Assembly: GCA_948567375.1 (NCBI GenBank)
Contig: OX419755.1
Location: 25,808,517 to 25,872,516, forward strand
DNA length: 64,000 bases
From: Lunularia cruciata
Lineage: Eukaryota > Streptophyta > Marchantiopsida > Lunulariales > Lunulariaceae
Direction: 5' to 3'
Shown here: positions 1 through 64,000 of the stretch, in pieces
Layout of the letters: the number at the start of each line of letters is the position of its first letter
How positions within the stretch are numbered: position 1 is the first letter of the stretch
Translations under genes and position numbers: made by a program
The notes under the pieces: generated by a model
The model's input: only the letters and a program-made list of their open reading frames with translations
Told to the model about the DNA's origin: nothing
The model's database searches: none

Positions 1-3000
1 GAAACCGGAATAGCATCATCTTGGGATCGGGAAGCAAAGGCCGATACAAAGACCATCTAACAACCTTGGTATGTGGCAAGAAAGTACACTTCAAGAAATG
101 GCGGAGGCAGAAGAAGCATGTTTTGAGAGTGACAGGATAGCAACACACAGAAGAAGTGGAAGTTGATTTTGAAATCAACTGAAGAATGAGTGCAATTTGG
201 AGTAATATAAAATTACAATTGCGCAGGGACAAGTTGAACATGTCAAGTAGATTTCCAATCCCTTTGAGTAGTCGTCCTGTAGTAATGCGTGTCAGGAAGC
301 CAATTGAGAGTGAAATTTTCCAAAATCCAGAAGGGGTTAGAGTGTCTTGTCTAAGAGAAGGAATAGTTTTCCAGTGCTGAAGAACAAGAGAGCAGATCAT
401 GGCAAAGAAGGTCATGAATGCTCTTGCAATGCAAATTTTTGCAATTTGTAGGTTGGACGTCAAAGCAAGAATCAAAGTCTTGAATAGAGTTTGTATTACT
501 TCCTTAGTATGGAATTGGAATTTTAGTTTCCCATGAGTCATGGCAAAGATAGCTGCCAGTAATTGTGAGGAAGGCCCCGAAGTCAAGGGGAAGAGAGGAA
601 ATCCGGCTCGATGGACTGAGTCGGATTGGAGGTTAGTGTTGGGGAAGGAAGCAGAGAGCCAACAGGGATCACCTTCTATCGGAAGTGTGATGCTGCAAAG
701 GAGACAATGGAGATCCTAAATTTGTTCTTCACTCCGCATACAATGAATGGTTACAAGGTGGAGTCCTATCGGGGCCTGATTAAACAAAGTATCATGGGGA
801 AAATAATGTTCATGTTCAAACCAGAACAAACGACTTACGTGAACATGCAATAGGTGTTCTTTTTCCACCAGATGTTTGCAAGAGTGAAGGTGAACTGGGC
901 AAAATGTTTTCACCAACAAATGAGGCAGATGGTGGTCAATTGGAGGATAGGTTCACCTCCACATTATTTTGCACCATTTGCAACACACTTCTACTTTGGG
1001 TTGAACTTGCTGACAATAGAGGAGAGGCGTTGCATGGTGTCACATTTCCATCCTGATTTGAGACGAGAAGCGGATGAAGAAGAGCAACAATATATGGCAC
1101 ACATGCGAGCCAGTGATGATCACTTCTTGAGGACGGGACAATGGAAGATAGAAGTCACAAGCCCGAAGAAGCGTAGTAAACCTGAAGATGAAAAGTTGCC
1201 TCTAGCACAAAGGAAGACCCAAAGATTGGTTTTGTAGAGGAAGAAGATGGTGAAAGAAGCACCGCCGGAAACCGAGTCTAAAGGGGAGATAGATTCTCGA
1301 GGAGAGGACTTAGAAGAAGACAAACTCACTTTACAAATGAGGAATCCAAAAGTGAGAGTGAGGAGGAACATGAGGTTCAGCAATTGGTTGGAGTGGGTGA
1401 AGCTTGTCATGTGATGATTGACAATGTACCAGGAAAAACAACTCATTGCATAGCATTGGTTGTGGAAGAGAAGGGGGCTGAAAGACGGAAGGAGTACCCT
1501 GTGGGGCCGAGTTCAGTAGGTAAGGAAGAAGGAAGCTCGGAAGCAATGTCTCTGAAGATACAAAGATCGTAACTTTGGTAGAAGGAGCCAATGGAAGAGG
1601 CAAAGTACAAATATGGGGCCAAAGACAAATAAAATTTTGGCAGAATACAATATCTATCAAAGGTTGTCACTCCGTTGTTGGAACTGTTGAAGGAGCACCA
1701 GAAGGTAATTCCCCAAGATTGTATGGAGGTGACAAATGAGTTATAGGTGGTGAAGTATCTACTGGTTGAAGTGAAGGGTTTGCAAGAGCATGTGATTCAA
1801 AGAGATAAAGAAGTTGAAGAACTTTGGGTGGATGAAATCTTGAAGAAGAAGACTTCCAAGAAGTTGCAAGAGATTTTTGAGTCAAGAGGTAAGGAAATGC
1901 AGAAGCAAGCCAAAGAATTGAAAGAGTAGGCAATGTTGCTGACCAAGATGAAAGAGGAGGTCAGTGATGTGCGCATCGAGAGTATTCATGTGAAGGTGAT
2001 AGCTACAATAATGGACCAAGAGTTGGAAAGCTTGAGGAAGAGTGCAGCTGGGAAGGATCAAGCATGGTAGAGAGAGTTGGCAGTCAGGCATCAAGAAGAA
2101 GAAAGATTGCATGAGCTGGTACAAAGTGTTGAGTTACAAAGTTCACAGTATGCAGAGGAGAAGAAGATGCTTGCTAATGAGTACAAAGATGAGTTGAAGA
2201 TGTACCGCAAAGTGTTGAAGGTAGAGCAATCTCAAGGTTATGAGTCGGAATTAGTGGAGAAGTTGCATGAAAGTTGCAAGTAATCTTGAGCACACAGGCT
2301 GAAGGGAGATTAGAAGAAGCACATCTAAACGAGTTTTAAAGTTGCTTGTGCAGGAAACTTGGAAGAGGAAAGCCAAAGATGTGCATATGAACACTTTACT
2401 GATCCGATTAAGGTAGCAAGTAGATCAGAAGATGTTAGAAGTAGGAGACAATGTAAGTCTCAGATTAGATTTAGTCAAGTCAGAGTTAGAGAGAATTAGG
2501 AGTAGTGTGATAGAGGAGAGGAAGTCTAATGTTGTAGAAGTAGGGATTCAAGTGTCTTCGGACTTGTTATTTGAGACATTAGAGAAGAGTGGGTCAAGAG
2601 ATAAGGAAGTAGATGGATTACCCATGACCTCAATTGTAGATTGTAGGAAGAGATAGTAGAAATAGTGAAGGATTTAGTAGTTGTAGATATACCCGAAGAA
2701 GGAGAAGTAATAAGAAGATCATCAGGTTTGAAAGCCAATGACGAGATAGACATCAGATCAGGGTAGTAACAATTTTGAGATAGGAAGAGGTAGATATGAA
2801 GGGTTGCATTGTCAGTTTGGATCTGCAAGTAAGAAGAGTTGTTATAGAACACTATTTTTGTTAGAACAGTTGTTTGCTTTACTATTTAAAGGTGGCATTC
2901 ATAGTGTTATGTTGTTCAGTACTCATATTTCTAATGATAGATAAAGTAAAGTGTTGTTTTCAATGCTCATCGCTTGAGCTTAATTCCGAGTATCAACTTT

Positions 3001-3553
3001 TTGTGTGTGTTTGTGAGTGTCGGGAGAATTTAAAAGTGCAAGTCAGTTTGCTTGTTGGATGTTGGATTCCATAGCCTTGATCTTCATTCTGTGTGTGTGA
3101 TCTTGAGTAAACTGCAATCGGAGCAATGCCTTGACAAATCTGAGAGGAATTGTAGTGTTGGTAGTATTATGCATTTGTGAGTGCAGCATGAAGTTGATGT
3201 GAAGCAATTTTGATTGAGGAAGTTGTGCCTTCACTGGAGGGGTGGAACACAATTCTGAGGCAAAGTTGTTTTGTAGTGAAGTGTCGTCTTTGAGAGAATC
3301 TGAATCATCACAATCAAGATTTGTTTGGACAGAATTTGCTATGTTGTGATTAAGGAGTGTGCATTCGTGACAAGTTGTCAAGATTGTGAGCTTGTTACTC
3401 TTTTTTGGGTGTGGTGTCTACCTGAGAGATTGAAGACGCAACCAAGAAGAACTGAAGATTGTTACTTTGCTTTATATTTGGAAATTTTTGACCAGTATAT
3501 CTGCAGGAACAAACTTTACTTACCCAATTACCACAAAAGTGATATTTCCCCAA
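1..3553 (+). mobile_element. LTR I: giant LTR of family G, plus orientation, left end outside the window
   Basis: The segment follows the family G LTR from about 200 bp inside its start (compare 46430 downwards in element E, minus strand) through ORF-L, a TATTTAAA box at 2883-2890 and the R-U5 part, to GATATTTCC at about 3553. The usual end, GGGTTGTCACA, is missing, and the sequence passes straight into antisense integrase of element A. It may be a solo LTR or the 3' LTR of an element lying to the left; no TSD can be tested. Between 2660 and 3553 there is only U3/R/U5 sequence and no gene. Confidence 0.8.
240..2656 (+). pseudogene. ORF-L remnant in LTR I (LTR-encoded protein, broken)
   Basis: Translated pieces at 240-380, 626-853, 854-1237, 1747-1929, 2077-2283 and 2432-2656 align in order with ORF-L of copies D and S. 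They include the conserved start MSSRFPIPL at 240, the block TFYRKCDAAKETMEI at about 675-720, NGYKVESYRG at about 745, the HYFAPFATHFYFGLNLL block at about 960-1010 and the coiled-coil C-terminus. Many stops and frameshifts separate the pieces. A TATAAAAT lies at 206-213, 34 nt before the first Met. The function of the family is unknown. The plus strand is the sense strand of this LTR. Confidence 0.75.
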
Positions 3554-4763
3554 TTCCAAAGGAGATCCATAACAAGAAATGATATTGTGGAAGAAAATTT
3601 TGGCTACAATTTCTGCATCATCTCTCCAAGTTGCTTTAGCTTCAACCATTTCAATAGTATAGTTAGTGCATACTAAAATGTATCTCTTCCTAGTGAATTG
3701 AGTCACTTGTTGAATTGGGCACACAAAATAAATGGGACCAATGGAAAAATTGGTCTCAAAGGCCATTGAGAAGTAGCCATCAGCTTTCCTATTCTTTAAA
3801 AGGCATCACAACTTTGGATATGGACTTGACTATTGTAGGCCACCAATACCTACTGCAAGAATTTTCTTCACTGTGTTCCTCACGGCATAATGTCCTCCTA
3901 ATGCTTCCAAGTGTAAGGACTTAATTACTCCTCCTACTTTGTATGCTTCCAAGCACCTACAAAGTACTTTGTTTTCACCTATTTTGTTTAAAATGTTGTG
4001 CTTTAGCTAATATGGTCCTATTTTCTAGAGAAAGAATGCCCTCTGCTCCGGGTCTAGCCCCTCAAGATAGTGGAAGTATGCAGATAATGATATTTAGTTG
4101 CATACCTTGTACTTTGCATTGCTATCAAGAAATTGGTTGTCAACTCCCAAATCTTGGTCTTGACAACTTGGATAGGAAGTCCGCATTTGAATGCAAAGCC
4201 CTCTTCCTTACTTGTATAGTGTATGTGAATTTTTGTAGTAACAAGATCTATCTTGCCATTTGCCTGGACAAATCCCCCTTCTTCACCAAATATTGCAATG
4301 CATAATGGTGCACAAGGAATACAAACTTGTATTTTAACAAGTAGTAGAAAAACTTATTGTAAGCATACACTATTTTGAGTGCTTCCCTTTCAGTAGTAGT
4401 GTAGTTCTTCTCTACAAACTAAAAGTTGTCAATTTGCATAATAAATAGGGTAGTCCTTCTTCTTATTGACCTTCTAAATCAGTACTACTCTCAATGCCAT
4501 GGATGAAGTTTCTACATGCACATGAAAGGAGACATCCCAATTTGGAGCCCTTATCATTGATGCTTTCACCAATTTCTTTTTCAATACTTGGAAAGCTTCC
4601 TTTTGTTCTACTTCCCACAAATAATCTTTGGACTTCTTCAAAAGCTTTGTGCAAGGTGCAGATAGCACCACATAGTTAGACACAAAGCATTTATAGAATC
4701 CGACATGTCCTAAGAAGGCTCTCAACTCCCAAATAGTTTTGGGGGATTCTAAAGTTGAGATGA
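3554..4763 (-). pseudogene. pol: Element A: integrase and RNase H/RT C-terminal remnant
   Basis: Read on the minus strand, 4763-4474 encodes the RT tail and start of RNase H (SPKTIWELRAFLGHVGFYK, then SAPCTKLLKKSKDYLWE). About 4470-4090 matches the rest of RNase H. About 4080-3554 matches the integrase zinc region and core, with TRKRYILVCTNY at about 3690 and CYGSPLELG at about 3565. It closely parallels pol of D and E but has many stops and frameshifts. The integrase stops just before its second catalytic Asp (VSDQG in D), where LTR I is joined in the opposite orientation. Element A is the oldest, outermost member of the nest. Confidence 0.75.
4759..4763. repeat. Left TSD of LTR J (GATGA)
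   Basis: GATGA directly precedes TGTGACAACC and is repeated after CCACA at 6686-6690. Confidence 0.9.
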
Positions 4764-5533
4764 TGTGACAACCAAGGTAAGTAAAGTTCATTCTTGTAGA
4801 GATACGAGTTAGAATTGGTCAAATTTGAAGTCAAATAGTAACAATGTAGTTCTTCTTGGTTGCATCTTTAATCTCTCAAGTAGAAACCACACCTAGAAGA
4901 GAGTAACAAGCACTGACTTGTAGTCTTGTCACAAAGTAACTCTCCTTAATCACAACACCTTCAATTCTTTCCAAACAATCTTGATTGTGATGATTCAGGC
5001 TCTCCCAAAAATGGCACTTCACTGCAAAACGACTTCGCCTCAGAATTGTGTTCTACTCCTCCACTGAAGGCACAACTTCCTCGATCAAAATTGCTTCACA
5101 TCAACACTATGCTATACTCACAAATGCAAAATACTACCAACACTACAATTCCTCTCAGATCTGTCAAGGCATTGCTTCAATTGCACTTCACTTAGGATCA
5201 AACACACAGAGTAAAGATCAAGGCTACGGAATCCAACATCCAACAAGCACATTGACTTGCACTTCAAATTTCTTCACACACTCACAAACATAAACGCAAA
5301 GTTGATACTCGGAATCAAGCTCAAGCAACAAGCACTGCTTTACAACACTTCGCTTTATCTATTCTCAAAAATTATGAGCACTGAACAACATAATATTGCG
5401 AATGTCACTCTTAAATAGTGAAGCCATCGATAGTTCTAACAAAAGTACCGTTTCCTAACAACTCTACAAACCTGCAGATCCAAAATGACAATGCATCTCT
5501 TCATATATGCCTCTTCCTATCTCAAAACTATTA

Positions 5534-5755
5534 CTAATCCGATCCGATGTCAACCTCATCATCGGCTTTCAAACCCGATCCCAAAGTAACTTCACTCACT
5601 ACTACTTTGTCCTCGGGTTTCACAACTCCTAATTCCTCTACCAAATCTAACAGTTCTCTTTCTTGATCTAAAATTCCACTAGTGGGTAATCTATCTAACT
5701 CCTGATCTCCCGACCCATTCTTCTCTAATGTCTCTAATGGTAACTCCGAAGACAT
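5534..5755 (-). pseudogene. ORF-L C-terminal tail in LTR J
   Basis: This open stretch of 73 residues matches the end of ORF-L in LTR S (ETLEKSGSKDEELDRLP, then QERELLDLVE, ending DIGSD). The final DIGSD and the stop are conserved with S and lie about 120 bp upstream of the TATTTAAG box. Upstream (5760-6130) are further short, degraded acidic stretches of the same flavour. The N-terminal globular region is absent. Confidence 0.7.
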
Positions 5756-6200
5756 CTACACTCCTACTTCATCTACTTTGGGTTTTACTACTATCAATTC
5801 CTTTACTAATTCTCCTATGTCATCATCAAGAATTGTAATTGAAAGCATGGGTACACTATCTACACCTTTAATTTGTAATCCACTTTCCCCTAATCACTCA
5901 TGTAACTGACCCAAAGACACTTACAGTCTGATCTTGCACTTTGGGTTTATTCACTACTACTACTTCTCCTTCAATTCATGTTCCATCTACAATCAAAACT
6001 GAAATTGACGTCATGGGTATCATAACTATCTTCTTTCACTACTCTAACTTCCTCTGATCCCTCTGGAAAAACTCCTAAAGTCACCTTCACTGCACTCCGA
6101 GGTCCGACTTCCTTGGGTTGAATCATATTTGTCTTGAGGCAAATTTTAAGAACCTAAGTCATGTAAACCCGAAGTCCAAAGTCCGAAGTCACATTGACCC

Positions 6201-6290
6201 GAAGACACCAAACTACTTTGTACATCTACTCTCAAAACTTTAAATGAAGACACCAAACTACTTTATACATCTACTCTCAAAACTTTAAAT
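6201..6290. repeat. 45-bp tandem duplication in LTR J
   Basis: Two adjacent 45-bp copies, 6201-6245 and 6246-6290, start GAAGACACCAAACTACTTT and differ at about one base. They lie in the distal U3 of J, where ORF-L would be expected. The surrounding 5760-6670 has no convincing gene. Confidence 0.85.
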
Positions 6291-6685
6291 GCTTGTAACT
6301 TCTTCTACAAACCTTCAAACTTTGTGGTTTTGGTGGCGATGGAAAGCCTTCAACGAGAAGCTTCTAACGAGATATAAAACGTTTGATTTGGACTTGTGGT
6401 CATTGAGATATGGCCCCTTCAGTATTCTTGACTTGTAACCTTCATTCCGATGCAAAGAAACCCTCCTTCGGCATCTGGTTCGAGCTTTTCCCTCCTCTGA
6501 CACGAAGTAAGCTTCATCGAGTTTAATCCAATCCGAGTCTTTCTTCCTCCAATACAAAGTTAACTTTCTAAGGCCTTATCAAAACACAGGTTTGCACTCA
6601 TTTCTTCTCCATTTGGTTTGAATTTGGTTTCAGCAAGGCATTTCTTCTTTAAAACTTGTCCAAAATGAAAAATGTGGGTACCACA

Positions 6686-6690
6686 GATGA
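6686..6690. repeat. Right TSD of LTR J (GATGA)
   Basis: A perfect 5-bp match to 4759-4763. The RT reading of element A resumes right after it. Confidence 0.9.
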
Positions 6691-8330
6691 CTTTCTCCTT
6701 CTTGACATCAACTTCAATTCCTCAGCTAGAGACCCAATGCCCCAACAAAATTCACTCCTTCACTGTAAAGAACCATTTCTTTACAACAAGCCACAAAACA
6801 ACACCTTTCAAACATTTGGTGAAGGTATTTCAAATATATCTTTGCTTGGACAAACAAACAAAAATCATCAATGAGAAATTCCACAAACTTCCAAATTTTT
6901 TTTTTAAAATTGCATTCATTTCATCCATTGGAAAGTAACAAGAGCATTACACAACCCAAAGAGCAGTTAACTGTATACAAATGTGCCCCAAATCAGTAAT
7001 GAATGTGGTCTTGTCTTTATCTTCTTAAATGGATACTTGATTGTAGCATGAAAATCCATTGAGAAAATTGCAGCAAGGATGACCTACTTCTTGGTCCAAA
7101 TAGTATTTGTGAAAGGTAAAGGACGATGATCCTTTCTTATGACTACATTTAGCTTGGAAAAATCTTGGCACACTCAAATCTTCCTTTTCTTCTTCTTCGG
7201 TACAATGACAATAGGCAAAACCCATTCATTGCTTAAGATTGGAAAAATTATTCCGGATCCCAAGTACTTATCAATTTCATCAACAATGAGTAGTTCAAGT
7301 TTAGATGATATAATTGCTGCCAAACCAAAATTGTGTGTTCAATAAGATCAATCAGATGTTCCCCAAATTACTTGGGATTTCTTGGCATTTGATCAATAGA
7401 GTAGGTGAATACATCTTGGTACTCAATAAACAAGGCAGTGTATATTTCCAACTCGTATGAAGTGATTGTCTTGAATATTTTCAAAATTTTGTGTTCATCT
7501 AAGACTACATCTTGACAATCATTGGGATTAATGACTCCTTCAGCATGGCTAACTTGGCTCAATCCAAGTCAAGGGGTTTTGAATTCCCTTCCTCCAAATT
7601 TTTGTTACCCAAAGGCAACATCATATAGGTCTTCTTCTTTGACCTCACCTTGTAGCATTCCAAATAATTGACTTGGACTTCTTCATTTGTGTCGTTTGAA
7701 GACAAAATCAAGGAATCTTTGTATTCATCTTCATCTTCCAACAAAGTAGTTTCCCCAAGATGAGGAACCTTTGTCCAACTCATTGTCAGCAACTTTTGGT
7801 CTTCGGACAAGATGTCCTTGAACCTTAGCTTATGTTGGTACCAATCCACCATAGCTTGGGCACTATATAACCAAGGGATTTCAATCAACAATGGGTAACC
7901 AATTTTGGTCATTGGCCTTAGTATAGTGTAGTTTAATTCAATGGTACTCCTCCAATGATTGTGATTATACTAGACAACATGCCCAAAAGTCATCTCCTAG
8001 TTTGATCTGCAAACTTCAAAATTTGGGGCATTGGCTCAAATGTATGATACCCCAATTGGTGTGTGGTATCCTTTATCATGACACTCACACTTGAACCCAA
8101 GTCAATGGGTACAGATATGATCATGCAACCTGTAATCTCCACATCTACTTTAGGAGATCCCAAATCTTCTTGTCCAATATGGTATATTGCGGGTAAATCT
8201 TTCTTGGTCATCGCCCTTACTTTCTTGAGGGCTAAACTCAGCTACTTCTTATACAACTTGTTGTCCTCCCATAATTATTTAAATTTTATGTTTGCTTGAG
8301 TAGATACCAAATCTACCACAACATCGTATT
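6691..8330 (-). pseudogene. pol: Element A: protease and RT N-terminal half, broken
   Basis: On the minus strand the order is protease then RT. At about 8211-7990 the motif VPIDLGSSVSVM is the protease active site with DLG in place of the DSG seen in D and E. 7912-7559 carries TKIGYPLLIEIPWLYSAQ (protease C-terminus) and an acidic linker. 7562-7368 has the QDVFTYSIDQMPRNP pre-RT motif. 7345-6700 holds early RT, including PLPF-like, FLNGFSCYNQVSI and QMPFGLCNA-like stretches. Stops and indels interrupt every part. LTR J interrupts the RT at 6685/6691. Confidence 0.75.
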
Positions 8331-9218
8331 GGGGTACTCATTGAGTTTTACCTTCTCTGACTTTGTCTTTAGGTTTGAAGTCTCTCCTTGATCCAACTTT
8401 ACTTTGGGTTGCTTTAAAATGGTGACTGGAGTACCAATGGTCCAGATCTAAGGTACTTTGGGTTTACCGACCTTGGCTTGAATCAGATCCTCTACCTTGG
8501 ATAGGATGTTAGCCACAAAAATTGGCGGTTTTATCTTTGGGTCTTCCAAACTCATCTCTTGAGTTCTCTTAATTGCCTCTTGAATTTTCTTCTACAATGC
8601 TTTAGCTTTGGCTTTTGCCAAGGTCTTCTCCTCTTTTTCAGACCAATATATCCTTGTCCTTTTGGGTAAGCACCCATAAAGCTAAAGAAGCATCCAAAGA
8701 GGATTGACTTAGGCCAAAGTCTCTTCATCTTTCTTGAAGATGAAGAAGTAGTGCTTCCTTCTTTAGGATCACACTCCTTCTTCCTAGAGCGTGTCTCAAA
8801 TCTCAACACATCAAGGTCTAGCCATTCTCCTTCTAAGGCCAGACTCTCTCCTTGAAGATGTTCTTCTTCAAGGGTAATGCAATTTATAATAGCATCACCT
8901 TTTGGTTGTAAGGCAACTCGCTTGATTAGAGTCTGAACATATTTTACTAGAGGCTTTGGGTTTGATGGCTAAGGATGTTGGTTGCTCGTGTGGCCAAAAC
9001 CCTTGCAATTTCCACAAAGTGGAACATGGTTTATTTGCTACCTTTGCTTAGGATAATTTGGGGACCAATGGCCCATCAAGCCACAATTGTAACATGCTCT
9101 CCATGCAACATTTTGAGGCCTATTTTGGTTTCCCATTGGCATTCTTTGTTGGGGCACATTTTGTACTCTCTTGGTCCATACCTCAGCCCTTGATACAATG
9201 TACTTGCTTGAGATGTAT
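8331..9218 (-). pseudogene. gag: Element A: gag C-terminus and gag-pol linker
   Basis: 8809-8552 matches the Lys-rich linker of D and E (VETRSSKKKRDPKE, then KAKALQKELKEA). 8820-9218 parallels the zinc-knuckle and Gln/Pro-rich part of D, on the minus strand, with PNCPEP-like and GYVPLCGNCKG-like remains. No intact frame longer than about 85 codons remains. The stretch ends at the start of solo LTR K1, and the gag reading resumes at 9923. Confidence 0.65.
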
Positions 9219-9922
9219 TATGAGCCGGCTTGTCTTTCACTTAGGATGAACCGCTAATGGTTGATATGGTAGCACATCATGGACTAAGAAGACAAGGAAT
9301 CCCAACTCCATCATACTCCTCCAAGGCTAACACTCCAAGACTCAAACCCTTGCTCACTAGATAACTCAATGAGAGAGAGATAGGTGCAAATGAAAGGATG
9401 ATGAGTAACTCCTTGCCCCTAGTTTATATACTTGTGAAATAGTTATGCATCAAAATTACTAATTACTAGAGTAACTCAAGTTACTAGGCCAAAAGTCAAA
9501 TAAAGTCTAAAGTTTAAAGCCTAGAGTCTAAAGGAATATCCATACTCATGGGAATATTCACCTAAGCATGTGATCTTATCTTGACCCAACTACTAAGTCA
9601 AGGATTCCTTCACATGGGCTATCCTTAGACTTTAGAAGAATCCAAAGCAAAAAGGCTTGTGTGTCCAAGAGTTATCAACTCTTTCCTCAAAGTCAAACAC
9701 CTAGGAAAAATACCAAGTCAATACACTACAATCCAAAATAGTAATACTCATCTTTTCCACTTCCTCTAAAGTAAGATCTCCTCTATCTTAGTTATGAGTA
9801 ACTTTAGCTAATCATGACAAATATAGAACCATCCTTTATCTTTATAAAAATAATATCTCTCAAGTACTTATAATATCAAACTAAATATCACAATAGCACA
9901 TACATGCACAAATGGTGTTATA
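9219..9922 (-). mobile_element. Solo LTR K1 (family K)
   Basis: It is about 700 bp and close to the LTRs of element K (29263-29953, 36381-37072). The plus-strand start TATGAGCCGG and end GGTGTTATA are decayed forms of TGTGAGCCGG and GGTGTTACA. It interrupts the gag of A. The flanks (GTAT/GTACA) give only an imperfect TSD. There is no coding potential. Confidence 0.85.
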
Positions 9923-10191
9923 GTACATCTTGAGTTTGGTACACCAACTCTTCCTCCTCATTCTCGTCCCAACTTGGAACCCAATCAATTTGCTGCACTA
10001 CAAAGGCAATTTGAGTGGTTAAGCATTGTGTGCTGGCATGACCTAACTTAGTACACCACACATTTTGTCTTCCAAATGAAGGGGGTTTTCTTTTGTCCTT
10101 TGCCCCAATCATTTGAATTTTAAAATCCAAAAACTCCTTAATAAGAGTCTCCAGCTTAGCGCTTATCTTATTGACACCTTTAACTAGGAGT
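9923..10191 (-). pseudogene. gag: Element A: gag zinc-knuckle fragment
   Basis: The minus strand encodes VYQTQDVL, DWVPSWDENEEEE, VWCTKLGHASTQCLT and the stretch KLETLIKEFLDFKIQMIGAK, all co-linear with gag of D (15590-15840) and E (51220-51440). The first knuckle has lost its CxxC spacing (CTKLGH where E has CTMCGKSGH). It is a 270-bp island between two solo LTRs of family K. Confidence 0.8.
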
Positions 10192-10880
10192 TGTGAGCCG
10201 GCCTGTCTCTCACTCAAGATGAACCTCTGATGGCTATTATGGTAGTGCACCATGGACTAAGAAGGCAAGGAATCCCAACTCCATCATACTCTTCCAAGGC
10301 TAACACTCCAAGACTCAAGACATTGCTCACTAGAGAACTCAATGAGAAAGAAATAGTTGCAAATGAACGGATGATGAGTACCTCCTCACTCCTTTTTTAT
10401 ATACTTGTGAAATAGTTACCTACCAAAGTTACTAATTACCACAATAACTCAAGTTACTAGACTAAAAGTCAAGTAAAGTCACAAAGTAGAAAGGAATATC
10501 CATTCACATGGGCATATTCCACTAGCATGTGATCTTATCTTGACCCAACCACTAAGTCAAGGATTCCTTCACATGGGCTATCCTTGGACTATAGAAGAAT
10601 CCAAAACAAAAGGGTTTGCGGGCCCAAGAGTTCTCAACTCTTTCCTCAAAGCCAAACACCTAGGAATAATACCAAGTCAACACACTAGAATCCAAAATAG
10701 TGGTGCTCATCTTTTCCACTTCCTCTAAAGTAAGGTCCACTCTATCTTAGCTATGACTAACTTTAGCTTATCATGACTAATGTAGAACCATCCTTTATCT
10801 CTATATAAATAATATCTTTCAAGTACTTGTAATACCAAGCTAAATATCACAATACCACACATGCACAAATGGGTGTTACA
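10192..10880 (-). mobile_element. Solo LTR K2 (family K)
   Basis: It runs from TGTGAGCCGG to GGGTGTTACA, 689 bp, in the same orientation as K1 and the LTRs of element K. It lies inside A's gag, between stretches equivalent to GKKP and KVPKAD of E. A clean TSD is not visible (GGAGT on the left, GAGCA on the right). TATATAAA-like boxes on the minus strand are shared with the other K LTRs. Confidence 0.87.
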
Positions 10881-11521
10881 GAGCATCAATACTTCCTTTT
10901 GTCCTTGTCTTTTGTTCTTTCTTGGCTTTACATCTTCTTCTAATTCCAAAGAAGAACTAGACAAAGTAGAGGATTCTTCTAAAGAAGAGGTAGCATTGCA
11001 AGAAGCTCTTCATCTTGGCTTCTTGCCTTTCATCTCCTAGTTCCTTTGGGTACCGGCTGAATGAGAGTGGGCCGCCTTGTATCCTTGTTTCAAGCAACAT
11101 GTTTGAGTACTTTATCAAGAGAAGTTACATTCTTCTCCCTTGCAAAGATCCAAATGTTTGGTGATAGACCACCAAGGAACTAGGTAATGGCTTGGGCATT
11201 GGAGTACCTTACCACATTGGATTGCTTTGGCACTTGGTTCAATAAGGTCATAAACCGTTTGGTGTAATCTCTCAACTTCTTGTTCTTGTTTTGGTCCAAA
11301 TCATTGAGTGCGGCAAAAACAATCATATCATAGTCCACTTCCCAAAATCTTTCCAAGAAGTTGTCCCAAAGTTCTATCCAATTTGTTGGCTTGAACTCCT
11401 TTTGAGTTACATGGGTATACCAACTCTGAGCTTTCTTCCATAACAAACTTCAGAAAATTTTCAACCAAATAGTAGAGTTGTGCTCCTTGTTGGCAAAGGA
11501 GATCACTTCAAACTCCTCAAT
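10881..11521 (-). pseudogene. gag: Element A: gag capsid (Retrotrans_gag) fragment
   Basis: 11521-11180 on the minus strand encodes FIEEFEVISFANKEH, KKAQSWYTHVTQKEF, WDNFLERFWEVDYD and LRDYTKRFMTLLNQVPKQS, the retrotransposon gag domain, co-linear with 14935-15290 of D. 11179-10881 continues with the GLSP, SLDKVLKH and KPRxR-type stretch, with stops. The gag N-terminus continues at 22361 on the far side of element D, which inserted between DEDPNEF and IEEFEV. Confidence 0.85.
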
Positions 11522-11526
11522 GAACT
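11522..11526. repeat. Left TSD of element D (GAACT)
   Basis: GAACT precedes TGTGGTAACC and is repeated at 22361-22365. Joining the flanks restores a continuous gag reading of element A. Confidence 0.95.
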
Positions 11527-11891
11527 TGTGGTAACCACATTTTTTTGTTTTTTTAAATAAAGGAGAAGATGTTGTAAAGAGAAGTCGGATTGCGTCTATA
11601 TGGCCGAAGAAAGTGAAGAGAGGAGTAAAGTGACTTTGGGTCATAAGGCAAAGTACTTGGAATTGTCCTGTCAGCATACAACCCGAAGCAAATTGTCTTC
11701 GGATCGGGGGGAGCTCAACCCGAGGCAAAGACAATCTAACAACCTTTTGTTGGGGCAAGAAATTCAAGAAGGGGCCGTTTGAAAATTGGCAGCTCATACG
11801 CGCGAAGGTTGATTGACAGTGATAGGTGCATGTTGGAGGTGTGATTTCTTGGTAGGAACTCAAAGTGACGGAAGACAAAGAAGCACAACTC

Positions 11892-11898
11892 TATAAAA
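11892..11898 (+). promoter_or_regulatory. Candidate TATA box ahead of ORF-L (copy D)
   Basis: TATAAAA starts 27 nt upstream of the ATG at 11919. The same spacing is seen in LTR S (43070 to 43043), and a TATAAAAT lies 34 nt upstream in LTR I. A start site about 30 nt downstream would fall at or just after this ATG, which would favour the second conserved Met at 12057. Function is inferred from position and conservation only. Confidence 0.45.
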
Positions 11899-11918
11899 AT
11901 CAAAACTGCAACGACAAA

Positions 11919-13649
11919 ATGTTGAGCAATTTTCCTTTGCCGTTGAGGAGTTGTCTTGCAGGTGATCGGGGAAAGGGAAATAAAGTTGGACTTGTGTTAG
12001 TGCGCAAGGGAGAAGTCGCGAGAGTGAAATCAAGAGAAAGTGAGAAAGTAGAAGAGATGGGAGGAGGGAAGAAGAACTCCGAATTTGTAGTGAGAAATCA
12101 TGCAATTTGGAGATTAGATGTGATAGCAAGGATCAAAGTCTTGAGCCAACTTTGGATCACCTTTCTGGCATGGAACTGGAACGTGAGTTTTCTAGGATTC
12201 ATGATAGAAATCATCGAGAGTAAGTGTCTCGATGGACCCGAGGAAGAAGGGAAGAGAGGAAATCCGGCTGGCTGGATAGAGTCGGATTGGAGACTCATAC
12301 TCGGGAAGGAGGCAAGCTCGGAGCAAGGAGCCACGTTCTTGGGGAAAGGAGAGATAGCTCAGGAGACGCAGGGGGTGAGAGATGCCTTCTTGTCAAAAAG
12401 AACAAAGAATGGGTACAAAGTTGAGAGTTACAAGGATCTAGTGAAGAGAGGGATCGTGAGTGCTCTCATGGTGATCTTGAAGCCGGAGAGAACGACTTAT
12501 GTGATGAAACACCAAGCGGTGTTCTTCCATAAGTTGTTTGCAGGAGAACCTTTCAATTGGGCGAGGTGTTTTCACGGGAGAACAAGGCAGATGGTGTGGA
12601 ATTTGCGGGATAAGTTGCCTCCACACTACATTGTGCCATTTGCAAGACACTTCTACCTTGGGCTCAATTTATTGAACTCAGTGGAGCGGACTTGGATGGT
12701 GTCGCACTTCCATCCTGATGTGCGAAAGGAGGTCGACGTCGAGGAGCAACAGTACATTCTCCAAATTCAGAGCACAGACAACTACTACGCAAAGATAGGG
12801 AAGAACGTGGAGGTCGTAGTAAGTACCCCGACAAAGAAGATGAGTCGGCAAGGAGAAGCCAAAGGAAGCAAGAAACCTCGGAAGATGCAGAGAAGTAACC
12901 TGAGGCAAAGTATGGTGGTAATTGAGTTGGAAGGTGAAGACTCAGACGGCGAGGCCGTTCTCAAGACAGAAGACTCAAAACATGAGGAGGAACTTGAGCT
13001 GACATTGCAGAGTCGAGATACGAGCAGTGATAGTGAAGAAGGAGGAGAGATGACATCGGTACTAGTGGCTAACGAAGAAGAAGAAGAATTGCAAGCCGAG
13101 TTGGAGGCCAAAGACAACTCGCCATTGGAAGACAAAGTCTCATTGCCTGAGGAAAGGAAGATCGTAGTGCAGCGAGGGGTTCGCTCAAGACGTAAGGCAA
13201 AGTGTGAAGCGGGGCCGAGTAACGTGAAGGAAGAGGTAGGAGAAAGCTCGGGTAGTGAGGCATCAATCCCGATACGAAGACTCCAGAGAAGAAGGCGAGT
13301 ATCAGGAGAACACAAGGAGGGAAGAGAGACCACTCTGCGGGAGGAAGTAGTTGCCAGTGATGGAGTCGAGTACCTGCAAGAGGTGGTGTGTCCTCTGTTG
13401 GTGAAACTGGAGTACAAGAAGAAGGAGATGCAGTCGACTTGTCTAGAAGTGAAGACTGTTTTGCAGGTCTTATCAAAATTAGAAGAAGAGAACTCGGAGT
13501 TGAAGAGAGGTATAACCCGAGGTGAGGAGGAGAGAGAAGTACTACGAGCGGAGGCAGTAGAGAGAAGTCAGGTAATGGAAGACCTGAAGAGTGAAGTGAA
13601 CTATCGAGAGGATCTTGCGAGGAAGAGTGACATAGCAAGAGAGAGATAG
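11919..13649 (+). CDS. ORF-L, LTR-encoded protein of family G (N-terminal and linker part, copy D)
   Basis: This is a long sense ORF inside the 5' LTR; I do not recognise the protein. The frame is open from 11865. The Met at 11919 (LSNFPLPL) is conserved in I, S, E and H, and a second conserved Met lies at 12057 (MGGGKK). Residues about 60-310 look globular, with LWITFLAWNWN, EEGKRGNPA, DWRLILGKEA, KPERTTYVM, FFHKLFAGE and HFYLGLNLL. Next come a charged Lys/Glu linker and the start of a coiled coil. No signal peptide or membrane segment is obvious. A TAG at 13647 replaces a CAG (Gln) found in S. Further in-frame stops follow near 13831, 13912 and 13953, after which the frame is open into gag. 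Confidence 0.75.
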   Translation: MLSNFPLPLRSCLAGDRGKGNKVGLVLVRKGEVARVKSRESEKVEEMGGGKKNSEFVVRNHAIWRLDVIARIKVLSQLWITFLAWNWNVSFLGFMIEIIESKCLDGPEEEGKRGNPAGWIESDWRLILGKEASSEQGATFLGKGEIAQETQGVRDAFLSKRTKNGYKVESYKDLVKRGIVSALMVILKPERTTYVMKHQAVFFHKLFAGEPFNWARCFHGRTRQMVWNLRDKLPPHYIVPFARHFYLGLNLLNSVERTWMVSHFHPDVRKEVDVEEQQYILQIQSTDNYYAKIGKNVEVVVSTPTKKMSRQGEAKGSKKPRKMQRSNLRQSMVVIELEGEDSDGEAVLKTEDSKHEEELELTLQSRDTSSDSEEGGEMTSVLVANEEEEELQAELEAKDNSPLEDKVSLPEERKIVVQRGVRSRRKAKCEAGPSNVKEEVGESSGSEASIPIRRLQRRRRVSGEHKEGRETTLREEVVASDGVEYLQEVVCPLLVKLEYKKKEMQSTCLEVKTVLQVLSKLEEENSELKRGITRGEEEREVLRAEAVERSQVMEDLKSEVNYREDLARKSDIARER

Positions 13650-13970
13650 GTAGCTGAATACAAAATCTTGAAGCAGCAATTTGCTGATTCAAGAGTAGAA
13701 GTAATCCATGCTATGGCAAGGGTAGCAACAAAGGATCAAGAGCTCGATAGAGTGATGGAGAGTATGGAGGAGAAGAAGCAACTTTGGCAAAGAGAGTTGG
13801 CTGCACGGTATAGAGAAGAGGAGAGATCATGAGAGTTACTTCGTAATCAGGAAGAGAAAGTTGTACAGAAGGAGAAGGAGAAGGAGACGGTGAAAGCCGA
13901 GTTTGAGGCATAGTTGGCGATGTACCGGGAGGAATGGCTTGCAGATCGGGAATGAGAAAGGAAGACAAGA

Positions 13971-15563
13971 TTGGAGCCATTGAAGGAGATAGTCCTCAGG
14001 GTGAAGACGATGTTAAGTACGGAAGCCAGCGTTCGAATTGAAGAAGCACAACTTCACGAGTTAAAGCTGTTGGTGCAGGAGACAAGGCGCAGACAAGCGA
14101 AAGACACCAAGATGAATGCCTTGTTGATCAAATTAAGAACTTGTGTAGACAGAAAGGTTTTAGAGGTAGAGGATAACATTTCAATTAGATTAGACTTAGT
14201 GAAAATAGAGCTAGAAAAACTTCGGAAAGATGTTAGAGCAAAACCCAAAGTAGATAATATAGGAGTCCAAATGTCTTTGGAGTTACTATTAGAGACATTA
14301 GAGAAGAGTGGGTTGGGAGATAAGGAGTTTGATAGATTGCCCACTAGTGAAATTTCAGATCAGGAAAGAGAATTGCTGGATCTGGTAGAAGAAGTAGATG
14401 ATCTGAAACCCGAGGACAGAGTAGTAGGAGGTAAGATAGGTAGGAGGAGTAGTAGGATTCTTTCTTCTTCCAAGAAGAAGAAAGAATCGAGTGGGCAAAC
14501 ATATGCATTGCGGCCTAGTACACCAACTTCACCTAGAGTTGTAAAGGAAGTTGTTTCCTTGAAGAACTTTGTTCGAGAAAAGATAGCACACACACTTATT
14601 GAAGATGAGTGTCAACATCTTCTACGAACGGTTCCTCGGTTGTCCCGAAGGAATTTTGAAGAACCCATCAAAGGTGTTGATCTTGAATCTTCCACTTGGG
14701 TTGAAGCCAACACCCTCATAGCAGAAATTGTCGAAGAAGACCCTACCTTGGATTTGACGAATTGGAATCCCTGGGCTGACAACACGGCGTCAATTCCAGC
14801 CAATCCTTTAGTTCCGTCAAGTTCCACATTACCTCAGCCGATCCCAGTGCATCGAACAATGACTTTGCTGCTTGTCACCCGACACGCCTATCAAAAGTAC
14901 AAGGGGATAGAACAAGACGAAGACCCCAATGAATTCATCAAAGAATTTGAAGTCATCTTCTTTGCTAACAAGGAGCATGACTTGGCGGATGGACTGAGAA
15001 TTTTCCCAAGTTTGCTCTGCAAGAAAGCTCGGAGCTGGTACACCCATGTGACCCAGAAGGGGTTTGTACCAGCGGACTGGGCAGACTTGAGAAACAACTT
15101 CCTGACACGATTCTGGGAGGTTGATTACGACACGAGTGTCTTTGCGGCACTCAATGATTTAGACCAAGGCAAGAAGGAGAAGTTGAGAGACTACTCTGAG
15201 CGGTTCATGGCATTACTGAACCAAGTTCCCAAGCAATCGGGGGTGGTGGGTTACTCCAATGCCCAAGCCATTACCTGGTTCCTTGGGGGACTTTCACCAG
15301 AGATACGCATCTTTGCCAAGGAGAGGAATGTAACTTCCCTGTACAAAGTACTCAAACATGTCGCTCATTATGAAGCGGCTCACTCTCACTCTACCGGAAA
15401 TCGGAGAAATTGGGAGAAGAAAGGCAAGAAGCCCAGAAGGAGAGCTTTGCGCAGCACCTCCACTTCTTTGGACAAATCCTCTACGTCTTCAAGCTCTTCT
15501 TTGGAATCCGAAGAAGAATCAAAGCCAAGACGAGTCGAAGACGTGGAGGCAAGAAACCATTGA
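13971..15563 (+). CDS. gag: In-frame fusion of ORF-L coiled-coil C-terminus to gag (copy D)
   Basis: The first ~155 codons are ORF-L coiled coil (EEAQLHELKLLVQETRRR, then RIDLV-like and DQERELLDLVEE) and belong to the LTR. At about 14434-14445 the LTR sequence ends at GGAGGTAAGAT and gag begins (SSKKKKESSGQTYAL). Gag then carries the acidic EEDPTLDLTNWNPW stretch, QKYKGIEQDEDPNEFIKEF and the retrotransposon gag domain (ARSWYTHVTQKG, FLTRFWEVDYD, LRDYSERFMALLNQ, GLSPEIRIFAKERN). A frameshift near 15535 moves gag to the frame used at 15410-15742. The frame is the same as the ORF at 11865-13649. The fusion results from a deletion that removed R-U5, primer site and gag N-terminus. Confidence 0.8.
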   Translation: MEPLKEIVLRVKTMLSTEASVRIEEAQLHELKLLVQETRRRQAKDTKMNALLIKLRTCVDRKVLEVEDNISIRLDLVKIELEKLRKDVRAKPKVDNIGVQMSLELLLETLEKSGLGDKEFDRLPTSEISDQERELLDLVEEVDDLKPEDRVVGGKIGRRSSRILSSSKKKKESSGQTYALRPSTPTSPRVVKEVVSLKNFVREKIAHTLIEDECQHLLRTVPRLSRRNFEEPIKGVDLESSTWVEANTLIAEIVEEDPTLDLTNWNPWADNTASIPANPLVPSSSTLPQPIPVHRTMTLLLVTRHAYQKYKGIEQDEDPNEFIKEFEVIFFANKEHDLADGLRIFPSLLCKKARSWYTHVTQKGFVPADWADLRNNFLTRFWEVDYDTSVFAALNDLDQGKKEKLRDYSERFMALLNQVPKQSGVVGYSNAQAITWFLGGLSPEIRIFAKERNVTSLYKVLKHVAHYEAAHSHSTGNRRNWEKKGKKPRRRALRSTSTSLDKSSTSSSSSLESEEESKPRRVEDVEARNH

Positions 15564-16255
15564 CTCCTCCAGCCAAGAGTGTACATAAGGCGGATACGAA
15601 GCTGGATGCCCTCATCAAGGAGTTTTTGGATTTCAAGATCCAAATGATTGGGGCTAAGGACCAAAGAAAGGCCCCAGCATTTGGACGATCTAATATGTGG
15701 TGCACCGCATGTGGCAAATCCGGCCACGCCAACACAGAATGAAATACTCGTAATGCATTCCCGGTGCAGCAAATTGATTGGGTTCCGGGATGGAACCAAG
15801 ATAAGGATGAAGAGGCGGTGTACCAAACTCAGGAAGTACAGCCTCAAGCAAGCACATCGTATCAAGGTCCGAGGTTTGGACCCAGGGAGTATAACCCCAA
15901 TGCTCCTCCACAAAGACCACCAATGAGCAACCAAAATTGGCCTCAGAATGTTGCGCCTGGAGCCTATTATAATTGTGGCTCGATAGGACATTGGTTTCCA
16001 AACTGTCCCGAGCCAAGAAGGCAAATTGGGTACGTTCCCCTGTGTGGAAATTGTAAGGGATCGGGGCATACGGGCAATCAATGTCCTCACCTACCAAACC
16101 CAAAGCCGCCTGTAAAGTATGTACAGACCTCCGCTAAATGTGCAGCCCTTCAGCCAAAGGGGGATACGAATGTAAATTGTATCACTCTTGAGGAAGAAAG
16201 ACCTCAAGAGGGGAGTCCGGCTTTAGAAGAAGAATGGCCGGACCTTGAAATTTGA
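15536..16255 (+). pseudogene. gag: Element D: gag nucleocapsid with CCHC knuckles
   Basis: After the frameshift the protein reads KLDALIKEFLDFKIQMIGAK, then MWCTACGKSGHANTE followed by TGA at 15740, exactly where E has the last Cys of the CCHC knuckle. The frame continues with DWVPGWNQDKDEEAVYQTQ, a half-knuckle YNCGSIGHWFPNCPEP, and a complete knuckle CGNCKGSGHTGNQC (CX2CX4HX4C) near 16055. It ends EEEWPDLEI at 16255, where one T fewer than in E causes a frameshift into the next segment. The role is RNA binding and packaging by analogy with other gag proteins. Confidence 0.82.
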
Positions 16256-16785
16256 AGGTTGAGACACGCTCCAGCAAGAAGAAGCGTGATCCCAAAGAAT
16301 TGAGTACAACCTCATCGTCTTCCCAAAAGGCAAAGAGTATGCACCCAAAAGCAATTCTTTCTGCCAAGGAGGAAAAGATCCTCGCAAAAGCTAAAGCTAA
16401 AGCCTTGCAGAAAGAACTAAAGGAGGCACTACTCAAGACTCGGGAACTGAGTTTGGAAGAGGAGACAAAGACAAAGTCTCCAGTTTTTCCGGTGGACATC
16501 CGATCCGAAGTAAAGGGTCTAATCCAAGCCGAGGTGGGCCAACCCGAGGAACCTCGGGTTAAGGCCATCAGCAAGCCCGTCACCATTTTGAAGCGTCCCA
16601 AAGTCAAGAGGGAACATGGAGAGACTTCGGACCCAAAGCCGAAAGCAATGACGGTCAAATTGGGAGGAGTTCCCCAATATGATATTGTAGCAGATTTGGC
16701 CACCACAAATGCCAACGTTACATTCAAGCAGTTGTGGGAAGATAACAAGCTGTACAACAGATAGCTGAATTCGGCCCTCAAGAAG
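16252..16785 (+). pseudogene. Element D: gag-pol linker
   Basis: A Lys/Glu-rich segment (VETRSSKKKRDPKE, then KILAKAKAKALQKELKEA) links the nucleocapsid to the protease. E has the same segment at about 50850-50370. It ends DNKLYNR plus TAG at 16762, where E reads DNKLYKKHLSSALKKV, so the stop lies inside one original frame. No enzymatic motif is visible. Confidence 0.7.
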
Positions 16786-17718
16786 GTGAGGTCGATGTCA
16801 AAGAAGGACCTGCCGGCTATCTATCGTATTGAGCAAGAAGATATAGGATCTCCCAAGGTAGACACAGAGATTGCAGGGTGCATGATCACATCAATACCCA
16901 TTGACTCTGGGTCCGGTGTGAATGTCATGACCAAAGATATTGCGAATCAACTCGGGTTTCATACGTTTGAACCAACACCCCGAGTTTTGAAGTTTGCAGA
17001 CCAAACTAGGAGATGGCCATTGGGCATGCTGTCAAACATTACCATGATCATTGGAGGGGTACCCCTCAAGTTGAATTACATTGTGTTGCGACCTGTGACA
17101 AAAATTGGTTACCCTCTGTTGATTGGTAGACCCTGGTTGTATAGTGCCCAAGTTGTGGTGGATAGGCATCAGCAAAAGTTAAGATTCAAGGACATTTCAT
17201 CCAAAGATCAGAAGCTGGTGACTGTGAGTTGGACGAAGGTTCCCCATCTCGGGGAAACAAGTTCATCGGAAGAGGAGGATGAATCCAAAGACTCATCGTT
17301 TTTGTCCTTAGACGAATCCGGAGACGAAGTCCAAGTTAATTACTTGGAATGCTACGAGGTGGATGTTGAAGACGAAGATCCACATGACCTCGCCTCGGGT
17401 GAGCCTGACTTGGAGGAAGAGGGTTTGATGGCAGCTCACCTTGGATTAAGCCGAGTAAGTCACGTTGAAGGAGTCATCAATCCCGATGATTGTCAAGATG
17501 TGTTACTAACTGAAGGAAAAATTTTAAAAATCTCAAAGATAGTTACTTCGGAGGAGTTGGCAGGATACATTGCCCTATTTATAGAGTTCCAGGATGTATT
17601 TGCCTAGTCGATTGATCAAATGCCGGGTATTCCACAAGAATTTTGAGAACACCAGATTGATCTGATTGAAGGTGTAGTTCCGACTTGGCAACGACAATAC
17701 CGTCTGAACCCGAAGTAC
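16786..17718 (+). pseudogene. pol: Element D: aspartic protease and pre-RT linker
   Basis: The active-site motif is SIPIDSGSGVNVMTKD at about 16885-16935 (D-S-G form). RPVTKIGYPLLIGRPWLYSAQ follows at about 17090-17150 as the protease C-terminal strand motif. A Ser/Asp/Glu-rich linker runs to IEFQDVFA at 17605, where TAG interrupts, and TGA at 17644 interrupts again within the stretch QIDLIEG. The frame is the same as the RT that follows, so protease and RT were once one polyprotein. The protease would cut Gag-Pol. Confidence 0.85.
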
Positions 17719-19008
17719 TTGCTTTTGGTGAAAGATGAAATCGACAAGTACTTAGGGGCCAAAATCATCTTCCCTGTCTTAAGCAGTGAATGGGTCTCCC
17801 CCATTGTCATTGTCCCGAAGAAGAAAATAGGGAAGATCCGAGCGTGCCAAGACTTCCAAAAGTTGAACGCAATTACAAGGAAAGATCATCATCCCTTGCC
17901 TTTTACCGATACAATTTTAGATCAGGTAGCTGGGCATCCTTTTTATAGTTTTCTCGATGGATTTTCAAGGTACAATCAAGTATCCATTCGAGAAGAAGAC
18001 AAGGATAAAACTACATTCACGACTGATTGGGGCACTTTTGCTTACAATCAAATGCCCTTTGGGTTGTGTAATGCTCCCGCTACTTTCCAACGGATGATGA
18101 ATTCAATCTTCAAAGATTTCTTGTGCAAATTTGTGGAAGTTTTTATTGATGACTTTTGTGTGTTTGGACAAAGAGATGTACATTTAGATTACCTTTGCCA
18201 AACATTTGAAAGGTGTCGTTTTGCCGGCTTGTCATTACACCCGGAGAAGTGCTTCTTCGCAATGAAGGAGAGAATTCTTCTGGGGCATCGGGTGTCAAGC
18301 CAAGGTATTGAAGTCGATGTTGAGAAGGTTAAGATAATCCCAGCTTTGGAATCCTCGAAGAACATCTGGGAGCTGAGAGCCTTCTTGGGACATGTCGGAT
18401 ATTACAGACGCTTTGTGTCAAACTATGCAGTGCTTGCTGCACCACTTACAAAGCTTCTAAAGAAATCCGAAGACTATCTGTGGGAAGCAAATCAAGAAGA
18501 AGCTTTCCAGGTGTTGAAGAAGAAACTAGTTGAAGCACCAGTCATGAGGGCCTCAAATTGGGATGTCCCTTTTCATGTGTATGTGGACACTTTGTCCATG
18601 GCCATCGGAGTTGTCTTAAGTCAGAAGGACGAGAAGAAGAAGGACTTCCCGGTATATTATGCCAGCCGACAACTTTCAGTTTATGAAAAGAACTATTTGA
18701 CGACTGAAAGAGAAGCACTCAGAATGGTGTATGCCTGCAAGAAATTTTGTCATTATTTGTTGGGGTATGAGTTTGTCTTCTATGTTGACCATTATGCATT
18801 GCAACATTTGGTCAAGAAGGCAGATTTATTGGGACAAATTGCAAGATGGATCTTGTTATTACAAGAGTTCACGTATACTGTACAAGTAAGGAAGGGAGCT
18901 TTGCATTTGAATGCGGACTTCCTGTCCAGGTTAGAGACTCAAGACCAGGAGTGGGAAATTGACGATCGGTTCCTTGACGAAGAGTTGTATCACTTATCAG
19001 CAATGTGA
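17719..19008 (+). CDS. pol: Element D: reverse transcriptase and RNase H, 429-codon open stretch
   Basis: The RT motifs occur in order: EWVSPIVIVPKKKIGKIR, LPFTDTILDQVAGH, FLDGFSRYNQV, QMPFGLCNAPATFQRMMN, the catalytic FIDDFCVFG (YxDD box with Phe first), and LLGHRVSSQGIEVD. The thumb and connection (ELRAFLGHVGYYRRFVSNY) and RNase H follow, with VYVDTLSMAIGVVLSQ and TEREALRMVYACKKFCHYL. It resembles the Athila-type non-chromovirus branch of Ty3/gypsy. It ends with TGA at 19006, at a position that is also TGA in E but CAA in A. Confidence 0.92.
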   Translation: MLLVKDEIDKYLGAKIIFPVLSSEWVSPIVIVPKKKIGKIRACQDFQKLNAITRKDHHPLPFTDTILDQVAGHPFYSFLDGFSRYNQVSIREEDKDKTTFTTDWGTFAYNQMPFGLCNAPATFQRMMNSIFKDFLCKFVEVFIDDFCVFGQRDVHLDYLCQTFERCRFAGLSLHPEKCFFAMKERILLGHRVSSQGIEVDVEKVKIIPALESSKNIWELRAFLGHVGYYRRFVSNYAVLAAPLTKLLKKSEDYLWEANQEEAFQVLKKKLVEAPVMRASNWDVPFHVYVDTLSMAIGVVLSQKDEKKKDFPVYYASRQLSVYEKNYLTTEREALRMVYACKKFCHYLLGYEFVFYVDHYALQHLVKKADLLGQIARWILLLQEFTYTVQVRKGALHLNADFLSRLETQDQEWEIDDRFLDEELYHLSAM

Positions 19009-19636
19009 AGTACAAGGTATGCAGCTGAATATAATTATCTGAATACTCTCCATTGTCCAGAGGGGATGGACCCGGAACAGCGGGCAGTCTTTCTAAGGAA
19101 AATGGGGCCAAACCAGCTTAAACACAGCATTTTATTTAAGATGGGCAAAGACGAAGTACTTCGGCAATGCTTGGAGTCATACAAAGTAGGAAGAGTGATT
19201 GAATCTTTACAATCCAAAGCATCGGGAGGACACTATGCTTTGAAGAATAGTGTAAAGAAAATTCTTTCGTCAGGGTATTGGTGGCCTACAATGTACAAAG
19301 ATGTACATGCTCATATCAGAAGCTGTGATGCTTGTCAGAGAAAAGGGAAGCCGATGCCTACTTCTCAATGGCCTTTGAGACCAATTTTGCCTTTGGCCCC
19401 ATTTGAGAAATGGGGGATTGATTTTGTGGGTCCCATTCAACCAATGACCCAAGTCACAAGAAAGAGATACATTTTGGTGTGCACTGACTATGCTACCAAG
19501 ATGGTCGAAGCGGAAGCAACTTGCAGAGATGATGCTAAAACTGTGGCGGAATTCTCCTTTCGAAACATCATCTCCCGATATGGGTGTCCTCTGGAATTGG
19601 TCAGTGACCAAGGAACACATTTTTTGAACACATCAA
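19009..19636 (+). pseudogene. pol: Element D: integrase, truncated before the catalytic Glu
   Basis: The segment holds the zinc-binding region (GGHYALKN, then DACQRKGKP). The first zinc His of E (SLHSEA) is Gln here (SLQSKA). The core starts at KWGIDFVGPI with catalytic Asp 1, followed by TRKRYILVCTDYATKMVEAEA and VSDQGTHFLN with catalytic Asp 2. At about 19637 the reading passes at a shared CAAT into the middle of the 3' LTR. The third acidic residue and C-terminal domain are therefore lost. E retains this missing part at 46592-47365. Confidence 0.88.
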
Positions 19637-19653
19637 TTGGGTGAGGTGTTTTC

Positions 19654-21586
19654 ATGGGAGAACAAGGCAGATGGTTTGGAATTTGCGGGATAAGTCCACA
19701 CTACATTGTGCCGTTTGTAGCACACTTCTACCTCGGGCTCAATTTATTGAACTCGGCAGAGCAGACTCGGATGGTGTCGCACTTCCATCTTGATGTGCAA
19801 AAGGAGGTCAACGTTGAGGAGCAGCAATACATTCTCCAAATCCGCAGCACGGACGACTACTACGCAAAGACAGGGAAGAACATGGAGGTCATAGTGAGTA
19901 CCTCGACAAAGAATAGGAGTCGGCAAGGAGAAGCCGAAGGAAGCAAGAAACCTCAGAAGATGCAGAGAATTAACCCAAGGCAAAGTATGGTGGTAATTGA
20001 GTCGGAAGATGAAGACTCAGAAGGCAAGGTCGTTCTCAAGAAGGGAAGATTTGGAACATGAGGAGGAACCTGAGCTGACATTGCAGAGTGGAGATACGAG
20101 CAGTGACAATGAAGAAGGAGGAGAGATGACATCGGTGCCAGCGGCTAACAAAGAAGAAGAAGAAGTGCAAGCCGAGTTGGAGGCCAAAGACAACTTGCTG
20201 TTGGAAGACAAAGTCCCGGTGCCCGAGGAAAGAAAGATCGCAGTGCAGCGAGGGGCTCGCTCAAGACGTAAGGCGAAGTGTGAAGCGGGGCCGAGTAACA
20301 TGAAGGAAGAGGCAGGAGAAAGCTTGGGCAGTGAGGCATCAATCCCGATATGAAGACTCCAGAGAAGAAGGCGAGTATCAGGAGAACACAAGGAGAGAAG
20401 AGAGACCACTCCGCGGGAGGAAGTAGTTGCCAATGATGGAGTCGAGTACCTGCAAGAGGTGGTGTGTCCTCTGTTGGTGAAACTAGAGTACAAGAAGAAG
20501 GAGATGCAGTCGACTTGTCCAGAGGTGAAGACTGTTTTGCAGGTCTTATCAAAATTAGAAGAAGAGAACTCAGAGTTGAAGAGAGGTATAACCCGAGGTG
20601 AGGAGGAGAGAGAAGTACTACGAGCGGAGGCAGTAGAGAGAAGTCAGGTAATGGAAGACCTGAAGAGGGAAGTGAACTATTGAGAGGATCTTGCGAGGAA
20701 GAGTGACATAGCAAGAGAGAGACAAGTAGCTGAATACAAAATCTTGAAGCAGCAGTTTGCTGATTCAAGAGTAGAAGTAATCCATGCTATGGCGAGGGTA
20801 GCAGCAAAGGATCAAGAGCTCGATAGAATGATGGAGAGTATGGAGGAGAAGAAGCAACTCTGGCAAAGAGAGTTGGCTGCACGGTATAGAGAAGAAGAGA
20901 GATTACAAGAGTTACTTCGTAATCAGGAAAAGAAAGTTGTACAGAAGGAGAAGGAGAAGGAGATGGTGAAAGCCGAGTTTGAGGCAGAGTTGGCGATGTA
21001 CCAGGAGGAATGGCTTGCAGATCGGGAACAAGAAAGGAAGACAAGATTGGAGCCATTGAAGGAGATAATCCACAAGGTGAACGTGATGTTAAATACGGAA
21101 GCCAACATTCGAATTGAAGAAGCACGACTGCACGAGTTAAAGCTGTTGGTGCAAGAGACAAGGTGCAGACAAGCAAAAGACACCAAGATGAATGCCTTGT
21201 TGATCAAATTATGAACTCGTGTAGACAAAAAGGTTTTAGAGGTAGAGGATGACATTTCAATTAGATTGGACTTAGTGAAAATAGAGCTAGAAAAACTTCG
21301 GAAAGATGTTAGAGCAAAACCTGAAGTAGATAATATAGGAGTCCAAATGTCTTTGGAGTTAACATCAAAGACATTAGAGAAGAGTGGATTGGGAGATAAG
21401 GAGTTAGATAGATTGTCCACTAGTGAAATTTCAGATCAGGAAAGAGAATTGCTAGATCTGGTAGAAGAAGTAGATGATCTGAAACCCAAGGACAGAGTAG
21501 TAGGAGGTAAGATTACTTCAGGTTCGGGTTTGAAAGCCAAAGAAGAAGTGACATCGGATCGGATTAGTAACAATTTTGAGATTTGA
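19654..21586 (+). pseudogene. ORF-L copy in D's 3' LTR, N-terminus missing
   Basis: Segments at 19654-20061, 19997-20353, 20459-20683, 20744-21214 and 21266-21586 follow ORF-L from HYIVPFVAHFYLGLNLL through the acidic linker to the coiled coil. Breaks are a frameshift near 20035, TGA at 20351 (CGA in the 5' copy), TGA at about 20681 (CGA in the 5' copy) and a TGA near 21211. The C-terminal coiled coil (KQLWQRELAARYREEE, then QEKKVVQKEKEKEMV) is better preserved than in the 5' copy. The coiled-coil heptads suggest self-association; this is inference. Confidence 0.78.
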
Positions 21587-21683
21587 AGAGGCAGATATGA
21601 AGAGGTGCATTGTCATTTTGGATCTGCAGGTTAGAACAGTTGTTGTAGAACGGTATAGTTGTTAGAACTGCCAATTTGTTCAC

Positions 21684-21691
21684 TATTTAAG
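21684..21691 (+). promoter_or_regulatory. Conserved LTR TATA box, copy D
   Basis: TATTTAAG in the context CACTATTTAAGAGTGGCATT. The same box occurs at matching positions in I (2883), J (5410), A (23768), S (40355), B (43611) and H (about 61830). It lies about 670 bp before the LTR end and about 100 bp after the ORF-L stop. It is the likely core promoter of the genomic RNA and marks U3/R. Confidence 0.7.
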
Positions 21692-22360
21692 AGTGGCATT
21701 TGTAGAGAAATGTTGTTCAATGCTCATTATTTCTGAGAATAGATAAAGCAAAGTGTTGTGAAGTAGTGCTCGTCGCTTGAGCTTGATTCTGAGTATCAAC
21801 TTTGCAATTGTGTTTGTGAGTGTTTGGAGAAATTCAAAGTGCAAGTCAAAGTGTTTGTTGGATGTTGGATTCCACAGCCTTGATCTTCATTCTATGTGTT
21901 TGATCCTAAGTGAAGTGCAATTGAAGCAATGCCTTGATAGATCTGAGAGGAATTGTAGTGATGGTAGTATTCTGCATTTGTGAGTGCAGTGCAAAGTTGA
22001 TGTGAAGCAATTTCAATCAAGGAAGTTGTGCCTTCAGTGGAGGGGTGGAACACAATTCTGAGGTGAAGTCATTTTGCAGTGAAGTGCCATTTTTGGGAGA
22101 GCCTGAATCATCACAATCAAGATTGTTTGGAAAGATTTGATGGAGTTGTGATTAAGAAGTGTGAATTTGTGACAAGACTGCAAATTAGTGCTTGTTTCTC
22201 TCTTCTGGGTGTGGTTTCTACCTGAGAGATTAAAGACGCAACCAAGAAGAACTGAAATTGTTACTTTGCTTTGTATTTGACCAATTCTGACTCGTATCTC
22301 TGCGGGAACAAACTTTACTTCCCCGATTACTGCAAAAGTGATATTTGCCGGGTTGTCATA

Positions 22361-22365
22361 GAACT
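22361..22365. repeat. Right TSD of element D (GAACT)
   Basis: It matches 11522-11526 exactly and lies immediately after the LTR end TGTCATA. Confidence 0.95.
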
Positions 22366-23040
22366 CATTAGGGTCTTCATCACATTCCGTCCCCTTGTAC
22401 TTCTGGCAAGCTTGTTTGGTAATAGGGAAAGAAGTCATGTTATTAGTCTGATGAGAAGGTTGAGATGGTGCCAAACTTGGTTGACCCAAGGTACTAGTTG
22501 GTGATTGTGCTTTGGATTCAGACCAGGGGTCCCAAGATACCAAATTCAACATTGGTTCTTCATTGAAAGGTACTTTGACTTCAACCCAAGTTTGAGGAAG
22601 AGAATCAATATCATCAATTTGCTCTTCAAGATCTTGATGAACTATTTGGGGGATCATATATAAGATATATTGGCACTCTTCTTTAGTCAATATTCATGGT
22701 GTCTTCCCACAAATCAAATCCTTCAAGTAACCAGCTCCCTTTGTCAGTGTCAATGTGTTGTGTCACAACAAGTATGTTTGTTTGCTTGCATCTTTCTTTC
22801 CCTTGGGATGAGGAGATGTAAATTAGTCTCACCACCCAACTTCTTCTTTCTTTTGTTCAAGTTCTTGCAAGGCTTCTTGAACTTCATGAAGAAGTTGTAA
22901 ATCAAATGCCTCTTTCTCAGATTCTTTGCTAGTGAATTTGCTCTTTTGGCATTCTTCTTCTTCACATTGTAAAGTTTGTATATGAGCCCTCTCCTCCTAT
23001 TTTTCTCTTGATGCAAACATTCATATTTGATGGACATTTA
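22366..23040 (-). pseudogene. gag: Element A: gag N-terminal part
   Basis: On the minus strand 22690-22366 encodes MTKEECQYILYMIPQ, the NLVSWDPWSES stretch and QACQKYKGTECDEDPNEF, directly upstream of the gag domain now at 11521. 23040-22750 encodes a basic N-terminal segment (SIKYECLHQEKNRRR) matching the region after the primer site in E (52793-52610). Breaks are present between the pieces. Co-linearity across D, together with D's TSD, shows that D split this gene. Confidence 0.8.
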
Positions 23041-23081
23041 GCATGCAATTGGCTTTTCATTCTTTCACCTGCATATTTGTA

Positions 23082-23099
23082 TCCTTGGTAACGGTGCAA
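23082..23099 (-). other. Primer-binding site of element A (tRNA-Asp-like, decayed)
   Basis: The minus strand reads TTGCACCGTTACCAAGGA, seven bases after the LTR end. It resembles the tRNA-Asp type TGGCGCCGTTGCCGGGGA with several changes. The E copy at 52857-52874 matches better. Confidence 0.6.
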
Positions 23100-23105
23100 A
23101 ATTCA

Positions 23106-25831
23106 TGCAACAACCCAACAAGTATCATTTTGCAGTGTTGATAGGTAATTATTTGTTCCCACAGATATATTGGTCAAAAATGGTCAAATACAAAGTGAAT
23201 AGTAACAAAAAGTTCTTTTTGGTTGCATCTTTAGCCTCTTGGGTAGAAATCACACCCAAAAGAGAGTAACAAGTGCTCAATTTGCAATCTTGTCATAAAT
23301 TAACAACACCCAGAATCACAATTCTTTGAATCCTTTCCAAATTGATATAGATTGTGATGATTCAGTTCTACCAAAGAAGGATACTTCACCATGAAGTGAC
23401 TTTGCTTTGGAATTGTGTTCCACCCCTCCACTAAAAGCACAACTTCCTCAACCAAAGTTGCTTTGCATCAATCCAACACTATATTCACAATTGCAAAATA
23501 CTACGAACACTATAATTCCTCACAAATTTTTCAAACGATTGATTTAATTGCTATCCACTCAAGATCATATGCATAGAATGAACATCAAGGCTCTAGAATC
23601 TAACATCTAACACTCATTGATTACAACTCAAACTTCTCCCAACACTCACAAACACACACAGGATTGATACTCAAAATTAAGCTAAAATGACAAGCATTGA
23701 GTTATAGCACTTTGCATTACTCAGCTTTGAAATGAATGATAAAGAGTAACAACTCACAATTAATGCCTTTAAATAGGCAATGCACTCAATAGTTACCTAA
23801 ACTACTTCAATTGCTACTTCACAAATCTGTAGATCCATAGTGTCACTCCACTTCTTCATATCTACCTCTCCAAATCTCAAACTTGTTACTCTAATCCAAT
23901 TCCATGTCTACTTCTACTTTAGCTTCTGCACCCAATGTAAGTACAATCTCCTCTTGACCTTGGGTCCATCTACTACTTTTACATTTTGTCTATTTCTATC
24001 ATATCTGTAGTCTAAACTTAAACTAAAGTCATAATCTGCTTAACTATTTCTTCCTTTCCTGTCCAAACTTCTTCTATTGACTCATGTAATTCACCCAAAA
24101 TCACAAACACTCCTCCATCAATGACATCACATCACGTTTCCTCCTTCACACTACTATAAATTCCTTCCAATCTTGATCTAATTAAGTCTAATCTAAGATA
24201 GACATTGTTTCTTACTGCAATGATCTTTCTATCTACTCTATCTTTCAAGTGAATTAACATTTTTCTCAGTTTGGTGTCCTTTGCTTTCCTCTTCCTTGTC
24301 TCTTGCTCAAGTAACTTCAACTTGTGCAATCTTGATTCCTCCAACTTTACTTCTTATTTGGTATTTAGCATTGATTTCAACCTCCCAGCAATCTCTCCTA
24401 TTAAGTCAAGTATCTTCTTCCAAACTAACTCCTCCTGAGTTCTTGCTACTTCCAACTCATTTTGATACATCTTAAACTCCTGTTCAAACTCCACTTTCAA
24501 TGTTTCTTTCTCCTTTGCATATTCAATAATTGAGCTTTTGCATGTTTCACTAGATCCTTCAACCTTTCTTCTTCTTGACTTCTACTCACAAATCCCCATT
24601 GCTAGGCCTGATCTTTCTCTATTGCAACCATTCTCAAGCTCTCCAACTCTTGCTCCATTACTACTATGATAGCCTTAGAATGCACTACTTCAAGTTGCAC
24701 ATCATTGAACTCCACCTTTAGTCTTTTGAATGTCATTTTCTACTCCTTCAATTCTTATCCTTGACACTCAATAATACTACCATGCTTCTCAAAACTCTCT
24801 TGAAAATTCTTGAAGTTATGCTTCTGATGTACCGCATCAACCTGAAGTACTTCAGCTTCCTCCTCTTCTTGGCTTAACTTCTCCTTCAACTCCAAGACTT
24901 TCTCACTCAAACACCTCGCCACTTGCAACTCATCTTTCACCTCCAGTTGATCTTGTTGCATCTCCTTCTTCTTATTCTACAATTCCAAAAGCAATAGACA
25001 AATTATCTTTGACAAATACTCCACTCCTTTGAACTCTTCCACTTCACCCTTTTTGTCTTCTTTTTCCTCAACTTCAATAGGTGATTCTTCCATTAGTGCC
25101 TTACCATGAAGTCTTGATACTCTCATCTTCAACTTATTTCCTCCAAGTTATCTTCTTCTTCATTTGCTCAACTTGGTCCTGTAGTTGCAAACTGTAGATC
25201 TCTCTTCAATCTCACTCCTAAAGGAGACACCAATGTTGGCTCCTGTTCCCCCTCCTCCAAGATATCCACTTTGGCCAACTCCAAGTACTACCTATCTCCT
25301 CCTTCCATGCATTCAATTTTTGCATGGAACTCCCTATCATCTTCTTTAGTCCCTTCATACACCAATTGCTAAACCTTGGGCTCTCCATCACCCTTGCTTG
25401 ACTCCTTATTCTATAGCATAAATTTATTGTCTTCTTCTTTTGAGTCCTCACCTTTGCTCTTGGCTTTACCTTGATACTCTTCTCCTAACGACAACTCCAC
25501 CATTGCTCTGTGCCTTGGGTTCAATCTCCTTGTCTTTCTTGATTGAATTGGGGATACTGCATTCTTGGGTCAATTCCTCTTCCTCAACTTTGGCTTTGGA
25601 ATGGATATTGACACAATTCTTTCTCATCCTATTTTGCAAAGTCTTTGTTTCTTCCTTGGATCTACCTTAAGTAATATTGCTCATCCGCTTCCGCATCTTG
25701 ACTGGATGGAAATACAACACCATCACCTTCTTCTCCTCCATGTTGTGGAGATTCAACTTGAAATAAAGATGGGCTACAGATGGTACAAAGTAGTGTGGAG
25801 GCACATTCATCCTCTAATTCATGATCATTTG
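23106..25831 (-). mobile_element. Element A: 5' LTR, interrupted by LTR B
   Basis: On the minus strand the LTR ends at GGGTTGTTGCA (23106). It holds R-U5 to about 23740, CTATTTAAA near 23768-23776, then ORF-L up to the HYFAPFATHFYFGLN-equivalent at about 25790. At 25832 LTR B begins with TGTGACAATC and cuts A off. The rest of this LTR must lie beyond the right edge. 23106-23900 holds no gene. Confidence 0.8.
23900..25831 (-). pseudogene. ORF-L remnant in element A 5' LTR
   Basis: Recognisable pieces on the minus strand are 25847-25662 (LEDECASTLLCTICSPSLF, the frame-shifted HY/LGLN region), 25451-25218 (charged linker), 24961-24755 (QLEVKDELQVARCLSEKVLEL coiled coil) and 24344-24132 (ESRLHKLKLLEQETRKRKAK, then RVDRKIIAVRNNVYLRLDLI). 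The coiled-coil heptads at 24132-24960 remain clear. Many stops make it non-functional. It is the most decayed of the long ORF-L copies. Confidence 0.7.
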
Positions 25832-26385
25832 TGTGACAATCCAACAAGCATCACTTTTATAGTAATAAGTAAGTAATTGTTTGGTCCCATAGAGATACAA
25901 ACTAGAAATGGTCAAATACAATGTAAAAGTCACACAATACTTCTTCTTGGTTGCATCTCTACTCTCTTGGATAGAAACCACACCCAAAAGAGCGTAACAA
26001 GTGCTCAATTTGCAATCTGGTCACAAACAAATCACACCCATAATTGCAGTTCATCAATTTCTTCCAAACCAATCTCAATTGTGATAATTCAATTTTCCCA
26101 AAGAAAGCTACTTCACCACCAAAAAACTTTGCCTTGGAATTGTGTTCCACCCCTCCACTAAGGGCACAAATTCCTCAATAGAAGTGCTTTGCATCAATCC
26201 AGCATTGTGATCCCAAATGTAGAATGTTACAAACACAACAATTCTTCACAAATTTGTCAAGGTGTTGCATTGACTGCACTCCACTCAAGATCAAACAAAT
26301 AGAATGGAAATCAGAGCTATAGAATCCAACATCTAGCATACTCAAACTGTAATTTGAACTTCTCCAAACACTAACAAACACATAT
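25832..26385 (-). mobile_element. LTR B, segment 1 (R-U5 part)
   Basis: It begins TGTGACAATCCAACAAGC and follows the R-U5 of family G LTRs up to 26385, where chromovirus C starts. The LTR continues at 43493, again at 57951, and again at 60150. Flank before it: ATTTG. There is no coding potential. Confidence 0.85.
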
Positions 26386-26786
26386 TGTAAAAGACCAAAT
26401 CCAAGTAGAGAAATAGGAGAATGGAAACTTACATTGGGACACTTGAATGAGGGAAAACTCCAAATGCCTAGCATGAGCTTCAGCTTTGGTATTTATAGGT
26501 AGCATACAAGGCCCTTGAGAAGCTTCTCAAGAAGCTTCCTTGAGCCGCTTTCTTAGAGTGCAAGGCAAGTTAACTAGGAAGCTTCTCAAGAAGCTTCCTT
26601 CTAGAAGCTGCCTACTTGGCATGCAAGTTAAGCTAGTTAGAAGCTACTTGCTTGGAGCGCAAGTTAACTAGTCAGAAAACTTCCCAAGAAGCTTCCTAGA
26701 TGCTTTCAAAATATTCAAGGCTAATTTGGTTTATTCTCTACTTTGTTAGCCTTACTAACTATGTCACTAAACTCCATATTGTTACA
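26386..26786 (-). repeat. Element C 3' LTR (401 bp)
   Basis: The plus strand reads TGTAAAAGACC to ATATTGTTACA. The 5' copy is 411 bp because it has an extra 10 bp (TTCTAGAAGC) at about 39565. The minus-strand TATA (TATAAATA) is at 26490-26497. Several GAAGCTTC palindromes lie just upstream of it (26516-26700). A purine-rich GCGGTGGGGCAATA adjoins the LTR at 26787-26800. Confidence 0.9.
26516..26700 (-). promoter_or_regulatory. Cluster of heat-shock-element-like motifs in C 3' LTR
   Basis: Repeated GAAGCTTC units (GAAnnTTC) and CTTCTAGAAG at 26598-26607 lie 20-200 bp upstream of the TATA at 26490-26497 on the minus strand. The nGAAn/nTTCn arrangement is the heat-shock-factor site. Whether it is bound is unknown. 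Confidence 0.45.
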
Positions 26787-26829
26787 TATTGCCCCACCGC
26801 TAGTTGGTGACGTCCTCGTCGTCATTGAA

Positions 26830-27221
26830 GCTTCAAACTCTTGGATGGCCATTTGTGCATTTTGGAGGTGAGAAAGAGGTTCTCATGTGGCATCATGAAG
26901 GGAGTACCCTTTCCAAAGGACCTTGTACTCCATATGGTGGCGGCGTCCTTATTGGATGCGACGACATGCAAGGATTTGATTAACTTCATACTCTTCATGA
27001 TCATTGATACAGATAGGGAGAGGAGGAGGTTGGACTCAAGAGGAGAAAGAAGAGGGGTTAGGAACAAAGGGTTTCAACTTGGAAACATGAAAGATAGGAT
27101 GGATGCGCATATGACAAGGCAAGGCAAGTCGATAAGCAATAGGAGAGACAATTTGGGTGACATCACATTTGGGAGACAATTTGGGTGACATTAGGGGCAA
27201 GTTTACAAACTTGGGTATCAA
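26830..27221 (-). pseudogene. pol: Element C: integrase C-terminus and chromodomain
   Basis: 27221-27036 on the minus strand reads PIAYRLALPCHMRIHPIFHV, SKLKPFV, the usual end of chromovirus integrases. 26990-26830 follows with EYEVNQILACRRI, MEYKVLWKGYS, EPLSHLQNAQMAIQEFEA, a chromodomain with the aromatic and WKGY signature. A stop sits where the conserved Trp of TWEP is expected, and others occur nearby. Chromodomains steer integration by binding histone marks in the family; this copy is dead. Confidence 0.82.
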
Positions 27222-28080
27222 GTGTGAGGGTTAGATTACTAGAGGATAATATAAATTTATCACCAACTTTAAAGGTGAGATCACGACAATGATGGTCCGC
27301 ATATTGTTTTTGACAATTCTGAGCAACAAGGAGGTGAGATTTGGCTTGTTGGAGAGATTTGGAGATGGTGGTCAAGAAGGTTGAAGTATGGGGAACTTGA
27401 GACGGAGTAGGAGCAAGAAGAGAATTTGGGACAAGCGGATCTTGGCCAAAATTGAGAAAGAAAGGAGAGAATCTATTGCTTGCCTATTTAGAATTATTGT
27501 ATGCAAACTCCGCAGCTGCAAGACATTGATCCCAATTGTTATGGTGAATGTTGACAAAGGCACAAAGCATATCTTCCAAAGTGCAATTTTCATGTTCAGT
27601 TCAGAGGATGATAGGCTGTGGACAAAGCAAGCTTGGTGCCAAGTAGCTAGAAGAGTGCTTGCCAAAACTTTCCGGTGAGGCAAGGATCACGGTCAGAAAT
27701 GAGTACACGTGGCATCGCATGATGTTTGAAGACATTATTGAAGTAGAGTTGCGCCAAGGTTGGAGCATCCACAATATCAACAGTTGGTGCTAAATAGATT
27801 TGCTTACTAAGCTTATCCACAAACACCACAATTGTTGTGTGACCTTGTTGTGTCTTGGGTAAGGAGGTGATGAGATCTAAGCTCACATGTTCCCAACGAG
27901 TAGCTGGAATGGGAAGTGGCTGAAGGAGTCCACTTGGCTTTTAATTACTGGCCTTGTTACATTGACAACTCTCACACAACTGGACAAAGGCCCGAACATC
28001 ATGTTGGGCCACCACCATTGGTGTTGGAGGGTGCCTAAGGTCTTGTCCACTCCCATGTGACCAGCTATTGGTAAATCATG
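27163..28080 (-). pseudogene. pol: Element C: integrase zinc region and core
   Basis: About 27990-27950 gives the CxxC part of the zinc finger (CESCQC). 27886-27647 encodes MSLDLITSLPKTQQGHTTI, VFVDKLSKQIYLAPT and VLISDRDPCLTGKFWQ, giving catalytic Asp 1 and Asp 2. 27683-27372 and 27375-27163 carry the rest of the core and the FKVGDKFILSSSNL type post-core motif. Frameshifts separate the parts. Confidence 0.78.
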
Positions 28081-29262
28081 GGCTTCTTGAGGGTGCTTAA
28101 GTCAAAGATCACCTTTGGCTGGAACATAGATCTGGCCGCATGGAATAGAAGGCCTTCCTTGAAGGACAAGGTGTTGTACTCCTTGTCGCATGTTGTTAGA
28201 CAACCATGTACCACTTGGAAGAAGAGATCTTGTTGTAGAGCTGATCAAAACTCATTATGGACCTTGGGGTCAATTGACACCATCGTAATTGCTGTTATGA
28301 TGAGAGGAAGAGCCTTCAAATCAGGTTGTTGTGATAGAGCATCAGGGATGACGTAGAACCAATCTGGTTTGAACTCAAGTTTCTTTGATTCTTCATGTAC
28401 TCCAAGTGTAGGGTCTGCAACAATGGCTTGTGATCAGTTTGCATGATCACTTGTTTCTCCAAGAGATAATGCCTCCATACCTTGGTGGCATATACCATTG
28501 CAAGTTGTTCCCAATGTCAAGCAAAGTAATTTCTTTCAGCTGTATTTAGTAGGCAAGACACAAAGGCAATGGGATGTAGTCCATCTGGGAATTCCTATTG
28601 CAACAAAGCTCCAATTGCAAAGTTAGAAGCATCAAAATCAACCACACAAGGTAGTTGAGGATCATAAAGTTGAAGAATGGGTCTTGAAGACACCATATGC
28701 TTTAACTTCTGGAATGCTTCTTCATGCTTGGTGGTCCACTAGAAGCTTGAGTTCCTTCCTAAGAGGTCAATCAATGGTGCAGCCACATGAGCATAATAGT
28801 GGATGAACTGTTGGTAAAAGCTGGCCAATCCATTGAATGCCCGTATTTCTATAACATCCTTTGGGGTAGGCATCAATAATGGCCTTGATCTTCTCTTCTT
28901 CCATCTTGATCCCCTCTAATGAGATCTTATGCCCCAAGAAGGTAGCCTCCATTTGCCAAAAGGTACACTTCAACTTCTTGCAGTAAAATTTCTATTGTCA
29001 TAGTTCTTAGGACTTCTCGTACATGATTCACATGTTCTACCTCTGTCTTGCTATAGATTAAGATATCATTTAAGAACACCACCATGGACCGATCCAATAG
29101 TCCATTGAACACCCAATGCATTTGATCCATGAAGACTGCTAGAGCATTGGTGAGTCCGATAGGTAGAACTCTCCACTCAAAATGCCCATACCTTGTGCAA
29201 AAGGTAGTCTTTTGCACATCCTCTCTATCAATAGGAATTTTCCAATAGCCGCTACAAAGATC
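28081..29262 (-). pseudogene. pol: Element C: RT C-terminal half and RNase H
   Basis: 29217-28927 encodes QKTTFCTRYGHFEWRVLPIG, LTNALAVFMDQ and MVVFLNDILIYSK, where the catalytic YxDD is LNDI. 28973-28767 has FLGHKISLEGIKMEEEKI. 28498-28316 has KVWRHYLLEKQVIMQTDHKP (RNase H). Stops and shifts occur throughout. The first half of the RT lies beyond element K at 37073-37730. Confidence 0.82.
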
Positions 29263-29953
29263 TGTGACCCAGCCTATCTCTCACTCAGGATGAACCTCTG
29301 ATGGCTATTATGGTAGGGCACCATGGACTAAGAAGGCACGGAACCCAAACTCCATCATACTCTTCCAAGGCTAACACTCCAAGACTCAAGACATTGCTCA
29401 CTAGAGAACTCAATGAGAGAGAGATAGTTGCAAATGAAAGAATGATGAGTACCTCCTCACCCCTTGTTTATATACTTGTGAAATAGTTACGTACCAAAGT
29501 TACTAATTACCGTAGTAACTCAAGTTACTAGACTAAAAGTCAAGTAAAGTCAAAAAGTAGAAAGGAATATCCATTCACATGGGCATATTCCCCTAAGCAT
29601 GTGGTCTTATCTTGACTCAACCACTAAGTCAAGGATTCCTTCACATGGGCTATCCTTGGACTAAAGAGAATCCAAAACAAAAAGGCTTGCGGGCCCAAGA
29701 GTTCTCAACTCTTTCCTCCAAGCCAAACACCTAGGAATAATACCAAGTCAACACACTAAAATCCAAAATAGTGGTGCTCATCTTTTCTACTTCCTCTAGA
29801 GTAAGGTCCCCTCTATCTTAGCTATGACTAACTTTAGCTAACCATGACTAATATAGAACCATCCTTTATCTCTATATAAATAATATCTCTTAAGTACTTG
29901 TAATACCAAGCTAAATATCACAATACCACACACATGCATAAATGAGTGTTACA
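29263..29953 (-). repeat. Element K 3' LTR (691 bp)
   Basis: The plus strand reads TGTGACCCAGCC to GAGTGTTACA. On the minus strand it starts TGTAACACTC, directly after the tract GTCCGGGGGTAAA (plus 29954-29966), a plausible polypurine tract. TATATAAAC lies on the minus strand near 29466-29474. Confidence 0.92.
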
Positions 29954-30001
29954 TTTACCCCCGGACTAAGTTTTCACTTTGTCCTCAAAGTGAAGGTCTC
30001 T

Positions 30002-30358
30002 CTACCTTCTATGGTACATCTTCAACTTATCATGGTTAATCCTATCAAAGTGTCTTCCTCCCAACTCCTTGAGATCATAAGTGTAATTTCTCCACACCTT
30101 CTCCACTATGAAAGGTCTAAAGTACTTAGGCAAAAACTTCTTTTGCACTCTCTTGAATTGAATAGAATCAAACAACATTACCCAATCACCTTCCTTGAGA
30201 GGCCCCACCTTCTTCTTGCCTTGCCTCTTGTCATAGCTCTCCTTTTGTTTCCTTTGGGCTTGCTCCACTCGAACCATAGCAACTACTCTTGCCTCTTCCA
30301 ACTCCATGAGTTGATTCTTCCTTGACTTCTCTACATCACCTCCTTGTGCTTTCTTCAA
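30002..30358 (-). pseudogene. pol: Element K: integrase C-terminal domain
   Basis: This frame of 118 residues continues the integrase after a frameshift at 30355-30358. It contains QAQRKQKESYDKRQGKKKVG, LKEGDWVMLFD, KFLPKYFRPFIVEKVW (GPY/F-like motif) and YDLKELGG. No chromodomain follows; the protein ends YHRR about 50 bp before the LTR. The domain binds DNA and helps multimerise integrase in relatives. Confidence 0.85.
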
Positions 30359-31104
30359 TCTCCTATGAATGCTTTGGAAGGTAGGAAGATCAAAGTGAAT
30401 AGTAAGGTAGACTCAATACCATAGACCAATTGAAATGGAGAATATCTGGTGGAAGTCTTCATGGTTGTCCTATACTCCCACAAAACTACATGAATCCTCT
30501 TGTCCCAATGATGTTTAGCCCCTTCCATTTCTGCATCTTTGGCCAACATCATGCACAAGGTCTGATTGGTTCTCTCTGCCAAGCCATTGGAATTTGGCTT
30601 ATAGGATGTAGTTACTCTATGTGTGATAGAGAAATGTCGTAGCATGGCTGTAGTAATGCTTCCTCCTCCTCTATCAGAAACCAACTCCAAAGGGCATCCA
30701 AACCTAGTGATAATGCATTCATAATGAAATCTACCCACTTCATCTTCATTCTTGTCCCTCAATGGTCTAGCCTCAACCCACTTGGTAAGGTAATCAGTAA
30801 CTACCACAATGTACCAATTGTTCCTTGGGGTTCTATTGAGAGGACCTAGAAAATCAATTCCCCACTTTTCAAAAGGTCCTAGCAATGGAATTGATCTAAG
30901 TGGTAGAGTGGATGTAGACTTTCTAGCAAAAGCTGGAAAAATATGACAAGTTTTGCAATAATCAAGACAATCCTTGAAAATCCCTCTCCAATGGTAACCT
31001 GCATCTAGAATCTTGAAAGCAGTCACCTTTCCTGCAAAGTGTCCTCCACATACTAAACCTTCATGAAACTCCTTTATGAGAAGGATAAACTCTTCCTCAC
31101 CCAC
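30355..31104 (-). CDS. pol: Element K: integrase zinc finger and catalytic core
   Basis: It shows the HHCC zinc site (EFHEGLVCGGHFA, then CLDYCKTC), KWGIDFLGPLNRTPRNNWYI with catalytic Asp 1, CPLELVSDRGG with Asp 2, and NSNGLAERTNQTLC with the catalytic Glu. It lies in the same frame as the RT-RNase H upstream, separated by one TGA at 31108-31110 that probably replaces CGA (Arg). The C-terminus is shifted to another frame at 30358. Confidence 0.9.
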   Translation of the reverse strand: MGEEEFILLIKEFHEGLVCGGHFAGKVTAFKILDAGYHWRGIFKDCLDYCKTCHIFPAFARKSTSTLPLRSIPLLGPFEKWGIDFLGPLNRTPRNNWYIVVVTDYLTKWVEARPLRDKNEDEVGRFHYECIITRFGCPLELVSDRGGGSITTAMLRHFSITHRVTTSYKPNSNGLAERTNQTLCMMLAKDAEMEGAKHHWDKRIHVVLWEYRTTMKTSTRYSPFQLVYGIESTLLFTLIFLPSKAFIGD

Positions 31105-31110
31105 TGCTCT

Positions 31111-32925
31111 TCAAATTAGACCATCTGCTCCTTGGTGAAAAAGAATATCCTCCACCATTGTATAAGGTCTAGATCTTGCTGCAAGGGCCTTCCTCTCCCT
31201 AGCATGCATCCCTTCTGGATAGTTACCTTTTGTCACAACATCCACAATCTCCTTGTACTCCATTAGAACCTCTTGAGTGATTGAGATTGTCATGAGCTCC
31301 TCATCCAGGAAGGAATCATCCACTAGCTCATCTCCATCATGATCATAGGCTCTAGATAACAAATTAGCATTTTCATGTTTCTTTCCTGGCCTATCCTCAA
31401 TGGTGTAGTCATACTCGGACAAGAGTATTATCCACCTTGCTAGTCTCCCTTCAACATTAGGCTTGTTGAAGATGTACTTCAAAGCCTTGTGATCCGTGAC
31501 AATGGTGGCTTTCCCTCCAATCAAGTAGTGTCTAAACTTCTTGAGACCAAAGATCACTGTCAACCCTCCTCTCTCCGTGGCAGAGTAGTTCTTCTCTGCT
31601 GAAACCATTTGCCTACTAGCATAAGCTATTGGATGATCATGCCCATCTTGGTCTAATTGACTAAGAGTGCATCCTATAGCTACATTAGAAGCATCAGTGT
31701 AGAGGATGAAAGGCTTACTCCAATCAGGTTTAGCAAGAATTGGAGCTACAACAAGGGATTTCTTGAGCTCCTCAAAAGCTTTGAGAGCCTCCTTGTCCTC
31801 CAAAATCACTATGTAATCTACACCCTTCTTCATGTAGATGGTCAATGCATAAGCCTTGTTGGAAAATGAGAAGACAAACCTCCTATAGTATCCAACCATC
31901 CCCAAGAATCGGCGTAACTTTGTCAAGCTTGAAGGGAATGGAAGGTCTGAGATTTTCCTCACCTTCTTAGGATCAACTGCTATTCCATCCTTGGAGATGA
32001 TGTGCCCCAAAAGTAAACCTTCTTCACATCCAAAAATGCACTTCTTTGGGTTGAGTGATGCATTTGCCTCATCCAAGTGTTGCAAGACTTTGATTAGGTG
32101 CTCAAAGTGCTCCTCCTTGCTTCCATAGACACAAAAGTCATCAATGAAGTCTCCCACAAATTTCCCAATGAAAGGTTCAAATACCTTGTTCATGAACCGT
32201 TGGAATGTGGCTAGAGCATTGCAAAGCCCAAAAGGCATGACCTTGAAAGCGTAAGTTCCCCAAGGTGTGGTGAATGTGGTGAGTTGTTGATGCTCTGGTG
32301 CAATCTTGATTTGGTTATATCCATTATAACCATCTCCAAAACTGTACCTCTCATGACCTGCAACCTCCTCCAAGATCTCATCAATGAATGGCAATGGGTA
32401 GTAGTCCTTCTTGGTAATAGCATTGAGCTTCTTGTAATCTACACATGCTTGAAGCTTGCCATTCTTTTTCTTCACAATGACAATTGGAGACACCCATTCT
32501 GAATTCTCCACCTCAAAGATAAATCCAGCCTCCTTGAGCTTACCAATCTCCTCCTTCACAACCAAAGATATTGGTGGGCTAATGCGATGTTGCTTTTGGC
32601 GGATTGGTCTTGCATGTGACTCCACCTCTATCTTGTGCTCCTCCAAGGTGACTTCCTTCAAATCCTTGTAACTAAAAGCAAACACATGGATGAACTTGCG
32701 GAAAATCTCCTCAAATCTCACCTTCTCCTCCTTGGTAACGTTTGGGCCATACTTGAGGGTAGATAACCTTCTCTCTACCTCCTCAAGTGTCAATGGTGAT
32801 TTTTTTGGGTCCTTCAAAACCTCTAGCTTAGGTGCAAAATCCATACCACACAAAGGATACACATCTGAATCAGATTCAGATTCATCTTCCTCCGTGGAAG
32901 TCTCCTCTTCCATGCTTGTGTCCAC
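31111..32925 (-). CDS. pol: Element K: reverse transcriptase and RNase H (604 residues)
   Basis: An acidic N-terminal part (EEETSTEEDESESDSD) is followed by a pre-RT region (HKIEVESHARPIRQKQHRIS), RT motifs SEWVSPIVIVKKKNGKL, YYPLPFIDEILEEVAGH, KVMPFGLCNALATFQ and the catalytic FIDDFCVYG, then LLLGHIISKDG and LRRFLGMVGYYRRF. RNase H follows with YTDASNVAIGCTLSQ, ATERGGLTVIFGLKKFRHYL (Gly-Gly where relatives have Glu-Ala) and VTDHKALKYI. It is intact over its length. It belongs to the non-chromovirus branch, close to family G but distinct. Upstream, a TAG at about 32954 and a TGA at 33058-33060 separate it from gag-protease in the same frame. Confidence 0.93.
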   Translation of the reverse strand: MDTSMEEETSTEEDESESDSDVYPLCGMDFAPKLEVLKDPKKSPLTLEEVERRLSTLKYGPNVTKEEKVRFEEIFRKFIHVFAFSYKDLKEVTLEEHKIEVESHARPIRQKQHRISPPISLVVKEEIGKLKEAGFIFEVENSEWVSPIVIVKKKNGKLQACVDYKKLNAITKKDYYPLPFIDEILEEVAGHERYSFGDGYNGYNQIKIAPEHQQLTTFTTPWGTYAFKVMPFGLCNALATFQRFMNKVFEPFIGKFVGDFIDDFCVYGSKEEHFEHLIKVLQHLDEANASLNPKKCIFGCEEGLLLGHIISKDGIAVDPKKVRKISDLPFPSSLTKLRRFLGMVGYYRRFVFSFSNKAYALTIYMKKGVDYIVILEDKEALKAFEELKKSLVVAPILAKPDWSKPFILYTDASNVAIGCTLSQLDQDGHDHPIAYASRQMVSAEKNYSATERGGLTVIFGLKKFRHYLIGGKATIVTDHKALKYIFNKPNVEGRLARWIILLSEYDYTIEDRPGKKHENANLLSRAYDHDGDELVDDSFLDEELMTISITQEVLMEYKEIVDVVTKGNYPEGMHARERKALAARSRPYTMVEDILFHQGADGLI

Positions 32926-33060
32926 ACCTGAAGCTCCTTCAGAATCTGATTCCTAATAATCAGAAGATGGTGTATCTGAATATGAAGTGTTGGTGGTGTT
33001 AGTCACATGAACTGTGACTCTATGGTTTGATGACCCAATCCTCAAGTACCCTTTGTGCCA

Positions 33061-34813
33061 TCAATCAGTTGTGCGTGCTGCTCTCAACCATGGCCTCCCA
33101 AGAAGTAAGTCATAGCTTGAATCCTTCAAGACTTGGAAAGTCATGAGATTTTGAACTCCCATAACTGAAACTACCACTTTATCCATCACCCCTACTGGTC
33201 GAACTTGTTGCTTGTTTGCCATGCTCACCACAAATGTTGAAGGTCTTGAGGGTATCATAGCCAACTTCTTCATCAACCTTTCTGACATGGCATTCACTGC
33301 TGATCCCCCATCAACCAATGCATCCTTGATGTTGTGACCATTCACTCTCACATCAATCTTGGAGGCATATTCACAAGCCTCCCATGGTGCTGGCTTGGCA
33401 TCCACCACCCCCATTGATATTGGAGCTTTTGCCTTCTTCTTCTTCTTGCTCCTTGTAGAACTCAAACCACCTCTAAGCTCCTTTCTCAAGGTAGGGTTCA
33501 AAGCAATTAATTGGCCCACTGTGATGTTAGCCTTGTGACTACCAACATCCTCCAACACATTGTAGTTCCATTGTTGCTTTGAGATCAAGAAGTCCTCCAT
33601 CCCCAACTTCTTCCTTGGAGTCTTTGTTGTTGATGGTGTTGAGGTGCAAGTGCTCCTAGTAGACAAAGGAGTATCCTTGCTTGGATGAAATCCTTGAGAA
33701 GAGTGAACATCCTTTGCAAAACAAGCTCTCTTCTTCTCTTGTGCCAAAAGTTCCAAATTAAGACTCTTGGAGTTTGAGCACTCTCCCTTCTCATACTTAA
33801 TCTCCACCACATCTATGGATGCTATTCCCTTACCTTTGTTTGGATAAGGAGCCACTTGGGTTTCACTACCTCCCTCTTTCCCTCTATTGGCTCCCTCATA
33901 ACCCCTTCCCCCATGGTAAGTGGAATTTGGGCAATTCCTTTGGATATGGCCTCTTCTTCCACAACCAAAACAATTTCTATCATTGAAATTGTTGGTTGGT
34001 TGAACTCCTCTATATGGATAGTTTCTATAACACCTAGGCCCTGTCCCTACATTCTGATCCACCTCTCTCTTCTCCCATAGTTGCACCACATTGATCTTGA
34101 GATCCGCAAGTTGTTCTGTGACGGTTTGAAGTGGATCTTTTGGTGGAGGTGCAAGAACTGGAGCAACCACTACTTGTGGTGCAACCCTTGCCACGAAAGT
34201 ATCAGAAGTTCCACCATACTTGTAGCCTTGAGGAGGATGCACAACCTCCTTCACCACCAAATCACTCTCATCCCCTTCCAAACTCTCCTCCATACAAATT
34301 GTGATCTTGATAGCTTCAACCTTGGAAGAAGGTTTCTCATATCTCACCTTGCTTCTAATTTGTGGTCTCAATCTTCCCACAAAATTCTTGGTGAGCATGG
34401 CCCCTATGCCAATCATTGTAGTCTCCACATCATCCCCACCCTTCCTCAACACTATGCGAAATCTAGACTCTAACTTTTCCACTCTTTCCACATAGACTCT
34501 CACTTTCTCTCCTTCTCCTTGCTTGAGAAATGTAACCTCATGCATCAATCTCTCATAACTCTCATCAGGAGGAAAGTTCTCAATGAGTGCTGAAGTCAAA
34601 GTCTCCCAAGACTCCTCTTCCCCATCTCTCCTCTCTCTTTTGGTATTTTGACTCATACCATGTAAGTGCTGCATCCTCAAAGAAATCTGGTAATAATGAA
34701 GCCCACTCATTCTTTCTCCTCTCATTGTTTCCTATGCAAGCTCTCTTGAAGTCTCTCACAAAGGCCTCCACATCTTCTCCATCCTTGCCAAAGAAAACCG
34801 GAAGTTTCCCCAT
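33061..34813 (-). CDS. gag: Element K: gag and aspartic protease
   Basis: The start Met at 34813 (MGKLPVFFGKDGEDVEAFV) opens gag. A frameshift near 34600-34700 moves it to the 554-codon frame 34725-33061. The gag domain includes ETLTSALIENFPPDESYERL, MHEVTFLKQGEGEKVRVYVE. A CCHC knuckle CFGCGRRGHIQRNC lies at about 33945-33990. The protease lies near the end with ALVDGGSAVNAMSERL (DGG instead of DSG/DTG) and SYDLLLGRPWLRAA. It ends at TGA 33058-33060, with the downstream pol in the same frame. DGG may disable the protease or be this lineage's form; I cannot tell. Confidence 0.87.
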
Positions 34814-35048
34814 CTTAACCTCTCACTATCTTCTTTTTTTCTCTCAATTTTTTTTCTCTTTTCTTTTCCCTCACTCTATAACTAATAGAGTATATACATG
34901 ACTAACACAATTTGAGAGTAATCCACTCTAGGGAACATAAAATGTTCAGGTTGCTCCAAGATTTCTATAGCAACATCAAATCCTAGAGTGCATATTAATC
35001 AAACCCTCATGGATAGTTTATCCATAAGTTGAAAGATTATCTCCATCA

Positions 35049-35733
35049 CTACTCTTGAGAACTAGCTGATGAAGGTGGTAGTATTTCTGTAGCTAAACTA
35101 AGACTCTCTCCAAGATCCTTCACCAAAGTCTCCAAAAGTGATTTTACTCCACTATACTCATGTCCTTTTGGAAGTCCTTCAACTCCACAAACCTCACACA
35201 ACTCCTTGGTCTTAGATCTTCTCCCTCCTAATCTTGGTGAAGAAGGTCCAACATGCAAACCCAAGTCAAGTAAGCCTCTCCTTTCCCTCAATCTCTTGCT
35301 CTCAAAGTTCAATGGACATGAACTTGCCTTATGTCCCTTCTCTCCACACAGAAAGCACTTAGACTCACTCTTTCCTCCAAGTGGTGTAGGTTTCTGGATC
35401 CTCTCAACACTCTCTTCAAATTCTATTGTAAACTCTCTTTTCCTCAAATTCACCCCTAAAATCACCTCAAACCCTTGAGGAACCTTGCATAATCTCAATT
35501 TCCACTCTTAATGACCCTCTTTGTTCCCAAGATGAATCTAAACACTCAAACATGCTTTTTGTTGATCTCAAACTCCTCATGCATGAGATCTCCACTCTGC
35601 AGAATTGACCCTTCTTCACAATGTCACTCAAATCACCCAACTTGTATGTCACAGTCCTTTGAAATTTTTCACACTTGATAAAAACTCTAGAATATCCTTC
35701 CCTGAAAAATTTTAGATCTTTATATTGAGGCAT
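35049..35733 (-). CDS. Element K: extra ORF upstream of gag with a CCHC knuckle
   Basis: Two overlapping frames lie between the primer site and gag: 35733-35467 (MPQYKDLKFFREGYSRVFIK start) and 35498-35049 (149 residues). Near 35470-35500 a frameshift probably split one ORF of roughly 220 codons. The second part carries CFLCGEKGHKASSC, a perfect CX2CX4HX4C knuckle at about 35325-35365, followed by a second Cys/His group (CEVCGVEGLPKGH). Some Tat/Ogre-type elements have an extra ORF before gag; this one may be analogous. Function unknown. Confidence 0.6.
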
Positions 35734-36358
35734 TTGGGCTAAAAACCTTTCTATTCAACACACAAATTTCAGATTTGGTCTGAAAACCACCCCCCTCACT
35801 TCCAAAACTTATAACTTCCTGCACAAGAACAATCTCTCTCTAATTTTTGTGGCAGCAGGTATTATACAATGCACTGAATTGTCTTGGAAATTTTCAGAAG
35901 AATTCATTGAAAATTGAACAAATGGCATACTCTGTACAATTTTCCAGAGAGCATGCAGTTGCGGGAGCACTTTACCCTATCAACTTTCAAAAATTCTAGC
36001 CTAGTGCGCATAGTAGCTCTCACAATAATTTTAGATGTTCTAACTGAAAGGTAACCCAAGCTATCATGTGTAGAAATTTCAAGTCCAGATCTCAAACTTG
36101 AGATTTTGCCCAAAATCACCTTAATCCCCAAATCTACAATCCACCTCACACAATCTCTCCAATTCCTCTCATGTGTACAAGATGTACAAAATCACCTCAA
36201 AGACATCATAATGAACTACAGGGTATACAAATAGATCTTGTTTCTCTAACATAAGTTAAGCCCTCTCCTCTCCTAATATCCTCTCCAAGTGAACTCTCAT
36301 AGCCTCCTTCTGCCTAATGTAGAATTGAACGCGGAACATTATCTTGCCTTCTAGAGAG
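35734..36358 (-). other. Element K leader between primer site and extra ORF
   Basis: 625 bp of AT-rich leader without a convincing gene. It presumably holds the 5' UTR and packaging signals of the genomic RNA; none can be recognised. Similarly 34814-35048, between the extra ORF and gag, shows no gene. Confidence 0.5.
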
Positions 36359-36376
36359 GTCCCGGCAACGGAACCA
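36359..36376 (-). other. Primer-binding site of element K (tRNA-Asp-like)
   Basis: The minus strand reads TGGTTCCGTTGCCGGGAC, four bases after the 5' LTR. It matches the 3' end complement of plant tRNA-Asp (TGGCGCCGTTGCCGGGGA) at most positions, from memory of that tRNA. Confidence 0.75.
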
Positions 36377-36380
36377 AAAA

Positions 36381-37072
36381 TGTGAGCCGGCCTGTCTCTC
36401 ACTCAAGATGAACCTCTGATGGCTATTATGGTAGCGCACCATGGACTAAGAAGGCACGGAACCCAAACTCCATTATACTCTTCCAAGGCTAACACTCCAA
36501 GACTCAAGACATTGCTCACTAGAGAACTCAATGAGAGAGAGATAGTTGCAAATGAAAGGATGATGAGTACCTCCTCACCCCTTGTTTATATACTTGTGAA
36601 ATAGTTACGTACCAAAGTTACTAATTACCATAGTAACTCAAGTTACTAGACTAAAAGTCAAGTAAAGTCAAAAAGTAGAAAGGAATATCCATTCACATGG
36701 GCATATTCCCCTAAGCATGTGGTCTTATCTTGACCCAACCACTAAGTCAAGGATTCCTTCACATGGGCTATCCTTGGACTAAAGAAGAATCCAAAACAAA
36801 AAGGCTTGCGGGCCCAAGAGTTCTCAACTCTTTCCTCAAAGCCAAACACCTAGGAATAATACCAAGTCAACACACTAAAATCCAAAATAGTGGTGCTCAT
36901 CTTTTCTACTTCCTCTAAAGTAAGGTCCCCTCTATCTTAGCTATGACTAACTTTAGCTAACCATGACTAATATAGAACCATCCTTTATCTCTATATAAAT
37001 AGTATCTCTTAAGTACTTGTAATACCAAGCTAAATATCACAATACCACACACATGCACAAATGGGTGTTACA
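36381..37072 (-). repeat. Element K 5' LTR (692 bp)
   Basis: The plus strand reads TGTGAGCCGGCC to GGGTGTTACA, near-identical to 29263-29953. It is flanked on the right by GATCC (37073-37077), the probable TSD. Confidence 0.93.
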
Positions 37073-37781
37073 GATCCAACTTGGAAAAGTAGCATGCTCT
37101 TCTTAGCAAGTCATCAATCTGAGGCAAGGGATATGCATTCTTCACGGTTTGCTTATTGAGCCCATGATAATCAATACAAAAAGAAAGTCCTCCATCCTTC
37201 TTTAGAAAAAATAGTACCGGTGCTCCCCAAGGAGAGGTACTATGGCATATGAAGTCCTTCTCCAACAACTCTGTAAGTGTTGTTCACAACTCACTCCTTT
37301 GGTGAGAGCCGATAGATCAGTCTACTCATTAGAGTACTCCTTGGCAATAACTCGATCTTGAAGGGCATATCTCAATCAGAGGATAATCCCTTTGGCAGAT
37401 CATCCGGAAACACGTCTGCAAACTCCTTAACTATCGATCAACCATTGCTTGATGAGGCTCTTGGCCCTTCGTAGATTGTTCTTGTGCAATCGCCTTGATC
37501 CACACCGTGAAAACAGACTTATCTTCCTCCAAAGCTTGCTTTATGGCTGCTTTACTAACAAACTTCCCTTCTAGGGATTCATCTCTCTTCCAAGCTTGCT
37601 CCCTGGTTGCCTTCTTGGCAAACTTCCCATCTTGGGACTCATTTCCCTTCTAGATTTGCCCTATAGCTACCTTCTCGACAAACTTCCCATCTTGGGACTG
37701 ACTATTCTTAGGTGTCTTACTCAGAGGTGCCAAACAACCTAAATGGAAATTCCTACCTTGGTATTGTACTTGAATTTGGCA
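37073..37781 (-). pseudogene. pol: Element C: RT N-terminal half
   Basis: 37268-37078 encodes [40 protein letters not shown] and [21 protein letters not shown], the first RT motifs of a chromovirus. The reading continues at 29217 beyond element K. 37300-37781 matches a degraded protease-RT spacer with stops and a local repeat (ACAAACTTCCC...TGGGACTCAT) at about 37558-37700. Confidence 0.82.
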
Positions 37782-38135
37782 TCAGATCCAATCAAATTGA
37801 TCCTTATGATGTTCAAGCCAAGGTAGACCCAGAATGATATCATAGTGTAGAGGTGCCACTACAAACCTCATACACTCCAAATACTCCTTCCCAATCTTGA
37901 AGGGAACAGGATGCGAGGTGCAACATGCAAAACCCTTTCTACCATCCGCCATCATCAAACTACTTCCAATCACTGGCTTGATAGGAATACCCAATTCCTT
38001 TGCTACTTGCATAAACATGCAATTCTCTGAACTTCCAGAATCAACCAAAATCCTACAACCCCAATTAGATATTGTACCTTGCAAGTGAAGCAAACCTGCA
38101 TAGGTCAAGCCTTCAATCCCATTGGAACTAATCAA
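37782..38135 (-). pseudogene. pol: Element C: aspartic protease
   Basis: 118 open codons contain LHLQGTISNWGCRILVDSGS with the D-S-G active site, ENCMFMQVAKELGIPI, and HYDIILGLPWLEHHKDQFDW as the protease C-terminal and post-protease motif. The fold and order fit chromoviruses. The domain itself is intact, but stops lie on both sides. Confidence 0.88.
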
Positions 38136-39039
38136 GCTCCCAGTAGGCGGCTTGAAATCTCCTATTGGGATTCCTTGTTTCCTTGATCATTCCGCTCCAC
38201 AACCTCCACCTAGGCAACTTGTCAAGGTCATCCATTCTTGAGTGGACATTCAGCAATGCGATGCTCCAATTGGCGACAATAAAAACAACCACCATTTTGT
38301 TGCAGTTTCTCTCTATCTACCATGCTAAGTGGTCTTTGTTGAATGGCATCAATCTCCATTGGTGCTGGCTCCTCCACTTGTGTGTAGTGTATTGGTAGGC
38401 TCTGTGGAGGTCGAGGTCAAGACCAAGTTGTTACCACCAATGAATCAAAACATTTGGCCAACCGCATGGCTTCCTCCAACTGTTGTGGCTCTCGCATGGT
38501 TACCTCTAATTTGGTTCTTGCCTTCAAGCCCCTCACAAATTGATCCATAGCTTCACCTTCCAATATATCTGGAATTTGCATGGTGGTGTTTTGGAACTAT
38601 GTGATATAGCTTCTTACAGAGCCAATCTGTTTCAACTCTGCCAACTTATCCCGTGCAGTTTGTGTGACATTTATAGCTTGGAACCGACTAATTATTGCAC
38701 TCTTGAATTCTGCCCATGTCAAGATTGGTGCAACAATTTTTTGTTCAGCTTGCTCCACTCGGAATCTCCACCATAGCTTTGCAGATTTTGTTTTTGCTCG
38801 TCTTGTAGACTGGTAGCTTCAAGATAACGTTCACAATCAAACACAAAATTCTCCACTACACCCAAAAGATTCTTGCCTTCAAATACCTTAGGTTTAGGGA
38901 ATCTGATCCGATCTTCTCCTTCTTGAATTGGTACTCTCTCCACCTGCTCTTGTCATTGAAGATCTTGTTCATCCAACAATCAAGTAAGGTGCTCAATTTA
39001 TTGTTGCATAGCAAGGATAACATCGGGTCTTGCCGCCAT
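38136..39039 (-). pseudogene. gag: Element C: gag
   Basis: The start ATG is at 39037-39039 (MAARPDVILAMQQ, then TAA). 38943-38719 continues with RIRFPKPKVFEGKNLLGVVE, FVFDCERYLEATSLQDEQKQ, the chromovirus gag start. 38240-38290 on the minus strand gives a knuckle CFYCRQLEHRIAEC (CX2CX4HX4C). Several stops break it. Confidence 0.8.
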
Positions 39040-39292
39040 GGTTGCTACTCAATCACACCACTCCCAATCTATCTAACTTATTAACACATAGATACGTCCA
39101 CCGTTCTCCATAAGTTACAACCGGAAGCACCAAGGGTTCCTTAGATATGGTGATCATATGCAGAAAATCTTGTCCAAAGTGCGAGGTGATAAATTGTGTG
39201 AAACGATAGTTGGGTAGTATTTGAACACAAAAATCCCAATGGTTTGGTGGAAGTGGATTTGGTGGTCCATATATTCCATCCATCCCATTCCT

Positions 39293-39304
39293 GCTCTGAT
39301 ACCA
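39293..39304 (-). other. Primer-binding site of element C (initiator tRNA-Met)
   Basis: The minus strand reads TGGTATCAGAGC, a perfect match to the usual plant tRNA-iMet complement, one base after the 5' LTR. Confidence 0.95.
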
Positions 39305-39558
39305 ATGTAAAAGACCGAATCCAAGGAGAGAAATAGGAGAATAGAAACTTACATTGGGATACTTGAATGAGGGAAAACTCCAAATGCCTAGCATGAGCTT
39401 CAGCTTTGGTATTTATAGGTAGCATACAAGGCCCTTGAGAAGCTTATCAAGAAGCTTCCTTGAGCCGCTTTCTTAGAGTGCAAGCTAAGTTAACTAGGAA
39501 GCTTCTCAAGAAGCTTCCTTCTAGAAGCCGTCCACTTGGCGTGCAAGCTAAGCTAGTT

Positions 39559-39573
39559 AGAAGCTTCTAGAAG
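39559..39573 (-). promoter_or_regulatory. Perfect three-unit heat-shock element in C 5' LTR
   Basis: AGAAGCTTCTAGAAG fits nGAAnnTTCnnGAAn exactly and lies about 140 bp upstream of the TATA (39410-39417) on the minus strand. More GAAGCTTC units surround it (39437-39625). The 3' LTR has lost 10 bp here. Confidence 0.55.
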
Positions 39574-39680
39574 CTACCTGCTTGGAGTGCAAGTTAACTA
39601 GTCGGGAAGCTTCCCAAAAAGCTTCCTATATGCTTTTAGAATATTCTAGGCTAATTTGGCTTATTCTCTACTTTGTTAGC

Positions 39681-39685
39681 CTTAC
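39681..39685. repeat. Left TSD of LTR S (CTTAC)
   Basis: CTTAC occurs before TGTGACAACCC and again at 43457-43461. Confidence 0.95.
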
Positions 39686-40354
39686 TGTGACAACCCGGCA
39701 AATATCACTTTTGCGGTAATCGGGTAAGTAAAGTTTGTTCCCGCAGAGATACGAGTCAGAAATGTCCAAATACGAAGCAAAGTAACAATTTCAGTTCTTC
39801 TTGAGTTCTTCTTTAGTCTCTCAGGTAGAAACCACACCCAGAAGAGAGTAACAAGCACTGACTCGCAGTCTTGTCACAAATTCACACTCCTTAATCACAA
39901 CTCCATCAAATCTTTCCAAACAATCTTGATTGTGATGATTCAGGCTCTCCCAAAAACGGCACTTCACTGCAAAACGACTTCACCTCAGAATTGTGTTCCA
40001 CTCTTCCACTGAAGGCACAACTTCCTCGATCAAAATTGCTTCACATCAACTTTGCACTGCACTCACAAATGCAGAATACTACCAACACTACAATTCCTCT
40101 CAGATCTGTCAAGGCATTGCTTCGATTGCACTTCACTCAGGATCAAACACAGAGAATGAAGATCAAGGCTGTGGAATCCAACATCCAACAAGCACTCTGA
40201 CTTGCACTTCAAATTTCTCCAAACATTCACAAACACAATTACAAAGTTGATACTCGGAATCAAGCTCAAGCGACGAGCACTGCTTCACAGCACTTTGCTT
40301 TATCTATTCTCAGAAATAATGAGCACTGAACAACAATTTCATGCGAATGCCACT

Positions 40355-40362
40355 CTTAAATA
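40355..40362 (-). promoter_or_regulatory. Conserved LTR TATA box, copy S
   Basis: TATTTAAG on the minus strand, 670 bp before the LTR end and 118 bp after the ORF-L stop; the same context as in D, I, J, A and B. Confidence 0.7.
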
Positions 40363-40479
40363 GTGAAGCAAATTGACAGTTCTAACAACTATACCGTTCT
40401 ACAACAACTGTTCTAACCTGCAGATCCAAAATGACAATGCACCTCTTCATATCTGCCCCTTTAAATCTCAAATCGGTTA

Positions 40480-42915
40480 CTAATCCGATCCGATGTCTAC
40501 TTCTTCCTTGGCTTTAAAACCCGAACCCAAAGTAATCTTACTTCCTACTATTCTGTCCTTGGGTTTCACAACTCCTACATCTTCTACCAAATCCAACAAT
40601 TCTCTTTCCTGATCTGAAATTGCACTAGCGGGTAATCTATCTAACTCCTCATCCTTCGACCCACTCTTCTCTAATGTCTCTGAGGGCAACTCCAAAGAAA
40701 TTTGGATCCCGATGTTATCTACTTCGGGTTTTGCTTTAACATCCTGCCGAAGCTTTTCTAACTCTATTCTTACTAAGTCTAATCTAATCGCGATATTGTC
40801 TTCTACTTCTAAGATCTTCCTATCTACACGAGTTCTCAATTTAATCAACAAGGCATTCAAATCTGTATCTTTTGCTTGTCTTCGCCTCGTCTCCTGCACC
40901 AACAACTTCAACTCGTGCAGACGTGCTTCTTCAATTCGAACGCTGGCCTCTGTACTTAACATCGCGTTTACCCTGAGGACTATCTCCTGCAATGGCTCTA
41001 ATCTTGTCTTCCTTTCTCGTTCCCGATCTGCAAGCCATTCCTCTCTGTACATCGCCAATTCTTCTTCGAATTTGGCCTTCACCGCATCCTTCTCTTTCTC
41101 CTTCAGTGCAACCTTCTCTTCCTGATTACGAAGTAAGTCTCGTAATCTCTCTTCTTCTCTATATATCGCAGCCAACTCTCGCTGCCAGAGTTGCTTCTTC
41201 TCTTCCATACTCTCCATCACTCGATCGAGCTCTTGATCCTTCGATACTACCCTCGCCATAGCATGGATGAGCTCTACTCTTGAATCAGCAAAGTGCTGCT
41301 TCAAGATTTCAAATTCAGCTACTTGTCTCTCCCTTGTGACGTCACTCTTCCTCGCAAGATCCTCTCAATAGCTCACTTCTCTCTTCATGTCTTTGATTAC
41401 TTGACTTCTCTCTACTGCTTCCGCTTGTAGTACTTCTCTCTCCTTCTCACCTCGGGTTATACTCTTCTTCAACTCCGAGTTTTCTTCTTCTAATCTCGCT
41501 ACCACCTGCAATACAGTCTTTACCTCTGGACAAGTCGACTGCATCTCCTTCTTCTTCTTCTCCAACTTCACCAACAGCGGGCATACTACCATCTGCAGGT
41601 AATCTACTCCATTACTGATACCTTTGTCCTCCCGCGGAGTAGTCTCTCTTCTTTCTTCGTGTTCTCCCGATACTCGCCTTCTTCTCTGGAGTCTTCATAT
41701 TGAAATTGATGCCTCACTGCCCGAGCTTCCTTCTACCTCTTCCTTCACTCTACTCGGTCCCGCTTCCCACTTCGCCTTACGTCTTGAGCGAATTCCTCTC
41801 TGTACTGCGATCTTCTTCTCCTCGAGCACCGGTACTTCGTCTTCCAGCGCCGCATTGTCTTCGGCTTCTACTTCGGCTTGAATTTCTTCTTCATATTCTT
41901 CAGCCGCTGGTGCCGAGGTCATTTCTCCACCGTCTTCACTGTCACTGCTTGTATCTCCGCTCTGCAGTGTCAGCTCAGGTTCCTCCTCACATTCCGAGTC
42001 CTTCGTCTTGAGCTCGGCTTCGCCTTTTGAGTCTTCATCTTCCGACTCAATCACCACCATTCCTCGCCTCGAGTTATTTTTCTGCATCTTCCAAGGTTTC
42101 TTGCTTTCTTCGGCGTCTACTTGCCGAGTTCTCTTCTTTGTCGGGATACTTTCAACGACCTCCACGTTCTTCCCTATCTTCGCGTAGGAATCGTCTGTGC
42201 TCCGGATTTGGAGAATGTATTGCTGCTCCTCCGCGTCGACTTCTCTTCTCAAATCAGGATGGAAATGAGACACCATTCGATTACGCTCAGCCACATTGAG
42301 CAGATTTAACCCGAGGTAAAAATGGGCTGCAAATGGTACAATGTAGTGTGGAGGTGACTTATCTCGCAGATTCCACACCATCTGCCTCGTTCTTTCGTGA
42401 AAGCACCTTGCCCAATTTATCGGTTCTCCTGCAAATAACTTGTGAAAGAACACCGCTTGGTGTTTCATCACATAGGTAGTTCTCTCCGGCTTCAGGAGGG
42501 CCATTAGTGCACTCACAATTCCCCTCCTCATTGGGTCCTTATAACTCTCAACTTTATACCCATTCTTTGTCCTCTTCGACGAGAAGGCATCTCTCACCTC
42601 CTACGTTTCTTGGGCTATCTCTCCTTTCCCCAAGAACATGGCTCCCTGCTCCGAGCTTGCTTCCTTCCCGAGTATGAGTCTCCAATCCAACTCTGTCCAG
42701 CGAGCCGGATTTCCTCTCTTCCCTTCTTCCTCGGGACCATCGAGACATTTACTCTCGATGAGTTCTGTCATGAATCCTAGAAAACTTATGTTCCAATTCC
42801 ATGCCAAAAAGGTGATCCAAAGTTGGCTCAAGACTTCGATCCTCGCTACTACATCTAATCTCCGAATTGCATGATTTCTCATTGCAAATTCGGAGTTCTT
42901 CTTCCCTCCTCCCAT
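40480..42915 (-). CDS. ORF-L in LTR S: one frame of 811 codons with three stop codons
   Basis: This is the best copy of the LTR-encoded protein. From Met 42915 (MGGGKKNSEF) to the stop at 40480 the frame never shifts. It is broken only by TAG at 42598-42600 (CAG in D), TGA at 41692-41694 and TGA at 41362-41364 (both CGA in D's 5' LTR). Residues ~1-230 are a conserved globular region with LWITFLAWNWN, KPERTTYVM, FFHKLFAGE, PPHYIVPFAAHFYLGLNLL and EEQQYILQI. A Lys/Glu/Ser linker (~230-440) and a long coiled coil (~440-811, with EEKKQLWQRELAAIYREEER) follow. The upstream Met at 43043 is conserved, but S has a short deletion between it and 42915. No membrane segment, no nucleic-acid-binding motif that I recognise. 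Role unknown. Confidence 0.8.
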
Positions 42916-43060
42916 CTCTTCTACTTTCTTTCGATCTCTCTCTTGACTTCTCCCTTATGCACTAACACAAGTCCAACTCTATTTCCCTTTCCCCGATCAC
43001 CTGCAAGACAACTCCTCAACGGCGAAGGAAAATTGCTCGACATTTCGTCATTGCAGTTTC

Positions 43061-43070
43061 AATTTTTATA
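43061..43070 (-). promoter_or_regulatory. Candidate TATA box ahead of ORF-L (copy S)
   Basis: TATAAAAATT on the minus strand starts 27 nt before the ATG at 43043 and 155 nt before the Met at 42915. The spacing is the same in D (11892 to 11919). Promoter function is inferred. Confidence 0.45.
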
Positions 43071-43456
43071 GAGTTGCACTTCTTCGTCTTCCGTCACTTC
43101 GAGTTTCTACCGAGAAATCACACCTCCGGCATGCACTTTTCACTGTCACCCCATGTTTGTGCGTATGAGCCGCCAATTTTGAAACGGCCCCTTCTTGAAT
43201 TTCTCACTCCGACAAAAGGTTGTTAGACTGTCTTTGCCTCGGGTTGAGCTCCCCCCGAGCCAAAGACAATTTACTTCGTATTGTATGCTGACACGGCATT
43301 TCAGAGTACTTCGCCTTATGACCCAAAGTCACTTTACTTTGGGTTTCACCCCGAAGACAGTTTTCTTCGTCTTCTTTGGCCAAACAGGCGCAATCCGACT
43401 TCTCTATACACTTCTTCTCCTTTATTTTGAAAAAAACAAAAAATGTGGGCACCACA

Positions 43457-43461
43457 CTTAC
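43457..43461. repeat. Right TSD of LTR S (CTTAC)
   Basis: A perfect copy of 39681-39685; the LTR of C resumes after it. Confidence 0.95.
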
Positions 43462-43492
43462 TAACTATGTCTCTAAACTCCATATTGTTACA

Positions 43493-44033
43493 CATACATA
43501 GGATTGATACTTAAATTTAAGCCAAAATAATGAGCACTAAGTAATAGCACTTTTCTTTACTCAACTTCAAAAGTATGAATACTGAACAATAACTCACTAC
43601 AAATGCCTCCTTTAAATAGGTATCACACTTAATGGTTATCTAACTACCTATCTATCAGCTACTACTTTACAAATCTATGGATCCAAAGTGTCTCTCCACT
43701 TCTTCATATTTACCTTTTCAAATCTCAAAATTGTAGCTAATATGATCTGATGTCTACCTCTACTTTGGCTTCTATACCCAATATAACTACAATTGCCTCT
43801 TGCACTTTGAGTTCATCTACTAATACAACTTCTTCTTCTACTTCTATCACATCTTCAGTCTAAACTGAAATTGAAGTCATGGGTCTACTAATTACTTCAT
43901 CCTTCCCAACTCTAACTAACTCAATGAACCAAGTAACTCACCCAAAGTAAACGACACTCCTACCTCAACTACTTTGCATCTAGTTCCTACCTTCAAACCA
44001 CTACAAAGGTCATCTAATTTTGATCTAACTAAA
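43493..44033 (-). mobile_element. LTR B, segment 2 (U3/R boundary and ORF-L tail)
   Basis: It continues LTR B after element C. CTATTTAAA lies near 43611-43619 on the minus strand, followed upstream by a decayed ORF-L tail (VRSKLDDLCSGL at about 44020-43990). It is cut at 44034 by element E and goes on at 57951 with RKMIEVGDN-type coiled-coil sequence. Confidence 0.85.
44029..44033. repeat. Left TSD of element E (CTAAA)
   Basis: CTAAA before TGTGACAACCC, repeated at 57951-57955. Confidence 0.95.
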
Positions 44034-46629
44034 TGTGACAACCCGGAAAATATCACTTTTGCGGTAATCGGATAAGCAAAGTTTGTTCCAATAGAGATAC
44101 GATTCAAAATTGGTCAAATACGAAGTCAAACAGTAACTTGTAGTTCTTCTTGATTTCTTCTTGATTTCTTCTTTAATCTCTCAAGTAGAAACTTCACCCG
44201 GAAGAGAGTAACAAGCTCACAATCTTGACAACTTGTCACAAATACACACACACATAATCACAACATAGCAAATTCTGTCCAAACAACTCTTGATTGTGAT
44301 GATTCAAATTCTCCCAAAGATGGAACTTCACTTTGAAGAATGATTTTGCCTCAGAATTGTGTTCCATCCCTCCACTGAAGGCACAACTTCCTCAATCAAA
44401 ATTGCTTCACGTCAACTTCGTGATGCACTCTTCTTCAAGCTGTCCAACTCCTGCTCCATTATTGTTGCTGTCGCCTTCAAATGAATATTCTCGATGCGCA
44501 CATCACTCACTTCCTCCTTCATTTTGCTCAGCCACATCGCCTGCTCCTTCAATTCCCCTGCTTGCTTCTACAGTTCTTTCCCTCTTGACTCGTAGCTCTC
44601 TTGTAACATCGCAAAAGTCTTCTTCTTCAAGACTTCTTCCCTCTGAAGTTCTCCAATTTCTTCATTTCTTTGGACTTGTTGCTCCCGCAACCCCTTCACT
44701 TCACCACCTACAACTCATTCATCACCTTTCTACAATCTTGGGGAATTACTTTCCAATGCTCCTTCAATAGCTCTAGCAACGGTGGACAACCTTTGTTAGA
44801 TACAGTATCCCACCAAAGTTATCTTCATCTTTGTCACCGTCTTTGTCTTTGTACTTTGGCTCCTCCATTGGCTCCTTTTGCCAAAGTCGTGATCTTTGTA
44901 TCTTCAGAAACACTGCTTTTGAACTCTCTTCTCCTTTAACAATTGAACTCGGCTCCGCAGGATACTACTCCTTTTCCTCTGGTCTCTGCTTATCCATCAC
45001 CAGGGCTACGCAATGACTCGTTGTTCTTGGTACTTTTTCAATCATTGCATGACAAGCTTCACTGACTCCCACTGCTTGTTGAACCTTAGGTTTCCCCTCA
45101 CTCTCACTTCTAGACTCCTCACTTTGTAAGGTGAGTTCATCCTCTTCTGATTCCTCTCCTTGCGACTCCGTTTCTTCTTTAGACTCTGATTTCAATGATG
45201 CTTTTCTCACCATTTTCTTACTCTGCACAACCAGTCTTCGAGTCTTCCTTTGAGTTGGAAGTAACTTTGCTTCTTTGGGTTTACTGCGCTTCTTCTTCTC
45301 TGGACTTGTGACTTCTTCCATCTTCCATTGTCATGTCTTCAAGAAGTGTTCATCATTGGCTCGCAAGTGTGTCATATATTGTCGCTCTTCTTCATCCGCT
45401 TTGCGTCTTAAATCAGGATGGAAATGGGACACCATGTGATGTCTCTCCTCCATTGTTAGCAAATTCAACCCGAAGTAGAAGTGTGTTGCAAATGGTGCAA
45501 AATAATGGGGAGGCAAACTTGTCCTCCAATTGATCACCATCTGCCTCGTTTGGTGGTGAAAACACTTTGCTCAATTCACCTTTACCCCTGTAAACATCTG
45601 GTGGAAGAAGACCGTTTGCTGCATGTTCACGTAAGTTGTTCATTCATGGCCATCATTGCCCCCACAATACTTCTCCTAATTGGATCCCGATAGGACTTCA
45701 CCTTGTAGCCATTTGTGGTTCTTGGAGCAAAGAAAGAGTTTTGGATTTCCGTCGTCTCTTTTGCAGCATCACACTTCCAATAGAAGGTGATCCCCGTTGG
45801 TTCTCTTGCTTCCTTCCCCAACACTAACCTCCAATCCAACTCAGTCCATCAAGCCAAATTTCCTCTCTTCTCTTCAACTTCGGGACCTTCCTCACAATTA
45901 CTGGCACCTATCTCTACCATCACTCTTGGGAAACTGAAATTCCAATTCCATGCTAAAAATGTAATACAAAGTCTATTCAAGACCTCAATTTTGGCTACCA
46001 CATCTAACCTACAAATTGCAAAGCTTCACACTGCCAGAGCATTTATGACCTTCTTTGCCATGATCTGCTCTCTCGTTCTTCGACATTGAAAGATGATGCC
46101 CTCTCTTGGACGAGACACTCTGACCCCTTCTAGATTTTGGAAAATTGCACTCTCAATTGGCTTTTGGACATGCATTATTGCAAGACGACTACTCAAAGGA
46201 ATTGGAAATTTACTTGGCATATTTAACTTGTCCCTGCGCAATTGCAATTTTATATTACCCCAAATTGCAGTCATTCTTAAGTTGATTTCAAATTCGACTT
46301 TCCCTCTTCTGCGTGTTGATGTCGTGTCACTGTCAAGACATGCTTCTTTTGCCTCCGCTGTTTCTTGAAGTGTACTTTCTTGCTACGTACCAAGGTTGTT
46401 AGACAATCTTCATATCACCTACGCTTCTCGACCTAAAGACAATGCTCTTTGGACTTTTTTCCATCATATCCCTCTTCTTAGTACCTCCATCATCAGATCC
46501 AATCTCGCCTTCTTGGGATTTCCTCCATAGTCACTTCCATCCATTCTTCTTTTTCAATTCGGCTTTTTGTGCTTACTTCTTCCCTCAAATGCTAATAAAT
46601 AGAAAAAACCACAAAATGTGGGCACCACA
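44034..46629 (-). repeat. Element E 3' LTR (2,596 bp, shortened)
   Basis: TGTGACAACCC to GGGCACCACA on the plus strand. Compared with S it lacks about 1.1 kb. The joint at about 44430 lies at GAGTGCAGC, a 9-bp word that occurs both in ORF-L and in R (compare 2040 and 3179 in LTR I). The TATTTAAR box is lost. R-U5 is 44034-44430. Confidence 0.92.
44434..46216 (-). pseudogene. ORF-L remnant in E 3' LTR
   Basis: On the minus strand it starts at the conserved Met near 46216 (MPSKFPIPLSS), followed by GVRVSRPREGIIFQC, MAKKVINALAV, then 45839-45627 (DWRLVLGKEA, TFYWKCDAAKETTEI, NGYKVKSYRD), 45540-45331 (FAPFATHFYFGLNLL, SHFHPDLRRKADEEE), 45321-44965 (charged linker) and coiled coil to about 44434. 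Stops and shifts are frequent. The C-terminal half of the coiled coil is removed by the LTR deletion. Confidence 0.78.
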
Positions 46630-47365
46630 TACCTCCTCTCTCAAATGTGAGCATCCCCGCAAACACCGACAACCGGGTCTTTATACAAATTGGGTTTGGG
46701 GTCCAATATTTTCTTACACTCCACCCATTGATGCAAGTGGCAAAAGGATTGCTGCCCAGGTCTGCCAATTGAATAGAGCCATTGACATAAATGTACATCA
46801 CGCGATACGGCCCCATCCACCTCAAATGTAATTTTCCTGGAAAAAATAGGCGGTGATTGTCATACAACAATACCAAGTCCCCCCCTTGAACAGCCACATG
46901 TTTGATTCTTTTATCATGCCTAACCTTCCATTGTTCTTGAATTTCCTTTGTAGTTTGCATTGCATCATCCTTTTTCTCTTCTAACCACATCAGTTGATGG
47001 ATCCAAAGATCTTGGCTTTCTTCCTCCGACAAGCGTTCTTCACAAAGAATTTGATATGTTGGTACTTCAAAATCAATTGGTGATATAGGATGCAATCCGT
47101 ATGTCAGGAAGTAAGGAGTTTGCTTGGTACTAATCTTTTCAGTTGTTTGATATGCCCACAAAGCTGCAAGTAACTTTGTGTCCCAGTCATAGGTATAATT
47201 GATTGTCACCTTATTCAAAATTTTGCACAACAATCCATTGGCCTTCTCCGTGAGTCCATTCACTTTTGGGTTGTAAGGCGTGGTCTTCCGATGTTTAATT
47301 TGGAAGTACTTGGTTAACGCTTCCACCATTGAGTTCAAAAAATGGGTTCTCCGATCACTGACCAA
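46592..47365 (-). CDS. pol: Element E: integrase core end and C-terminal domain
   Basis: This open stretch of 257 codons starts at VSDRRTHFLNSMVEALTKYF (catalytic Asp 2), then TTPYNPKVNGLTEKANGLL (catalytic Glu in TEKAN), LLAALWAYQTTEKISTKQTP, and a C-terminal part KHVAVQGGDLVLLYDNHRLF, LHLRWMGPYRVMYIY (GPY motif). The frame runs past the purine tract and ends about 40 bp inside the LTR. D lacks this whole region. It is the only full integrase C-terminus of family G here. Confidence 0.9.
   Translation of the reverse strand: MVSDRRTHFLNSMVEALTKYFQIKHRKTTPYNPKVNGLTEKANGLLCKILNKVTINYTYDWDTKLLAALWAYQTTEKISTKQTPYFLTYGLHPISPIDFEVPTYQILCEERLSEEESQDLWIHQLMWLEEKKDDAMQTTKEIQEQWKVRHDKRIKHVAVQGGDLVLLYDNHRLFFPGKLHLRWMGPYRVMYIYVNGSIQLADLGSNPFATCINGWSVRKYWTPNPICIKTRLSVFAGMLTFERGGMWCPHFVVFSIY
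46630..46642 (-). other. Polypurine tract of element E
   Basis: The minus strand reads GAGAGAGGAGGTA, directly before the LTR start TGTGGTGCCC. This is the plus-strand primer position and fixes the LTR boundary. Confidence 0.85.
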
Positions 47366-47952
47366 TTCTAGAGGACACCCGTAACGGGAATTGATGTTTC
47401 AAAAGAAAAATTATGCAATTGTTTTTGCATCATCTCTTCATGTTGCCTCTACTTCTACCATCTTGGTAGCATAATCAGTACATACCAAGATGTACCTCTT
47501 TCTTGTTACACGGGTTATTGGTTGAATAGGGCCCACAAAATCAATACCCCATTTCTCAAATGGTGCCGGGAGCAAAATTGGTTTGAAAGGCCACTAGGAA
47601 GTCGCCGTCGGTTTCCTTGTTCTTTGACTGGCATCACAACTTTGAATATGGGCATGAGTATCTTTATACATCTTAGGCCACCAATACCTTGCTGAAAGAA
47701 TTTTCTTCACCGTATTTTCAGGGCATAATGTCGTCCCAATGCTTCCGAGTGTAATGATTCAATGACTCCTCCAACTTTGTATGCTTCCAAACATCTCCAA
47801 AGTACTTCATCTTTGCCCATCTTGAACAAAATGTTGTGTTTTAATTGGTACGGTACCATTTTCTGAACGAAGACTGCCCTTTGCTCCGGGTCCAGCCCCT
47901 CAGGACAATGACACGTATGCAAATGGTGATATTTGGCCGCATACCTTGTACT
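47366..47952 (-). pseudogene. pol: Element E: integrase zinc region and first catalytic Asp
   Basis: 47922-47707 encodes CPEGLDPEQRAVFVQKM, YKVGGVIESLHSEALGRHYA with both zinc His residues. The following 47706-47366 matches KEILSARYWWPKM, the CDASQ-like region (second Cys changed), WGIDFVGPIQP with Asp 1, TRKRYILVCTDYATKMVEVEA and RYGCPLEL, with stops (including one at about 47590). Co-linear with 19009-19600 of D. Confidence 0.8.
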
Positions 47953-49062
47953 TCAAACAGCCATTAAATGATATAGCTCTTCATCAAGAAACCGATCATC
48001 AATTTCCAAGTCTTGGTCTTGAGTTTCTAACCTGGATAAGAAGTCCGCATTTGAATGCAAAGCTCCCTTCCTTACTTGTCCAATGTATGTGAATTCTTGT
48101 AACAACAAGATCCATTGTGGAATTCGCTTGGACAAATCTGCCTTCTTGACCAAGTGTTGTAATGCATAATGGTCAACATAGAAGATGAACTCGTATCCCA
48201 GCAGGTAGTGGCAAAATTTCTTGCAAGGATACACCATTTCGAGTGCTTCTTGTTCATTTGTTGAATAGTTCTTTTTTGAGATTGATAATTGTCGGCTAGC
48301 ATAATATAAATAGTCCTTCTTCTTCTTGTCCTTTTGACTTAAGACAACTCCGATTTCCATGGATGAAGTGTCCACATACACATGAAAAGGGATATCCCAA
48401 TTCGGGGCCTTCATATCTGGTGCTTCAACCAGTTTCTGCTTCAATACTTGGAAAGCATCTTCTTGCGCGGCTTCCCACAAGTAGTCTTTGGACTTCTTTA
48501 GTAGCTTTGTAAAGGGTGCAGATAGCACCGCATAATTTGACACAAAGCGTCTGTAGTATCCAACATGTTCTAAGAAGGCTCTCAGTTCCCGGATATTCTT
48601 TGGGGATTCCAAAGCTGAGATTACTTTGACCTTCTCAACATCAACTTTGATACCTCGGCTTGACACCTGATGCCCCAAAAGAATTCCCTCTTTCATTGCA
48701 AAGAAAAATTTCTCCGGGTATAATGCCAAACTAGCAAAATGACATCTTTCAAAATTTTGGCAAAGGTAATCTAAATGTGCATCTCTTTGTCCAAACACAA
48801 AAAAATCATCAATGAAGACTTCCACAAATTTGCACAGAAAATCTTTGAAGATCACATTCATCATCCGTTGGAAAGTAGCAGGAGCATTACACAACCCAAA
48901 GGGCATTTGATTGTATGCAAAGGTGCCCCAATCGGTGGTGAATGTAGTTTTATCCTTGTACTCTTCTCGGATGGATACTTGATTGTATCCTAAAAATCCA
49001 TCAAGAAAACTATAGCAAGGATGACCAGCTACTTGGTCCAAAATTGTATCAGTAAAAGGCAA
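47953..49062 (-). CDS. pol: Element E: reverse transcriptase and RNase H, 369-codon open stretch
   Basis: It contains PFTDTILDQVAGH, FLDGFLGYNQVSIREEY, QMPFGLCNAPATFQRMMN, the catalytic FIDDFFVFG, LLGHQVSSRGIKVD, ELRAFLEHVGYYRRFVSNY, RNase H YVDTSSMEIGVVLSQ and EQEALEMVYPCKKFCHYL. It ends with the TGA also present in D before the integrase. The upstream part is shifted by a 97-bp duplication. Confidence 0.92.
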   Translation of the reverse strand: MPFTDTILDQVAGHPCYSFLDGFLGYNQVSIREEYKDKTTFTTDWGTFAYNQMPFGLCNAPATFQRMMNVIFKDFLCKFVEVFIDDFFVFGQRDAHLDYLCQNFERCHFASLALYPEKFFFAMKEGILLGHQVSSRGIKVDVEKVKVISALESPKNIRELRAFLEHVGYYRRFVSNYAVLSAPFTKLLKKSKDYLWEAAQEDAFQVLKQKLVEAPDMKAPNWDIPFHVYVDTSSMEIGVVLSQKDKKKKDYLYYASRQLSISKKNYSTNEQEALEMVYPCKKFCHYLLGYEFIFYVDHYALQHLVKKADLSKRIPQWILLLQEFTYIGQVRKGALHSNADFLSRLETQDQDLEIDDRFLDEELYHLMAV

Positions 49063-49172
49063 AGGATGATGGTCCTTGATTGTATCCTAAAAATCCATCG
49101 AGAAAACTATAGCAAGGGTGACCAGCTACTTGGTCCAAAATTGTATCAGTAAAAGGCAAAGGATGATGGTCC
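48979..49172. repeat. 97-bp tandem duplication in E's RT
   Basis: 48979-49075 and 49076-49172 both start TTGATTGTATCCTAAAAATC and end GATGATGGTCC, differing at about two positions. 97 is not a multiple of three, so it shifts the RT frame. The duplicated part encodes LPFTDTILDQVAGHPCYSFL. Confidence 0.93.
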
Positions 49173-50369
49173 TTTCTTGTGACTGCATTCAATTTGCAAA
49201 AATCTTGGTACACTTGAATCTGTCTGTCTTCTTCTTTGGAACAATGACAATGGGGGAAACCCACTCACTGCTCAAGACAAGAAAGATTATTCTGGCCCCT
49301 AAGTACTTGTCAATTTTGTCTTTCACCAAGAAGGAGTACTTTGGGTTCAGGCGGTATTGTCTTTGCCAAACCGGAACTGCACCTTCAACCAGATCAATCC
49401 GGTGTTCTCCAAATTTTTGTGGAATTGCTGGCATTTGATCAATAGACCAGGCGAATACATCTTGGAATTCTATAAACAAGGTAGTGTATCCTGCCAACTC
49501 CTCTGCAGTGACTGTCTTCAAAATCTTCAAAGTTTTTCCTTCAGTCAAGACCACATCTTGACAGTCATCGGGGTTAATGACGCCTTCCATGTGGCTCACT
49601 TGGCTCAATCCAAGACATACTGCTGTCAAACCCCCTTCCTCCAAGTCTTGTTTACCCGAGGCAATGTCGTATGTGTCTTTGTCTTTGACCTCTACCTCAT
49701 AGCATTCTAGGTAATTAACTTGGACTTTGTCTTCGGAGTCCTCGGAAGACAAAGATGATGAATCTTCATATTCATCTTTGTCTTCTGACAAAGTAGTTTT
49801 CCCAAGGTGAGGAACCTTTGTCCAACTTACGATCACCAGCTTTTGCTCGTTGGACAAATGTCTTTAAATCTTAATTTTTGCTGGTGCCAATCCACCATGA
49901 CCTGGGTATTGTACAACTAGGGTCTTCCAATCAAGAGAGGATAACCAGTTTTGGTTACTGGTCGCAGCACAATGTAATTCAATTTGAAGGGCACCCCTCC
50001 TATGATCGTGGTGATATTTGACAACATGCCCAAGGGCCGTCTCCTAGTTTGATCCACAAATTTCAGAATTCAGGGTGTTGGTTCAAACATTGTATACCCC
50101 TGTTGATGTGCCGTGTCTTTTGTCATGACATTCACACCCAACCCCGAATCAATGGGTATGGATGTGATCAAACAGCTTGCTATCTCCGCATCCACCTTGG
50201 GAGATCTTAAATCTTCTTGTTCGATATGATAAATTGTAGGCAAGTCTTTCTTGGTCATCGCTCTTACTTTCTTGAGTGCTGAACTTAGATGCTTTTTGTA
50301 CAGCTTGTTGTCCTCCCACAATTGTTTAAATGTGATGTTAGTACTTGTAGACACCATATCTGCCACAAT
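49173..50369 (-). pseudogene. pol: Element E: protease and RT N-terminal part
   Basis: 50366-50070 has KKVRAMTKKDLPTIYHIEQE and the protease active site SIPIDSGLGVNVMTKD. A stop after FEPTP and a further stop (RP, stop, LYN near 49925) break it. 49857-49189 carries WTKVPHLGKTTLSE, an acidic linker, MEGVINPDDCQDVVL, IEFQDVFAWSIDQMPAIPQ and EWVSPIVIVPKKK. The reading is one frame longer and less broken than in A. Confidence 0.83.
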
Positions 50370-51205
50370 ATTGTACTACAAAACTCCTCCCAATTTCACC
50401 TGCTTTGCCTTTGTCTTTGGATCTGAAGTTTGTGCTTGTTCAAAGCGGACTTTTGGGTGCTTAAGGATGGTAATTGGACTGTGTATGTCCTTGACCCAAT
50501 GATCATCGGGTTGACCAACTTTGGCTTGGATCAAGTCCTTTACTTTGGACCTGATATCTGCCGGAAAAACTAGAGGTTATGTCTTTGTATTCACCTCCAA
50601 ACTCATCTCCCACGTGCGGAGTATTGCTTCCTTAATTTCTTTCTGCAAGGCTTTTGCTTTGGCTTTTGCTAGGACCTTTTCCTCCTTAACAGAAAGGATA
50701 GCTTTTGGTCGTAGTCTCTTCATTTTTTGTGAAGACGAAGACGTAGTACTCACTTCTTCGGGAGCTCAATTCTTCCTCCCCGTGCGGGTTTCTACCTTCA
50801 AAATTTCAAGGTCCGGCCATTCTCCTTCTGAAGCGGGACTCCCTTCTTGAGGTCTCTCTTCTCAAGTGTGATGCAATTTACATTTGTATCCCCCTTTGCT
50901 TGGAGCGCAGCATGCTCAACGGGAGTATGTACATACTTTATAGGGGGCTTTGAATTGGGTGGTTGCAAGCACTAATTTCTTGTGTGCCCCAATCCTTTAC
51001 AATTTCCACAAAGAGGCACGTACCCAATTTGCCATCTTGGCTCCGGACAATTTGGAGACCAATGTCCCATCAAGCCACAATTGTAACCTGATGCAACATT
51101 TTGAGGTTTATTTTGGCCGCCCATCAGTGGTCTTTATGGGGGAGCATTAGTATTGTACTCTCGTGGTCCATACTTGGGACCTTGATATGATGTGCTTGTT
51201 GGAGA
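50370..51205 (-). pseudogene. gag: Element E: gag-pol linker and gag C-terminal knuckles
   Basis: 50850-50370 on the minus strand gives PDLEILKVETRTGRKN, KAKALQKEIKEA-type Lys-rich linker. 51150-50870 gives the half-knuckle GYNCGLMGHWSPNCPEP and GYVPLCGNCKGLGH, with the region after it decayed. It is co-linear with 15880-16760 of D. Confidence 0.75.
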
Positions 51206-51996
51206 CTATATCTCTTGGGTTTGGTATACAGACTCTTTTTCCTCATTCTGGTCCCACCCAGGGACCCAATCAATTTGTTGCATTGGAAATGCAGTGCGGG
51301 TCAAACACTCCATATTAGCATGGCCGGATTTACCACACATAGTGCACCATACATTTGGTCGACCAAATGAAGGGGGCTTTCTTTGGTCCTTAGCCCCAAT
51401 CATTTGGATCTTAAAATCTGTAAACTCTTTAATAAGAGTCTCCAACTTCTGATCTGCCTTAGGTACTTTCTTTGCTGGCGAGGTTACTGGCTTCTTTCCT
51501 CCGCGTCTTTGTATTCTTTGCGGCTTGGTTTCTTTGTCAGATTCCGAAGAGGAACTCAAAAATGTGGAGGATTCCTCCAAAGAAGGGGAGGTATTGCGAG
51601 AAGCTCTTTGTCTAGGCTTCTGGCACTTCTTCTCCCGATTTCTTTGGTTGTTGGATGAGTGAGAGTGAGCCGCCTCATATCGGGCAACATGTTTGAGGAC
51701 TTTGTCCAGGGAAGTTACATTCCTCTCCCTGGCAACGATTTGAATCTCCGGTGAAAGCCCTCCAAGAAACCAGGTAATGGCTTGGGCATCGGAATAACCC
51801 ACCACACCGGATTGTTTCGAAACTAGGTTCAATAAAGCCATGAACCACTTAGAGTAATCTCTCAATTTTTCCTTCTTCCCTCAATCCAAATCATTAAGTG
51901 CCGCAAAGATACTTGTATCATAATCTACTTCCCAAAATTGTTCTAGGAAGCCATTTCGTAAGTCTGCCCAGTCTGCTAATGTGAACCTCTTCTGAG
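51206..51996 (-). pseudogene. gag: Element E: gag capsid end and first CCHC knuckle
   Basis: 51865-51206 is a 219-codon open stretch: LRDYSKWFMALLN-like start, GLSPEIQIVARERNVTSLDK, a basic Ser-rich segment, KLETLIKEFTDFKIQMIGAK, and the intact knuckle CTMCGKSGHANMEC, then DWVPGWDQNEEKESVYQTQ. 51996-51866 carries the RRFTLADWADLRNGFLEQFWE-type capsid part with a frameshift. Confidence 0.85.
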
Positions 51997-52793
51997 TTAC
52001 ATGGGTGTACCAGCTCCGAGCCTTCTTTCGGAGCAGACTTGGAAAATCTGCAGTCGATCCACGGAGTCATGCTCCTTATTGGCAAAGGAAATGACTTTGA
52101 ACTCCTTGATAAATTTTTTATGGTCTTTGTCTTGTTCTGTCCCCTTATACTTCTGATAGGCGTGTCGGGTCATAGGTAACAAAGTCATTGTTTGATGCGG
52201 CAGAATCAGTTGTGGTAAGTTTGAACTTGTAGGAACCAAAGAGCTGCTTGGTATGGACACCGTGTTGTCTACCCAAGGGTTCCAAGTAGTCAAGTTCAAA
52301 GTGGGGTCTTCTTCAACAATTTCTTCTTCTTTGGTTGTGTCGACTTCAACCCAATTAGAAGTAAGAGGTTCCACACCTTCAAACTGGTCTTCAAAATTTC
52401 TTCGGGACAACCAAGGGATCATTTGTACAAGATGTTGACACTCTTCTTCCGTAAGTGTTTGTGTTGTCTTTTTGTGAACAAACTTCTTAATGAATTTGAC
52501 TTCCTTAACAACTTTAAGGGAAGACGGTGTATTGGGTTGTAATGCATATGTCTGCCCGCTCGAGTCTTTCTTCTTCTTGGAAGAAGGGGAAAAAAGTAGC
52601 CTTGCCACCTTCCTTCACATCTCTTTTGTTCAAGTTCTTGCAAAGCTTCTTGAACTTTGTGAAGAAGTTGAAAGTCCAACGCATCTCACTCAGTCTCGGC
52701 CAAAGTAGATTGGATTTTCAAATGTTCTTCTTCTTCACAATGCAACGTTTGTCTTTGGACTCTCTCTTCCCGTTGTTCTCTCGATGCAAACAT
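51997..52793 (-). pseudogene. gag: Element E: gag N-terminus
   Basis: The probable start ATG is at 52791-52793 (MFASREQREERVQRQT), a coiled, Glu/Gln-rich stretch with a stop near 52687 and a frameshift near 52600. 52608-51997 continues SSKKKKDSSGQTYALQ, ECQHLVQMIPWLSRRNFED, EEDPTLNLTTWNPW, QKYKGTEQ and the start of the gag domain (FIKEFKVISFANKEHDS). This N-terminal part is deleted in D. Confidence 0.8.
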
Positions 52794-52856
52794 TCATATT
52801 GCTTTGACGCCCAGTTTTGAATTTGGCTTTGTATTCTTCCACTTCCGAGTTTTGTA

Positions 52857-52874
52857 TCCCCGGCAGCGGTGCAA
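52857..52874 (-). other. Primer-binding site of element E (tRNA-Asp-like)
   Basis: The minus strand reads TTGCACCGCTGCCGGGGA, seven bases after the LTR end. It agrees with the tRNA-Asp type TGGCGCCGTTGCCGGGGA at 15 of 18 positions. Confidence 0.75.
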
Positions 52875-54820
52875 AAAATTGTGTGACAACCCGTCAAATA
52901 TCACTTTTATGGTAATCGGGTAAGTAAATTTTGTTCTTGTAGAGATACAATTTAGAATTGGTCAAATACAAAGTCAAACAGTAACTTGTAGTCCTTCTTG
53001 ATTTCTTCTTTAATCTCTTAGGTAGAAACTCCACCCAGAAGAGAGTAACAAGCTCATAATCTTGACAACTTGTCACAAATACACACACACATAATCACAA
53101 CATAGCAAATTCTGTCCAAACAACTCTTGATTGTGATGATTCAGATTCTCCCAAAGACGGCACTTCACTTCAAAGAACGATCTCACCTCAGAATTGTGTT
53201 CCACCCCTCCACTAAAGGCACAACTTCCTCGATCAAAATTGCTTCACATCAACTTCGTGCTGCACTCTTCTTCAAGCTGTCCAACTCCTGCTCCATTATT
53301 GCTGCCGTCGCCTTCAAATGAATATTCTTGATGCGCACATCACTCACTTCCTCCTTCATTTTGCTCAGCCACATCGCTTGCTCCTTCAATTCCCCTACTT
53401 GCTTCTGGAGTTCTTTCCCTCTTGACTTGCAACTCTCTTGTAATATCTCAAAAGTCTTCTTCTTCAAGACTTCCTCCCTCTGAAGTTCTCCTATTTCTTC
53501 ATTTCTTTGGACTTGTTGCTCCTGCAACCCCTTCACTTCACTCAACAGATGCTTCGCCACCTGCAACTCATTCATCACCTTTCTACAATCTTGGGGAATT
53601 ACTTTCTGATGCTCCTTCAGTAGCTCCAACAACGGTGTGACAACCTTTGTTAGACACAGTATCCCACCAAAGTAATCTTCATCTTTGTCACCATTTTCAT
53701 CTTCAGCTCCTCCATCGTCTTCAGCTCCTCCTAAACTTCAGCTCCTCCATTGGCTCCTTCTGCCGAAGTTGCGATCCTCGTATCTTTAGAGACACCACTT
53801 TTGAACTCTTTTCTCCTTTAACAATTGAACTCGGCTCCGTAGGATACTCCTCCTTTTCCTCTGGTCTCTGCTTATCTACCACCAGGGCTACACAATGACT
53901 TGTTGTTCCTGGTACTCTGTCAATCATCGCATTACAAGCTTCACTGACTCCCACCACTTGCTGAACCTCAAGTTCCCCCTCACTCTCACTTCCACACTCC
54001 TCACTTTGTAAGGTGAGTTCATCCTCTTCTGATTCCTCTCCTTGCGACTCCGTTTCTTCTTCAGACTCTGATTCCGATGATGCTTTTCTCACCATCTTCT
54101 TACTATGCACAACTAGTCTTTGAGTCTTCCTTTGAGCTGAAGTTGACTTTGCTTCTTTGGGTTTACTGCGCTTCTTCTTCTTTGGACTTGTGACTTCTTC
54201 CAGCTTCCATTGTCATGTCTTCAAGAAGTGTTCATCATTGGCTTGCAAGTGTGTCATATATTGTCGCTCTTCTTCATCCGCTGTCGTTGGGAAAATAGCC
54301 CACGTGTACCCTTGAGGCTTTTGGTGTGATAAATTTTCTTTTCTCTTTTATTTGTTGTAAGGAACATGGATTTATGATAATATGTCTCGGGTGTGGTTTT
54401 GCTACCTGGTTTTGGGAGAAAGTGAGGAGACAGAGAAGGGCTGAGGGTTTTCACAAAATGCCAAAAGATTTCGAGAGGGTTTAGCAGAGGATTTTGAGAG
54501 GAGTGGCAGAAATTTCCGAGAGAAGAAAGGAGTATGGTTTTTTTTTGAAAAGGGACAGAGGAGTTTCAAGAGAGCAAGGGGTTTTTTTTTTCGGGAATGA
54601 CAGGAGGAGTTTGGGGGCAGAGGACAGAAGGTGGGCAGGAAGGAAGTGAATCGAAAGGGATTGGAATGATCATGAAGGAGTAGTCAGGAAGGCTTTTTAG
54701 GGACAGAGGAAAAATCAGGAGAGGAAATTTTGAGTTGGACAGGAGAGGGTTTGGCAGGAGGAGAAATTCTCGAGAAGCTAGAGGGTTTGGACAGAGGAAC
54801 ACACACAAGAGAGAAATTTT

Positions 54821-55107
54821 TGAGTTGGACAGGAGGGCTTGAGAGTGCAGGGGAGAAAATTTCTCGAGAACTGAAGGGTGGAAGAGAGGAACAATCAGGG
54901 CCAGGATTTTCGAGTTGGACAGGAGGGCTTGAGAGTGTAGGGGAGAAAATTTCTTGAGAACTGAAGGGTGGAAGAGAGGAACAATCAGGGCCAGGATTTT
55001 GGAGTTGGACAAGAGGGCTTGAGAGTGCAGGGGAGAAAATTTCTCAAGAACTGAAGGGTGGAAGAGAGGAACAATCAAGGCCAGGATTTTTGAGTTGGAC
55101 AGGAGGG
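54821..55107 (+). repeat. 90-bp tandem repeat in X
   Basis: The word GAGTTGGACAGGAGGG recurs at about 54822, 54912, 55002 and 55092, an exact 90-bp period. Each unit holds GAGAAAATTTCTCGAGAACT and AGGAACAATCAGGGCCAGG. Confidence 0.88.
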
Positions 55108-55978
55108 GTGAGAGTGCAGGGCTGTGCTTGGACCAGGAGAGGAATTTCAAAATGTTAGAGTGCAGGGCTGTGCTTGGACCAGGAGAGAAATTTCGAAATG
55201 TGAGAGTGCAGGACTGTGTTTGGACCAGGAGAGGAATTCTGAAATGTGAGAGTGCAGGGCTGTGCTTGGACCAGCAGAGGAATTCTGAAATGTGAGAGTG
55301 CAGGGCTGTGCTTGGACCAGGAGAGGAATTTTCGAAATGTGAGAGTGCAGGGCTGTGCTTGGACCAGGAGAGGAATTTCGAAATGTGAGAGTGCAGGGCT
55401 GTGTTTGGACCAGGAGAGAAATTTCGAAATGTGAGAGTGCAGGGCTGTGTTTGGACCAGGAGAGGAATTCTGAAATGTGAGAGTGCAGGGTTGTGCTTGG
55501 ACCAGGAGAGGAATTCTAAAATGTGAGAGTGCAGGGCTGTGCTTGGACCAGGAGAGGAATTTTCGAAATGTGAGAGTGTAGGGCTATGCTTGGACCAGGA
55601 GAGGAATTCGAAATGTGAGAGTGCAGGGCTGTGCTTGGACCAGGAGAGCAAGTTTGAAATGTGAGAGTGCAGGCTGTGTTTGGACCAGGAGAGGAATTTC
55701 AAAATGTGAGAGTGCAGGGCTGTGCTTGGACCAGGAGAGCAATTTCGAAATGTGAGAGTGCAGGGCTGTGCTTGGACCAGGAGAGCAATTTTGAAATGTG
55801 AGAGTGAAGGCTGTGTTTGGACCAGGGGAGGAATTCTGAAATGTGAGAGTGAAGGCTGTGCTTGGACCAGGAGAGGAATTTCGAAATGTGAGAGTGCAGG
55901 GCTGTGCTTGGACCAGGAGAGCAATTTCGAAATGTGAGAGTACAGGGCTGTTTTGGACCAGGACAGAAATTTTGAAAT
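55108..55978 (+). repeat. Array of about 19 units of 44-47 bp in X
   Basis: The unit is GTGAGAGTGCAGGGCTGTGC followed by TTGGACCAGGAGAGGAATTT and CGAAAT. Units vary by single-base indels (44, 46, 47 bp). The array gives long open frames on both strands because the unit has few stops in any frame. These are not genes. Confidence 0.9.
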
Positions 55979-56330
55979 GTGAAGGGAGTATTGAAGGGCT
56001 GAAGGCTTTTGGAGATGCCTTAGGACTGTGTTTTGGACCAGGATAGGAATTTTTGAAATGTGAAAGGAGTCTTGAAGGCTGAAGGTTTTCAAGATGCATG
56101 AGGGCTGTGTTTTGGACCAGGACAGAAATTTTGAAATGTGAAGGGAGGTTTGAAGGGCTGAAAGCTTTTGGAGATGCCTTAGGACTGTGTTTTGGACCAG
56201 GATAGGAATTTTCGAAATGTGAAAGGAGTCTTGAAGGGCTAAAGGCTTTTGGAGATGCCTTAGGACTGTGTTTTGGACCAGGATAGGAATCTTCAAAATG
56301 TGAAATGAGTCTTGGAAGCAGATTTGTGTT
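55979..56330 (+). repeat. Four units of about 80 bp in X, extended forms of the 46-bp unit
   Basis: Units start near 55979, 56059, 56138 and 56219. Each has GTGAA(A/G)GGAG, GAAGGCTTTTGGAGATGCC-like and GTGTTTTGGACCAGGA parts. The second half is homologous to the 46-bp unit. 56331-56709 is unique with no gene found. Confidence 0.8.
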
Positions 56331-57950
56331 ATGAATTGTGACTAGAGTTGAGGAAACTCCATTCTAGGATCTCTCAGTCTGGTCCAGGTGAAAAGCATAA
56401 TTAAATGATTTGAGTGCCGGATTTATGTTCAGTTAGATCACTCAATTGTTGTTTATTTTATTTTATCAAAGGGCCACCAGACCTAGGTCTATGAACTGCC
56501 AGATCCCGAACCATAGCTTGAACCTGACGAGAAAATAGGATATGAGACCAAGCAGAAGTAGAAACCATAACACCAGCCTCGCATGACAAGATTGGTTTTA
56601 CAAAAGTCAAGGATAAAACAAAACCTTCAGGGTGAGTCAACCTCAGGAAAACTAAGCACAAGCAGCCATGTGCTCGGCGCACTCTCAAGACCGAACGTTC
56701 CCCACGACACCGCTTTGCGTCTTAAATCAAGATGGAAATGGGACACCATGCAATGCCTCTCCTCCATTGTTAGCAAATTCAACCCGAAGTAGAAGTGTGC
56801 TGCAAATGGTGCAAAATAATGGAGAGGTGAACCTATCCTCCAATTGATCACCATCTACCTCGTTTGGTGGTGAAAACACTTCGCCCAATTCACCTTTACC
56901 CCTACAAACATCTGGTGGAAGAAGACCGCTTGTTGCATGTTCACATAAGTTTTTCACTCTGGCTTGAACATGGCCATCATCCCCCCCACGATACTTCTCC
57001 TAATCGGATCCCGATAGGACTCCACCTTGTAGCCATTTGTGGTTCTTGGAGCAAAGAAAGAGTTTTGGATTTCCTCCGTCTCTTTTGCAGCATCACACTT
57101 CCAATAGAAGGTGATCCCCATTGGTTCTCCTGCTTCCTTTCCTAATACTAACCTCCAATCCGACTCAGTCTGTCAAGCCGGATTTCCTCTCTTCCCTTCA
57201 ACTTCGGGACCTTCCTCACAATTACTGGCACCTATCTCTGCCATCACTCTTGTGAAACTGAAATTCCAATTCCATGCTAAAAACATAATACAAAGTCTAT
57301 TCAAGATCTCAATTCTGGCTACCACATCTAACCTATGAATTGCAAAACTTTGCACCGCCAGAGCATTTGTGACCTTCTTTGCCATGATCTGCTCTCTTAT
57401 TCCTCAACATTGAAAGACGATGCACTCTCTTGGACAAGACACTCTAACCCCTTCTAGATTTCAGAAAATTGCACTCTCAATTGGCATCCAGACATGCATT
57501 ACTGCAGGACGACTACTCAAAGGATTGGAAATTTACTTGGCATATTTAACTTGTCCCTACGCAATCGCAATTTTATATTACCCCAAATTGGAATCATTCT
57601 TCAATTGATTTCAAATTTGACTTCCCCTCTTCTGCGTGTTGATGTCCTATCACTATCAAGACATGCTTCTTCTACCTCCACTGTTTCTTGAAGTGTACTT
57701 TCTTGCCATGTACCAAGGTTGTTAGACGGTCTTTGTATCACCTGCGCTTTTCGACCCGAAGATGATGCTCTTCGGAATTTTTCCATCGTACCTCTCTTCT
57801 GAGTACCTCCATCATCAGATTTGATCTCGCCTTCTTTGGATTTCCTCCAAAGTCACTTCCATCTATTCTTCTTTCGCAATTCGGCTTTCCATGCTTACTT
57901 CTTCCCTCAAATGCTAATAAATAGAAAAAACCAAAAAAGTGGGCACCACA

Positions 57951-57955
57951 CTAAA
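57951..57955. repeat. Right TSD of element E (CTAAA)
   Basis: A perfect copy of 44029-44033. Confidence 0.95.
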
Positions 57956-59409
57956 TCAAATACAAGATAAAAATTATCTCCTACTTCAATCATCTTCCTA
58001 TCTACCTTCTCTCTAAGGCAAATCAAAAATTTGTTTATATCAATGTCCTAGGGATTTATCTTTTTAGTTTCATACACTAACAACTTCAACTCATGCAACT
58101 TATAGTCTCTCCTCCTCTTCAACTCATGCAGTCTCCAATTTCACTTCTTACTTAACACTCAACATCACCTTCATTCTTCCAACAATCTTTCCTACTGATT
58201 TTCATGTAGTCTCACAAGTTCTCTTTGCCTTCAACTCATCATAATACATTTTCAGTTCTTCCTCACTCTTTGCTTTCAATGTTTCCTTCTCCACATATTG
58301 AATTCATTGAGCCTCCGTGGTTCCCAATAGATCCTACAACCTTTCTTCTTCTTAAATTTTGCGCACAAGCTCCTATTGCTAGGCGTGGTGTTTCTCTATT
58401 ACCACCAATCTTAGACTCTCCAACTCCTATTCCGTTACTATTATGATCATCTTGGAGTGCACTACTTCAATTCACACGTCATTGAACTTGGCCTTCAGTC
58501 TTTCAAATGCCATTTTTTACTCTCTCAATGCTTCATCTTAATGCTCAATAATACTTCCTTGCTTCTCAAAACTCTCTTGCAACTTCTTAAAACTTTGCTT
58601 CCAAAGTGCAACATCAATCTGAAGTACTTTGGCTTCCTTTTCTCATTGGGTTAACTTCACCTTCAACTCCAAGACTTTTGGGCTAAGGTACTTTACTACA
58701 TCCAATTCATCCTTTAGTTTGGGATGCTCTACCTCTTTCCTCTTCTTCTGCAACTCCACAAGCAACAAGCAAACAATCTTGGACAAATACTCCACCCTGC
58801 AATACTCCTCTGCTTTACCTTTATCTTCTTTGTCCTTGGCTTTGGTGGTGATTCTTCTACTAGTGCCTTCCTCCAAAAGCCTTGATTTTCTTGCCTTCAA
58901 GCTTATTTCCTCTTAGCTATCTTCATCTTCTTCCACTTGGTTGGTCCTGCAAGTGCAAAATGAAAACCTCTCTTTGATCTGACTCCTTGCGGAAACACCA
59001 ATGTTGGCTCCTCTTCCCTCTCCTCCAAAGTATCTTCTTTGGGCAACTCTAGATACTAGCCATCTCTTCCTTCCATGCATTCAATCTACGCATTCTTAGC
59101 TCCTTCATCCACCAACTACTAGACCTTGGGCTCTCTATTGCTCTTGCTCAAATGCTGACTCTATAACGTGAGTTCATCTTCTTCTTCTAAGTCTTTGTAC
59201 TTAGACTCAGCCTTGATTTTGGATTCCGCACCTAACAACAAGTCTACCACCGCCATTTCTTGATTCAAGTTGAGCCATCTTGTCTTTTGTGGCTGGACTA
59301 GTGATACCTTGTCCTTAGGTCTACCTTGCTTCCTTGGCCTTGGGATACTCACCGCCACTACTTTCTCCTACTCCATCTTGGAAAATTATTCATTGCCTCC
59401 ATGGATCTA
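57956..59409 (-). pseudogene. LTR B, segment 3: ORF-L coiled coil and linker, broken
   Basis: On the minus strand it continues the ORF-L of LTR B after E: coiled coil at about 58000-58660, 58900-58643 (EYLSKIVCLLLVELQKKRKE, KDELDVVKYLSPKVLELKVK) and charged linker 59358-59161 (PRPRKQGRPKDKVSLVQPQK). Stops are dense. It is interrupted at 59410 by M. The N-terminus lies at 60155-61060. Confidence 0.75.
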
Positions 59410-60149
59410 TGTAATACTCCGAGGACAAGAGAAGAGAGAAAACACAGATTGCACACTCAAACATTCGATGCCCCAAGGGAGCACCTTCTCTTTATTATAT
59501 AGACAAAGAGGATCTCCTCCAAGGAAGCTCCACCATAGGATTAGGGACATAGATAGGTGACATGTCAGCAAGCTCCACCCTTGGATTACTGACTTGGATG
59601 GGTGACCTATCTGGTCTAGGTCCTATCTGGTTGGTCAAACGAGCTTTGACCGGAGGGAATCTTTTAGGGAATCTTCCTGTAGGAATCTCAGAATCACATG
59701 AGTAAGGTACCGTTGGAAAGCTCTCGACGAGACAAACCAGGGGGGAGGGAAGGCCAGCCTTTCCTCTATTGGGGGGGGGGATTTTCACATTTTTGAGGCC
59801 TAATTCATCCGTTTAGGCCTCCAAAATTGCCTTCAAAGATTTCAGGCATATTTCGGTTTCTACTCTATTAGTAGAAGTCCCCTTTTGGTGATACCTCTTT
59901 CTGATCTGTTTAGTCCATCATGTGTAACATCCTTCCAGATGTTACCAAACCAATTCTCACCTTTAAATCATATGTCTAGCTATTGGTTCTAAGGTTCTCA
60001 AGTCTATTTCGGTTTCTGCCCTATTAGTAGAAGTACTCTTTTGGTGATAATTCTATCTGATCTATTTTGACCATCATGTATAACATCATTCTAGATGTTA
60101 CCAAACCAAATTTCACATCTAGATCATATGGCTAACCCTTGGTATTACA
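59410..60149. mobile_element. M: 740-bp solo LTR or LTR-like unit (TSD ATCTA)
   Basis: The ends are TGTAATAC and GTATTACA (8-bp inverted). ATCTA is duplicated at 59405-59409 and 60150-60154. A TATATAATA-like box lies on the minus strand near 59490-59500. The unit holds a run of ten G at 59771-59780 and a 156-bp tandem duplication. No ORF, and no internal domain, so a solo LTR is the simplest reading. Family unknown. Confidence 0.85.
59849..60149. repeat. 156-bp tandem duplication in M
   Basis: TATTTCGGTTTCTRCYCTAT recurs at 59849 and 60005, and the sequences stay similar (AGATGTTACCAAACCAA in both) to the end of M. Similarity is about 80% by eye. Confidence 0.8.
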
Positions 60150-60154
60150 ATCTA

Positions 60155-61159
60155 CCTTATGTAATATTGTTCATCTGCATCCACATCTTGACTTAGATTG
60201 GAGTGAAAGTGCAACACCATTTCTCCCCTCTTCTTTGAGCTTAGTAAGTTCAATCCCAAATAGAAATGGGGTGCAAACGGCATAAAGTAGTGGGGTGGCA
60301 AGTCTAGCCTCCAACCCCCAATCATCCGGCCTACTCTCTAGTGAAAGCACTTTGCCCAATCCACCTTGTCCCATGCAAACATTTGGTGAAATCTTTGTTA
60401 TAGAGATGGCTTAAACATTGCCATTAGAGCCCTAACTATATGTCACCTTATTGGGTCTTTATAAAAATCTACCTTGTACCCATTCTTAGTGCAAAGAGCA
60501 CTAAAAGAATTCCTCACCTCTACAATCTCCTCCAAAGGATCACAGTTCCAATAAAATGTGACTCCTCCTACTTCTCTCACTTCTCTTCCCAAGACTAACC
60601 TCCAATCCAACTTAGTCCATCAAGCTAAATTTCTTCTCTACAATCTCCTCCAAAGGATCACACTTCCAATAGAAGATGACTCCTCCTACTTCTCTCTCCC
60701 CAAGACTAATCTCCAACCCAACTCAGTCCATCAAGCTAAATCTCTTCTCTTTCCTTCTGTCTTGGGGCCATCCTCACAATTATTGGCAGTTATTTCTGCC
60801 ATGAATCCTCAAAAACTTAGGTTCCAATTCCATGCTAAAAATGTGATCCAAAGTCTACTCAAGACTTTGATTGTTGTCTCTACATTCAATCTCCAAATTG
60901 CCAGACTCTTCACCGCAAGTGAAGGTTTCTCCTTACTACCCTTTGCAGGCATTGTGTGTGTTCTAATCCTTGGTCTTTGAAAGATTAAACCCTCACTTGG
61001 CCCCAAGATTCTAACTCCTTCAAGACAACTATTAAGAGGTATAGGATATTGTCCAGACATTTTAGATATTCATCAACAAAGTCTTAATTTTATAGTGTTC
61101 TACTGCATAGTCATTCTTCAATCAATTTGCAATTGACACTCATAGGTTTTGTGTGTCTT
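60155..61159 (-). pseudogene. LTR B, segment 4: ORF-L N-terminus
   Basis: On the minus strand the conserved Met is at 61060 (MSGQYPIPLNSCLEGVRIL, then GPSEGLIFQ), followed by LAIWRLNVETTIKVLSRLW and FLAWNWNLSF to 60809, and by decayed pieces down to 60171 (GLEARLATPLLYAVCTPFLF, a shifted HYFxPFA region). A TATAAAAT lies upstream of the Met near 61085-61095, as in other copies. The LTR is cut at 61160 by LTR H. Confidence 0.78.
60520..60750. repeat. 118-bp tandem duplication in LTR B
   Basis: CTACAATCTCCTCCAAAGGA occurs at 60520 and 60638, with both copies running to CATCAAGCTAAAT. It duplicates the TFYWKCD-type part of ORF-L. Confidence 0.88.
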
Positions 61160-64000
61160 TGTGACAACCTAGCAAGTATCACTTTGTGGTAACCAAAAAG
61201 TAACAATTCATTCCCATAGAAATGCAATTCAAAAATAGTCAAATACAAAGTAAATGTCACAAATAGTTTTTCTCAAGTTCTACTTTGGTCTCTTAGGTAG
61301 AAACCACACCTAGAAGAGAGTAACAAGTGCTTAATTTGCAATCTTGTCACAAATCATAACACCTACAATCACAATTTATCCAATTCTTTCCAAACAAATC
61401 TTGATTATGATGATTCAATTCTCCTAAAGAAGATTATGAAACAACTTTGCCTCAAAATTGTGTTCCATCCCTCCACTAAAGGCACAACCTCCTCAACTGA
61501 AATTGCTTCACATCAATCCAATGTTTCACTCACAAATGAAAAATGCTACCAACACTACAATTCCTCATAGATTCATCCAGGCATTGCTTTGATTGCTATC
61601 CTCTTAGGATCAAAACACAAAATGAAATTAGCATTGTGGAATCCAACATCCAAAAAGCTCAGACTTGCACCTTTAATTTCTCCAAACACCACCCACAAAT
61701 TCACACACACACACACAAGATTGATACTTGAAATTAAGTTGAAATGACAAGCATTGAGTTACTATACTTCACTTTACTAAACTTTGAAATTATAGTATTG
61801 AATAAAAATATAACATTGAAAATGCTTTTCTTAAATAGGCTATGCACTTGATAGTTACCAAACAACATACCATTATAACCACAACTTTACCAACCTACAA
61901 ATCAAAAATGACAATCCATCTCTTCATATCTACCTCTTTAAATCTCAAAACCGTTACTAATCCGGTCTGATATCTACTTCTACATTGGCTTCTACACCCA
62001 ATGTAACTACTTGTACTTTGGGTTCAACTACCACTTCTTCTTCTATTGTAACATCTTACATCTGAACTACATCTAAAATCACAATCTTACCCTCTACATT
62101 CTCCTTCTCTCCGCTACTTCTTCAATAACATCGAGTAACTCACCTAAAGACACTTTATACTCCTATCTCTTTTACTTTGCCTTGAGCTCCTTCCTTCAAG
62201 TCATTTTGAAGTTCATCTAACTTTGATCTAACTAATCTTGTTTGAGGCAAACATTGTCTCCTACTTTTAACATCTTCCTATCTACACAGTCTCTTAGGCA
62301 AATTAGAAGAGTGTTCAAGTCAACACTCTTCACCTTCCTCTTCCTCATCTCCTGCACAAGCAATTTCAACTCATGCAATCTCACTTCCTCCATACTAACT
62401 TCTGCTTCTGTACTCAACATTGCCTATACTCTCCCTACAACCTCTTTTATGGATTCAAATGTCTTCTTCAAAATTACTTTCTCTTGACTTTGCTTTGATT
62501 CCAACTCAACCCAATATATATCTTCAACTTATCCTCAAACTCTACCTTAAGTGCTTCCTTCTCCTCCACATATTGAACCAATTGAGTCTCTACAATTTTG
62601 ATCAGTCTTCATAGTCTCTCCTCCTCTTGATGTCTAATCATCAATGCACCCTACCATACTTGATCCTTCTCTGCTACAACTTTCCCCGGACTCTCCACTT
62701 CTTGCTCCATCAAAACCACCCTTGCATTTGCATGTATTACCATTAATCAAGCATTGGTGAATTCTTCCTTTAATTTCTCAATTTTTTCCTTCTCCTCCTT
62801 CAATTCTTTAGCTTGTTGCTCAAGTTCAATGTTGGGCTTTTCAAATTTCACCTATAGCTCCTTCAAATGCTGATTCTGAACTATGACATCAACCCGACAT
62901 ACCTTGGCTTCATCCTCACCTTTGGTTAACTTCCCCTTCAATTTTGAGACTTCTTTACACAAATACTCCACTACTTGCCATTCATCCTTCACCTTTGGAT
63001 GATCTTTCTCCACTTCTTTCTTCTTCTCCTACAGCTACAAAAGTAAAGGACAAACAATCTTGGATAGATATACAACTCCTCTAAATTCTCCCACTTCTTC
63101 ATCTTTAGCTTTTGTAGGTGATTCTTTTGCTAAAGCTTTCTTCCAAATTTTTGATCTTTGTATCTTCACTCTAATTTCCTCCGAGTGATCCTCCTCTTCT
63201 ATCCCTTGACTTGGTTCTATAGTTACAAACTGCATACCTCTTCTTGACCTTACTCCCAATAAAAATACTATCCTTAGCTCTTCTTTTATCTCCTCCGTAG
63301 GTAACTCCAGACATGGAATCTCTCTTCCTTTCATACAATTGATCAGTGCATGGAGCTCATGTTCTTCTTCTTCAACAACCTCTTCCAACGGTTGTTGTAC
63401 TTTAGGCTCATCTTAACTTCTAGTACTCCAAGCCTTCACTCTATAGGGTGAGCTCTTCTTCTTTGCCTTTGTCTAAGTCCTCTCCTTAGGACTCAACTTC
63501 ACCTTTAGACTCTTCTCCCGAGTCAAGTGTGCTACCTCCATCTCCTACCTTGGGTTCAATCTCCGAGTCTTCCATTATTGAATTGGTGAGGCCTCTTCCT
63601 TGAGTCAACTTCTTTTCTTTGACCTTGGCCATGGAACAGAAATGGGCATCTTCTTCTCCTATCCTATCTTTGTGTAATGAGCATCTCTATCTTGAATTTC
63701 CTTTATGTAAAGTTGTTCACCTTTATCTGCTTCTTGACAAAGATCTAGATGGAAGTGAGGACACAATCCTTGCCTTCTATGTTGAGTTGAGTAGATTCAA
63801 ACCCAAGTAAAAGTGTGTAGCAAATGGTACAAAATAGTGTGGGGGTGTTTGTGTTCTCTAGCTCCCAATCATCTACCTTGTTTGCTGGTGAAAACATCTT
63901 GCCCGGTTCAACTTCCCTCTCGCAAATAGTTGATGGAAGAACACCGCATGTTGCTTCATGACATAGGTTTTGTGCATATATACATCACTACACAACAAAA
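61160..64000 (-). mobile_element. LTR H of family G, minus orientation, running off the window
   Basis: It begins TGTGACAACCTAGCAAGT at 61160. R-U5 runs to about 61810, with CTATTTAAG near 61829-61837 and ORF-L upstream of it. There is a (CA) run at 61704-61720. The start of the LTR and any TSD partner lie beyond 64000. 61160-62100 holds no gene. Confidence 0.82.
62100..64000 (-). pseudogene. ORF-L remnant in LTR H
   Basis: On the minus strand: 62420-62232 (EVRLHELKLLVQEMRKRK, then RDCVDRKMLKVGDNVCLKQD), decayed coiled coil 62440-63030, 63388-63035 (118 open codons with linker and EFRGVVYLSKIVCPLLL), acidic stretches to 63600, and 63840-63640 with the HYFVPFATHFYLGLNLL region. The last 150 bp match FFHQLFARG- and MKQHAVF-type sequence. 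Many stops. Confidence 0.72.

Follow-up and report, generated by a model that had tools for sequence, protein, structure and literature searches.

Genes inside LTRs are familiar from animal retroviruses: sag of MMTV, and other LTR-internal genes of this kind, are protein genes that lie in U3 and are duplicated with the LTR, and Sag is a membrane glycoprotein. Ogre-type elements carry an additional frame, ORF1, between the LTR and gag. For plants, a review and survey texts, in the portions accessible to us, locate additional ORFs within the internal part of the element (PMC7264820, PMC6317226, PMC11963269), and two papers on grasses, as far as their accessible text goes, call the LTR non-coding. 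The antisense aORFs of the Tat clade (Grande gene23, RIRE2, and Retand ORF4, which is TRP28, PF04195) are described in the accessible parts of two of these sources as kept in most copies, with some of the encoded proteins matching SMC or Mis12 models and with the Grande aORF protein being nuclear and its gene having its own promoter (PMC7264820, PMC11963269). The survey text at hand records TRP28 for flowering plants alone (PMC11963269). No LTR-encoded plant protein was found in the open-access literature, in the text portions available; most subscription papers lay outside this search, which is thus no proof of absence.

Here we characterize ORF-L, a gene located in LTRs of Lunularia cruciata, starting from one copy, LTR S, in a window of 64,000 nucleotides (the whole stretch of DNA that was analysed). 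As the original prediction had it, LTR S (39686–43456, minus strand) is a complete LTR of 3,771 bp with TGTG...CACA ends and a CTTAC target-site duplication on both sides (43457–43461 and 39681–39685); it is a solo LTR without internal region, and no gag or pol frame was found among the reading frames of 39686–43456. Translation of the minus strand from 40480 to 42915 recovered the claimed single sense frame, ORF-L, of 811 codons plus stop, interrupted in this copy by three internal stops. Its start and stop codons both lie within the LTR and on the sense strand. The existence of an LTR bearing ORF-L is thereby confirmed, it is more than a product of chance, and ORF-L is a genuine gene. In open copies, the stop-to-stop frame has 878 codons and begins 67 codons before the Met from which the 811 codons are counted.

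ORF-L resembles MMTV sag in being a sense gene in the LTR that is duplicated with it, but differs in its 811 residues, the lack of a membrane segment, a long predicted rod-like coil, and its location in a plant Ty3/Gypsy element. With the Ogre ORF it shares the character of an extra sense ORF in a non-chromovirus Ty3/Gypsy element, whereas its position is different, the gag frame of copy L025 starting some 90 bases past the LTR. The Tat-clade aORFs, of which those of Grande and Retand resemble ORF-L in build, are also extra genes kept in most copies, but they are antisense and lie between pol and the 3' LTR, while ORF-L is sense and inside the LTR. Retand LTRs measure 315–1,194 bp in the accessible part of the survey (PMC11963269) versus 3.8 kb for the ORF-L LTR, and no hit to PF04195 was obtained at E ≤ 10 for two open-frame ORFs and 30 members of the alignment, a search in which HMMER filters may hide very weak matches. 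The env-like ORFs of Athila and SIRE are, like ORF-L, sense and 3' of pol in the RNA, but are assigned to the internal region in the accessible text of the review (PMC7264820), whereas ORF-L lies in the LTR and encodes no membrane segment.

The window contains further LTR-type relatives, as had been claimed and as BLAST detected. Element A (plus strand) has a 5' LTR at 11527–14437, with an ORF-L about 85% identical to that of S and a 3' end deleted into gag, and a 3' LTR at 19626–22361 whose 5' part is missing. Element E (minus strand) has degenerate ORF-L copies in its 3' LTR (44034–46629) and in its 5' LTR (52882–57950), the latter together with a tandem array; its purine tract (46630–46642), ahead of the 3' LTR, and its primer-binding-site region (52857–52874) were both located where the original prediction had put them. 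ORF-L N-domain remnants are present in a further LTR at 424–1095 (plus strand) and, from a divergent family (45% identity, 8 stops), at 60158–60940 (minus strand). Elsewhere in the genome, elements X25, X21, and X28 carry an ORF-L-bearing LTR at both ends with gag-pol between, so that the expected two ORF-L copies per element were seen, and the paired LTRs of three elements differ by a K2P of 0.023–0.036. Among 11 LTR copies, six are solo LTRs flanked on either side by the 5-bp duplication, two are followed by a primer-binding site, and three stand after a purine tract; one of the 11, L014, starts with TATG. The carrier of ORF-L is the LTR of an LTR retrotransposon.

This element belongs to Ty3/Gypsy, with gag followed by reverse transcriptase, RNase H, and integrase. 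RVT_1 and RNase H domains were found in L025 and in elements A and E; A also has a gag domain and, in the following frame, integrase domains, with those of L029 and a protease match in L025 falling below the cut-off. L025 has one RNase H, the mark of the Tat lineage being a second one, and in element A only 57 bases separate the end of the RNase H frame from the integrase frame, leaving no space between the two. The last frame of E (46592–47365) has no Pfam match.

Fourteen full-length S-type LTRs were read, namely S, 10 from 20 loci, and 3 from a further five loci, and an uninterrupted 878-codon frame was found in three of them. In a protein-level search of the genome, 52 near-full-length copies were scored at 93–100% identity, a sample biased by selection on score; 49 of these 52 keep the 878-codon length and eight are without a stop, including the three from the set of 14. 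In the window and loci, 33 matches at 31–80% identity, many with stops, are relatives of the N domain. In a neutral simulation, a stop was present in 59% of frames at 1.1% divergence and in 99% at 5%. Since open-frame copies exist, stops are a property of single copies, so that a consensus full of stops would not be expected, and the frame is not restricted to a few copies; both were outcomes that the original prediction had named as counting against it. Sister LTRs of a 1.9-kb type, from which most of ORF-L is gone, have spread too (7 of the 20 loci), which indicates that ORF-L is not needed in cis.

The dN/dS proposed as a test over 42915–40480 proved to be 0.12–0.25 between subfamilies, and not near 1. 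The individual values were 0.18–0.25 for the two S types compared with each other and with A, 0.115 for L026 against E3 (family E), 0.15–0.17 for A5 against E3 and against J, and 0.23 for E3 against J, and mismatches between subfamilies concentrate on third codon positions. As controls, two shifted frames and two of the antisense frames were evaluated across four pairs and yielded 0.84–1.73; a fifth control, the antisense frame with ORF-L's third positions, gave an echo of 0.30–0.35. Recent pairs have higher ratios (0.39–0.75), as expected from the decay of copies after insertion. The most constrained segments in four pairs are the N domain (0.09–0.14) and the coil (0.10–0.17), with the linker at 0.30–0.36; over N domain and coil, dS is 0.28–0.74 and dN 0.03–0.08. 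Our results show that purifying selection on these two segments is comparable in strength to that on pol (dN/dS 0.22–0.25 against A and 0.125 against E), with the qualification that dS is higher in ORF-L than in pol for like comparisons (for A, 0.54 versus 0.23), so that a strict comparison of the two rates is not warranted.

Little or no protein constraint is seen in the last 78 codons (0.42–1.0) or in the stretch upstream of the Met (0.34–1.33). Protein constraint starts at the Met of the 811-codon frame and not at the start of the open frame; an upstream in-frame Met was considered as protein start and rejected, clear protein constraint not being seen there. Just 5' of the Met, codons 22–67 of the open frame have a dS of only 0.07–0.17, a sign of constraint at the level of bases.

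The N-terminal domain comprises about 260 residues (42127–42915, minus strand; codons 68–325 of the 878-codon frame), and the coil is predicted to form one continuous rod helix of about 265 residues (40735–41529, minus strand; 265 residues and block pLDDT 72–97 in the structure predicted for copy L026, mapped onto S through the alignment). Only one of the six windows examined showed significant heptad periodicity. NLS-like basic clusters are seen in the protein, and no membrane segment was detected, the top 19-residue Kyte-Doolittle mean being 1.12. The profile searches and structure prediction suggested for the N-terminal part returned neither a homologue nor a recognizable fold: the N-domain model was poor (pLDDT 49, not interpretable), and Foldseek found no match to it at E ≤ 0.001. 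Nothing credible emerged when two open-frame ORFs and the N-domain alignment were compared with Pfam, PDB sequences, and a large protein collection, apart from a few sub-cut-off Pfam matches (E 0.05–0.2), all to unrelated families; in one of the protein-collection searches, only the 7,991 candidates with the highest number of shared words were scored. As a positive control, the pol of the same element retrieved 32 proteins, with one from the liverwort Riccia sorocarpa ranking first, so liverwort proteins are present in that collection. Annotated protein sets often omit transposon genes, and a missing ORF-L homologue is therefore weak evidence.

Two conserved TATA boxes flank ORF-L. The upstream box, P1 (43065–43070, minus strand; LTR 387), is TATAAA in S and, counted over 14 copies, in 12; the downstream TATA-like box, P2 (40356–40362, minus strand; LTR 3095), reads TATTTAA in S and is found in 9 of 11 LTR ends, as TATTTAA in eight and TATAAA in one, and is absent from both E LTRs. 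On this basis U3 is the most likely location of ORF-L, which would then have a promoter of its own. The location in the LTR and the sense orientation that had been claimed hold, with conserved TATA boxes on both sides, while we infer U3 itself from the boxes. We favor, with a probability of roughly 70%, the interpretation that ORF-L is a genuine Ty3/Gypsy accessory gene wholly inside the LTR, in sense and most likely in U3. P1, at about LTR 387, would drive a short unspliced ORF-L mRNA and P2, at about LTR 3095, the genomic RNA, so that every LTR, solo LTRs included, could be a self-contained gene. With less confidence, we suggest that the protein may act in trans in the nucleus, forming a rod-shaped oligomer that contacts element DNA, RNA, or chromatin through its N domain and thereby aids transcription or integration of the element; as the N domain has no recognizable fold, the nature of its partner is guesswork.

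An alternative arrangement would place ORF-L in R/U5, with the genomic RNA starting at P1, ORF-L as its first frame, and gag expressed via splicing or re-initiation. Of the two boxes, P1 is the closer match to a TATA box, and P2 is missing in both E LTRs, as this arrangement would have it, and in element A the ORF-L frame continues into gag (frame 13971–15563 reads from the coil into gag). However, the junction in A, which retains donor-like bases, is the only such case among 40 places scored; a fusion or splicing of ORF-L and gag was therefore rejected, and the junction is most likely a local deletion. A second TATA box conserved past ORF-L also speaks against R/U5, an R repeat of about 3 kb would be odd, and divergence between types drops to the within-type level from about LTR 3000, which fits an R start there, an argument that is weak because the excess is patchy inside ORF-L too. 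We consider the R/U5 arrangement unlikely. The other readings have still less in their favor. The reading of ORF-L as an env-like protein, a role suggested for sense ORFs in some Athila and SIRE elements, would agree with its orientation, its place downstream of pol in the RNA, and its coiled coil, but is very improbable given the lack of a membrane segment and the basic clusters, which suggest the nucleus.

A captured host gene, decaying and without a role for the element, would be compatible with the lack of relatives in Pfam, PDB, and the protein collection; the many copies, and purifying selection between copies with about 44–63% N-domain identity (E3 and J against L026), make this very improbable. 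We likewise give very little credence to the reading of ORF-L as a cis-acting RNA or regulatory sequence whose protein is irrelevant, since the substitution rates over N domain and coil are those of a constrained protein and contradict it for the main part, although the low dS before the Met means that it may hold for the 5' leader. That the frame is open merely through the base composition of a purine-rich strand, as the 200–300-codon frames of the antisense strand might suggest, has a negligible probability in view of the near-neutral ratios in four of the five other frames and of the simulation, in which a neutral frame nearly always has a stop at 5% divergence. The accessory-gene reading of the original prediction is thus supported, none of the three tests named beforehand having refuted it.

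For the more speculative reading set out below, in which the protein acts in trans on related LTRs, the VANC anti-silencing proteins of Arabidopsis VANDAL transposons, trans-acting factors encoded by the element, serve as a model, likened only by their role as described in the accessible text. Unlike in VANC systems, no convincing motif cluster was seen in the ORF-L LTR, and VANC-like clusters were rejected. In the first 540 LTR bases, the search for binding-site clusters gave one 7-mer occurring four times, which is unconvincing, as 4.5% of shuffles equal it, and in the last 800 no word stands out (26.5%). CTTCTTC occurs 19 times over the whole LTR, exceeding all 200 shuffles, an excess that we attribute to purine runs in the coding region.

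Plant LTRs are usually regarded as non-coding, and a conserved 811-codon gene makes such annotation unsafe. The status of a solo LTR changes as well, to that of a possibly live gene, as even a single repeat left behind can retain the complete open ORF-L gene. The genome size of Lunularia cruciata has been ascribed to Ty3/Gypsy bursts, according to the accessible text of the report (PMC9985172), and ORF-L is a concrete candidate for how the element family spread in this genome. As a speculative extension, to which we assign a low probability, each open-frame LTR, solo ones too, might be a complete small gene, made up of promoter P1, ORF-L, and a putative end signal, for a nuclear rod protein acting in trans on related LTRs, for example in anti-silencing. 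If so, dispersed solo LTRs would keep supplying the factor to full elements and to freeloader LTRs lacking ORF-L, and this supply could be part of the explanation for the recurrent Ty3/Gypsy bursts of the Lunularia cruciata lineage.

LTR S is a complete long terminal repeat on the minus strand (39686–43456) that has TGTG...CACA termini and is flanked by two copies of CTTAC, and its frame ORF-L (42915–40480, minus strand) comprises 811 codons with three internal stops; both features stand as originally described. LTRs of the same kind flank element A (11527–14437 and 19626–22361) and element E (44034–46629 and 52882–57950), and remnants occur at other window positions. At 13971–15563 (with 11527–14437), loss of the PBS, the leader, and the 3' end of the LTR has left the ORF-L coil of element A continuous in frame with gag, a junction absent from all others among 40 scored genomic places. 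The 5' LTR of E contains about 2.4 kb with tandem repeats (54282–56710) absent from its 3' LTR, and the last pol frame of E continues past the purine tract and 38 bases into the 3' LTR (46592–46629). A different gag-pol element lies at 29263–37072, with 0.7-kb end repeats that are 97.8% identical and three internal stops within the 1,457-codon stretch read; two more copies of its end repeat are found near 9218–10887.

The assembly searched, which includes the window, comprises 565,766,749 bases in 74 contigs (PMC12885004 gives 565.6 Mbp for Lunularia cruciata), and about 558 Mb of this falls on eight large contigs (C1, C2, C6, C7, C8, C10, C11, C12). A search with the final 600 bases of the LTR gave at least 40 near-full-length matches at 97–100% identity. 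Twenty of the 40 listed matches, the window's own copy being outside these, were fetched with flanks and represented 10 complete S-type LTRs, seven of another type, and three incomplete S-type LTRs (L013, L017, L023). Together with LTR S and three from five neighbouring stretches, the complete S-type set numbers 14, and three of these (L021, L026, L029) hold a single open frame of 878 codons, or 811 from the Met first proposed. Among the best 52 genomic copies, picked by protein-search score, 49 keep the 878-codon length and eight, including these three, are stop-free; the others have one to five stops each. L026 is a solo LTR with a target duplication and an open frame, showing that a solo LTR is able to keep ORF-L open.

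Two ORF-L copies per provirus had been proposed, and an ORF-L-bearing LTR was indeed found at each end of three Ty3/Gypsy elements, X25 (L025 + L029), X21 (L031 + L021), and X28 (L028 + L030). Their LTR–LTR K2P distances are 0.023, 0.026, and 0.036, respectively, with transitions predominating, and X25 and X21 each have one open ORF-L copy out of two. The region enclosed by the LTRs contains a PBS-like site, TGGCGCCG(T/C)TGCCGGGGA, RT and RNase H, a protease match below cut-off, and a purine tract; integrase is clear in A and partial in L029. The gag frame starts about 90 bases past the LTR in L025, and the internal region of X25 spans about 6.2 kb from its coordinates. Among the best 52 copies, two same-strand ORF-L pairs are 9.95 kb apart, the spacing expected for the two LTRs of one element, and two more pairs are spaced 9.0 and 10.2 kb. 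Pol is closest to Riccia sorocarpa (two best matches, 68% and 74% identity at 76% and 40% query coverage), and the large Lunularia genome is attributed to Ty3/Gypsy bursts in PMC9985172.

The N domain and coil of ORF-L are under constraint about as strong as that on pol, with the qualification that dS in ORF-L exceeds that in pol in like comparisons, so the two dN/dS ratios are not strictly comparable. Mismatches per codon position against L021 are flat in the closest copy (L025, 23/25/21) and third-position-heavy in other subfamilies: the LTR copies A5 (109/83/221) and E3 (56/41/98) and J, a remnant near 424 (66/50/108). Between subfamilies, in-frame dN/dS is far below 1 (0.115–0.25), as purifying selection would give: 0.18–0.25 for the two S types compared with each other and with A, 0.115 for L026–E3, 0.15–0.17 for A5 against E3 and J, and 0.23 for E3–J. 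Recent or same-type pairs gave 0.39–0.75, and L026–J gave no value because dS was saturated. In four pairs, control frames gave 0.84–1.62 (offsets), 0.85–1.73 (antisense), and 0.30–0.35 (antisense with common third positions). By segment, the same number of pairs gave 0.09–0.14 for the N domain, 0.10–0.17 for the coil, 0.30–0.36 for the linker, 0.42–1.0 for the last 78 codons, and 0.34–1.33 for codons 22–67 ahead of the Met. Pol of the same elements gave 0.22–0.25 against A, 0.125 against E, 0.14 for A–E, and 0.37–0.47 among S-type elements. Just 5' of the Met (42916–43053, LTR ~404–541), dS is 0.07–0.17 versus 0.28–0.74 in the N domain and coil; no clear protein constraint was detected in this stretch, which is perhaps a promoter-proximal or RNA element.

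The N domain (~260 residues) is predicted to be helical (pLDDT 49), and a fold search with this predicted structure gave no match. It is followed by a charged linker, both acidic and basic, that has NLS-like clusters, a coil predicted as a single 265-residue helix (model mean pLDDT 78, 72–97 along the helix), and a variable C-terminal tail. Of six windows examined for heptad periodicity, one, residues 510–620, was significant (0.4% of shuffles). The protein has no detectable membrane segment, and homology searches of Pfam, PDB, and a large protein collection found no relatives.

The 14 LTRs split 6 + 8 by distance over LTR 800–3000, which defines two diverged ORF-L types carried by otherwise similar elements. 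With gapped positions excluded, 71 differences are fixed between the groups (46 synonymous, 25 nonsynonymous), all at LTR 865–2839 inside ORF-L, where the grouping interval itself favours finding them. Divergence between X25 and X28 is 3.0–5.2% per 800 bases compared in the internal region and 3.3–7.7% over the final 580 bases of the LTR; within ORF-L it reaches 15% per 400 bases. This pattern suggests that related elements have exchanged diverged stretches of ORF-L, with purifying selection also acting.

ORF-L is situated between two candidate promoter boxes. Of 14 copies drawn from different families (E3 and E5 being both LTRs of one element), 12 have the first, TATAAA, 141–196 bases upstream of the N-domain start; the remaining two have TATAAG or no box. 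Nine of 11 LTR ends, some placed by eye, have the second at a distance of 667–684 bases, as TATTTAA in eight and TATAAA in one; it is missing from both E LTRs. In the simplest reading, a short ORF-L mRNA would start at the first box and genomic RNA at the second, which would put ORF-L within U3. Genomic RNA could instead begin at the first box, which most copies carry, but with a second box downstream of ORF-L in most LTR ends we regard this as unlikely. We infer from these boxes that the U3 placement originally predicted is the most probable.

A shorter LTR type of about 1.89 kb occupies seven of the 20 fetched loci (L011, L018, L019, L020, L022, L024, L027), with pairwise identity of 91–95%. 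It has its last 1.0 kb in common with S and lacks nearly all of ORF-L, and since six of the seven have a clear 5-bp duplication, these six are solo LTRs. Two were scanned for boxes: in L024 the second box is present and TATAAA absent, and L011 has TATAAA at LTR 758 without the second box; a 112-residue ORF-L tail is still open in L011. The existence of this type means that ORF-L is dispensable in cis.

The anatomy of the ORF-L protein resembles that of the accessory proteins encoded in antisense by Grande and Retand, also treated in PMC11963269; the Grande protein is described in PMC7264820 as nuclear and expressed from its own promoter. Unlike these, ORF-L is sense and LTR-internal and lacks their Pfam domain. 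We give about even odds that ORF-L encodes a nuclear accessory factor that would act in trans. In a bolder reading, solo LTRs may continue as working copies of the ORF-L gene.
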